Origin: a virus
Length of the DNA stretch: 34,633 nt
Direction: 5' to 3' (one strand)
IMG/VR virus record: IMGVR_UViG_3300042691_009144
Coordinates: 1 to 34,633 of that record
The notes under the pieces: generated by a model
The model's database searches: none
Seen by the model: the letters and a program-made list of their open reading frames with translations, nothing else
What the model was told of the DNA's origin: nothing
Made by a program: the position numbers and the translations under genes
Part shown: positions 1 through 34,633 of the stretch, piece after piece
Position numbering within the stretch: position 1 is the stretch's first letter
Layout of the letters: each line of letters begins with the position of its first letter

Positions 1-25
1 CGATGAATATCTGGAGTATGCGTAA
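1..25 (+). CDS. 3' end of an upstream gene (partial)
   Basis: The first bases read in frame as DEYLEYA followed by TAA at 23-25. The last A of that stop is the first base of the next ATG (TAATG). The same one-base overlap joins many neighbouring genes here, which supports this being a true gene end. Too little remains to identify the product. Confidence 0.5.
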
Positions 26-234
26 TGCCTTTCTCACCTCTCGCTTCTATCGTTCATTCTCACATGTACAAGAGCTGGATTCGTGAAAATCCCGAACTAG
101 CACTGGAGCGTGTTGAAGCGTTCTGTCGCGAAGCTAAAGAGCGTGGTATGATGCTTCGCTATTTTGAGGATGAGCACTACGTTGATATCGTAGCTGCGTT
201 TAAGGAATCTGATCTAGATAAGAGGTATGCATAA
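25..234 (+). CDS. Small hypothetical phage protein (69 aa)
   Basis: Product not recognised. It is a short, charged, probably helical protein with a central stretch rich in E, R and K (for example ERVEAFCREAKERG) and no membrane segment or signal peptide. It starts on the last base of the upstream stop and its own stop overlaps the next ATG by one base, so it is probably translationally coupled on both sides. It lies in a run of five tiny genes ahead of the glycan cassette. Coding status rests on the coupling and on the lack of gaps. Confidence 0.7.
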   Translation: MPFSPLASIVHSHMYKSWIRENPELALERVEAFCREAKERGMMLRYFEDEHYVDIVAAFKESDLDKRYA

Positions 235-437
235 TGTCAATTCAGATTGGGTTTCCGGCGCGAGTTGGTAATTTTAAACAGGGCGCCGTAGTTCGTCACA
301 CAGACACAGGCGACTTCGGTCATGTTGTCGGGTTTGATCGTGTTTACTGGGATGCCGGCCATGAAATTATTATCAAGGTTCTCTGGGACGACGGGGTGGT
401 CCGCTCGATTCATCCCACAAATATTTCTCTACTTTAA
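234..437 (+). CDS. Small protein with SH3-like/KOW-like pattern (67 aa)
   Basis: No firm family assignment. The sequence alternates short beta-like segments: GAVVRHTDTGDFGHVVGF, then IIIKVLWDDGVVRSIHP, ending NISLL. The 'G..V.H..TG..G.V' plus 'V.W.DG....IHP' arrangement is typical of small SH3-like barrels found in many phage proteins. The fold is an inference and no function follows from it. It overlaps the previous stop by one base and is followed after 10 bases by the next gene. Confidence 0.7.
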   Translation: MSIQIGFPARVGNFKQGAVVRHTDTGDFGHVVGFDRVYWDAGHEIIIKVLWDDGVVRSIHPTNISLL

Positions 438-447
438 AGGATAAAAT

Positions 448-738
448 ATGCTTATTGAAACACCCGCAAAGCTTAATGATGTAGTCACTGTAAAGATGGT
501 TGGTGGTGACGAAGTTCTCGGTCGCCTCCATGATGAGCGTACAGATGACTATATCGAGCTTAATAAGCCGCTGCTGGTTATGATGGCGCAGCAGGGATTT
601 GGTCTAGTACCGTATATGCTGACAGCTGGACCTGAGGCCATTATCAAGATCGATCGTAAGCACGTTGTTGCTTTCACTAAGACGTTTGAAGATGTTGCTA
701 AGGCATATATCAAACAAACCACTAGCCTTATTACCTAA
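448..738 (+). CDS. Sm-like (LSm-type) small phage protein (96 aa)
   Basis: The first half reads like an Sm fold: a short N-terminal helix, then DVVTVKMVGGDEVLGRLHDE, then DDYIELNKPLLVM. In Sm proteins the first motif has the form V.V.L..G.E..G.L....D. The second half has hydrophobic strands and a C-terminal helix. Sm-like proteins of this kind occur in T4-like marine phages, but RNA binding here is only inferred from the pattern. An AAGGAT-type ribosome site lies just upstream. It sits in the small-gene run before the glycan cassette, which gives no further clue to its job. Confidence 0.7.
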   Translation: MLIETPAKLNDVVTVKMVGGDEVLGRLHDERTDDYIELNKPLLVMMAQQGFGLVPYMLTAGPEAIIKIDRKHVVAFTKTFEDVAKAYIKQTTSLIT

Positions 739-776
739 AAGAGTATATACATTAAGTCTAGATAAGGAGATATATT

Positions 777-992
777 ATGACTACGATTTCTGCAAAGCGC
801 CCTCAGCTCTCGGACGGTACTAACGTTAATCTTCGTACTGTAACTAACTATGCTCAGCAGGCTGTTGTAGCGTTGAAGGAAGCCGGCGAAGAAGATGCTG
901 CGCACTACTTCGAAATGTTCCATGAGTATCTTGTTAAGGATGTTGCTAACGGCAAGCCGTTTGGTTTTACCTATAAGTCGCTGGGGCTGTAA
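777..992 (+). CDS. Small hypothetical protein (71 aa)
   Basis: Product not recognised. A strong AAGGAG ribosome site lies about 8 bases before the ATG. The protein is mostly helical by composition, with a central amphipathic stretch (YAQQAVVALKEAGEEDAAHY), and has no signal peptide or membrane helix. It overlaps the next ATG by one base (TAATG). The strong ribosome site after the 38-base gap suggests that a new translational unit begins here. Confidence 0.7.
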   Translation: MTTISAKRPQLSDGTNVNLRTVTNYAQQAVVALKEAGEEDAAHYFEMFHEYLVKDVANGKPFGFTYKSLGL

Positions 993-1204
993 TGCCTCTT
1001 CATATCGACTTTACTAGAAACGGCCGCACTGAATATACTTTTATCGACCGCCATACGAGCGAAGAGATCGCGTACGGATCTTATAACAATGAAGGGGACT
1101 TTGAGCTACTAAGTCTCCGTGAAGGCGTCCTAGATAAGTATGTGAGTGCGGCCGTTGCTTTTACTACGTTGCAGCGCCGACTTGAAATGCAATATGGCTA
1201 TTGA
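992..1204 (+). CDS. Small hypothetical protein (70 aa)
   Basis: Product not recognised. A beta-like N-terminal half (LHIDFTRNGRTEYTFID) is followed by a helical C-terminal half (KYVSAAVAFTTLQRRLEMQ). It is coupled to the preceding gene by TAATG and ends 10 bases before the first glycosyltransferase. Its tail contains the GAGG that serves as the ribosome site for that gene. Confidence 0.65.
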   Translation: MPLHIDFTRNGRTEYTFIDRHTSEEIAYGSYNNEGDFELLSLREGVLDKYVSAAVAFTTLQRRLEMQYGY

Positions 1205-1214
1205 GGTATAAACT

Positions 1215-2084
1215 ATGAAAGATCTAGTAATAGGCGCTATTACTGGGTATAACTTTGACGCTATCGAGCCTTGGGTTAACTCGCTAGAGAAATCCGGGTA
1301 CGATGGCGAAAAAGCTATGCTCTGTTATAATATCAGCTATGAAGTTGCCAACGAGCTCTCTGGACGTGGATTTAGAGTGTTCGGGTTTGAGCAGAACGAG
1401 GAACTGCGCCGTCTCGAATATACCAAACCTAACTTCAACGTTGTCGTTGAACGCTTTCTTCATATGGCGTTCGTTCTACGTGATCTGGGAACGAAGTATC
1501 GCTATATTATATCCACGGACGTCAAGGATGTCATCTTCCAGCGCAATCCTTCTGAGTGGCTTGAGAAGAACATCGAGACAGATTCTCCTTTTAAGGTTGT
1601 AGCTGCATCCGAATCAATTCAATACGATCAGGAAGACTGGGGTAACTTTAACCTCTTCCGCTCGTTTGGCCCTCAGGTCTATCAGACATTCCGCGATAAG
1701 ATTGTCTCAAACGCCGGCGTTATGGCTGGTGAATTTGAGCATATGCTCGACTTGTATATGCAGATTAAATTGCTATGTGACGGTGCTCCTGCGCACTTTA
1801 TCGAAGGCGGAGGCGGGCCCGATCAGGCTGCATATAATATTCTGATTAATTCTAAGCCGTGGAATAAAATTACACTCTTTGCTAAATCAGAAGATGGCTG
1901 GGCGGCGCAGCTAGGTACTACTGGTCCTCAGATTCAAGATCGCTATGGTAAGTTCGTAACTGAGTCTCTACCTATTCTTAAGGACGGTTTGGTTTGTACT
2001 TCAACCGGTGAGCCATTCTATATCGTACATCAGTATGATCGTGTGCCTCAGTGGAAGAACGAAATCTTGGCGAGGTATAAATGA
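1215..2084 (+). CDS. GT-A-like glycosyltransferase (289 aa)
   Basis: Probably transfers a sugar from a nucleotide-sugar donor onto a glycan. The N-terminus (DLVIGAITGYNFDAIEPWV) has the beta-alpha start of a nucleotide-binding fold. At about residues 99-112 is YIISTDVKDVIFQRNP, the 'D-x-x-D-x-hydrophobic-F-Q-x-x-P' motif of GT-A enzymes in which Asp residues bind the metal and donor. A glycine-rich FIEGGGGPDQAAYN loop near residue 200 is typical of the acceptor/donor pocket in related enzymes. There is no signal peptide or membrane helix, so it should act in the cytoplasm. It overlaps the next gene by four bases (ATGA) in a coupled run ending with UDP-galactopyranose mutase. Donor and acceptor are unknown. 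Confidence 0.75.
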   Translation: MKDLVIGAITGYNFDAIEPWVNSLEKSGYDGEKAMLCYNISYEVANELSGRGFRVFGFEQNEELRRLEYTKPNFNVVVERFLHMAFVLRDLGTKYRYIISTDVKDVIFQRNPSEWLEKNIETDSPFKVVAASESIQYDQEDWGNFNLFRSFGPQVYQTFRDKIVSNAGVMAGEFEHMLDLYMQIKLLCDGAPAHFIEGGGGPDQAAYNILINSKPWNKITLFAKSEDGWAAQLGTTGPQIQDRYGKFVTESLPILKDGLVCTSTGEPFYIVHQYDRVPQWKNEILARYK

Positions 2085-2836
2085 GAAAGTCTCTAATCTT
2101 TTGCTCAGTAGGTCAAGCACTTCCTACTGAAGGCCCATATGCAGAGAACCATTGGCGACGAACCGATCGTGGCAGTCGCGAATATCTAACGTCTATTGTT
2201 AATTATAACTACGAATCAGGTTTCCAACCAGAAGAATATTCGTATGATGTTAAGAGTGATAAGAAGGGCTTTAAATGGCCTCTAGCTCATGAATATATTC
2301 GTGAGAATCGCGATATGCTCATGAACGATTATGAGTACATTGGTATTTGGGATGACGATATCCAGGTTGATATCGAATCACTAAACCATTCTCTTATCAT
2401 GGCATATAATTGCGGTGCTAAGATGTTCCAGATGTCACTATCAGAAGATTCTGATGAGTGGTTCGATATTCTTAAGCATAAGCCTGACTATATTTTCTCA
2501 TGGACAAACTTCGTAGAGATCATGTGCCCTGTTTATCATACATCTCTTATTCCGATGATGATTGAGTTCTGGGACTTGTATCCATTTAAGACGGGGTGGG
2601 GCTTTGATAAAGTAGCGTGTGAGTTAGCTGAAGCGCCTGCTATGGTTATTCACTGCCGCCAGATGTATCATCCCCGTAGAGCTGAATCAACATACGATAA
2701 AGCAGCAGCGTTTGAAGAGATGCGTATCTGTATGCAAGAAGCTTATCCGGTATATTGCAAGAAACATTTCGATATTGATAACGCTAGGGTGCGTGATCAT
2801 CAGTTCGAATATCAAGCAATAAAAAGGATTCTTTAA
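2081..2836 (+). CDS. DUF707-type glycosyltransferase-like protein (251 aa)
   Basis: The core reads YEYIGIWDDDIQVDIESLN at about residues 86-104, then MFQMSLSEDSDEW, then FVEIMCPVYHTSLIPMM, then a 'GWGFD' segment. This order (WDDD; S-x-x-S-x-x-W; FVE-x-M-x-P; WG-x-D) is the pattern of the DUF707 family, which is related to GT-A glycosyltransferases. The triple Asp is the likely metal site. No signal or membrane segment is seen. It is coupled to its neighbours on both sides (ATGA upstream, TAATG downstream). It probably adds a second sugar in the same pathway as the preceding enzyme; the actual reaction is inferred. Confidence 0.75.
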   Translation: MRKSLIFCSVGQALPTEGPYAENHWRRTDRGSREYLTSIVNYNYESGFQPEEYSYDVKSDKKGFKWPLAHEYIRENRDMLMNDYEYIGIWDDDIQVDIESLNHSLIMAYNCGAKMFQMSLSEDSDEWFDILKHKPDYIFSWTNFVEIMCPVYHTSLIPMMIEFWDLYPFKTGWGFDKVACELAEAPAMVIHCRQMYHPRRAESTYDKAAAFEEMRICMQEAYPVYCKKHFDIDNARVRDHQFEYQAIKRIL

Positions 2837-3429
2837 TGGCAAACGTATTTCTAGATCTAGGTACCCATTTCGGGCAGGGTCTTAAGATGTTTATGGATCG
2901 TTTTAAGATGGATGAGTCTTGGACTATTCATACGTTTGAAGCTAATCCAACTACACATAAGATCTTCTTGGACGGCTTTCATAAAGAAGTGCCATGGGTA
3001 AAATCACACAATCAAGCAGTAGCCGATTATAACGGAACTATTACTATTAACGTTGAAACGCCCCCCGGTGAAGGAGATACAGGTCAAGGCACATCTATTA
3101 TCGATCTTGATAAGTGGTCGCCTTGGAATGGTACATTGCGTGACAACTTCCAACGTCAAGTAGATGTTGAGTGCATTGACTTTGCTCAGTTTATCAAAGA
3201 TAACTTTTCACCTGAGGATACTATTATCATAAAGATGGATATCGAAGGTGCGGAGTATCGCGTACTAGATAAAATGATTGAGACAGACGTACTCAAAGAT
3301 TACATTAATTTTATCACAGTCGAATGGCATTCGCGCTTCTTTACGAATGCAGATGAGATGCGCGTTCAAGAGAATAAGATTAGATATTACGCCAACATCA
3401 ACAACATTATAATGGAATCTTGGCAATGA
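2836..3429 (+). CDS. FkbM-family SAM-dependent methyltransferase (197 aa)
   Basis: Motif I is VFLDLGTHFGQGL (residues 4-16), followed by the acidic ribose-binding strand with TFEANP (about 33-38). The family's hallmark IIIKMDIEGAEYRVLDKMI appears at about residues 130-150 and ITVEWH follows. These are the standard landmarks of FkbM methyltransferases, which O-methylate sugars and other hydroxyls using S-adenosylmethionine. The protein is slightly short for the family but complete. It is coupled to the second glycosyltransferase (TAATG), so a role in capping or decorating the same glycan is the simplest reading. Confidence 0.85.
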   Translation: MANVFLDLGTHFGQGLKMFMDRFKMDESWTIHTFEANPTTHKIFLDGFHKEVPWVKSHNQAVADYNGTITINVETPPGEGDTGQGTSIIDLDKWSPWNGTLRDNFQRQVDVECIDFAQFIKDNFSPEDTIIIKMDIEGAEYRVLDKMIETDVLKDYINFITVEWHSRFFTNADEMRVQENKIRYYANINNIIMESWQ

Positions 3430-3470
3430 ATTTTCCTGACTTTCCTTTGAGCGCTAGGGAGAAGTACTAA
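3426..3470 (+). CDS. Possible 14-codon ORF between methyltransferase and glf
   Basis: An ATG overlaps the upstream stop (ATGA) and reads MNFPDFPLSAREKY before TAA at 3468-3470. The glf GTG start follows on the very next base. The ORF contains the CTAGGGAG ribosome site that would serve glf. It may be a coupling leader that carries ribosomes to the weak GTG start, a microprotein, or simply a chance reading of a spacer. No RNA or protein evidence can be drawn from sequence alone. Confidence 0.3.
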   Translation: MNFPDFPLSAREKY

Positions 3471-4574
3471 GTGGTATATGATTATTTGATTGTTGGTTCG
3501 GGCTTATTTGGCTCGACTTTTGCGCGGTTGGCTCATGATGCCGGTAAGTCTTGTCTTATTATCGAGCAGCGCGATCACGTTGGAGGCAATGTCTTCTCAG
3601 AAGATCAAGAAGGTATTCAAGTACACGTTTACGGACCACATGTCTTCCATTGCAATGATGAAAAGATCTGGCAATATGTAAATCGCTTCGCCGAGTTTAA
3701 TAACTTCGTAGCGATGCCTAAAGCTCAGTACGAGGGTAAGCTTTATTCGCTGCCCTTCAATATGAATACGTTCTACGAGATGTGGGGTGTTACTACACCT
3801 CAAGAAGCTATGGCAAAGATCGAAAGCCAGAAGCCGCGTATCAATCATGATCCTGAAAATCTTGAAGAGCAGGCAATTGCTCTCGTTGGACCAGATATCT
3901 ACGAGAAGCTTGTTAAGCATTATACCAAGAAGCAATGGCAGCGTGATCCAAAGGATCTTCCAGCGTTTATCATTAAGCGTCTGCCTGTGCGCTTCACATA
4001 CGATAATAACTATTTCAACGATCGCTACCAGGGCATTCCGATTGGAGGCTATGGTAAGATGATGGAGAATATGGTCAAGGGTATCGACGTTCGTCTTAAT
4101 ACAGACTACTTTATGGATCAAGATCTTTGGAATGTATGTGCTCGTAAGATTGTTTATACAGGTAAGATCGACCAGTACTTTGATTACAAGTTTGGTGAAC
4201 TAGAGTACCGTACACTTCGTTTTGAGAATGAATGGCACGAAACAGATAACTACCAGGGTATCGCGGTCATTAATGATACCGGGCCGAACAATCCCTGGAC
4301 GCGTACGATTGAACATAAGCACTTCGATCCTTCTCAAAAGACCGATCGCACAATTGTAACGCGTGAGATTCCTGATACCTGGGACAGAACTAAGATTCCT
4401 TATTATCCGATCAACGATGAGAAGAATCAGGCCATCTATAACAAGTATCGTGACCTAGCTAAGCAGGAAAAAAATGTAATTTTCGGTGGCCGTTTATCAG
4501 AATATCGTTATTATGATATGCATCAGGTCATTGGAAGTGCCATGGCCGCTTGGCGTAGGGAGACGGAAGATTAA
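3471..4574 (+). CDS. glf: UDP-galactopyranose mutase
   Basis: Converts UDP-galactopyranose to UDP-galactofuranose, the donor for Galf-containing glycans, using reduced FAD. The N-terminus has the Rossmann FAD site (YLIVGSGLFGSTFARLA) and then QRDHVGGN. Next come VHVYGPHVFHCNDEKIW, KHYTKKQW, LPVRFTYDNNYFNDRY and IPIGGYGKM, all family landmarks. The C-terminus has the closing FAD/substrate segment FGGRLSEYRYYDMHQVI. At 367 aa it is the usual length. The start is GTG immediately after a stop codon, with TAGGGAG about 8 bases upstream; no better ATG exists because the FAD motif begins at residue 5. It is the strongest functional anchor for reading 1215-4574 as a glycan pathway. Its stop overlaps the proposed AUU start of the next gene. 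Confidence 0.95.
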   Translation: MVYDYLIVGSGLFGSTFARLAHDAGKSCLIIEQRDHVGGNVFSEDQEGIQVHVYGPHVFHCNDEKIWQYVNRFAEFNNFVAMPKAQYEGKLYSLPFNMNTFYEMWGVTTPQEAMAKIESQKPRINHDPENLEEQAIALVGPDIYEKLVKHYTKKQWQRDPKDLPAFIIKRLPVRFTYDNNYFNDRYQGIPIGGYGKMMENMVKGIDVRLNTDYFMDQDLWNVCARKIVYTGKIDQYFDYKFGELEYRTLRFENEWHETDNYQGIAVINDTGPNNPWTRTIEHKHFDPSQKTDRTIVTREIPDTWDRTKIPYYPINDEKNQAIYNKYRDLAKQEKNVIFGGRLSEYRYYDMHQVIGSAMAAWRRETED

Positions 4575-5121
4575 TATATTCTATCTAGATGAAGATCCCA
4601 GGCAGTGCGCTGAATGGATGGTAGACAGGCATGTCGTTAAGATGATTGTCGAGACGGCGCAGCTGCTATCAACCGCTCATCGTATTATCGACGGTGAAGA
4701 AGTGATTGTGCATTTACAGCACAAAGAGACTGGAAAGGTCAAAAAGAAAAATGTGTGGATCCTGCCCGACGACCGCAATGACACTCTATACGCTTGCACA
4801 CACCGGAACCATCCCAGTGCTGTCTGGTGTCGCGAGTCAGTCGAAAATTACAACTGGGCTGTCGACCATCTTTACGCCCTTGGTCAAGAATATACCTTTA
4901 GATATGGAAAAAGACATGCAACGATTGAGAAATGCTTTTATCAACTCCAATCCCCTCCTCATGGGCTCCGCGCTTGGGATTGGACTAAGCCTCCTTCTGC
5001 AATGGATGAACGTTACATAATCTCTGACGACCCGGTGGTTAATTACCGTAATTATTATAAATATGGTAAGAGTAAATTACATGCGTGGAAGAATAGAGAA
5101 GCGCCAGTTTGGATATTATAA
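4570..5121 (+). CDS. Conserved phage protein, apparent AUU start (183 aa)
   Basis: I recognise the N-terminus (NIFYLDEDPRQCAEWMVDRH) as a family common in T4-like marine phages; members normally begin Met-Asn-Ile-Phe. Here that position is ATT (4570-4572), overlapping the glf stop (ATTAA). A TAGGGAGA ribosome site lies 7 bases upstream, so AUU initiation is likely. An alternative GTG at 4486 would force an 88-base overlap and add 28 residues out of line with the family. The pattern D-R-H-x-V-K-M-x-x-E-x-x-Q-L-L, then NHPSAVWCRES and a W-containing helix, resembles proteins annotated as pyrimidine-dimer glycosylase-like (MSMEG_6728 type). That link is remote and unproven. The last codons overlap a late-promoter box. 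Confidence 0.75.
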   Translation: MNIFYLDEDPRQCAEWMVDRHVVKMIVETAQLLSTAHRIIDGEEVIVHLQHKETGKVKKKNVWILPDDRNDTLYACTHRNHPSAVWCRESVENYNWAVDHLYALGQEYTFRYGKRHATIEKCFYQLQSPPHGLRAWDWTKPPSAMDERYIISDDPVVNYRNYYKYGKSKLHAWKNREAPVWIL

Positions 5122-5124
5122 ATA
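5117..5124 (+). promoter_or_regulatory. T4-type late promoter TATAAATA
   Basis: An exact TATAAATA, the -10-like box used by the T4 gp55 late sigma factor, overlaps the stop codon of the preceding gene. It lies 38 bases before the ATG at 5163. The leader contains CCTAGGGA (5147-5154) as the ribosome site. Position at a gene boundary and the repeated occurrence of this octamer before other gene groups support the call. Confidence 0.7.
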
Positions 5125-5162
5125 GATCAGAATACATCTCGTATATCCTAGGGAGTCAATTA

Positions 5163-5549
5163 ATGTCAAATATCGATAAGTATACATCTTTTATTTCGGA
5201 GCAAAGCCGAACATCGCCTATGCAGTTAACGGAAGCCACTGAAAAGACTGCTGTGAAGCACGAGCTTAAAAATCTAAACCAGCATCTAGGTGGTAGTGTT
5301 GCTGATGCACAGCGTACAGGTCGTGGTACACAGATGACATCTCCGAGCGTTAATGTGTCTCACCATAAGAGTTCAGATGAAACTCACAAAGCCTTAACAG
5401 CCGCGGGGTATAAACATATCAAAAAGCCTTCGCCGTTCTATAGCGATGATCACAAATTTTACCAAAAAACAGATAGCCATGGGTTTACGCATACTTTAGC
5501 GCATTCTGGATCTGCAGTTCATCATATTGGAGCTAGTAAGAGTAGCTAA
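5163..5549 (+). CDS. Histidine-rich small protein with possible capsid-targeting N-terminus (128 aa)
   Basis: Function unknown. I chose the ATG at 5163 because it has GGGAG 7 bases upstream and follows a late promoter; upstream in-frame codons would run through the promoter. The N-terminus (DKYTSFISEQ) resembles the short F-x-x-F-I-x-E peptide of T4 internal head proteins. LTE-A at about residues 20-23 fits the prohead-protease consensus (L/I)xE followed by A, G or S. The remainder is polar and rich in His, Ser and Lys (about a dozen His, for example HTLAHSGSAVHH). It is a single-gene unit: late promoter before it, strong terminator 20-50 bases after it. A packaged internal head protein is an inference. 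Confidence 0.75.
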   Translation: MSNIDKYTSFISEQSRTSPMQLTEATEKTAVKHELKNLNQHLGGSVADAQRTGRGTQMTSPSVNVSHHKSSDETHKALTAAGYKHIKKPSPFYSDDHKFYQKTDSHGFTHTLAHSGSAVHHIGASKSS

Positions 5550-5573
5550 AAATAATTTAAAATTATGATAAAG

Positions 5574-5600
5574 ACCCCGCTTCGGCGGGGTTTTTTGTTT
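5574..5600 (+). terminator. Strong intrinsic terminator with UUCG tetraloop
   Basis: The stem CCCCGC/GCGGGG (5575-5580 with 5585-5590) closes a TTCG tetraloop in the stable C(UUCG)G context. Six T residues follow directly (5591-5596). It separates the histidine-rich protein gene from the next late promoter only a few bases downstream. Confidence 0.92.
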
Positions 5601-5603
5601 GTG

Positions 5604-5611
5604 TATAAATA
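5604..5611 (+). promoter_or_regulatory. T4-type late promoter TATAAATA
   Basis: An exact TATAAATA lies 8 bases beyond the T run of the terminator and 35 bases before the ATG at 5647. The terminator-promoter arrangement makes the PD-(D/E)XK-like gene the first gene of a new late unit. Confidence 0.8.
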
Positions 5612-5620
5612 CCTTATTAT

Positions 5621-5630
5621 TAAACGTTTA
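5621..5630. promoter_or_regulatory. 10-bp palindrome TAAACGTTTA in late leader
   Basis: A perfect palindrome lies between the late promoter and the start at 5647. The same half-sites, arranged as CGTTTA-aga-TAAACG, occur at 34386-34400 just before another gene. It could be a protein-binding site or chance in AT-rich sequence. Confidence 0.25.
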
Positions 5631-5646
5631 GGGGTATGTATTAAGT

Positions 5647-6453
5647 ATGGCGAGCGATAAAGCGTTTAGAGACGAAGAAGCAGCGTATAATGCTTTAAAA
5701 AAGAAATTGGGATCCACCGCTGTAACTTTTCAAGAGCCTGCAGGCGCGGATGCTGGGTTTCCTGACTTCGGTTTCACACTTTCCCTCCCAATGGGTAAAG
5801 TAGATCTTCATATTGAGTATAAAAATAGTTCAACGGCGCAGATGGGTAGTATGCGTGATTGGATTTTTAATGGTGATTCTTTCTCCACAAATGATAAAAA
5901 TAATGAGGAAAAAGCAGATTTGATCCACATTATGAATAATACTCAAACTGCTATAACGAATGGTAAACGTCTACTAAAAGATCTTCAAACATATGCTACT
6001 AAAGATATAAAGACTATAAGTTCAGGGTCTATGACTGTGATCAAAGATCAAGCTCTTCGCCGGGCAGCGCTAGTTTCTTTTGCAAACAATACTAAGAACT
6101 ATCAAATTGCGAATATTACTGATTCATCGCTCGGAGACGGTATCTTAACCCATTACAAGAAAAAGTTTAATAAGTCAAAAAGAACTACACGCGCCAAAGG
6201 GCATGTGTTGATTATGATGATTAAGGATGAGATTTGGTATGTGGATAAGTCGGGTGTAGATGATGCTACAATGAAACAGATCTCGAGTATACTTGGTGTA
6301 AGGACTATTAATAAGCTATCAGGGTTAACAGCCAATCTTGAAGTTAGAATTCAGCCTAGAGGTTTGAGCAGCTCTAATAAACCGGTTTCAATAGATGTTA
6401 TGGCGAGCTTCCGTCTCAAAGGAAAACCGACAGGCGGCATAACAGTAATTTAA
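5647..6453 (+). CDS. PD-(D/E)XK nuclease-like protein (268 aa)
   Basis: Not a family I can name. The N-terminal third carries what looks like a PD-(D/E)XK site: Glu10/Glu11 in a first helix, GFPDFGF with Pro39-Asp40, then VDLHIEYKNS with Glu57-x-Lys59. A strand-loop-strand spacing of 17 residues between D and E is normal for this superfamily, which includes endonucleases and Holliday-junction resolvases. The rest alternates helices with a possible C-terminal beta domain and has no membrane segments. It has its own late promoter and a probable weak terminator, so it is made late. The start ATG has AGGGG 12 bases upstream, a rather long spacing. Nuclease activity is inference. Confidence 0.75.
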   Translation: MASDKAFRDEEAAYNALKKKLGSTAVTFQEPAGADAGFPDFGFTLSLPMGKVDLHIEYKNSSTAQMGSMRDWIFNGDSFSTNDKNNEEKADLIHIMNNTQTAITNGKRLLKDLQTYATKDIKTISSGSMTVIKDQALRRAALVSFANNTKNYQIANITDSSLGDGILTHYKKKFNKSKRTTRAKGHVLIMMIKDEIWYVDKSGVDDATMKQISSILGVRTINKLSGLTANLEVRIQPRGLSSSNKPVSIDVMASFRLKGKPTGGITVI

Positions 6454-6467
6454 CAGTTGCCTTTTTT
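6436..6467 (+). terminator. Probable weak intrinsic terminator at end of PD-(D/E)XK gene
   Basis: GGC-at-AAC (6436-6443) can pair with GTTGCC (6456-6461), leaving a two-base bulge and a 12-base loop. Six T residues follow (6462-6467). The hairpin spans the stop codon of the preceding gene, which is unusual but possible. The stem is short, so partial readthrough into the HAD gene is likely. Confidence 0.45.
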
Positions 6468-6490
6468 CTCATAATAAGATATAAGAAGAT

Positions 6491-7093
6491 ATGGAAAGAA
6501 AACGCTTTAAAGAATTTATAGGTTCAGGTACGCTCACGATCTTTGATATCGATGAGACGCTCTTTCATACTAAGGCTAAGGTAGCCGTTATGAAAGGCGA
6601 TAAGGTTGTTCGGATGCTGGATAATCAGGAGTTTAATACCTACAAGCTGAAGAAGGGCGAGTCGTTTGACTTCCGTGAATTCCGCTCTGCAGAAGTATTT
6701 CGTCGTACTTCCACACCCATAGTACGCATGGTTGAAAAAGCCAAGGCGATTGTTAAGGCTAAGAATAATGCAGCTAGTCGTGCTATTATCGTTACTGCTC
6801 GTGCTGACTTCGATGACAAGGAAATGTTTCTTCAGACATTTAGGGATCACGGTATTCCAATTGATCAGATGCACGTTGAGCGCTCCGGTAACCTCGGCCT
6901 GGGGTCGCCTGCAGAAGCAAAGAAAGTCGTGTTTAGAAAATACCTAAATACTAAGAACTATATTAAAACACGCCTATATGATGATGCTATGTCAAACCTC
7001 AAAGCGTTTCTCGAACTGCAAAGTGAGTATCCAGGCGTTACTTTTGAAGCGTGGTTTGTAAAGCCGGATGGTTCTGTACAGAGGATTAAATGA
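6491..7093 (+). CDS. HAD-superfamily phosphatase with capsid-targeting-like N-terminus (200 aa)
   Basis: A hydrolase with all four HAD motifs. Motif I is FDIDETLF with nucleophile Asp19 and acid Asp21. Motif II is the Thr in IIVTARAD. Motif III is a Lys in PAEAKKVVF. Motif IV is LYDDAMSNL with Asp164-Asp165. HAD enzymes dephosphorylate small molecules or nucleic-acid 3' ends; the substrate cannot be read here. The first ten residues (MERKRFKEFI) precede the catalytic strand and match the F-x-x-F-I N-termini of nearby proteins. It is coupled to the ligase-like gene by an ATGA overlap. That neighbour suggests nucleic-acid end healing, analogous to the phosphatase half of polynucleotide kinase, but this is inference. 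Confidence 0.8.
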   Translation: MERKRFKEFIGSGTLTIFDIDETLFHTKAKVAVMKGDKVVRMLDNQEFNTYKLKKGESFDFREFRSAEVFRRTSTPIVRMVEKAKAIVKAKNNAASRAIIVTARADFDDKEMFLQTFRDHGIPIDQMHVERSGNLGLGSPAEAKKVVFRKYLNTKNYIKTRLYDDAMSNLKAFLELQSEYPGVTFEAWFVKPDGSVQRIK

Positions 7094-8280
7094 AGAAGTT
7101 TACTAGTTTCCTGAGAGAGATGACTGAGGCAGATGAGAAGAAACTCAAACATCTTGAGCACCTAGAAGATCATCCAATCAACGCTGGTAAAGAAGGCGTT
7201 GATCATGCCATGAATAATCTGCTTGACGTTCATCGTAAGCTTCGTGGACGTGAAAACGATACTAAGATTACTATGAAGTATGATGGTTCACCTTCGGTTG
7301 TTTTTGGCCATCATCCACAGACAGGTAAGTTCTTTGTAGCTTCCAAGTCCGTATTTAATAAGAATCCTAAGCTCAATTATACTGATGAAGATATCGAGAA
7401 GAACCATGGGCATGCCCCTGGTCTTGTTGAGAAGCTGAAGCATGCATTGAAACATCTTCCTAAGGTAGTACCACCGCGTGGTGTGTACCAGGGTGATATC
7501 ATGCATACAGCTGGTGATGTTCAAGAACATGGCCATAAGGTATCGTTCACTCCAAACACAATCACATACTCAGCTAAGAAGTCTTCCCCTCAGGGTAAGG
7601 CTGCTTTGGCGTCTAAGATTGGTGTAGCTGTTCATACAGCCTACAAGGGTGATAATCTCGAAGATATGGAAGCGCAATACGCTCCAGATCTTTCGCATTT
7701 CGGTAATCATAAAGACGTACATCTGATCTCTACAGAGCATGATCTATCTCAGATTGATTACAAGAAAGAGAATCAAGAAAATTTTAATAAGCATATTAAA
7801 GAAGCACAGCGAGTCGCTCGTCAGATTCCAGCTGAAGGCCATGATGCTATCAGTGCTCATAGAATTCCACTTAAGACTTATATCAACTCAACTGTACGCA
7901 CTGGTACCTCACCAGACGTAGAGGGCTTTATGGCTCACTATAAGAACGCTCATCAGAAGGGCATTGATAAGGTTAAAACACCTAAAGCAAAGGAAGCTAA
8001 GACTGTTGAGATGCAGCGCGCACTTCAGCATGTACTGGATAACAAGCATCACTTCCATAATATTCTACAGCTGCATAGTCATATGCAGAAAGCTAAGGAT
8101 GCACTAACACATGCATTGTCTTCTAATGCTGAGTTTGACCATCATATTGCTGGTAAAAAAGCTAAGCCGGAAGGATTCGTAGTAGTCCGTAATAACAGAC
8201 CGACCAAGTTTGTTGACCGTGCTGAGTTCTCAGCTGCTAACTTTAATAGACCAGCTCCTGGAGCAGAAAAAGATGGCTAA
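7090..8280 (+). CDS. Ligase-like nucleotidyltransferase (DUF6267-like, 396 aa)
   Basis: I recognise this as a protein common in T4-like marine phages, usually annotated only as a DUF (I believe DUF6267). It shows the landmarks of covalent nucleotidyltransferases (RNA/DNA ligases): motif I MKYDGSPS with candidate nucleophile Lys63; VYQGDIM (residues 132-138) in the place of the GE-type motif III; PEGFVVVR with Glu361 as motif IV; and TKFVDR with Lys373 as motif V. Motifs IV and V are 12 residues apart, as in ligases. It is very rich in His and Lys. The N-terminus KKFTSFLREMTEA resembles a capsid-targeting peptide with an LRE/MTE cleavage option. It is coupled to the HAD phosphatase and overlaps the next gene by 8 bases. 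Substrate (RNA or DNA) is unknown. Confidence 0.8.
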   Translation: MKKFTSFLREMTEADEKKLKHLEHLEDHPINAGKEGVDHAMNNLLDVHRKLRGRENDTKITMKYDGSPSVVFGHHPQTGKFFVASKSVFNKNPKLNYTDEDIEKNHGHAPGLVEKLKHALKHLPKVVPPRGVYQGDIMHTAGDVQEHGHKVSFTPNTITYSAKKSSPQGKAALASKIGVAVHTAYKGDNLEDMEAQYAPDLSHFGNHKDVHLISTEHDLSQIDYKKENQENFNKHIKEAQRVARQIPAEGHDAISAHRIPLKTYINSTVRTGTSPDVEGFMAHYKNAHQKGIDKVKTPKAKEAKTVEMQRALQHVLDNKHHFHNILQLHSHMQKAKDALTHALSSNAEFDHHIAGKKAKPEGFVVVRNNRPTKFVDRAEFSAANFNRPAPGAEKDG

Positions 8281-8893
8281 AGATAAAAAGATTGTAACTG
8301 CTTTCGGTAGAATGAACCCTCCTACAACAGGTCACCAGAAGCTGATTGATGCTGTTCTGAATAAGGCTAAGGCTGAAGACGCTGATCACGACATTCGTCT
8401 TTCGCATTCACAGGACGCTAAGAAGAATCCTCTTTCTCAAGAGCAGAAGCTTCATCATGCTCGTAAGATGTTTCCGGGAGTAAACTTCTCTGGTTCATCA
8501 AAGGAACAGCCATCGTTTATTCATCATCTCAAGGACCTTCACTCTAAGGGCTATACGCACGTAACGATGATTGCAGGTTCGGATCGCGTACCTGAATATC
8601 AGAAAATTGCTGATAAGTATAATAAGGATCCTAAAGAGGGTGGTGAGTTTCACTTTAAGTCTATCAATATTCATTCAGCGGGGCATAGAGATCCTGACGC
8701 AGAAGGTACCGAGGGTATGTCTGCCTCTAAGATGAGAGGCCATGCTCAAGAAGGTAATTATCACTCTTTTAAGTCTGGACTTCCTTCGCATGTATCTCAT
8801 GAGCATGCTAAGGAACTTTACGATCATGTACGCCAGGGTATGGGTCTCAAGGAATCATATATAAGAAAATTCAGATCTTGGCTAATGGGATAA
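8273..8893 (+). CDS. NMNAT/cytidylyltransferase-like nucleotidyltransferase (206 aa)
   Basis: An enzyme of the HxGH nucleotidyltransferase superfamily, which joins NMP groups to phosphate acceptors (for example NMN adenylyltransferase making NAD). The first motif is TAFGRMNPPTTGHQKLIDA, with TTGH at residues 18-21. MIAGSDRVPEY in the middle resembles the G-x-D segment after the third strand. EGMSASKMRGH (S150-x-S152-x-x-R155) is the closing ISxxxxR motif. The ATG at 8273 has GGAG 9 bases upstream and overlaps the ligase-like gene by 8 bases. The C-terminus (SYIRKFRSWLMG) is a short basic-aromatic tail. NAD or coenzyme synthesis, or supplying an adenylylated substrate to the ligase-like neighbour, are both possible. 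Confidence 0.82.
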   Translation: MAKDKKIVTAFGRMNPPTTGHQKLIDAVLNKAKAEDADHDIRLSHSQDAKKNPLSQEQKLHHARKMFPGVNFSGSSKEQPSFIHHLKDLHSKGYTHVTMIAGSDRVPEYQKIADKYNKDPKEGGEFHFKSINIHSAGHRDPDAEGTEGMSASKMRGHAQEGNYHSFKSGLPSHVSHEHAKELYDHVRQGMGLKESYIRKFRSWLMG

Positions 8894-8896
8894 AAT

Positions 8897-10216
8897 ATGG
8901 CACAGTGGCGCACTGACAGTTACGAATTTAAACAGCCGCATAACGTTCATCTATATGAAATAGGTATGACTGCCGATATCTACGGCAACCCTGTCGACGG
9001 ATCTAATCCTACAGGGATGGCTGTTGATGCGTTCGGTAGAGCCAGATCTTCTCAGCCACTCACACTATTTGATTCATTCCACAAATACAGAGATAACGGT
9101 AGAATCAATCAATCTAATTCTGCTACTGGCGCTGCTTCGACACATAACGCTAATGCTGGTTTAATTGAGTGTACTCTTAATACTACAGCAAACTCTTTCC
9201 TGTATAGAGAATCTTCGCGCGTATTTGCTTATCAGCCAGGTAAGTCATTACAGATTCTTCAAACCTATGTCATGGCTCCACACAAGACCAATCTCAGACA
9301 GAGATATGGTTACTTTAGCACTACCAATGGAATCTTCTTGGAGCAAGATGATAATGGAATTTGCTGGGTAGAAAGAAGTACTTCAGGTGGTAATGGAGTT
9401 CAAGAAACTAGAGTTTACCAACAGAATTGGTCGCAGGATAGATTAGATGGTACAGGACCATCTAGAAAAACTCTCGATCTTTCGAAAGCTCAAATTCAAT
9501 TCCTTGATATTGAATGGCTCGGCCTTGGTACTGTTAGATGTGGATTTGTTATTGATGGTAAGCTAATTCACTGCCATTCATTCCACCACGCGAATCTTAT
9601 TACATCCACATATATGGCCACAGCGTGTTTACCGGTAAGAGCTGAGATTCAGAATGTCGGTACTACAGCCAGCAACTCTACTCTCAAGATTGTATGCTCT
9701 ACTGTTATTTCAGAAGGTGGTTATGAATTAAGAGGAAGATCCAGATCTATCGGTATACCGATTACAACGCCAAAGGATCTTCCGACTGCTGGTACCTTTG
9801 TTCCCATTATCTCAATTCGTGTAAGAGACGCATACTCTGACGCTATTGTTATTCCAACAGACGTGGAATTCTTTGGCGTATCTAACAATACGCGATATAG
9901 ATATAAGATCGTTGCTGGTGGTACATTAACGGGTGCCAGCTGGCAGGATGTTAATACAGCTGAGTCTTCTGTAGAATATGATATTACTGCTACCTCTATT
10001 TCAGGTGGTAGAGACTTACAGATGGGCTATGTTAATATCGCAGCCGGTGCTGGGGGCACTACAATCAATCTTTCAGGCGAAGGATTGTTTGCTTATCAAT
10101 TGGAGAGAAATTCATTTTTAGCTAGCGATAGAGGGGTAGTATTTTCGTTAGTAGCTACCGGCGCAGCTAACGGTGATGATGCACTTGGTTCAATTACCTT
10201 TCAAGAGATAACATAA
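8897..10216 (+). CDS. Virion structural/fibre-associated protein (439 aa)
   Basis: Resembles a structural protein seen in T4-like cyanophages, though no exact function is known to me. After a short N-terminus (QWRTDSYEFKQPHNVHLYEI) the sequence is Gly/Asn/Ser/Thr-rich and beta-strand-like throughout. A middle region (LDIEWLGLGTVRCGFVIDG, then HCHSFHHANL) looks like a lectin or carbohydrate-binding beta-sandwich. No signal peptide, helix bundle or enzyme motif is seen. It begins the fibre block and is followed by a possible late promoter. A baseplate or tail-fibre component is the most economical guess. Confidence 0.75.
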   Translation: MAQWRTDSYEFKQPHNVHLYEIGMTADIYGNPVDGSNPTGMAVDAFGRARSSQPLTLFDSFHKYRDNGRINQSNSATGAASTHNANAGLIECTLNTTANSFLYRESSRVFAYQPGKSLQILQTYVMAPHKTNLRQRYGYFSTTNGIFLEQDDNGICWVERSTSGGNGVQETRVYQQNWSQDRLDGTGPSRKTLDLSKAQIQFLDIEWLGLGTVRCGFVIDGKLIHCHSFHHANLITSTYMATACLPVRAEIQNVGTTASNSTLKIVCSTVISEGGYELRGRSRSIGIPITTPKDLPTAGTFVPIISIRVRDAYSDAIVIPTDVEFFGVSNNTRYRYKIVAGGTLTGASWQDVNTAESSVEYDITATSISGGRDLQMGYVNIAAGAGGTTINLSGEGLFAYQLERNSFLASDRGVVFSLVATGAANGDDALGSITFQEIT

Positions 10217-10219
10217 ATA
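10212..10219 (+). promoter_or_regulatory. Probable late promoter CATAAATA
   Basis: A 7/8 match to TATAAATA overlaps the end of the preceding gene, 28 bases before the ATG at 10248. The leader is A/T-only until CCTAGGGA (10234-10241). The same ribosome-site octamer follows exact late promoters at 5117 and 27672, which raises confidence in this one. It would drive the collagen-like fibre operon. Confidence 0.5.
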
Positions 10220-10247
10220 ATAAAAATAATAAACCTAGGGAATAACC

Positions 10248-10592
10248 ATGTCTGCCGCTACTACAGTTAATCTTGTTGTCAATCAGAAAGCCAGCTTCGA
10301 AGTAACATTCAATGTGCTCAATAGTAATAGTGCGCCGCTAAACCTGACCGGTTATTACGCGAACGCTAAGTTCAAAGCAGATATCACAGCGCCTGATTCT
10401 ACAGCTGTAGCTTTCCAAACATCTTTTGCTAATGCAAGTAACGGATCAGTTACTATTGCTCTTACACCTGATCAGACAGCTGATATGCAGGTTGGTCGCT
10501 ACGTATATGACGTAGCTATAACAAATTCTGCTACAAACTTCAAAACCAGAATCGTTGAAGGTAAGGTTATCGTGAGCGGGGGCGTTGCTTAA
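10248..10592 (+). CDS. Ig-like/BppU-type baseplate or fibre accessory protein (114 aa)
   Basis: A single beta-sandwich domain by pattern: [20 protein letters not shown], then AKFKADI, ending [10 protein letters not shown] and [13 protein letters not shown]. This is the layout of phage baseplate upper protein (BppU)-like and Ig-like domains, in which a small protein caps or anchors a fibre. Ribosome site CCTAGGGA is 6 bases upstream. Its stop overlaps the ATG of the giant fibre gene (TAATG), so the two are translationally coupled, probably in a fixed ratio. A role as attachment collar for the fibre is inference. Confidence 0.75.
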
Positions 10593-13500
10593 TGTCCGAT
10601 TTCGAGACTGTAACGCTTTCCGATGGCGAATCCATCACTATCGGGTCCGTTACAAGTAGAACAGAAATTACAGTCGGCGTTGCAACGGAAGGCGATGTAG
10701 CTGAGGTTTCCGCCTCTAGTGGTGTGGAAGGTCCTCGCGGTTATGCTGGTTCACGCGGCGATACCGGCTATGACGGTTCGCGCGGCTCTCTCGGCTATAC
10801 AGGCTCTATCGGTCCAATTGGGTACTCAGGTTCACGCGGCGCGCAAGGCGCTCAGGGTGTTCAGGGGACGCAAGGTGTCCAAGGTGCACCAGGTTATACA
10901 GGCTCTCAAGGACAACAGGGCGCTCAAGGTGTACAGGGTATCATCGGTCCTCAAGGTCCTCAAGGCGTAACCGGTTTTACTGGATCAAGAGGCGATACAG
11001 GTTACGCTGGTTCACGCGGCGATACAGGTTATGATGGCTCAAAAGGCGATTCAGGTTACGCAGGCTCACGCGGGGATATAGGGTACAGTGGCTCCATAGG
11101 GGATATAGGTTATACCGGTTCGCAAGGCGAACTAGGGTATACCGGTTCTAAAGGCGATACAGGCTATGATGGGTCTAGAGGCGATACAGGCTACGATGGT
11201 TCTAAGGGTGATCTAGGGTATACAGGCTCTAAAGGTGAGCGTGGTGACTTCGGCGGCGCTTCTTTCTATTATAAGTTTGATACAGAACTAGATCCTGAAT
11301 TAGTAGCTAACGGGTTCGTATTATTCAACAATACGAGCTTGAACTTAGCTAATACCATGAGTATAAGCATTTTTGATAAAAATGCAACGGATATTTCATC
11401 GTTTATTCAAACAATCGATGACTCTACATCAGATATTAAAGGTACAATCAAGGTAACAAGTGAAGCAAATACACTTGTTTATACTATCTTTAATATTACA
11501 AGTTCTCATACTAATCACGGCAACCACTATGATGTTCCTGTTGCCTATGTTACTGGTGTCACAACGCCGCTAGATGACAATAGCAATACTATTATTTCAT
11601 TCCTAGTTACAGGTGATCGCGGTGATACCGGTTATGTAGGTTCAACCGGCTACATCGGCTCAAAGGGCGATACCGGTTATGACGGCTCTAAGGGTGAAAC
11701 CGGCTATGACGGTTCAAAGGGTGACACAGGGTATGCTGGGTCAAAGGGTGATACCGGGTATGATGGTTCACGCGGCGATCTAGGGTATACCGGTTCAGCA
11801 GGCTATCTCGGATCATTTGGATATACCGGCTCAACAGGCTATGTAGGTTCAACAGGTACAGTTACACCAAGCAATACAGCCCCGGTTTCTTCATACGATG
11901 GTATGATCTGGTATGACAGTGAGACTGGTAAATCATACTTCCAATACAACGATGGTACATCCACACAGTGGGTTCTATTCGCTGATCCTACAGTTACAGA
12001 CGGTAAAGATGGTTATGTAGGCTCTGTAGGTTATGCAGGGTCTACTGGTGCTGTAGGATATGCTGGATCGCGCGGATTCACAGGCTATGTTGGATCTCAA
12101 GGATTTGTTGGCTCGTCAGGCGCGTTCGGTTATACTGGCTCGATCGGTATAGGTTATGCTGGCTCTCAGGGACCTCAAGGTGCGCAAGGAGCAGCTGGTT
12201 ATACCGGCTCACAGGGCGCTCAAGGGCAGCAAGGTGCTCAAGGTCGTCAAGGCGCCACAGGTCCTCAAGGTGTACAAGGACCTATTGGATATACCGGATC
12301 ACAAGGGCTGCAGGGAGCGCAAGGCGCTCAGGGTGTTCAGGGTGCGCAAGGCGCTCAGGGTGTTCAGGGTGCTACAGGTTACACGGGCTCGCAAGGTGCG
12401 CAGGGTCAACAGGGTGCGCAAGGTACAATAGGCGCTCAAGGATCTATTGGTGCTACAGGATACACTGGTTCGCAAGGCGCCCAAGGTGCGCAAGGCGTTC
12501 AGGGTGTAGTAGGTGCACAAGGTGCGCAAGGTGCTCTCGGCCCTACCGGCCCTCAGGGTGTTCAAGGCGCAATTGGTTACACCGGCTCACAAGGGCTTCA
12601 AGGCGCTCAGGGCGTACAAGGTGCCCAAGGTGCCCAAGGCGCGCAAGGTGCTATCGGTCTAACTGGTTACGATGGATCGCAGGGGCTCCAAGGCGCTCAA
12701 GGCGCTCAAGGTGTTGTTGGTGCGCAAGGCGCTCAAGGTGCAACCGGTTACGTTGGTTCACAAGGGCTTCAAGGCGCTCAAGGGACTCAAGGTGTGCAGG
12801 GTGCTACCGGTTATACCGGTTCGCAGGGTCTACAGGGGCAGCAAGGCGCGCTAGGCTATACCGGTTCGCAGGGGCTTCAAGGTCAGCAGGGCGCTCTAGG
12901 CTATACTGGCTCCCAGGGTCTACAGGGACAACAAGGCGCTCTAGGATATACCGGCTCACAGGGGCTTCAGGGAGCGCAAGGCGCAACCGGTTATACTGGA
13001 TCCCAAGGTCTACAAGGACAGCAAGGCGCCCAAGGCGTTCAAGGTGCGCAGGGTGCGCAAGGCGTTCAGGGTGCAACTGGATATACAGGCTCGCAAGGTC
13101 TGCAGGGTGTACAAGGTTCTATCGGTCCTACAGGATATGTCGGTTCGCAAGGGCTTCAGGGCGCTCAGGGTGTACAAGGTGCTACAGGCGCTGCTGGTAC
13201 ATCTGTCAATATTGAAGGCTCTGTTTCAACATTTACAAACCTACCAGGCTATCCCAGCTCTTATACCGGTGAAATCGGTGATGGTTACATCACTCAGGAT
13301 ACCGGGCATCTATGGGTATGGGATGGTGATTCCTGGAACGATGTAGGTCTCATTGTAGGCTATACCGGCTCGACAGGTGCTCAAGGTCCGCAGGGTATTC
13401 AAGGGGCAGCAGGAGCTCAGGGTGTTCAAGGCGCGGTAGGCGCACAGGGCGTTCAGGGTGCAACAGGCTATGTTGGTTCCCAAGGTCTGCAGGGAGCCCA

Positions 13501-16500
13501 GGGTACACAAGGCGTTCAGGGTGCAACTGGTTATGTCGGTTCGCAGGGGCTTCAAGGCGCACAGGGTGTACAAGGTGCTGTAGGTGCGCAGGGCTCTATC
13601 GGCGCGCAAGGCCCTATCGGGTATACAGGTTCACAAGGGCTACAAGGTGCCCAGGGCGTTCAAGGCGCTGTTGGTGCTCAGGGCGTTCAAGGTGCTCAGG
13701 GCGCATTAGGTTATACCGGCTCGCAGGGGCTACAAGGAGCCCAGGGTGTCCAAGGCGCACAGGGCGCACAGGGAGCACAAGGTGCTGTCGGCGCTCAGGG
13801 AGCACAAGGAGCCCAAGGTGCTATTGGATACACTGGATCGCAAGGGCTACAAGGAGCTCAAGGACAGCAGGGTGCAATCGGTTACACCGGATCACAGGGC
13901 CTGCAAGGTGCACAAGGTACGCAAGGGGTACAAGGCGCCCTAGGCTATACCGGTTCGCAAGGTCTGCAGGGTGCGCAAGGTTTAATTGGCTATACTGGAT
14001 CGCAAGGACTGCAGGGTGCGCAAGGAGCTCAAGGAGCTCAGGGTCAACAGGGCCCGATCGGATATACTGGTTCGCAAGGTCTTCAAGGTGCATTAGGTTA
14101 TACCGGTTCGCAAGGCCTACAAGGTGCTCAAGGACAGCAGGGCGCACAAGGCGCACAAGGCGCAACTGGATATACCGGCTCGCAGGGGCTACAGGGTGCG
14201 CAGGGTACACAGGGCGTTCAAGGCCCGATCGGTTATACCGGATCGCAAGGACTACAAGGTGCTCAAGGCGCTCTCGGCTACACGGGCTCCCAAGGTCTAC
14301 AAGGCGTACAGGGCGCGCAAGGTGCTCAAGGCGTACAAGGCGCAGTCGGCGCGCAAGGTGCGCAGGGTGTTCAAGGGCCTATTGGATATACAGGCTCTCA
14401 AGGTCTTCAGGGAGCGCAAGGTGCGCAAGGTCAGCAGGGCGCACAGGGTACTACTGGTTACACCGGTTCACAGGGTCTACAAGGCGCTCAAGGTGTTGTC
14501 GGTGCTCAAGGTCCAATCGGATATACCGGTTCACAGGGCCTACAAGGCGCTCAGGGTGTTCAGGGAGCTGTAGGTGCTCAAGGAGCTCAGGGCGTTCAGG
14601 GACCTATTGGCTATACCGGATCTCAAGGACTACAAGGCGCTCAAGGTCTAATTGGTTACACAGGATCACAAGGACTTCAGGGTACACAAGGCGCCCAAGG
14701 CGCACAAGGTGCGCAGGGAGCACCAGGCTATACTGGTTCACAGGGTCTTCAAGGAGCCCAGGGTGTTCAAGGTGCAGTAGGGGCACAAGGTGCTCAGGGT
14801 GTACAAGGACCTATTGGTTATACTGGATCCCAAGGTCTTCAGGGAGCGCAAGGCGCACAAGGTGTTCAGGGAGCTGTTGGTGCCCAAGGCGCACAAGGTG
14901 TACAAGGACCTATCGGCTATACCGGATCCCAAGGTCTACAAGGCGCGCAAGGCGTGCAAGGTGCGCAAGGTCAGCAGGGTGCGCAAGGCGTACAAGGTCC
15001 TATTGGCTATACCGGATCCCAAGGTCTGCAGGGCGCTCAAGGCGCGCTAGGTTATACAGGTTCTCAGGGTCTACAGGGCGTTCAGGGTGCAGTAGGCGCT
15101 CAGGGTGCGCAGGGTATACAAGGTGCTTCAGGTACATCTGTTACCATTATTGCTTCAGTTACCAACGTAAATGATAGCTACCCTGGCGGCGGACCTAACA
15201 ACCCTGATGGATACCTAAAATATTATTATCCTTCGGCAGCTGCTGGTAATGGTGTAATTGATACCGCGACAGGTAATCTATGGGTTTACTCAGGTACGGT
15301 TTGGAATAATGTTGGTCAGATCGTTGGTCCACAAGGTCCGATCGGTTACACAGGATCGCAAGGCCTTCAAGGGCGCCAAGGCGTCCAAGGCGCAGTTGGA
15401 GCTCAAGGCGCACAGGGCGTACAAGGACCAATTGGTTATACGGGTTCACAAGGACTTCAAGGCGTTCAAGGCGCACAGGGCGTACAAGGACCAATTGGTT
15501 ATACGGGTTCACAAGGACTTCAAGGCGTTCAAGGCGCGCTAGGTTACACTGGCTCGCAAGGCCTGCAGGGCGTTCAAGGCGCTGTCGGCGCGCAAGGGCC
15601 TATTGGCTATACCGGTTCGCAAGGGCTGCAAGGCGCACAGGGTGTTCAAGGTACAGTAGGCGCTCAAGGTGCGCAGGGTGTTCAAGGTCCTATTGGCTAT
15701 ACCGGCTCGCAAGGTCTAATTGGCTATACCGGCTCGCAAGGTCTGCAAGGCTTCCAAGGAACTCAGGGTGTACAAGGTGCAGTAGGCGCACAGGGCGTTC
15801 AAGGTGCGTTAGGATATACTGGCTCTCAAGGATTACAGGGTGCTCAAGGGGTACAGGGAGCGGTAGGTGCTCAAGGTGCGCAGGGTACTCAAGGTCCAAT
15901 CGGATATACCGGTTCGCAAGGTCTACAGGGCGTTCAAGGTGCAGTAGGTGCGCAGGGCGTACAAGGTGCACAGGGCGTTCAGGGACCTATTGGCTATACC
16001 GGGTCCCAAGGTCTTCAGGGTGCTCAAGGTCTAATTGGTTACACTGGCTCGCAAGGACTTCAGGGTGTACAGGGTGCTCAAGGCGTTCAAGGCGCTGTTG
16101 GTGCTCAGGGACCTCAGGGTGTTCAAGGCGCTACCGGTTATACTGGCTCGCAAGGCGTACAAGGCGCTACGGGCTATGACGGCTCCAGAGGCCTACAGGG
16201 TGTTCAAGGTGCAGTAGGGGCACAAGGTGCTCAGGGTGTACAAGGACCTATCGGTTATACTGGTTCACAAGGACTTCAAGGTGTACAAGGCGCCCAAGGC
16301 GTTCAGGGGCCAATTGGCTATACTGGTTCGCAAGGCTTGCAGGGACAACAAGGCGCATTAGGTTATACAGGTTCTCAAGGTCTACAAGGCGTGCAAGGTG
16401 CTGCAGGGGCTCAAGGCGTTCAAGGCGCAGTTGGCGCGCAAGGCGTTCAAGGCGCAGTTGGCGCGCAAGGCGTTCAAGGTCCTATTGGCTACACCGGGTC

Positions 16501-18172
16501 TCAGGGTCTACAAGGGGTACAGGGCGCTCAGGGCGTTCAGGGACCGATTGGTTACACTGGATCGCAAGGACTACAGGGCGTTCAAGGCGCATTAGGTTAT
16601 ACAGGTTCACAAGGACTGCAAGGCGCTCAAGGCATCCAGGGGGCTCAAGGCCCAATTGGCTACACAGGATCTCAAGGTCTACAGGGAGTTCAGGGTGCGG
16701 TAGGCGCACAAGGTGTTCAAGGTGCTGTTGGCGCCCCAGGAGCTCAAGGTGTACAAGGACCCATTGGTTACACTGGATCGCAAGGTCTGCAGGGTGTACA
16801 GGGTGCCGCGGGAGCACAAGGTGTACAAGGCGCAGTAGGTGCTCAAGGCGTCCAAGGTGCCGCAGGAGCTCAAGGTCCTATTGGTTATACCGGGTCTCAA
16901 GGTTTACAGGGCGTTCAGGGTGCTGTTGGTGCGCAAGGCGTGCAAGGCGCAGTTGGTGCTCAAGGCGCGCTAGGTTACACTGGCTCGCAAGGCCTGCAGG
17001 GCGTTCAAGGCGCTGTCGGTGCGCAAGGTATTCAAGGCGCAATAGGAGCTCCAGGCGCGCAAGGTGTACAAGGACCTATCGGCTACACCGGGTCTCAAGG
17101 ACTACAGGGCGTACAAGGCGCTGTCGGCGCTCAAGGCGTACAGGGCGCTATCGGCGCACCAGGCGCTCAAGGTGTTCAGGGTCCAATAGGATACACGGGA
17201 TCGCAGGGACTACAAGGCGTACAGGGTGCAGTGGGCGCGCAAGGCGTACAAGGCGCAGTAGGCGCGCCTGGAGCGCAAGGCGTACAAGGGCCTATCGGAT
17301 ATACTGGTTCCCAAGGTTTACAGGGCGTTCAGGGTGCTGTTGGTGCTCAGGGTGTTCAAGGCGCAGTAGGTGCTCCCGGTGCGCAGGGTGTTCAGGGGCC
17401 AATAGGATACACCGGATCTCAAGGTCTACAAGGCGTACAGGGTGCAGTGGGCGCTCAAGGCGTACAAGGTGCTATCGGTGCACCAGGTGCGCAGGGTGTT
17501 CAAGGCCCGATTGGGTATACTGGTTCGCAGGGACTCCAGGGCGTACAAGGCGCAGTAGGCGCTCCTGGTGCACAAGGTGTACAAGGCGCTGTCGGCGCTC
17601 CTGGTGCACAAGGCGTACAGGGCGCAGTAGGCGCTCCTGGCGCGCAGGGTGTTCAAGGCCCTATTGGTTATACTGGTTCCCAGGGACTACAGGGCGTACA
17701 AGGCGCAGTAGGCGCTCCTGGTGCACAAGGTGTACAAGGTGCTGCAGGGGCTCAGGGTCCAATCGGATACACAGGATCACAAGGACTGCAGGGTGTTCAA
17801 GGCGCAGTAGGCGCGCCTGGTGCTCAAGGCGTTCAAGGCGCTGCTGGACCTCCAGGAGCTCAAGGTGTACAGGGTGCAGTAGGCGCGCCTGGTGCTCAAG
17901 GTGTTCAAGGCGCTGCTGGACCTCCGGGCGCACAAGGTGCTGTTGGCGCTCAGGGCGTACAAGGACCTATTGGTTATACCGGCTCAACAGGTATCAGTGT
18001 CACGACTACCGCGCCTTCGTCGCCGAATGTTAATGACGTTTGGATTGACTCTGACGGTACACCACCTATAGGTTACACAGGTTCACTAGGATCGCTACCT
18101 TATAACTTCACTGTCGGCCCGACAGCGCCGACAACACCGGTACTTTACGATATTTGGATTGATACAAACTAA
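10592..18172 (+). CDS. Giant collagen-like tail-fibre protein (2526 aa)
   Basis: About 2,140 of 2,526 residues are uninterrupted Gly-X-Y triplets. Gly-X-Y segments are residues about 47-220, 341-424, 471-869, 923-1513 and 1578-2467. They are separated by a 120-residue beta-type domain (about 221-340) and small W-rich modules (about 425-470, 870-922, 1514-1577). Early repeats are [11 protein letters not shown]-like; later ones are [16 protein letters not shown]-like, with Gln dominating the Y position and few prolines except near the end. One imperfection ([10 protein letters not shown], near residue 515) breaks the triplet register by one residue. The C-terminus has two short 'P..NDVWID' modules. 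Such proteins form trimeric triple helices; at 0.286 nm per residue this would be roughly 0.6 micrometres. Role as host-contact fibre is inferred from position and composition. Confidence 0.93.
12809..12943 (+). repeat. 45-bp repeat, three diverged copies, in collagen-like gene
   Basis: Three consecutive 15-residue units [15 protein letters not shown] have the same protein sequence but many synonymous base differences, such as TATACCGGTTCG against TATACTGGCTCC. This is what old tandem duplications look like after silent drift under protein-level constraint. Confidence 0.8.
15407..15532 (+). repeat. Exact 63-bp tandem duplication in collagen-like gene
   Basis: Two adjacent 63-base units (15407-15469 and 15470-15532) appear base-for-base identical and encode the same 21 residues, beginning [15 protein letters not shown]. 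The unit is a whole number of triplets, so reading frame and Gly-X-Y register are kept. Most other repeats in the gene differ at silent sites, so this copy is probably recent. Confidence 0.88.
16415..16477 (+). repeat. 27-bp tandem repeat, 2.3 copies, in collagen-like gene
   Basis: The unit GGCGTTCAAGGCGCAGTTGG plus CGCGCAA occurs twice without change (16415-16441, 16442-16468) and then as a 9-base partial copy. It encodes [10 protein letters not shown] similar 27-base unit is duplicated at 12323-12372. Confidence 0.8.
16964..17503 (+). repeat. 108-bp higher-order repeat array, five copies
   Basis: Five successive 36-residue units (12 triplets each) begin [20 protein letters not shown] and end GAPGAQGVQ; the first begins GAL and two positions vary between V and I. 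At base level the copies differ at silent positions. This higher-order period is clear only near the C-terminal end of the Gly-X-Y region; the block after it continues with shorter units containing GAPGAQ. Confidence 0.85.
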
Positions 18173-18182
18173 GGAGTGAATT

Positions 18183-18371
18183 ATGCATACATATAAATTT
18201 CCAGTAGATCAGCTCTACGGTATTATGGTTCACGTTTCTGGCTATAAGGATATGAGCGTCGAAAGTCTTACTAACGATGGTGTAGAGTATACACTGGGTG
18301 TGAATATTCCTATTCATCCGGATGAAGTTATACATCTGAATGAAAACTATGGGTTAGTTGAGGTACTGTAA
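18183..18371 (+). CDS. Small hypothetical protein after the fibre gene (62 aa)
   Basis: Not recognised. A strong AAGGAG ribosome site lies right after the fibre stop codon. The protein is soluble and beta-like (LYGIMVHVSGYKDMSVESL, then VNIPIHPDEVIHLNENYG). It could be a small fibre accessory or chaperone by position, but nothing in the sequence proves it. It is followed after three bases by the first of two paralogous structural genes. Confidence 0.75.
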   Translation: MHTYKFPVDQLYGIMVHVSGYKDMSVESLTNDGVEYTLGVNIPIHPDEVIHLNENYGLVEVL

Positions 18372-18374
18372 TAA

Positions 18375-19271
18375 ATGTTTCTAGCTCCCTTTGACACCCA
18401 ATTCCAATGGATATTAAGCAATGTGGATGCAACACGTCCTTCCCAGGCTGCCGCTGTGTATGGTACACAGGTAGCGGTAGACACTAACTTATACGCTTCA
18501 TATGCAAATATTTTTAACATTGCTGATGTACTTTATGACTGCTATGGAATATTATTATGTTTTAATAACTATGCAGCATCGAATACGATTAGAAACGCTT
18601 TAGCTCAAATAGTAATTACAAACGGGTCTAATATACCTAACTTTAGTAGTGGTATTCTTATTAACGATCTAATTGTTGGTTCATGTTCCCCATATGGTTT
18701 AGGACATGGTGGTATTTGGTATTACTTCCCACTTTTTATTAAAGCTGGATCAAGCGTAGCTGTATCTGGTAGAGGTACTGTTGCAACATCTGGTTCTACC
18801 AGTCTTGGCGTTGCTTGTTGGTTGTTCGGGGCTCCTAAAAACCCAGCCGCAGTAAGAGTTGGTAAATATGTTGATTCATTTGGTGTTAACACGACTGTCG
18901 GTCAGTTCAGAGGTACTGCTATAACTTTAGGCACAACCGCTGCTGAAGGAAACTTTACACAACTTGGGGCTACTACTACCAGGCCATACTGGTGGTCTCA
19001 GATGGGGTTTGCATACGCAGACGCTTCCCAGACAGCTTCATTGATGTATGGGGACTTAGCAGCAGGTACATCTACAACTGTTAATAAAGATCTGATAGTA
19101 AACCAGCGCTTTCAAATTACAGGTGCGGAGCAGATCTCTACATATCCACAGTTCGGCCCCAACTACGCTAGAGAGATCCCTATCGGCTCTAATATATACG
19201 CAAGAGGTCGTGTTAATATTGCGACTGCGGATGCCACGCCGACTATGGCCGCGTATCTGCTAGGAGGATAA
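18375..19271 (+). CDS. Fibre-block structural protein, paralogue A (298 aa)
   Basis: Function unknown; probably a virion beta-structure protein. It aligns along its length with the next gene product. Shared landmarks are IWYYFPLFIKAG, RVGKYVDSFG, TRPYWWSQMGFAYADASQT, DLAAGTSTTVN, PIGSNIYARG and the terminal AAYLLGG. The composition (G, A, S, T, N, aromatic clusters) is typical of receptor-binding or decoration proteins. No enzyme motif is seen. Its last codons and stop (CTA GGA GGA TAA) form a near-perfect ribosome site for the downstream paralogue. Confidence 0.8.
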   Translation: MFLAPFDTQFQWILSNVDATRPSQAAAVYGTQVAVDTNLYASYANIFNIADVLYDCYGILLCFNNYAASNTIRNALAQIVITNGSNIPNFSSGILINDLIVGSCSPYGLGHGGIWYYFPLFIKAGSSVAVSGRGTVATSGSTSLGVACWLFGAPKNPAAVRVGKYVDSFGVNTTVGQFRGTAITLGTTAAEGNFTQLGATTTRPYWWSQMGFAYADASQTASLMYGDLAAGTSTTVNKDLIVNQRFQITGAEQISTYPQFGPNYAREIPIGSNIYARGRVNIATADATPTMAAYLLGG

Positions 19272-19272
19272 T

Positions 19273-20169
19273 ATGCTTTTTCAACCTGATTTCGCTCAGT
19301 TTCAGTGGGAATATACAAACACTGCAGCAGCCCCTCCTACTGCAGCCACCACCCTAGTGGGCACAACAGTCATAACACTACCTGGTTTGTCGTATGGTAC
19401 GACTCAGCCTGGATCTAACATTACTCTAGTCGCTTCAACGACAAACATAGCATATGATGTGTATGGTATATTAATATGCATAAACGGTTTTGCTGCATCT
19501 AACGCTATCAGAAACGGCCGTTTAAGATTTTTGATAGGCACAAACAACACTACTGCAGATACTAACAGTGTTATTATTAACGATCTGCTGATGGGATCCG
19601 CGGCACCGAACACTGTCGACTTTGGAGGTATTTGGTATTACTTCCCACTGTTCATAAAGGCTGGTCATAGTCTATGGGCTCAAGGCATTAACGGTACAGG
19701 CGCAAACGTTAACGTTGGGGTAGCGGTATGGCTCTATGGAAGACCTAAGAGACCAGAGGTTACAAGAGTAGGTAAGTATGTTGATGCGTTTGGTATAAAT
19801 GAAGCAGCTAATGCTGGTACAGGTATTACTTTAGGTGGTGCCGCGGAGGGTAACTATACACAGTTAGGCTCTGCAACAACGCGCCCATACTGGTGGGCGC
19901 AAATGGGATTTGCTTATGCTGACGCGTCACAAACTAACGCCGCACTTCATCTAGATTTAGCAGCGGGTACTTCAACTACTGTTAATAGGCGCTTAATTTA
20001 TGATCAGCTATGGGTAACAAATACAACAGAGCAAGTTTCATGTAGACCTTATTTTGGCGGTATGACTGGCTTTGATGTACCTATAGGGTCTAATATATAC
20101 GGTAGAGGCCAGACAAGCGGTGTAGCTGATACCGGGCCTAGTATAGCTGCTTACTTGTTAGGAGGATAA
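19273..20169 (+). CDS. Fibre-block structural protein, paralogue B (298 aa)
   Basis: Same length as paralogue A and clearly homologous: IWYYFPLFIKAG, RVGKYVDAFG, TRPYWWAQMGFAYADASQT, DLAAGTSTTVN, PIGSNIYGRG, AAYLLGG. The first 120 residues differ most, while the middle and end are conserved. This suggests a variable N-terminal face on a conserved scaffold. At DNA level the two genes are well diverged, so the duplication is not recent. The terminal TTA GGA GGA TAA again supplies the ribosome site for the following gene. Confidence 0.8.
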   Translation: MLFQPDFAQFQWEYTNTAAAPPTAATTLVGTTVITLPGLSYGTTQPGSNITLVASTTNIAYDVYGILICINGFAASNAIRNGRLRFLIGTNNTTADTNSVIINDLLMGSAAPNTVDFGGIWYYFPLFIKAGHSLWAQGINGTGANVNVGVAVWLYGRPKRPEVTRVGKYVDAFGINEAANAGTGITLGGAAEGNYTQLGSATTRPYWWAQMGFAYADASQTNAALHLDLAAGTSTTVNRRLIYDQLWVTNTTEQVSCRPYFGGMTGFDVPIGSNIYGRGQTSGVADTGPSIAAYLLGG

Positions 20170-20170
20170 A

Positions 20171-20515
20171 ATGGCAATTTCTGAACCGTATTCGAATACG
20201 GCTACAATATCAACTACTGAGTATTCACTTGTAAACAACTCAACAACCCTAGCGTCCATTACGGATGACGGGGTCTATCAAGTGTTTGTCGATTTGTTTA
20301 ACTTAGCAGTTGGCGATGAATATGAAATCAAAATAAAAGAGAAGGTGACAAGCGGTGGTACACAGAGGACTCTATACACAGCTTATCAAGATGGTGACAT
20401 AGATGAGCCATTTGTAACTCCAAGTCTTATCCTATTACATGGGTGGGATGTTACGATGAAAAAGATAGCAGGAACCGATCGTTCAATTTCTTGGTCAATA
20501 CGTAAGGTTGTCTAA
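20171..20515 (+). CDS. Small beta-rich structural protein (114 aa)
   Basis: Not recognised with confidence. Pattern: an N-terminal Ser/Thr-rich strand region (YSNTATISTTEYSLVNNST), then DGVYQVFVDLFNLAVGDEYE and IKIKEKVTSGG, ending SISWSIRKVV. It looks like a single beta-sandwich of the kind used in fibre or head-decoration proteins. Ribosome site AGGAGG comes from the end of paralogue B. Its stop overlaps the next ATG (TAATG). Confidence 0.75.
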   Translation: MAISEPYSNTATISTTEYSLVNNSTTLASITDDGVYQVFVDLFNLAVGDEYEIKIKEKVTSGGTQRTLYTAYQDGDIDEPFVTPSLILLHGWDVTMKKIAGTDRSISWSIRKVV

Positions 20516-20718
20516 TGAGCTGGGCCTTTCAACCTCTTTTACCTTCAGCACCAGCGCAGGCAGCAACCTTTCCTGGCTATGTTAAGATCTATATGGGGTC
20601 AGGTCCAGGCTGGGTTTATAAGCCGGTGAAAGTTTGGCTAGGGTCCTCATGGGTGATCAAACCAGCTAAATGGTATAATACAACAACATCTACCTGGACT
20701 ACAACTACGGGCGCATAA
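20515..20718 (+). CDS. Small W-rich fibre-module protein (67 aa)
   Basis: Contains two or three short units of the form V-K-(V/I)-(W/Y)-x-G-S-x-W-V-x-K-P: VKIYMGSGPGWVYKPVKVW, then LGSSWVIKPAKW. The same unit opens the next protein (FVKVWNGTSWEFQVAKVW). The Ser/Thr/Pro-rich N-terminus (LLPSAPAQAATFPG) has no obvious signal-peptide charge pattern. It may be a free-standing copy of the N-terminal attachment module of its neighbour. It is coupled to the upstream gene by TAATG. Confidence 0.7.
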   Translation: MSWAFQPLLPSAPAQAATFPGYVKIYMGSGPGWVYKPVKVWLGSSWVIKPAKWYNTTTSTWTTTTGA

Positions 20719-20720
20719 TA

Positions 20721-21512
20721 ATGACTATTGGTGGTTTTGTAAAAGTTTGGAACGGTACATCTTGGGAGTTTCAAGTCGCGAAAGTATGGAATGGTTCGCA
20801 GTGGGTTGAGCGTCCAGTATTTCACTATGTAACTAATGGATGGCGTGCTGGTTGGGGTGAAGATTCCTTTTCATTACGATGGACAACTAGCAGCAACACC
20901 GGTCCATTTATCGCTGACCGCACAAGCTCTTTTACCGCTAATGTTAATATCATTACAGGCGGTACCCCGGCTACTGTTAATAGCGGCCGAATTGTGCTGT
21001 ATCGTGGCTCACCGGTCAATGGTACATATCTACGATCGACACCGCTCAATTTTGCGTTTACATCTAACACGCCAAAAAGATTTCGCGCATCGTTTAAAGG
21101 TATTGTGCCTACCACTGCTCCTACTGTCGCTGACGCTGTCTTATTCGATATTATTAATTTTAGTCAGGGTAGATTTACTCTTAATACTGACGATTTTCCA
21201 ACAGCCAATTGTCTAAGATTAGACATATTCGACGGCACTACAAATGAGAATATTTTAAGCGATGGCGGCGCATCCCGCGTATTGGGTACGCTACAACTAT
21301 ATGAAGTCGAATACATTGATAACGTAGGAGGGTCTGGTGGCACTGTAACATTCTATGTTGATGGTGTCAAGTTCGGCGCATCTAAAACAACTACAGTTAA
21401 ACCTAAATTAGTTAATAATGTACAATTATGGGTTAATGCTTCTCTAGATAATACTACTAACTCTCTCGATAATCTAGAAGTAGAGTATATTGAAATGGAG
21501 TATGAGATCTAA
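20721..21512 (+). CDS. Lectin-like fibre protein (263 aa)
   Basis: N-terminal 35 residues are a two-unit W-rich module (FVKVWNGTSWEFQVAKVW, NGSQWVERPV) shared with the preceding small protein. The remaining 220 residues look like a concanavalin-type jelly roll: VLYRGSPVNG, LFDIINFSQGRFTL, LRLDIFDGT, YEVEYIDNVGGSGGTVTFYV, DGVKFGASK and the final LEVEYIEMEYEI. This resembles carbohydrate-binding domains on phage fibres. Binding to a glycan receptor is inference. It ends just before a possible late promoter. Confidence 0.72.
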   Translation: MTIGGFVKVWNGTSWEFQVAKVWNGSQWVERPVFHYVTNGWRAGWGEDSFSLRWTTSSNTGPFIADRTSSFTANVNIITGGTPATVNSGRIVLYRGSPVNGTYLRSTPLNFAFTSNTPKRFRASFKGIVPTTAPTVADAVLFDIINFSQGRFTLNTDDFPTANCLRLDIFDGTTNENILSDGGASRVLGTLQLYEVEYIDNVGGSGGTVTFYVDGVKFGASKTTTVKPKLVNNVQLWVNASLDNTTNSLDNLEVEYIEMEYEI

Positions 21513-21513
21513 T

Positions 21514-21521
21514 GATAAATA
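21514..21521 (+). promoter_or_regulatory. Possible late promoter GATAAATA
   Basis: A 7/8 match to TATAAATA starts two bases after the preceding stop codon and 22 bases before the ATG at 21544. The spacing to the start is short but similar to other intergenic late boxes here. It might boost the downstream C1q-like, methyltransferase and propeller genes. Confidence 0.4.
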
Positions 21522-21543
21522 ATTAAAACTATTTGGAAAAACA

Positions 21544-22482
21544 ATGCCATTAAACTTCCCTTCTACACCAGTAAATGGTCAGCAATATACAGACAATAAC
21601 GCTGTCATGTGGGAGTTTGACGGCGTTAAGTGGAATGTTATAACAGGCACCGCTAACAAAATGTTTAGCGGCTGCAAAGTAACGCTTTCATCTAATGTCG
21701 CATTAACCGCTACCAGTACCGCTGTTACTTTTGATGTTGAGCAGTATGATACTGACTCTTATTTTACTCCTAGCTTTCCAAAGAGAATATCATTTGGAAG
21801 AGATGCCTTCTATCGTATTAACTTATCAGTGTATACAGGTACTACGGGAGCATCACATAGTATTATTCTCAAAAAGAACGGCACAACAACATTAGCTAGT
21901 GCTGTTATTGCTCCTAATCAGTTTACAAACTACGATCAAATATTACAGCTCACTAGCGGTGATTACATTGAGCTCTATTGCTCTGATTCTGCCGCTACAG
22001 GTATTTTAACAACCGGTACTAATATCGAAATAACACGTGTTGGTTTAGCACAAGGCACAAACGTCTCGAGTGCTGACGCATTTAGTGGTGTGCGTACCGT
22101 AGTAGCTTCAACCTACAATACAACTAATACTGCAACAGCTGTTACATGGACGTCAACAGAGTTTAATCAAAACGCTAATCCTGCCGGTGACTTCTATTGG
22201 ACTATATCTGATCCTACAAAGATAACTATCGGACTGACAGGCTTTTATAGAGTTAAAGGTGAAATATTCGCGGGGCCTACTGAAAGCATAGCCATCAGCG
22301 TACGTAAAAACGGTACAACATCCATTGCTAATACAGCCATACCAACTAATGGATACGCTGAGCTAGACGATATCTATCAGTTTAATCAGAACGATTACAT
22401 TCAGTTATTAGTAAATGATACAACATCCACAGGAACAATTACATCAAATACGTACTTAGAAGTAGTACGTCAAGGAGTATAA
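21544..22482 (+). CDS. Tail-fibre-like protein with two C1q-like domains (312 aa)
   Basis: A short N-terminal module of the phage-fibre type (NFPSTPVNGQQYTDNN, then WEFDGVKWNVIT) is followed by two homologous halves. Half 1 has FYRINLSVYTG, SIILKKNGTTTLASAVI, LQLTSGDYIELYCSDSAA, EITRVG. Half 2 has FYRVKGEIFAG, ISVRKNGTTSIANTAI, YQFNQNDYIQLLVND, LEVVRQGV. This order of strands (YRV...V.KNG.....Q...DYI.L) is the C1q/TNF-like jelly roll found at trimeric fibre tips. The two halves probably arose by internal duplication. Receptor binding is inferred. Confidence 0.78.
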   Translation: MPLNFPSTPVNGQQYTDNNAVMWEFDGVKWNVITGTANKMFSGCKVTLSSNVALTATSTAVTFDVEQYDTDSYFTPSFPKRISFGRDAFYRINLSVYTGTTGASHSIILKKNGTTTLASAVIAPNQFTNYDQILQLTSGDYIELYCSDSAATGILTTGTNIEITRVGLAQGTNVSSADAFSGVRTVVASTYNTTNTATAVTWTSTEFNQNANPAGDFYWTISDPTKITIGLTGFYRVKGEIFAGPTESIAISVRKNGTTSIANTAIPTNGYAELDDIYQFNQNDYIQLLVNDTTSTGTITSNTYLEVVRQGV

Positions 22483-22483
22483 A

Positions 22484-22852
22484 ATGTCATTCTTTACCGC
22501 TACACAGGCTACAACTCAAGTTGCTCAGACTGTACCTAACCTTACTGGAGGTACTAACGGTAAGGTCGTGCGCATTTCCGCTACTAATACCTGCACAAAC
22601 GCATCTAATACTGATACACCGGCACAGCTGAACTCATTACTCGTTAAGATGGGTGATGTGTATTACTCATCAGGCTTTATTAATGGGTTTACAGGGCTGA
22701 CTGCCGGGCTGCCTTATTTCCTTTCTACAGGAGGCGATATTACAGCTTCACCGCCATCCCCGTCTGCATCTGCTCGTGTTGTCTTTATTGGCTTCGCTGT
22801 TAATACTACATCGCTGATCTTTAAACCGGGCACTCCAATTACAGGTGTATAA
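22484..22852 (+). CDS. Small fibre/stalk domain protein (122 aa)
   Basis: Pattern GKVVRISATNTCTNASNTDT, then GFTGLTAGLPYFLSTGGDIT, ending VVFIGFAVNTTSLIFKPG. The 'GLTAGLPYFLS..G.IT' followed by 'V...G.A...T.L.F.PG' is a well-known repeating domain in phage tail fibres and stalks, here as a stand-alone protein. It is placed between a C1q-like protein and a methyltransferase and overlaps the latter's ATG by one base. Confidence 0.75.
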   Translation: MSFFTATQATTQVAQTVPNLTGGTNGKVVRISATNTCTNASNTDTPAQLNSLLVKMGDVYYSSGFINGFTGLTAGLPYFLSTGGDITASPPSPSASARVVFIGFAVNTTSLIFKPGTPITGV

Positions 22853-23487
22853 TGGCACAATTTTATACCTGGGATAGAAACGGGTTCGAAGACGCATACT
22901 GGAAGTACTTCTACAGAATTAGAGGGTGTGGTGCTTCGCATGCTAGAACGTGCAAGTGCACCGATACTTACATATCCTATTCGCGTAACTTTTTTGACAC
23001 TAATGAAATGTTTCGCGAAAGAGCTACTAAGGTAGTTAGCGCAATTTCATTACCGGCCGGCTCTTCCGTATTAGTAGTAGGGTGTGCTCTTGGTTATCTA
23101 ATGGACGAGTTAAAAAAGCTTGGTATGAACTGCTATGGTATAGATAACTCTCAATATATCAAGTCTATTAAGAATAAAGAAAAAGTAAACTTTGATATAG
23201 CTGATATTAGTATTATTAGTACAAGACTATTAACTGAGTTTCAAAGAGAAGTTGGAGTAACACAATTCGACTGTATTATTACAGAAGATGTATTACCCTC
23301 TCACAACTCATGGGATAATATTTTTACTAACTGTGAAACACTAATAAAGCCAGATAAGCCAAAAACAAATATCGTTCATATTGTAGAGACAAATGCTGCG
23401 GGTACCTTTATTAGCAAAACATTAAACCAATGGAAGCAGCTAAAACCGACACATACTTGGCTGAACCAGAACGGAAATACTGAATGA
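22852..23487 (+). CDS. SAM-dependent methyltransferase in the fibre block (211 aa)
   Basis: Class I methyltransferase core: motif I SVLVVGCALGYLMDELKK (about residues 71-88), post-I acidic strand NCYGIDNS, a later FDIADIS and FDCIITEDVLPSHNSWDN as motif IV region. The N-terminal 50 residues are aromatic with a Cys cluster (RGCGASHARTCKCTD) that could bind a metal. It differs from the FkbM enzyme at 2836. The substrate is unknown; candidates are a fibre protein, a fibre-attached glycan or a host molecule. It overlaps the fibre-domain gene by one base and the propeller gene by four bases (ATGA), so it is co-translated with structural proteins. Confidence 0.78.
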   Translation: MAQFYTWDRNGFEDAYWKYFYRIRGCGASHARTCKCTDTYISYSRNFFDTNEMFRERATKVVSAISLPAGSSVLVVGCALGYLMDELKKLGMNCYGIDNSQYIKSIKNKEKVNFDIADISIISTRLLTEFQREVGVTQFDCIITEDVLPSHNSWDNIFTNCETLIKPDKPKTNIVHIVETNAAGTFISKTLNQWKQLKPTHTWLNQNGNTE

Positions 23488-26400
23488 GCCATACTCTTGA
23501 AGCACAAGTAAAAGCTGTAAGTGTAACATCGGGTAATCTTAACCTCCCGATGAACAATATTATTAACCCTGAAGGCCACTGGTATTACTATCAGCCACTG
23601 AACGCTAATAACTCAGCTATACCAGCATCTATTGTACCATATCAGTGGGGTACTATTCTACCGCTCGTTGGCCCTGCGGATGAGCTATTGCAAATGGAAG
23701 GTACTATGCCTCTTCTAAGAGAGGTATGGAACAGCGCTAATGTATTCTACCATGGCGGTGTTAATGAACTGATCGGCCCTGGTGTTAATGATGTAACTGC
23801 TACTCAGGAAGATGACGCGTTCTTCTTCTCACACCTTTCAGCTCTTTCAGCTGTTGCTAATACAGATGTTAATGCTTTCTACTGGGATAGAGCATTCCAA
23901 GCGACTGATAACTTAGCAGGTGACTGGGACTTCTACCAGTACCACGCTCACCTACCAACTAACTATCCTCAGTACGAAGCGGGTAGACTTACCACCTCCG
24001 GGGGTCTGTATGTAGAGCCTACGGATAAAGCCTATGGTTATCTAATTCATACCCGCGTTAGAGTTAGCGGAACAGACTATCAGTCTGTCATGGCACGTAT
24101 TCATACCCCATCTGTCGGTGGCGCTCACAACTCCCACAATGACGTTACACTACCAACCGCTTCAAATAAAAACTATATTATGGGCGGTATCATTAAAGGT
24201 ATTGGTAATCGTTTCCATGCATTCTATATTACAGCAAATGGCTCGCAGTGGACAGTATTCAACCGTACATATGTTCATACATCAGCATCATTTACATCGC
24301 AGGTTGAGCTCGGTACTTTCGATCTAGCTGATCCGACATTTACTCTTGGATCGACGCTTTATGATTACCCGATGCGTGTTAGCTGCGGCGATACATTTGG
24401 TCAACGAATTTACTTCCCTGTTATTATGAATAATGCTACTTCAGGTTTTGATCTCGAGATCTGGTCATTCAACTCTAACGATACCATCGCTGGTGGTTCA
24501 CTTATACGTACCGTAATTCTCTCTGGGGTAGCTACAAGACCCGACTGTGTACTACATACTGTCGGGGATACTCTACACGCAGCTGTTACCGATGTAGCTA
24601 GCGGCGGTATTTCGTTCTATTCTACTACCAACGGTACAACCTGGGAAAATGCAACTAACCAGATTGTAACAAACGGGTCTGCTAACCCCCTACGTATTCA
24701 CGGTTTCAAGTACAACCAGCAGGATATTAATTACTATATTCTTCTTAGCGGTACCTCTACCGGTACTGGAACATATGACGGTCCTGGTCTTTATACATTT
24801 AAAATTCAGGGCGACTTTGCTGGTTATGATCACCTAGACTATGATCATACAACTAACTCTTTTGTAAATAAAGGTCCTCTAACAAACGGCCATATTGCAT
24901 ATACAAAGTCTTCGGGCATTTTAACTAGATATGCTACTCAAGAGCCAGAAGGTATCAGCCCTACAGTTAATATTCTTAACTATACAACAGGCCCGCAAGC
25001 TATCTTTAATAAAGTTGAACTAGATCTTCAGGGCGATGAATATATCTACCAGGGTATTATTCTGCATGATGGTAGAAAGCTTCTGACCGGTCGCGTCGAA
25101 AATCTAAAGTATCGTACATATAATACTAGCAGTCTGTTAGCTATTATCAATAGCCAAGACGCCGCTACTAATTATTCGTTTGCCTTTGATTGCATAAGCG
25201 GTGATGCTGTTGACCCTGCGCGTCCTATTGTCGGTGATAATTACATTACCGGAGTTTATCAATCACATCTGGATGAAAATAAAATCTGGTTTACTGGTTA
25301 TGGTAAGAGCGAAGTAGTACCTAAAAGGGATGTAAATATTCATGGCTACTGCCGCAATCTAACCACCGGTACATTTGACCGAATAGAATGGAACTCTATT
25401 GCGCTAGACTCGGCCGGAAATATCTACTGCGCTGGTTATGATGATGGTGGTCAAGTGCTTATTGCCAAGTATTCTGTTAACTACATACTGCAATGGCAAA
25501 AGCTTATTTCCATTACCGGTTTCGATATAATCGGAAACGATATTGCTATTGATAGTGCGGGTAATATCTATGTTGCGGGTACTATCTCTGATCCTAATAC
25601 ACCAGGTAGTGCTCGCTCGGCGTTTGTTACTAAGTACGACTCAACAGGTACAGAGATTTGGTCTAAATCATACAACTACAGCACTAATATTACAGCTGGG
25701 CAATCTCTAGCCTGTGTTAATAATGGTGGCACAGACTATCTTATTCTCTCAGCGACAGTTGATGTAGGCGGATCAGTATTCGATACTGTTATAATGCAGC
25801 TGGATACTTCTGGTGCAATAGAGTCTCAAAAGGTATTAGATTCTATTTCCATTACTAAAATAAGAGATAATAATACTAATAACGGTAGATTTATATTTGT
25901 TGGCTTTAACCACTCTACAAGTGATGCTATTTTTGGTATGGGAGATATCAACGAAAGTAGCTTTGTAAAATGGCTGGCCACTTACGATGCATCTGTAACG
26001 TTAACTGATATTACAAGAACAGCCTCCGGTGTATATGCTATTGTTGGATCTATTTCAACTAGTGCATTTGTAGCTAAAGTAACTGTTTCTGAATCACTCG
26101 GCTCGTTTACAATAACCAAGTCGTGGGCTAAAACATTAGCAACATCGTCCTATAACGCTGTTGTAGGTGATGCGAATTATATCTATTGCATTGGCACCGC
26201 AACAAGCGGCGGCACAGCTGCTATGGGCATGAACGAAGGTCTTGTTACTCGTTACCTCTCAACAGACGGTACGCTTGATTGGCAGAATGTATTTGGCCAT
26301 GATATGGACGAGGCATTCAAGAATGCTATATTTGATATCACAACAAAGAACATTATTGTTTGCGGGTATTCAGAGTCACATTCTGTTTCACGTGACGCTA

Positions 26401-27659
26401 TTATTTTCCGTCTATCTACTAACGGTTATGGCACCGGTGTTTACCATATTGTAGGTAATGTTGGCGTACCTTATTACTATGCTAAATCAGCAATTGTAGC
26501 TAGTAACGAGGCGTCTTCTATCACTCCATTATCACTTCCTTCAGAAGATACTGGTAACAGAGAAGTATCCACACCAACTCTAACTTATACGACAAGCTCT
26601 ATTACATCTAATATATTTGACGGGTCGTATGGCGGCGATGGTGTATTCATGATGTACTTTGGCTACATTGATCTAGTCAAAGTAGCCGAGTATCTTAACT
26701 CAGATGAATATAAAGCAAATCTAGCAGCTGGTAATCGCGTAAACTATACAGATCAGATCTGGAACTTCTGGCAAGTTGCTACAGTAGGAGATGGAACAGC
26801 TGACGATGGTAACGTATTCGGCTATGATATTATAGAAACATCAGATGGTAAAGTATACATCATTGGTCAAACATCCGGTGATATCGCTAAGACAAATACT
26901 GGTACTGCAGGTGTATATGACTATATCTTAGTCAAGTTTGATCCTGTTACAGAAGAGATTGAGTATTATCAAAACGGTTCGGATCTTGACGAAGAAACAT
27001 ATGCACTCACAGAGCTTGAGAACGGTAAGATTGCTTTCTGCGGAAGAACAACTGGTACATTAGCTAATACTAATCTGGGCGGCTATGATATCTTCCTGGG
27101 TATCTATAACCCGGCTGATGATACGTTTGTTTATAGATCAACAGGCTCAGGGCTAGACGATCGCGGTATGAACGTGCACGATATGGGTGCTAATACACTA
27201 GCGGTTGTTTATGGAACTTATGGCGACTTCGGAGGTACGAACTTAGGACCACAGGATGTTGGTATCGCGTTTTATAACTACGCTACAAATGCCTGGGCTA
27301 ATGCATACCTAACAGGTACTACATCTGCTGACCTGTTTGATCAGAACGGTAAGCCATCAGTAAGACTAGACAATGGTACTATTGCTATTGGATTCTCGAC
27401 TGCTGGAGTCTATAATACAGATGTTGGCGCTCAAGGCTTCCTAGATATTGCTATCGCTATCTTTGATCCTGTTACTAATACATTCTATAAAGGACAAACC
27501 GGATCTCAATCTAGTGAAATCTTTACATCGGTTGATGTAAGAGGTGAGCGCGGCATCTTTACTGGATATATCTCAGGTACGTTCGGTGAGGGTGTTCAGG
27601 GTATCTTTGGCGAAGGCGACGTAGTAACCGCAATCGGTGCAAGAAGTTCATCGGCTTAA
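23484..27659 (+). CDS. Large beta-propeller fibre/adhesin protein (1391 aa)
   Basis: The N-terminal 250 residues (GHWYYYQPLNANNSA, YQWGTILPLVGPADELLQ) look like a fibre attachment region with little repeat. Then come propeller-type blades. SBBP-like repeats are visible near residues 640 and 687 (LDSAGNIYCAGYDDGG; IDSAGNIYVAGT, then FVTKYDSTGTEIWSKSY). A second type of blade repeats four times near the C-terminus: YDYILVKFDPVTEEIEYYQN, YDIFLGIYNPADDTFVY, QDVGIAFYNYATNAW and LDIAIAIFDPVTNTFYKG. No enzyme motif is evident. It is the last gene of the fibre block and is likely a surface-binding adhesin. It is followed by an intergenic unit with its own promoter and terminator. Confidence 0.82.
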   Translation: MSHTLEAQVKAVSVTSGNLNLPMNNIINPEGHWYYYQPLNANNSAIPASIVPYQWGTILPLVGPADELLQMEGTMPLLREVWNSANVFYHGGVNELIGPGVNDVTATQEDDAFFFSHLSALSAVANTDVNAFYWDRAFQATDNLAGDWDFYQYHAHLPTNYPQYEAGRLTTSGGLYVEPTDKAYGYLIHTRVRVSGTDYQSVMARIHTPSVGGAHNSHNDVTLPTASNKNYIMGGIIKGIGNRFHAFYITANGSQWTVFNRTYVHTSASFTSQVELGTFDLADPTFTLGSTLYDYPMRVSCGDTFGQRIYFPVIMNNATSGFDLEIWSFNSNDTIAGGSLIRTVILSGVATRPDCVLHTVGDTLHAAVTDVASGGISFYSTTNGTTWENATNQIVTNGSANPLRIHGFKYNQQDINYYILLSGTSTGTGTYDGPGLYTFKIQGDFAGYDHLDYDHTTNSFVNKGPLTNGHIAYTKSSGILTRYATQEPEGISPTVNILNYTTGPQAIFNKVELDLQGDEYIYQGIILHDGRKLLTGRVENLKYRTYNTSSLLAIINSQDAATNYSFAFDCISGDAVDPARPIVGDNYITGVYQSHLDENKIWFTGYGKSEVVPKRDVNIHGYCRNLTTGTFDRIEWNSIALDSAGNIYCAGYDDGGQVLIAKYSVNYILQWQKLISITGFDIIGNDIAIDSAGNIYVAGTISDPNTPGSARSAFVTKYDSTGTEIWSKSYNYSTNITAGQSLACVNNGGTDYLILSATVDVGGSVFDTVIMQLDTSGAIESQKVLDSISITKIRDNNTNNGRFIFVGFNHSTSDAIFGMGDINESSFVKWLATYDASVTLTDITRTASGVYAIVGSISTSAFVAKVTVSESLGSFTITKSWAKTLATSSYNAVVGDANYIYCIGTATSGGTAAMGMNEGLVTRYLSTDGTLDWQNVFGHDMDEAFKNAIFDITTKNIIVCGYSESHSVSRDAIIFRLSTNGYGTGVYHIVGNVGVPYYYAKSAIVASNEASSITPLSLPSEDTGNREVSTPTLTYTTSSITSNIFDGSYGGDGVFMMYFGYIDLVKVAEYLNSDEYKANLAAGNRVNYTDQIWNFWQVATVGDGTADDGNVFGYDIIETSDGKVYIIGQTSGDIAKTNTGTAGVYDYILVKFDPVTEEIEYYQNGSDLDEETYALTELENGKIAFCGRTTGTLANTNLGGYDIFLGIYNPADDTFVYRSTGSGLDDRGMNVHDMGANTLAVVYGTYGDFGGTNLGPQDVGIAFYNYATNAWANAYLTGTTSADLFDQNGKPSVRLDNGTIAIGFSTAGVYNTDVGAQGFLDIAIAIFDPVTNTFYKGQTGSQSSEIFTSVDVRGERGIFTGYISGTFGEGVQGIFGEGDVVTAIGARSSSA

Positions 27660-27671
27660 AAGCCAAACTCT

Positions 27672-27679
27672 TATAAATA
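27672..27679 (+). promoter_or_regulatory. T4-type late promoter TATAAATA
   Basis: An exact TATAAATA lies 12 bases after the propeller gene's stop. It is followed within 60 bases by CCTAGGGA (27724-27731) and the ATG of a 34-codon ORF, then an intrinsic terminator. It therefore starts a compact late unit of about 200 bases. Confidence 0.78.
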
Positions 27680-27738
27680 CAGTATGGTTAAGGCTAAGGC
27701 AAACACCATTTTAACAGATAAGCCCTAGGGAAACTCTG

Positions 27739-27843
27739 ATGGATAGAATAGTAGTACAGCCCCGCGACAATCACGTTTCTTCTCCTAAGCTAGATATGGT
27801 TGCTGGAGAAATGGTCGCCTTAGTCTTAATCAGCAGGTTTTAG
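27739..27843 (+). CDS. 34-residue small ORF in a promoter-to-terminator unit
   Basis: Reads MDRIVVQPRDNHVSSPKLDM and ends ...ALVLISRF before TAG at 27841-27843. Support: exact late promoter 60 bases upstream, CCTAGGGA ribosome site 7 bases before the ATG, and an intrinsic terminator that starts one base after the stop. The second half is hydrophobic (MVAGEMVALVLISRF) but too short for a confident membrane helix. Family unknown. It might be a microprotein, a leader peptide, or part of a small RNA. A shorter upstream frame (27684-27728, MVKAKANTILTDKP) also exists but lacks a ribosome site. Confidence 0.55.
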   Translation: MDRIVVQPRDNHVSSPKLDMVAGEMVALVLISRF

Positions 27844-27844
27844 T

Positions 27845-27877
27845 AGGCTTCTTGTAATTCGACAAGAGGCTTTTTTT
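27845..27877 (+). terminator. Intrinsic terminator before the head-protein genes
   Basis: AGGCTTCTTGT (27845-27855) pairs with ACAAGAGGCTT (27862-27872), with two G-T pairs, closing a six-base loop. The run of seven T residues is 27871-27877. It ends the small-ORF unit and lies only 7 bases before the ribosome site of the 933-residue protein. I see no TATAAATA between it and that gene, so readthrough, processing or another promoter type must supply the downstream transcript. Confidence 0.8.
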
Positions 27878-27893
27878 GTGTTCAGAGGAATAT

Positions 27894-30695
27894 ATGGACG
27901 AATTAGACGAAAAAGTATTAGACATTCAGCAGCGTCAAAAGCGCGCTCAGATCATGAGACGTTATGCGTCTAAGATCGAAAGAGCTCGTGAGATGGCTAA
28001 GAAGAGAATGGCACCAGAAGCTAATATTCGCAAGCGCGCCTTTGTAATGGCGAGACAGCTAGTACGCAAACGCGTCGCTGGACAACGCGGTGCTGAGTAT
28101 GAAAAGCTAGGCCCATCAGAAAAGATCGCAATCGATCGTGCCGTAGAAGGTAAGCAGAAGCAAATTAAGAAGCTAGCATTACGTCTTATTCCTCGCGTAA
28201 AGCAAGCTGAACAAAAGCGCCTCTCTTCCTACATGAAGGGGCAGCAGCTTCAGAACCATGGCCAGAAGGAAGGTAAGTCCAAAGAATCTTCAGGTTCTTC
28301 TTCAGTTAAAGAGAGCCTAAACACCCTATTTAACGAAGCATTTCCGCCAGGTGATACCTCCAATGTAATGGGTCAGAATGTAGCTACACCTGTATCCCAA
28401 AACAGTAAGAAGATGCCGGCTAAGGATAAGTCGAAAAGCTCTGAAATTATTCAGCATAACAAGTTTCAAGAAGAAGTAGAGCTCGATACACCAGCATTTG
28501 CTGCCCTATTTAAGAAGTCAGATAAGTCTGGTGTTGATATAGAGATACTTGGTGAAGTTTACAATCGTGGTTGGAATACATGGACAGAGAGCTGCAAGGT
28601 ATCTCAGCAGCAGTATGCTTTCGCTCGTGTTAACTCTTACATCAATCAAGGTAAGACATACTTTAATGAAGATAGCGATCTTCATGGTGAAGAACTTAAC
28701 GAACTTACTGATGAAGAAAAAGCAAAGCGTCTTGCTTTAATTAAGTACTATGTCAAAAATAAGACCACAAAAGTACCTGAAGGCCGCGCAAAAGGTGTTT
28801 TACCAAAGGGCAAGAATCAATTTGCTTCAAAAACGATTGGTAAGTTTAACAAGTATAAAGGCAAAGGTGGGAGTGGCGCATTAGCCAACACAGTTAGTAG
28901 AAAAGCAGTTATCGGGGAAGATCTAGATCTAGATGAAGGTCGTGCACCCCGTGAAGGTAAGATCGTTCGCTATAAGCGCCCTGACGGCTCAACGGCTCTT
29001 AAGTCACTTAATAAGTGGGGTAAGAGAAAGGACTGGAGAGATTCAGAAGGCGGCCTTGCCAAGGCTAAAGAGCATGCCGGTGTAGATAAGGTACATGAAG
29101 ATATTCAGATTGATGAAGTTTCAAAAGCTACACTAAAGTCATACTCCCAAAAAGCTGAGAAACAGACTCGCGGCAATCAACCTCACGGTGCAGATGCTCT
29201 AAGAAAGCGCACTAATCGTGAGAAGGGTCTAAAGGCTGCATATAACAAGTATTATGGTTACAAGACCAAGGTACCTGCTACTGAGGAAGTCCAGATTGAT
29301 GAAATGGGTGGTGATCAGCACTACTCAGATACTAGAGGTGCTACATCTGGCGGCGCTAAGGGTACTCCTATCACACGCAAGAAAGCTGCTAAAGACGCAA
29401 CCGCTACTCTTAACAAAGCGTTTAAGAAAGAGGTACAGCAGACCAACGAAAATTTTATTGACGGGAAGGGCCCAGGGAAGCCCGGGGACTCAGCCCGTCA
29501 TGGTTTAAAGGGTAAGTCAGCCGCTGAACTCAGAAAGATTCGCTCTTCTGATACAGCATCTCCTCGTAAGAAGCAACTAGCTCATTGGCTGCTTAATATG
29601 CATCACAATGAAGAAACAGAGCTTGACGAGAAGCGTGGTCTATGGGATAACATCCATGCTAAGCGCGCTCGTATTAAAGCTGGTTCAGGTGAGCGTATGC
29701 GTAAGCCAGGATCTAAGGGTGCACCTACAAAGCAAGACTTTAAGGACGCTCAAGAGTCAGTTCAAGAATCCTATAATGTAAACGATAAGCATTACAAGGC
29801 TCTTACAGATCTAGATCTGAATACCAAGAACCGTGACATGACTACAAAGCATGACGGTTATGGCCCGCTTAATCCTTTAGATAAAAAGGGCTCGAAAGCT
29901 TTCTGGGAAGATAAAGCTAAGATGTGGAATACTACCACAGAAGCTGCTATGGAAGCACGTTGCCGCAACTGCGCTGCATTTAACCAGGCTCCAGCTATCA
30001 TGAAGAAGATGGCCGAAGGACTTGGCCCTGCAGGTGAAAAGATTCAAGATCTAGCTAACCTCGGCTTCTGTGAGCTGTTCGAGTTCAAATGCGCAGGTGA
30101 AAGAACTTGCAATAAGTGGCTAGTCAATGGTCCTATTACAGAAGAAGATACAGGTAACGGTACAAGACTAGTTGATAAAGAGTCAAAGAACTCTAAGGCT
30201 CGTAAGAAAATCGAAACTGTAGATCGTAAGCCACCGCATACCGAATATACACGTCAAGCTGAAATCAAGACTAAGGTTATTGATGAAAACAGCACATGCC
30301 CTATCTGCAATGGTAAGGGATGTAAGTGTAGTGGTAACTCGCAAAACGATCCTAAGAAGCGTCTTATCGGCACCGACTCACTAGTCAAAGCATATAAGAA
30401 AGATACTCCGTTTTCGGAATCACTAGATGAGTCTTTCAATATTGCTTTTGCAGCTGGTATCGGTGTTACACTAACAGCCGCTGATCTCGGTATGAAAGCA
30501 CAGAGCGGTTTTGCTTATCATCCATCTGTAATTGAAGAGATGGATGAAGTAGAAGAAGAAGTAAGATCAGCTGATTATAAAGGTGTTATAGTAAGAACAG
30601 CATCGGGTAAAACAGTTGTGCGTAAACAAAAAGTTGATCGTAAGATTATTGGTTCAGGCAATTTAACAGATGGACAGCCAGATGATACGGTTTAA
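27894..30695 (+). CDS. Multi-module basic internal/structural head protein with (L/I)DE linkers (933 aa)
   Basis: Conserved in T4-like marine phages but uncharacterised. I chose the ATG at 27894 with AGAGGAA upstream; a TTG at 27876 lies inside the terminator. Residues 1-130 are a very basic helical domain (RRYASKIERAREMAKKRM). A W-containing module (VYNRGWNTWTES, QQYAFARVNSYI) follows at about 220-260. Then come basic modules separated by acidic linkers ending in LDE-G (346-348), IDE-V (406-408), IDE-M (468-470), LDE-K (577-579) and LDE-S (844-846). These match the (L/I)xE sites of T4 gp21 protease. Two Cys clusters may bind metal: C690, C693, C726, C733, C739, and CPICNGKGCKC at 802-812. 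A conserved AGIGVTLTAADLGMKAQ segment follows the last linker. Packaging and cleavage are inferred. Confidence 0.82.
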   Translation: MDELDEKVLDIQQRQKRAQIMRRYASKIERAREMAKKRMAPEANIRKRAFVMARQLVRKRVAGQRGAEYEKLGPSEKIAIDRAVEGKQKQIKKLALRLIPRVKQAEQKRLSSYMKGQQLQNHGQKEGKSKESSGSSSVKESLNTLFNEAFPPGDTSNVMGQNVATPVSQNSKKMPAKDKSKSSEIIQHNKFQEEVELDTPAFAALFKKSDKSGVDIEILGEVYNRGWNTWTESCKVSQQQYAFARVNSYINQGKTYFNEDSDLHGEELNELTDEEKAKRLALIKYYVKNKTTKVPEGRAKGVLPKGKNQFASKTIGKFNKYKGKGGSGALANTVSRKAVIGEDLDLDEGRAPREGKIVRYKRPDGSTALKSLNKWGKRKDWRDSEGGLAKAKEHAGVDKVHEDIQIDEVSKATLKSYSQKAEKQTRGNQPHGADALRKRTNREKGLKAAYNKYYGYKTKVPATEEVQIDEMGGDQHYSDTRGATSGGAKGTPITRKKAAKDATATLNKAFKKEVQQTNENFIDGKGPGKPGDSARHGLKGKSAAELRKIRSSDTASPRKKQLAHWLLNMHHNEETELDEKRGLWDNIHAKRARIKAGSGERMRKPGSKGAPTKQDFKDAQESVQESYNVNDKHYKALTDLDLNTKNRDMTTKHDGYGPLNPLDKKGSKAFWEDKAKMWNTTTEAAMEARCRNCAAFNQAPAIMKKMAEGLGPAGEKIQDLANLGFCELFEFKCAGERTCNKWLVNGPITEEDTGNGTRLVDKESKNSKARKKIETVDRKPPHTEYTRQAEIKTKVIDENSTCPICNGKGCKCSGNSQNDPKKRLIGTDSLVKAYKKDTPFSESLDESFNIAFAAGIGVTLTAADLGMKAQSGFAYHPSVIEEMDEVEEEVRSADYKGVIVRTASGKTVVRKQKVDRKIIGSGNLTDGQPDDTV

Positions 30696-30951
30696 GGAAT
30701 TTATAGACGAGGCTACATATCAGGGTAAGAAAGTACCTCTTAATAAGCGCCTACCCGGCGACGTTAAGAAGTCAAAAGTCTTTGTTGACCCTGACGGCGA
30801 CGGAAAAGCTCAGAAGGTAAACTTCGGCGATAAAAATATGAAGATTAAAAAGAATATCCCAGCTCGCCGTAAATCATTTAGAGCCCGTCATAACTGTGAT
30901 AATCCAGGGCCGAAGACAAAAGCTCGCTACTGGTCTTGTAAAGCTTGGTAA
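30682..30951 (+). CDS. Conserved small basic phage protein (89 aa, capsid-targeting-like N-terminus)
   Basis: I recognise the C-terminal half, FGDKNMKIKKNIPARRKSFR and then ARHNCDNPGPKTKARYWSCK, as highly conserved in T4-like cyanophages and some other large viruses; the function is unknown. The two Cys and the His (RHNC, WSC) could bind a metal. The N-terminus from this ATG is MIRFKEFIDEATYQGKK, matching the F-x-x-F-I-x-E-A form of T4 internal-protein targeting peptides, with IDE-A as a possible cleavage site. An earlier in-frame ATG at 30670 adds four residues; neither has a strong ribosome site. It overlaps the end of the 933-residue gene, suggesting coupled translation. Confidence 0.82.
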   Translation: MIRFKEFIDEATYQGKKVPLNKRLPGDVKKSKVFVDPDGDGKAQKVNFGDKNMKIKKNIPARRKSFRARHNCDNPGPKTKARYWSCKAW

Positions 30952-30960
30952 GGAAGTAAA

Positions 30961-31401
30961 ATGGAAGAATTAATTGAAGATCTTAAGAAGGTGTTTGCTG
31001 CAAACTACGCTTTCTATCTAAAGGCCCAATACTATCACTGGAACGTAGAAGGTCCAGATTTCCCTCAGTACCATGAGTTCTTTGGTAGCCTTTATCAAGA
31101 AGTAGGCGGCGCAATCGACTCAATGGCTGAGCATATTAGAGCGCTAGATGCATATGCGCCTGGCTCATTTAAACGCCTGGAAGAGCTATCATTTATCGAA
31201 GGTGATGATACTATTCCTACTGGACTTGCTATGGCCGCAAAGCTTCTCGAGGATAATGATAAACTCACACCAATGCTTATCGATGTTATGAAGAAAGCAG
31301 AAAGTGTTGATAGATACGGTACAGCTAACTTTATACAAGATAGAATCGAAGCTCATAGAAAGCATGCTTGGATGCTTCGTGCGATAACAAAGAGAGTCTA
31401 A
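30961..31401 (+). CDS. Dps-like ferritin-fold protein (146 aa)
   Basis: Dps proteins form 12-subunit cages that oxidise and store iron and protect DNA. The signature AQYYHWNVEGPDFPQYHEFF is present, then VGGAIDSMAEHIRALDAYAP. Measured from His26, candidate ferroxidase ligands fall at His38 (+12), Asp53 (+27) and Glu57 (+31). This is the same spacing as His51, His63, Asp78 and Glu82 of E. coli Dps. The position of E. coli Asp67 (+16) is Gly42, so one ligand may be missing. There is no Lys-rich N-terminal tail for DNA binding. The length is normal for a short Dps. Ribosome site GGAAG precedes the ATG, and it sits between conserved head-type genes and is coupled (TAATG) to the next one. Confidence 0.88.
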   Translation: MEELIEDLKKVFAANYAFYLKAQYYHWNVEGPDFPQYHEFFGSLYQEVGGAIDSMAEHIRALDAYAPGSFKRLEELSFIEGDDTIPTGLAMAAKLLEDNDKLTPMLIDVMKKAESVDRYGTANFIQDRIEAHRKHAWMLRAITKRV

Positions 31402-32000
31402 TGGCATTCACATCACTCGGTAGAGTTGCTAGACAAATTTTAGAAAAAGCTCCCGGCGCTCATGGCGCACTTGCACCTGATGGTGGCCCTGAAAAGGATA
31501 TGAACGATCAGATTGCAGTAGGCTCTTATACTACTAAATCGTTCGAAATGTCTGATAAAGCCCAGAAGCTATATTCCGATCTTCCAAAAGATGTACCTGG
31601 CGGTTCAGCTGAAGCAGCTGCTATTCAGTTAGATAAGATCTTTGACTTGTTTAGAGATGCGCGCGCTACAGGTCATATTAATCCTGATTCACTTAAATCC
31701 GCTATCACTAGCGAGAAGAAAGTCAGAAGCTTAGCTAAAGAGATGGATCTTGAAGATGAGCATAATGAAATATTAACTGATATTATGAGACATCTTTATG
31801 ATTATGCTGCTGATGCGCCAGAAAGAATTATTGATCCAGAAGATCATGTACATCCTTCAGATGACCCACGCTTTAAGACAGACTCAAAAGATTACAATAC
31901 CGATAAGACAAATGACCGTGACATTGATAATGTCAAGAATTTCCTTATTAGACGCTCGCTGAAGGCTCAGCGTAAGCTTAAGATTATCGATAACGATTAA
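31401..32000 (+). CDS. Hypothetical phage protein (199 aa)
   Basis: Not recognised. I chose the ATG at 31401, which overlaps the Dps stop by one base; an upstream in-frame start would lie inside the Dps gene. It is a helical, charged protein: LGRVARQILEKAPG at the N-terminus, then a central helical region (DKIFDLFRDARATGH, LAKEMDLEDEHNEILTDIMR). The acidic, Asp-rich tail (DPEDHVHPSDDPRFKTDSKD) is followed by a basic end (IRRSLKAQRKLKIIDND). No enzyme motif is seen. Position between Dps-like and (L/I)DE-linker proteins suggests a virion role, without proof. Confidence 0.75.
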   Translation: MAFTSLGRVARQILEKAPGAHGALAPDGGPEKDMNDQIAVGSYTTKSFEMSDKAQKLYSDLPKDVPGGSAEAAAIQLDKIFDLFRDARATGHINPDSLKSAITSEKKVRSLAKEMDLEDEHNEILTDIMRHLYDYAADAPERIIDPEDHVHPSDDPRFKTDSKDYNTDKTNDRDIDNVKNFLIRRSLKAQRKLKIIDND

Positions 32001-32002
32001 TT

Positions 32003-32010
32003 AATAAATA
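32003..32010 (+). promoter_or_regulatory. Possible late promoter AATAAATA
   Basis: A 7/8 match to TATAAATA lies three bases after the preceding stop and 27 bases before the ATG at 32038. The leader is A/T-rich with GGAGAAGAG as the ribosome site. The box is weaker than the exact matches elsewhere. Confidence 0.4.
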
Positions 32011-32037
32011 CAATAAACTCTATGGAGAAGAGACAAA

Positions 32038-33729
32038 ATGATTGATAGCAACAACGATATTACCAAGCTTTCAAAGAGCCTGCTAGCTGCTGTTCGCGGG
32101 GTTATGGAAGGCAAGGAAGGTACAGCGCCTAAGTCAGAGAAAGAAAAAGACTTAGCTGCCAAGGCTCCTCCTCATGATAAGGTTACACATGCTGACGTTC
32201 TAGTTGGACGTGGTGTACTTAAGAAGCACCCTAAGTCGGGTAAGCTTGTTACTAAGGAAGAGACATCTAACGCTCTCGGTTATGCTAGCAATGTTCTTAA
32301 CAAGATGCGTAACGAAGAAGCAGAAGAGCTAGACGAGCTTTCAACAGATACACTCAAGAGCTATCGCAATAAAGCGCGCGCTCAAGGTAATAAGATCGTC
32401 GACAAGATGAAGATGGGTGGTGGCGACTGGTCGAAGGATCAGAAGGATACCCAGACCCTTCGTAAGAGATCAAAGGGCGCTAACATGTCTGGTAAGCAGC
32501 TTGTTAAGCGCGGTGAAAGCCTGAAGACCGAGGAAGTTGAAGAGATTGATGAAGCTCTTGACGCGGCAGCACGTTATGGTCAGCATCACGTGGCCATCAA
32601 AGAGCTCATGAAGTCGATTTCCCAGCATGTAGAGTCACATAAGACTGACGCACTTAAGCATCGCGACTATCGCGGTAAGAAGGGTGTGCACTGGGGTCAC
32701 GTTGGTGATGTTGCACAGATCCACTCTCAGTTAGCTGATATTCACGATCGTCTTGCACAGCAAGGCGAGTATAAGAGGTCGATGGCTGAATCGCTAGACG
32801 AAGCAAAGACTGATGGTGTTGCAGCTGGCTCAATGGAGAAGGACGGTCACCTCTGCGCTACAAAGGTCTTCCATAAGGAATGGGCTGAAGGTACTCCTAT
32901 CTTCTCGCAGCATGCTGAACCAGACGAAAATGGCGACATTGCATGGTATGACGTAATGTTCGAGCATGGTATCGAAAAGGGTGTTTCGATCGAAGATCTA
33001 GAAGTTCTTATGTCAGAAACTCATGAGCGTCACGGCAAGCGTAAGATGAAGGAAGAGACTGAGCTTGATGAGTCGGCAAAGGTTGCTGCGCATCTCATCA
33101 AGCGTTACGGTGATAACGTTCGTAAGTCACATGTCCGTTCAGCTGCTAACGACTTCGGCGTAGGCTATGTCGCTCTATCACATGCTGTTCGTAAGAAGCT
33201 AGGTGTTAATCGTCTAGAAGAAGATACAGAAGAGCTAGATGAGCTATCAAAGAACACACTTCACTCGTACATCGAAAAGTCAGCACGCGATGTTCACAAT
33301 CAGGCCTATCGCGCTGGTAAGAAGGAAGGCGGCGAAGGCAAGCTTGATTCAGATAAGATTTTAAAGAGCTTAACCCGCCAGATTGGCATTTCGAAAGCTA
33401 CACGTAAGCTTGCAGGTAAGGCTAAGGTTAACGTCAAGGAAGAAAACGAACTTGATGAAGCGCGCGGTCGCCCTCGTAAGAACCCGCTACCTACCGGTCA
33501 GTCGGATGAGCCAGAACCACGCCAGCACATCATTCAGCAGCTTCAGAGAGCAAAGCTTTCGATGCGTGGCGGTGAGCACGTAACATTTAAGGATGGTACA
33601 AAGCATCACGTAGCTGGTCAACATGCTGAAAAGATTCTTGCCAAGTATTCAGCTATGAAGCCAGCTGGTAAGGAAGAGTTTCAGAAGAAGATCAGCGCAT
33701 CGCACGCTGCTTTCAAAGCGGAACTGTAA
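32038..33729 (+). CDS. Bead-on-string protein with six (L/I)DE linkers and an AT-hook (563 aa)
   Basis: Uncharacterised. Six acidic linkers end in LDE or IDE at residues 98-100, 170-172, 253-255, 343-345, 400-402 and 472-474. The residues after the cut position are L, A, A, S, L and A; four of the six match the (L/I)xE-(A/G/S) consensus of T4 gp21. The linkers divide the chain into seven modules of about 55-100 residues, mostly basic and helical. Two modules begin with the same form, ELSTDTLKSYRNKA and ELSKNTLHSYIEKS; a third, EVSKATLKSYSQKA, is in the 933-residue protein. The last module opens with ARGRPRKNP, an AT-hook (RGRPRK at 476-481). A DNA-binding internal head protein processed into peptides is the best inference. 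GGAGAAGAG precedes the ATG. Confidence 0.82.
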   Translation: MIDSNNDITKLSKSLLAAVRGVMEGKEGTAPKSEKEKDLAAKAPPHDKVTHADVLVGRGVLKKHPKSGKLVTKEETSNALGYASNVLNKMRNEEAEELDELSTDTLKSYRNKARAQGNKIVDKMKMGGGDWSKDQKDTQTLRKRSKGANMSGKQLVKRGESLKTEEVEEIDEALDAAARYGQHHVAIKELMKSISQHVESHKTDALKHRDYRGKKGVHWGHVGDVAQIHSQLADIHDRLAQQGEYKRSMAESLDEAKTDGVAAGSMEKDGHLCATKVFHKEWAEGTPIFSQHAEPDENGDIAWYDVMFEHGIEKGVSIEDLEVLMSETHERHGKRKMKEETELDESAKVAAHLIKRYGDNVRKSHVRSAANDFGVGYVALSHAVRKKLGVNRLEEDTEELDELSKNTLHSYIEKSARDVHNQAYRAGKKEGGEGKLDSDKILKSLTRQIGISKATRKLAGKAKVNVKEENELDEARGRPRKNPLPTGQSDEPEPRQHIIQQLQRAKLSMRGGEHVTFKDGTKHHVAGQHAEKILAKYSAMKPAGKEEFQKKISASHAAFKAEL

Positions 33730-33730
33730 T

Positions 33731-33738
33731 TATAAATA
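33731..33738 (+). promoter_or_regulatory. T4-type late promoter TATAAATA
   Basis: An exact TATAAATA starts two bases after the preceding stop codon and 34 bases before the ATG at 33773. A strong GGAGAAG ribosome site follows. It begins a single-gene unit that closes with an intrinsic terminator. Confidence 0.8.
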
Positions 33739-33772
33739 AAATAGTGTAAACACTTTTATTGGAGAAGAAGAA

Positions 33773-34357
33773 ATGGCTCTATGGGGCAAAAATGACTCGG
33801 CAGCAGACTCGACTAAGTTTGCTCCAGCACAAGTAAACAGAACACCAAATGCGGCTAACCGCACAACCCTTTTCGGCAATACATCGACAGGTGTATGGCA
33901 GAACGGTGGCGTTGCTATGAAGAAGGCTGTAGGTCAGTTCGGCGTATCGGCTGCAGAAGCTACCAACACTACCGGTGAAGGTAAGAAGGTTGCTCACGCA
34001 GGTTGGAATCTCAGAACAGCTGGTGTTGGTCCTCTTGCATCAATCACAATTGCTGCAGCTGGTACACTTTACGCTAACACCAACACATTCTCGGTAGCAG
34101 CAGGTACAGGCGGTACAAATGCAACCGGTAACGTTGTAACAAACGCTTCGGGTAACGTTGTTTCGTTTTCGATTACAAACAGTGGCGCTAACTTCAACTC
34201 AGCAACACCTACTGTAACGATTACTACATCGACAGGCTCAGGCGCATCGCTTACAGCAAGAGCCGGTGGCCGCGCGGGCCGTGTGCAGTATGAGACACTC
34301 GTCGCAATGGGATCCATCACTGGTGATGCATCCGACGACACACTACTCCCTGAATAA
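33773..34357 (+). CDS. Probable abundant structural/decoration protein (194 aa)
   Basis: Resembles a small structural protein of T4-like cyanophages that begins MALWG. The N-terminal third (LWGKNDSAADSTKFAPAQVN) precedes KKVAHAGWNLRTAG, which may be an assembly segment. The middle is a low-complexity Gly/Ala/Thr/Asn beta-type stretch, ASITIAAAGTLYANTNTFSV and then NAS/GNV repeats. The end has RAGRVQYETLVAMGSITGD. It has its own exact late promoter, a strong ribosome site and its own terminator, an arrangement suited to a highly expressed virion protein. Whether it sits on the head or tail cannot be read from sequence. Confidence 0.8.
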   Translation: MALWGKNDSAADSTKFAPAQVNRTPNAANRTTLFGNTSTGVWQNGGVAMKKAVGQFGVSAAEATNTTGEGKKVAHAGWNLRTAGVGPLASITIAAAGTLYANTNTFSVAAGTGGTNATGNVVTNASGNVVSFSITNSGANFNSATPTVTITTSTGSGASLTARAGGRAGRVQYETLVAMGSITGDASDDTLLPE

Positions 34358-34362
34358 TAATT

Positions 34363-34382
34363 GGGGCGGCTTCGGTCGCCCC
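34363..34382 (+). terminator. Intrinsic terminator hairpin with UUCG tetraloop
   Basis: GGGGCGGC pairs with GTCGCCCC (one G-T pair) around a TTCG loop in C(UUCG)G context, an 8-bp stem. The following ATTCGTTT is only moderately T-rich, so termination may be incomplete. It starts a few bases after the stop of the 194-residue protein. Confidence 0.78.
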
Positions 34383-34385
34383 ATT

Positions 34386-34400
34386 CGTTTAAGATAAACG
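34386..34400. promoter_or_regulatory. Inverted repeat CGTTTA-aga-TAAACG before last gene
   Basis: A perfect 6-bp inverted repeat with a 3-base spacer ends one base before the ATG at 34402, occupying the place of the ribosome site. It could be an RNA hairpin that limits translation or an operator. The same half-sites form the palindrome at 5621-5630. Confidence 0.3.
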
Positions 34401-34401
34401 C

Positions 34402-34633
34402 ATGAATTATGAAGAACTTGATGACAGTAATTTTATTTTGTACGCAGCGAAGCATTATGAGAATTCTCAATGCTACGATGCCGAAGAGTTTTTTGACGAC
34501 TTAAAACGATTTAAGTATCTCAAACGTTTGTTCGGTAAGTATGAAGAGTCTGGTGAATTACGTGAGCGATTAATACTGAATCATCTAATAATACTATATA
34601 ATGTTTTTGGTAATGAGGCAACTAAAATGTTGT
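34402..34633 (+). CDS. Conserved small phage protein (5' part, runs off the window)
   Basis: I recognise MNYEELDDSNFILYAAKHYE followed by CYDAEEFFDDLKRFKYLKRL and then GELRERLILNHLIILYN, NVFGNEA as a small acidic-helical protein conserved in T4-like marine phages. The function is unknown to me. At least 77 codons are present and the frame is open at the window edge. No late-promoter box is visible between the upstream terminator and this ATG, and no clear ribosome site, so its expression may differ from the late genes. Confidence 0.78.
   Translation, partial: MNYEELDDSNFILYAAKHYENSQCYDAEEFFDDLKRFKYLKRLFGKYEESGELRERLILNHLIILYNVFGNEATKML

Follow-up and report, generated by a model that had tools for sequence, protein, structure and literature searches.

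Terminal peptides resembling the T4 capsid targeting sequence on enzymes and small proteins of an environmental phage

Tagged proteins and associated features

The window analysed here is the whole 34,633 nt stretch from IMG/VR virus record IMGVR_UViG_3300042691_009144, which derives from a T4-related lake virus. The contig is a fragment and contains no gp21, gp22 or gp23; gp21 and gp23 are encoded by its long relatives. The relevant features are as follows (↓ marks a predicted cut).

5118..5124, +, T4-type late-promoter-like site (TATAAATA from 5117), 45 bases upstream of ATG 5163
5163..5549, +, small tagged protein, 128 aa, with a hypervariable cargo (family searches, cargo comparison)
5163..5201, +, targeting peptide MSNIDKYTSFISE of this protein (identical tag on ten differing cargos)
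6491..7093, +, HAD-type phosphatase-like protein, 200 aa (weak polynucleotide kinase family match, E=3e-6; FDIDETLF motif)
6491..6523, +, MERKRFKEFIG, half tag at the start of the HAD protein (residues for docking, without the cleavage E)
7090..8280, +, DUF6267 protein, probably a ligase-like nucleotidyltransferase (Pfam, KxDG, Foldseek, AlphaFold2 model)
7090..7128, +, DUF6267 targeting peptide MKKFTSFLREMTE, cut at LRE↓M or MTE↓A
8273..8893, +, NMNAT-like cytidylyltransferase lacking an N-terminal tag (family match)
8855..8890, +, tag-like C-terminal tail following GLKE↓, SYIRKFRSWLMG (homologue tails)
27894..30695, +, 933 aa candidate cargo polyprotein, read from ATG 27894 ((L/I)xE sites between modules)
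30670..30951, +, small phrog_7595 protein, 93 aa (family match, homologue comparison)
30682..30711, +, targeting peptide MIRFKEFIDE of this protein, cut predicted ahead of ATYQGKK
32038..33729, +, further candidate cargo polyprotein of 563 aa (repeated (L/I)DE junctions)

The ATG codons at 5163, 6491 and 7090 open real ORFs of 128, 200 and 396 aa, which start MSNIDKYTSFISEQ, MERKRFKEFIGSG and MKKFTSFLREMTEA, respectively. The fourth protein starts (MDSQ)MIRFKEFIDEA, from either ATG 30670 (93 aa) or ATG 30682 (89 aa). The original prediction, that these four correctly placed proteins begin with a common short form, is borne out, and a survey of the 35 called ORFs of the window revealed no further carriers: [FY]xxF[ILV] lies within the first 16 residues of these four (4/35; shuffled mean 0.32, P=4.5e-4), and the full [FY]xxF[IL]xE motif occurs in three (3/35; P=5e-5, which is the floor of the 20,000 shuffles). 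A search with the plain FxxF pattern at the DNA level was uninformative.

The residues of this motif are the four positions of the T4 capsid targeting sequence mapped by mutation, in which positions 4 and 7 mediate targeting and positions 8 and 10 cleavage by gp21 (PMC9026906). The targeting residues, an aromatic at position 4 and F7, are present in all four window proteins. The processing residues, I/L8 with E10 or a nearby (L/I)xE, are found in the proteins at 5163, 7090 and 30682, but not in the HAD protein at 6491, where RFKEFIGSG has S in place of the cleavage E, a correction to the original prediction.

The protein at 5163 has no match to a known family, and gp21 might also cut it further on, at an LTE↓A site that ends at 5234. 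The late-promoter-like site upstream is one of eight in the window, a total no higher than expected by chance. All eight lie on the coding strand and six begin 29–45 bases ahead of a gene start, so that their placement alone is suggestive.

In the HAD protein, the cleavage-position E is missing from all 38 of the homologues listed, and it was rejected as an ordinary full member of the T4-type capsid targeting sequence because it lacks the cut-site E. It possesses the targeting half only and, without a cut site, may be packaged uncut, or perhaps not packaged. The FxxF runs directly into the first beta strand, and hence for this protein considered alone a chance match is possible.

The AlphaFold2 model of the DUF6267 protein places its tag outside the fold, and the tag is missing from DUF6267 proteins in several relatives. 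The description of this protein as ligase-like is favoured by an invariant motif I K-x-D-G (K63, D65, G66) and by Foldseek matches to the model, the top ones being mostly DNA or RNA ligases, but all of these have E > 0.1 (best E=0.21) and the description, though plausible, is unproven; no sequence match was present in the PDB.

Mirror-image tags, putative cargo polyproteins and co-occurrence with gp21

The cytidylyltransferase gene next to the DUF6267 gene was overlooked in the original prediction. Its product ends in a mirror image of the tag, GLKE↓SYIRKFRSWLMG, and more than 30 homologues end in ESxxxRFKNW[IL]; this enzyme probably carries the peptide at its C-terminus. Amongst cytidylyltransferases, 22 have the tag at the N-terminus only, four at the C-terminus only, none at both and 11 at neither (p=0.02), a weak exclusivity given that at least one of the N-terminal calls (L040) is spurious.

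The phrog_7595 domain provides a comparison between phages with and without the protease. Its boundary reads E↓A in 76/78 contexts. Where gp21 is encoded, (L/I/V/M)xE↓A stands ahead of the domain, whereas in phages lacking gp21 the domain starts directly with M-A. The tagless M-A form was found in complete genomes without gp21, and the extended or fused form in four genomes that encode gp21.

Two further ORFs, the 933 aa ORF, whose open frame reaches TTG 27876, and the 563 aa ORF, are candidate cargo polyproteins. Neither has a peptidase family match in Pfam, and they were therefore not classed as polyvalent proteins, which would have their own zincin-like metallopeptidase domain.

Distribution of the motif in related loci

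Among 2273 non-redundant ORFs from related loci, the motif is enriched 48-fold in the first 12 residues. The tag was found on approximately 39 cargo clusters, in 25 of which only F7 and E10 are invariant; it precedes mutually unrelated cargos, and ten proteins have an identical tag with differing cargo. The cargo enzymes include a SAM lyase, a kinase, a cytidylyltransferase and a Zeta-toxin-like protein. PADLOC gave only weak matches to the cargos (best 6e-5), and these were not used as evidence. The gp21 proteins of the relatives bear an FxxF[LM] peptide on their tails, the same as the cargo tag.

As [FY]xxF[IL] is short, the four window proteins could be unrelated matches, and a few unrelated ORFs do match it loosely, perhaps including the HAD protein. 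Chance or composition bias as the source of the motif is ruled out by the shuffles and the position profile; the N-terminal enrichment, retention of the cut site at the phrog_7595 boundary and the virion association described below also argue against coincidence, which is disfavoured for the group and is the least probable of the explanations considered.

Virion proteomes of related cyanophages

In cyanophage S-CREM2, all three pre-specified tag carriers were detected in the virion, compared with 25/192 other non-structural ORFs (p=0.0027). This outcome does not go against the original prediction, for which a form common among non-virion proteins would have been the refuting result. With a relaxed motif, which was partly defined with the sequences already in view, six of seven carriers were detected (p=3.4e-5). 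Neither half of the motif was predictive of virion detection in S-CREM2: [LI]xE alone had 63 carriers (p=0.19 overall), and the targeting half alone gave p=0.22, so that both halves are needed. The 'Cas9' label in S-CREM2 had no Pfam match at E<0.01 and stands as the authors' annotation only. In other cyanophages, the virion NMNAT of S-SCSM1 starts MKSFLQFLKEA and the virion kinase of S-CRM01 starts MISFDQFLSEK.

Cyanophage virions repeatedly hold kinases, NMNAT-like enzymes and SAM hydrolase, which the authors of the proteome study could not distinguish from contaminants, and contamination or carry-over was considered possible (PMC10665884). The peptide could then be some other shared adaptor, for a late complex or for host degradation, with virion detection due to carry-over of abundant proteins. 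This is very improbable, since it leaves unexplained the gp21 consensus adjoining the peptide, the lack of a tag in forms from phages that lack gp21, and the same peptide on gp21 tails.

Removal of a T4-like targeting peptide by gp21, as originally proposed, is strongly supported by the comparative evidence and the published virion proteomes of relatives. It stands for the proteins at 5163, 7090 and 30682, but fails at the cut site of the HAD protein. The T4-like tag, the natural controls and the relatives' virion proteomes together make the DUF6267 protein a good packaging candidate. For the window phage itself, we infer packaging from these relatives.

Proposed mechanism and significance

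The shared start is very probably a capsid targeting sequence, whose cargo would be injected with the DNA. Through its aromatic residue 4 and F7, the peptide would dock a newly synthesised protein on the scaffold core as the prohead assembles. Cleavage by gp21 past the adjoining (I/L)xE, or at a second site just downstream, for which sequence support is strong, would then free the cargo into the head, and by analogy with T4 the cargo would exit together with the DNA when the next cell is infected, acting early in the new host. Behind the tag the cargo is free to vary, as in the DUF6267 ligase-like protein, the phrog_7595 protein, the hypervariable protein at 5163 and, probably, the C-terminally tagged cytidylyltransferase. 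The HAD phosphatase, with the docking half only, would be packaged uncut, if at all.

Alternatively, the peptide may be a core-docking signal and gp21 site on cargos that aid head assembly or remain in the head, as core filler or to condense DNA, and are not injected as effectors. Head assembly is slowed in IPIII mutants of T4 (PMC9026906), and some modules are small and basic, resembling T4 internal proteins. Several of the cargos listed above, however, are enzymes with an early-infection logic, and hypervariability of a cargo is more in keeping with a host-facing function than with a structural one; this alternative is considered unlikely, and injection is the preferred reading.

A broader proposal has about an even chance of being correct. 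A large environmental T4-related group may use a single head-loading code, combining FxxF[IL] docking and (L/I)xE trimming at the N- or C-termini of effectors from dozens of families and also on the gp21 tail, together with cargo polyproteins that gp21 would cut within the head to yield several individual proteins for injection. A readable packaging signal would provide a mechanism for the presence of enzymes in cyanophage virions, and would make the injected arsenal of a large marine and freshwater phage group predictable from sequence.

Comparison with known systems

The closest likeness is to T4 IPI, IPII and IPIII (PMC9026906), which begin with a short peptide that has an aromatic residue 4, F7, I/L8 and E10; in IPI a later (L/I)xE↓A site can replace the E10 arrangement. 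As in T4, the cargo behind the tag is varied, and gp21 is encoded by relatives of the window phage. The cargos here differ: most are enzymes or small modules that bear no relation to the T4 internal proteins. In addition, the tag is also C-terminal, putative cargo polyproteins occur, the cut site is missing from one window protein, and packaging by the window phage is predicted. No text was found in the literature to support T4 gp61.1 being a virion protein.

T4 gp21 and Alt also have removable terminal propeptides beside (L/I)xE sites, cleaved at the C-terminus and possibly at both termini, and one question in T4 biology is whether the termini of gp21 itself serve as targeting peptides (PMC9026906). 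The T4 gp21 tail lacks FxxF[LM], whereas the tails of gp21 in relatives of the window phage carry it clearly, which bears on this question.

Polyvalent proteins are likewise multi-domain phage proteins with shuffled domains, for which packaging and injection have been predicted and processing is ascribed to zincin-like metallopeptidases (PMC5512222). Unlike these, the candidate polyproteins of the window have gp21-like (L/I)xE junctions, and their modules are also found as individual proteins, each with a tag. In the giant phages phiKZ and SPN3US, internal head and ejection proteins have propeptides that are removed by a protease and probably function in head targeting (PMC5694885), but these are mostly longer than 100 residues with S/A-x-E sites, in contrast to the window tags of approximately 10 residues with (L/I)xE. 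The C-terminal versions of the tag, the same peptide on the gp21 tail and putative polyproteins whose modules are separated by gp21-like sites are new here.

Capsid targeting-like N-termini in the window

Four window proteins had been predicted to share a T4-like capsid targeting start removed by gp21, the prohead protease. All four N-termini are present as predicted: MSNIDKYTSFISEQ at 5163, MERKRFKEFIGSG at 6491, MKKFTSFLREMTEA at 7090 and MIRFKEFIDEA at 30682, where an upstream ATG at 30670 gives an additional MDSQ. A survey of the 35 called window ORFs found [FY]xxF[ILV] within the first 16 residues in these four only (shuffled mean 0.32, P=4.5e-4). The stricter motif, with E three residues past F7, is present in three (P=5e-5, the floor for 20,000 shuffles); the phosphatase-like HAD protein at 6491 lacks this E. 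A second, downstream site is found at 5163 (FISE, then LTE|A; the bar marks the predicted cut) and at 7090 (FLRE, then MTE|A). The prediction is borne out in its main line: a functional capsid targeting sequence and gp21 propeptide is very probable in three of the four proteins, and the HAD protein has half of the signal. gp21 was not found on the window, a 34.6-kb virus fragment. By analogy with T4, the tagged proteins would be injected into the host.

Among the matches listed, 38 HAD homologues contain RF(K/R)xF(I/V/L)GxGTLTxFDIDETLF or a very close form, and all 38 lack both E at position 10 and a linker. In T4, D at position 10 blocks processing but leaves targeting intact (PMC9026906), and by analogy the HAD protein could be targeted without cleavage. 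Alternatively, RFxxF may belong to the fold itself. The chances that this protein is packaged are about even.

The protein at 7090 belongs to DUF6267 (PF19782, E=1.5e-102, residues 20-386), that at 8273 to the cytidylyltransferases (phrog_3041, E=4.6e-64) and that at 30670 to phrog_7595; the one at 6491 has a weak match, by its HAD part, to the polynucleotide kinase family. An AlphaFold2 model of DUF6267 (12-row alignment) has a good fold from residue 21 (mean pLDDT 87), with pLDDT <50 for residues 1-20. Since K63-x-D65-G66 is invariant and the top Foldseek matches are mostly DNA or RNA ligases (none below E=0.2), DUF6267 is probably ligase-like. Neighbouring features are as follows.

Untagged and other features of the window
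1215-4574, + strand: sugar-enzyme-like cluster, by eye (glycosyltransferase-like ORFs, FkbM-type methyltransferase-like ORF, UDP-galactopyranose-mutase-like ORF)
5647-6453, + strand: untagged 268-aa protein with no family match, between tagged genes
10592-18172, + strand: collagen-like ORF of 2526 aa, almost all Gly-x-y repeats, presumably a fibre
30961-31401, + strand: untagged Dps/ferritin-like protein (PF00210, E=3.2e-26), directly after the tagged 30682 protein

Close relatives (loci L010-L013) have, directly upstream of DUF6267, a protein of 329 aa (MKKFSSFINEAR) that is tagged and differs from the 268-aa one. ATAAATA sites (+ strand; 5117, 5604, 27672, 33731 and others) are all on the coding strand (8/8) and mostly directly precede gene starts, like T4-type late promoters; their number is that expected by chance.

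A natural control for cleavage

gp21 cuts after L/I-X-E (PMC9026906). In Kolga, CRP-901 and HTVC026P, in whose complete genomes no gp21 was seen, the phrog_7595 domain starts directly with M-A-(K/T)-Y-x-G. gp21 is present in C48C1, HTVC008M, immuto and Melnitz. The domain follows unrelated sequence in the first three (LTE|A, LEE|A and LDE|G, respectively) and in the window (IDE|A), and lies inside a larger protein in Melnitz. Of 78 different environmental contexts, 77 have E at P1, 77 have A at P1' and 70 have L/V/I/M at P3; most of the remaining upstream positions vary. Eight of 14 environmental contigs tested encode gp21; the others may be fragments. Cleaved phrog_7595 would start with Ala, as would the M-A forms after methionine removal.

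Probable C-terminal tags and putative polyproteins

The window cytidylyltransferase has no N-terminal tag and ends GLKE|SYIRKFRSWLMG; over 30 homologues finish with ESxxxRFKNW[IL] or a near variant. A 69-aa virion protein of S-SCSM1 ends LPEKKKRTFKEFLEYIE. Similar tails occur in gp21 of four relatives (G002, LNE..LFEDFLNKI; G007, LQE..FARFLKKL; G008, IEE..FEDFMFNL; G010, IDE..FEKFLKSL), whereas T4 gp21 and the less closely related gp21s have no FxxF tail. The T4 review speculates that the propeptides of gp21 could function in the manner of targeting sequences (PMC9026906).

The 933-aa (27894-30695) and 563-aa (32038-33729) window ORFs consist of modules joined at (L/I)DE junctions, where gp21 may cut. 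Of 20 contexts of the GLWxNI module, 19 have [LIVM]xE in front of it, in one case as MIRYKDFISE immediately before, and in the last the module follows M-A; further modules are found elsewhere as proteins with tags of their own. A similar junction, EEVELDE, is found in the S-SCSM1 virion protein ORF92.

Spread of the tag

Where relatives of DUF6267, phrog_7595 or the HAD protein occur, non-homologous neighbours at the same loci also have the tag. In a set of 2273 non-redundant ORFs, 77 occurrences of [FY]xxF[ILV]xE begin at residues 1-12 (2.82 per 1000, versus 0.059 per 1000 in ORF interiors). Stripped of tags, the tagged proteins form 39 cargo clusters, a few of them loose matches, the largest single-linkage cluster merging several families through fusions. 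Domains include SAM lyase, Zeta-toxin/AAA, poly(A) polymerase head, kinase and cytidylyltransferase. When 25 largely unrelated cargos are aligned, F7 and E10 are the only invariant columns; both were part of the selection, so the alignment shows that the cargos have nothing else in common.

The locus at 5163 is a cargo slot, where ten proteins have an MSxxDKYxxFISEQ-like start in common and then diverge; of these, the L013 protein matches that of the window at residues 1-16 only. DUF6267, too, occurs untagged in marine cyanophages (MAQQNKHLEHLEDE; S-CRM01, MAKDGKNVHLEHLEDD) and has divergent tags elsewhere. Both gp21 and gp23 are present in four long relatives. Likely gp23 propeptide sites in relatives are LFE, LTE, LNE or LGE.

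Virion proteomes of related cyanophages

The S-CREM2 virion proteome comprises 52 of 219 ORFs (PMC10665884). All annotated CDS were translated and searched, within 16 residues, for the motif in its original form, derived from T4 and the window. The three carriers, a SAM hydrolase (MKDFDSFLEE), an APH-like kinase (MKRFDAFLTEE) and a cytidylyltransferase (MKNFSSFLTEA), were all detected in virions, versus 25 of 192 other non-structural ORFs (p=0.0027). A looser motif, chosen in part with the data already known, also takes in ORF12 (LRFASFMAEA), ORF13 and ORF136 (6/7, p=3.4e-5). All four enzymes classed by the authors as non-structural and not lytic are tagged; the authors could not exclude contamination (PMC10665884). 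Virion proteins of other cyanophages also start with the tag, namely S-SCSM1 NMNAT (MKSFLQFLKEA; proteome PMC9602691) and an S-CRM01 kinase (MISFDQFLSEK). The tagged, virion-detected ORF12 (7704-10313 in S-CREM2, L083) is annotated as Cas9, a doubtful label since no Pfam family matches it at E<0.01; 30 further Synechococcus phage records contain homologues.

For capsid targeting and cyanophages, only the T4 review (PMC9026906) was found in open-access full text, so a link between the tag and cyanophage virion enzymes appears unreported in that literature.

Comparison with T4

Applied to the T4 genome, the same motif picks out IPII and IPIII (MKTYQEFIAE|A) as well as gp61.1 (MKTFKEFIKED). The latter, a small protein (gene 61.1; L069:18966-19130), has a targeting-like start; no literature text on gp61.1 in T4 virions was found. 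According to a review of Black's work, the N-terminal 10 residues of IPIII are enough for packaging, residues 4 and 7 serving targeting and 8 and 10 processing (PMC9026906); the window motif occupies exactly these four positions. IPI (MKTFKEFT...ITE|A) has F4, F7 and a site at residue 19; the 5163 and 7090 proteins are like it in that they have a second site downstream. In T-even phages, similar targeting sequences precede a variety of basic proteins (PMC9026906), a parallel to the 5163 cargo slot. The C-terminal tag, the tag-like gp21 tails and the putative polyproteins would be extensions beyond T4.

Follow-up and report, generated by a model that had tools for sequence, protein, structure and literature searches.

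Candidate prohead-protease polyproteins built of exchangeable modules in a probably T4-like aquatic phage

The window analyzed here is a stretch of viral DNA of 34,633 nucleotides (IMG/VR record IMGVR_UViG_3300042691_009144) encoding two long proteins, A and B, in which modules are joined by linkers ending in LDE or IDE. We consider it probable (about 0.77) that both are head-internal polyproteins, of prohead core or cargo, of a T4-like aquatic phage, and that a gp21-type protease would cleave them at the linkers. Comparative tests on related sequences favour the linkers being prohead-protease junctions. gp21 is absent from the 34.6-kb window, which is a fragment; we infer that the phage is T4-like and gp21-bearing.

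Results

Modules and linkers of proteins A and B

Both reading frames were found just where the first-pass annotation had placed them (Table 1). A would be 6 aa longer if translated from an alternative TTG start at 27876. Searches of whole A and B against Pfam, PHROGs and NCBIfam yielded no more than weak matches or families of unknown function (e.g., DUF5824, to part of A), so that the two proteins are not classifiable by profile.

Table 1. Features of the window (arrows mark predicted cut sites)
Feature	Position	Strand	Basis
phrog_455 protein, CTS-like start MKKFTSFLRE↓M	7090..8280	+	profile, N-terminal pattern
NMNAT/cytidylyltransferase-like protein	8210..8893	+	profile, homology to SSCSM1_91
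A, modular linker protein, 933 aa	27894..30695	+	ORF, [LI]DE count, homologues
A aa 4-6 LDE, candidate junction, then basic domain KVLDIQQRQKRA	27903..27911	+	tripeptide scan
A aa 346 LDE, candidate junction	28929..28937	+	tripeptide scan
A aa 406 IDE, candidate junction, then VSKATLKSY repeat (A 409)	29109..29117	+	tripeptide scan
A aa 468 IDE, candidate junction	29295..29303	+	tripeptide scan
A aa 577 LDE, candidate junction, then module KRGLWDNIHAKR	29622..29630	+	tripeptide scan, homologues
A aa 623-625 VQE, possible junction	29760..29768	+	alignment to stand-alone cysteine-module homologues
Cysteine-rich module, A aa 633-752	29790..30149	+	homologues
A aa 796 IDE tripeptide	30279..30287	+	tripeptide scan
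A aa 844 LDE tripeptide	30423..30431	+	tripeptide scan
Small basic protein, phrog_7595, CTS-like N-terminus MDSQMIRFKEFIDE↓A, IDE at 30703-30711	30670..30951	+	N-terminal pattern, profile
B, modular linker protein, 563 aa	32038..33729	+	ORF, [LI]DE count, module clustering, homologues
B aa 98 LDE, candidate junction, then LSTDTLKSY repeat (B 101)	32329..32337	+	tripeptide scan
B aa 170 IDE, candidate junction	32545..32553	+	tripeptide scan, homologues
B aa 253 LDE, candidate junction	32794..32802	+	tripeptide scan
Tudor-like beta-barrel module, B aa 259-345	32812..33072	+	profile, Foldseek, VIA-align
B aa 343 LDE, candidate junction	33064..33072	+	tripeptide scan
B aa 400 LDE, candidate junction, then LSKNTLHSY repeat (B 403)	33235..33243	+	tripeptide scan
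B aa 472 LDE, candidate junction, then C-terminal module ARGRPRKNP	33451..33459	+	tripeptide scan, module clustering

The tripeptide [LI]DE occurs seven times in A and six times in B, far above composition shuffles (means of 0.43 and 0.40, respectively; maximum of 4 among 5,000); the count is thus 13, not the eleven given earlier. The linker form then proposed, (E/D)(E/D)-x-(E/Q)-(L/I)DE, is exact at five of the 13 (A 406, 468 and 577; B 343 and 472), while B 98, 170 and 400 carry it with one extra residue and the remaining five are looser. Likewise, the spacing of about 55-110 residues holds for eight of 11 intervals (57-109 residues), the others being of 342 (A 4 to A 346), 219 and 48. The description of the modules as mainly basic stands: of the 14 segments exceeding 6 aa, from which the ten C-terminal residues were excluded if a linker came next, 11 have a net charge of at least +5, one of +1, and two are negative (-9 in B 256-345). 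The three-way repeat is real as well, each copy beginning right after a linker.

Within the window, the linker copies differ in their codons, which points to a constraint acting mainly at the protein level. This variation speaks against the linkers as DNA recombination sites, a possibility that we rejected. Among relatives, the leucine codon CTT is used in 58 of 90 cases in linkers vs. 474 of 1548 overall, a hint of common descent of the linkers.

Module starts and module exchange among relatives

In a set of 43 linker proteins that includes A and B, inter-linker segments behave as exchanged cassettes: when they were clustered with the last 10 residues removed (linkers left on merged 109 modules into one false cluster), 26 of the 30 clusters with more than one member had more than one kind of neighbor, a protein end counting as one. 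We then considered the starts of homologous modules in proteins not selected for linkers. [LIVM]xE was present at 109 of 148 such starts, loci that were gathered by homology and are therefore not independent junctions, vs. a mean of 27.6 and a maximum of 43 in 1000 local shuffles; 39 starts lack the motif. With a middle residue other than D, it was still present at 75 of the 148 (shuffled mean 24.8, maximum 39), and among starts whose preceding 12 aa are identical to the query linker at no more than 4 positions it was found at 83 of 121. In percentages, [LIVM]xE reaches 72.9% at module starts vs. 5.4% elsewhere. Control motifs gave 6.5 vs. 4.7 ([KR]xE), 5.8 vs. 4.1 ([AG]xE), 5.2 vs. 2.1 ([FYW]xE), 1.3 vs. 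5.3 ([LIVM]xD) and 1.3 vs. 1.9 (DE after other residues). The narrower [LI]xE is present at 88 of 155 homologous module starts.

At homologous junctions, P3 and P1 are kept and the middle residue is variable. For this reason, D was no longer required in the middle, and LDE would be one form of the L/I-x-E recognized by gp21. The T4 cleavage rule cited earlier, (L/I)xE preferably followed by A, G or S, applies here in a relaxed version: [LIV]xE is kept, V and M do occur at P3, and A/G/S is moderately favored after the site (69 of 138 linkers and 47 of 109 module starts), K and L being also found at P1'. As regards the comparison of homologues that had been suggested, the modules between linkers are exchanged and the P3 and P1 residues of the linker motif persist.

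Individual modules

The domain that follows the first linker of A (KVLDIQQRQKRA) is preceded by [LIVM]xE at all 11 deduplicated homologous starts (query A:1). In small phages, the KRGLWDNIHAKR module is a whole protein by itself, and in two relatives it is preceded by CTS-like N-termini; 19 starts were scored for it (query A:5), 11 with the motif, five at Met and three with neither. One module is preceded within A by ELDE and in relatives by a targeting-like N-terminus with FISE or FLDE at its end; in small phages that lack Peptidase_S77, it begins at Met. In the alignment, the VQE of A is no more than three columns away from the point where the CTS-like N-termini (FLSE, FLTE, FLFE) of stand-alone cysteine-module homologues end. 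Modeling of the cysteine module itself gave a structure of low confidence (mean pLDDT 57), and some phage annotations label the module as "high potential iron-sulfur protein". For the module after A 844, the motif is missing at the start of the sole homologue scored.

With respect to B, the module after residue 170 is also present in the protein located upstream of gp21 in relatives. The C-terminal module, which we read as AT-hook-like from its sequence, has a sole homologue scored for that query, and the motif is missing in it. The Tudor-like module shows the motif at seven of 11 scored homologous starts. The copy in S-H38 has no motif at its start. A PcrA/UvrD-type Tudor Pfam profile matched weakly 12 of the 58 homologues of this module (best E 0.003) and not the window's own copy. 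Foldseek placed UvrD/PcrA Tudor domains at ranks 1 and 3-5 (E 0.18-0.55), VIA-align gave them a best Z of 4.5, on a par with NusG, PHF1 and other SH3-like barrels, and PDB sequences gave no match to the module profile at E 1.

Protease, targeting-like N-termini and gene position

Peptidase_S77 was found in 10 of 21 named phage records; in the other 11, the motif is missing from the module copies. Several modules occur as free-standing proteins in phages that lack this protease. HTVC008M has Peptidase_S77, yet its GLW module (the one after ELDE in A) starts at Met. Among relatives' records, most of them short, Peptidase_S77 was found in six of 30.

No N-terminal capsid targeting peptide ending in L/I-x-E is recognizable in A, and the N-terminus of B is atypical as such a peptide. 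N-termini of this kind are found in two other proteins of the window: the one encoded by the gene after A, located between A and the Dps-like gene (MIRFKEFIDE↓A), and the phrog_455 protein (FLRE↓M), which has homologues in three of the five large relatives searched. A CTS-like F[LIVFM]xE near the N-terminus was found in 40 of 1609 genes vs. 3.1 expected, some of them probably chance matches or copies of one family. With the wider pattern [FYLM][LIVFM]xE followed by A/S/G/M the contrast is weaker (84 genes vs. 29.1 expected). In RN05-S the targeting-like N-terminus carries FSE. The pro-site of the major capsid protein MCP (E65 in T4) reads LxE in nine of nine sequences, T4 included, with A next in eight.

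The records of all five large relatives show a linker-bearing protein encoded between portal and gp21, and in three of them this protein matches B. In T4, this interval is occupied by gp67/gp68. A and B are not located between portal (gp20) and gp21; they lie at 27-34 kb, near beta-propeller and Dps-like genes. Cyanophage homologues are located near replication genes such as those of primase and RNR.

Virion records in cyanophages

Linker-bearing proteins have been recorded in CsCl-purified virions of S-SCSM1, among them SSCSM1_92 (NKEEVELDE↓R) and SSCSM1_89. SSCSM1_92 and SSCSM1_93 have no module in common with A or B. SSCSM1_91 is homologous to the window's NMNAT/cytidylyltransferase-like protein, and this S-SCSM1 homologue is given as a virion protein. 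Cytidylyltransferases were detected in virions of S-SM1, S-CREM2 and S-SZBM1, in S-CREM2 with ORF155 and ORF156 beside it. The virion-detected S-SM1 enzyme belongs to group T4-GC190, whose P-HM1 member is short and has neither linker nor targeting peptide. In the available text of these papers, virion detections are given as whole genes, and no fragments are reported.

Discussion

According to the mechanism that we propose, A and B would probably be built into the prohead, and a gp21-type (Peptidase_S77) protease would cut C-terminal to the glutamate of [L/I/V]-x-E junctions; their commonest form here is LDE/IDE within an acidic linker. Cleavage would free folded modules, mostly of about 50-110 residues. 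As all junctions would be one short motif between self-contained domains, modules could be swapped, reordered and fused again, or become separate proteins, each with a targeting peptide of its own. The earlier proposal of packaged polyproteins cut by gp21 is favored by the module starts at [LIVM]xE, the CTS-like N-termini with the same motif, the motif-free copies in phages without the protease, the homologues beside gp21 and the cyanophage virion records; cleavage, presumably at most junctions, is the step we infer from these. The pieces may remain inside the head and pass into the host rather than leave the prohead. Their naming as DNA-binding peptides, plausible for some modules, was too narrow, considering the negatively charged Tudor-like barrel, the conserved cysteine domain and the NMNAT-type enzyme in related proteins. 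A more specific reading can be put forward tentatively: aquatic T4-like phages may use combinatorial cassettes in which the protease motif is the seam for swapping, one or two polyproteins carrying lineage-specific effector and DNA-binding cargo that is freed in the head and delivered together with the genome, one module being Tudor-like, of the kind binding host RNA polymerase.

The same sites might be cut to demolish a modular prohead core of gp67/gp68 type, whose pieces would mostly exit before DNA packaging and would be scaffold, not cargo. The linker-bearing proteins between portal and gp21 of the five large relatives, three matching B, agree with this, as does the report that T4 core proteins are cut to multiple fragments, most of which exit the head. 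We nevertheless regard it as unlikely: linker-bearing proteins are recorded in purified S-SCSM1 virions, several modules are free-standing in phages without such a protease, and some look folded (the Tudor-like barrel, and the NMNAT-type enzyme in related proteins).

That the linkers are uncut, flexible acidic spacers of one long protein, with LDE left over from common descent and from recombination between repeats of linker DNA, seems quite improbable. They are indeed acidic and probably flexible, their leucines are more often CTT than elsewhere, the sample is dominated by related sequences and some module starts lack the motif. Against this, hydrophobic-x-E is far above composition-matched shuffles while other x-E motifs show little enrichment or none, P3 and P1 are constant around a varying middle residue, and the motif recurs at the end of both the CTS-like N-termini and the MCP propeptide. 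Host-takeover proteins are often mosaic and often carry small basic domains, and cyanophage homologues lie near primase and RNR; A and B could accordingly be ordinary mosaic intracellular proteins with no virion connection. This is highly improbable in view of the virion records for related S-SCSM1 proteins and for the cytidylyltransferases of S-SM1, S-CREM2 and S-SZBM1, of the CTS-like N-termini and of the module proteins beside gp21.

Should A and B be head-internal polyproteins, their pieces would be predictable from sequence, including exact N-termini that can be checked against existing virion mass-spectrometry data, and the list of proteins possibly injected by such phages at infection would be longer. 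A class of hypothetical proteins encoded by cyanophages, pelagiphages and other aquatic T4-like phages could be explained by the model, which also suggests the protease site as a driver of domain shuffling. Among the titles and abstract openings listed in literature searches, none describes modular prohead-protease polyproteins of T4-like phages.

Several known systems can be compared. T4 IPI-IPIII and Alt share with the proteins described here a targeting-like N-terminus ending in L/I-x-E (in several relatives' proteins and the small window protein), a mostly basic content and, as we suppose, packaging with DNA. They are, however, single units with an N-terminal cut (Alt is reported to have an additional C-terminal one), whereas A and B are divided by many internal junctions into modules that are exchangeable. 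The T4 core proteins gp67 and gp68 and the scaffold gp22 also have multiple gp21-type sites, and module homologues lie in the gp20-gp21 interval of relatives; A and B are located elsewhere, and their modules are common to free-standing proteins of unrelated phages. Many inner-body and ejection proteins of phiKZ and SPN3US are head-internal and undergo maturation by a prohead protease, which cuts after a short x-E motif (PMC10052503), but in phiKZ the motif is S/A-x-E and propeptides are removed, and shuffled multi-module polyproteins are not among the features described in the available text. The cyanophage proteins SSCSM1_89-93 are described as virion or metabolic proteins, without a cleavage or modular model in the accessible parts of the source; like A and B, they are rich in [LIV]xE, in part with EEVELDE linkers. 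They are recorded in virions, and the targeting-like N-terminus of their NMNAT ends in FLKE↓A.

Two modular proteins and their linkers

On the window of 34,633 bases, the first-pass annotation had described two long proteins of basic modules joined by acidic linkers ending in LDE or IDE, and both frames, here A and B, were confirmed in place and length. [LI]DE tripeptides number seven in A and six in B, far above the shuffle means of 0.43 and 0.40 (never more than four in 5,000 shuffles); the eleven linkers counted earlier thus become 13, and the acidic form proposed for them fits exactly in five, with one extra residue in three more, and more loosely in the other five. The modules are indeed mainly basic, with a net charge of at least +5 in 11 of the 14 segments longer than 6 aa, and the three-fold repeat was recovered as VSKATLKSY, LSTDTLKSY and LSKNTLHSY, each directly after a linker. 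In a phage almost identical to that of the window (contig IMGVR_UViG_3300008120_000254, locus L002, 14145-15832), B occupies two frames of 320 and 239 aa, either by assembly error or by a genuine split.

Proteins of the window considered here (a slash marks a proposed cut, here and in the text)
Feature	Position	Length	Remark
NMNAT-like protein	8210-8893		NMNAT/cytidylyltransferase-like
Virion structural protein	8897-10216		phrog_1645
Long frame	10592-18172	2526 aa	shortly after the virion structural protein
Protein with SBBP beta-propeller repeats	23484-27659	1391 aa	directly upstream of A; possibly tail fibre or adhesin
Protein A	27894-30695	933 aa	
Small protein after A	30670-30951		contains MIRFKEFIDE/ATYQGKK
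Dps-like ferritin-fold protein	30961-31401		Pfam Ferritin E 3e-26, phrog_3636; between small protein and B
Protein B	32038-33729	563 aa	

Module exchange among related proteins

Tblastn searches against named phages found A and B in pieces only, no record reaching 80% coverage of either. Among the rows listed (A, 40 of 76 records; B, all 24), Sinorhizobium phages are matched by A residues 9-263, cyano-, pelagi- and roseophages, with others, by about 573-640, and two records annotated as high potential iron-sulfur protein by about 636-750; B residues about 207-345 match cyanophages. Viral contigs added 105 loci (25 through A; through B, the 80 best of 111). Two or more acidic linkers were counted in 50 proteins, A and B included; removal of seven near-copies left 43, which were cut into 206 modules. 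In 26 of the 30 multi-member module families the neighbours are of two or more kinds, with a protein end treated as a kind of its own. Family M7, for instance, precedes M14 in B and follows it in L030, where it also follows M16, which it precedes in L028; L049 and L059 agree in the three modules at their start and the four at their end, with four modules between them in one protein and two in the other. Of 826 inner ends of BLAST matches, 37% lie at most 12 aa from a linker, vs 18.5% for random places. Among the 43 proteins, the segments between linkers are exchanged and reordered. In the linkers of these proteins leucine is encoded by CTT in 58 of 90 cases, vs 474 of 1548 overall, an excess that hints at a common origin of linker DNA or at recombination.

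A general junction motif at module starts

According to the T4 literature, the prohead protease gp21 (of Peptidase_S77 type) cuts after the E of L/I-x-E, and processing of the IPIII targeting peptide is determined by residues 8 and 10, an aspartate at 10 being inhibitory. Modules were searched against the remaining reading frames of the loci, after exclusion of 51 frames that hold the linker proteins and their copies. These loci had been collected by their homology to A and B, so that the junctions are non-independent observations. Of 185 module starts, 131 carry [LIVM]xE within two residues, 23 Met and 31 neither, with the motif at 9.9% of random positions. Once similar contexts were removed, [LIVM]xE stood at 113 of 155 starts vs 5.4% elsewhere, [LI]xE at 56.8% vs 2.5% and [LI]DE at 18.7% vs 0.3%. 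The control motifs gave, at starts and elsewhere, 6.5 and 4.7% ([KR]xE), 5.8 and 4.1% ([AG]xE), 5.2 and 2.1% ([FYW]xE), 1.3 and 5.3% ([LIVM]xD) and 1.3 and 1.9% (DE after other residues). Within one residue of the junction the motif reaches 64%, falling to 18 and 14% six and three residues upstream and to 0-9% at the other offsets tried. It was found at 109 of 148 starts, vs a mean of 27.6 and a maximum of 43 in 1,000 shuffles of the same local residues; forms without the middle D account for 75, vs 24.8 (maximum 39). It is still present at 83 of 121 starts whose upstream residues bear little resemblance to the linker of the query itself, and for 31 of 41 query modules most scored homologues carry it. 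K, G, A and S are the commonest residues after the junction. Since the enrichment persists without the middle D, LDE is the version preferred here of a broader [LIV]xE junction. At P3, the third residue before the cut, V and M also occur, beyond the T4 rule.

One module, different contexts

The GLW module of A, KRGLWDNIHAKR, directly follows ELDE; in L069 and L102 it follows the targeting-like N-termini MIRYKDFISE and MITFKQFLDE of separate frames, and in the four small phages examined (DC33, CRP-804, WH11-B and P-SCSP1d) it starts at or a few residues from its own Met. The Limnohabitans phage DC33 (PQ492659.1) is filed under Inoviridae at 39 kb, a taxonomy that looks wrong. The cysteine module is preceded by VQE/S in A, IEE/G in L003 and VEE/S in L004, and is a separate protein in L071, L088 and L101, with leaders ending in FLSE/A, FLFE/A or FLTE/A at most three alignment columns from the VQE of A.

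Homologues of the small protein after A (25 records found, nine examined) have a leader ending in LTE/A in C48C1 and LEE/A in HTVC008M, lie inside longer proteins in immuto (LDE/G) and Melnitz-3 (MME/S), and lack a leader in five small phages, three of which start right at the domain. The search for Peptidase_S77 covered 21 records and was positive in 10, namely T4 and nine phages of 141-229 kb. The other 11 records, of 18-129 kb, are the ones in which the module copies have no motif. Exceptions are HTVC008M, with the protease present yet the GLW module starting at Met, and the Tudor-like module of S-H38, with no motif at its start. In DSL-LC01, without Peptidase_S77, a capsid maturation protease of another kind is annotated.

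Targeting-like N-termini and head genes

F[LIVFM]xE with A, S, G, M or R as the next residue occurs in the first 25 residues of 40 of 1,609 called genes of the loci, some being copies of one family, where interior density predicts 3.1; the window contributes two, at 7090 (MKKFTSFLRE) and 30670. NMNAT-like proteins begin with MKSFLQFLKE/A in S-SCSM1, MKSYKEFLSE/A in S-H38 and MKRYTNFLSE/A in S-CREM1; that of RN05-S has FFSE/A, and that of P-HM1 is short, without a targeting-like start. At the end of the 65-residue T4 propeptide, the major capsid protein has LxE in nine of nine sequences (one a column off; T4 taken from the record of a mutant clone), followed by A in eight.

Among 30 records searched, most of them short, gp23 was found in five and gp21 in six. 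All five gp23 records (G001-G004 and G008) have the portal gene upstream of gp21 with a linker-bearing protein between them. This protein matches B in G002 (E 4e-17), G003 (7e-13) and G008 (2e-21) and other linker proteins in G001; that of G004 matches none of the seven proteins compared and carries an ALDE/K junction. In T4 this place is taken by the core proteins gp67 and gp68. On the simplest account A and B are polyproteins of gp21 type, strings of interchangeable domains that are targeted to the prohead and cut at [LIV]xE. Cleavage itself, what becomes of the fragments and the presence of such a protease in the window phage are inferred; in the leading alternative the fragments would be core scaffold that leaves the head.

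Virion proteins of related cyanophages

The study of CsCl-purified S-SCSM1 reports 45 detected proteins, NMNAT included (PMC9602691), and in the phage's GenBank record SSCSM1_89, 90, 91, 92 and 93 are labelled virion proteins. SSCSM1_92 contains NKEEVELDE/RTRY, and SSCSM1_89 contains EEVENVDE/RYKG and NSILDE/ARR. The NMNAT-like protein of the window matches SSCSM1_91 (E 2e-39), and the S-H38 protein carrying B's Tudor-like module also has a module in common with SSCSM1_89. Parts of SSCSM1_92 and 93 recur in other linker proteins, and parts of 92 also in the G008 protein upstream of gp21; sequence comparison gave no pieces shared with A or B. Cytidylyltransferase is described in virions of S-SM1 (newly detected with gp21 among 41 proteins; PMC3037559), S-CREM2 (PMC10665884) and S-SZBM1 (PMC9146016), and 14 virion proteins are given for S-CREM1 (PMC9964418); the available text of these five studies reports no cleavage products of such proteins. 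Long hypothetical proteins of S-CREM1 (L122, 3001-5352) and S-H38 (L119, 4902-7226), in which [LIV]xE and acidic stretches are frequent, are candidates for the same polyprotein kind, with fewer LDE.

Possible module functions

The proposal that the modules are DNA-binding peptides may hold for some of them only: the C-terminal module of B, beginning ARGRPRKNP, reads to us as AT-hook-like, and several others are small and basic. Residues 259-345 of B were modelled as a five-strand barrel (pLDDT at least 90 in 43 of 87 residues). Weak matches to the PcrA/UvrD Tudor profile were obtained for 12 of 58 homologues, and none for the window's own B 259-345. With the model, Foldseek placed UvrD/PcrA Tudor domains at ranks 1 and 3-5 (E 0.18-0.55, none significant), one of them solved with an RNA polymerase lobe domain. 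A second structure comparison again gave a UvrD1 Tudor domain as best match, at Z 4.5, a score shared by NusG, PHF1 and other SH3-like barrels.
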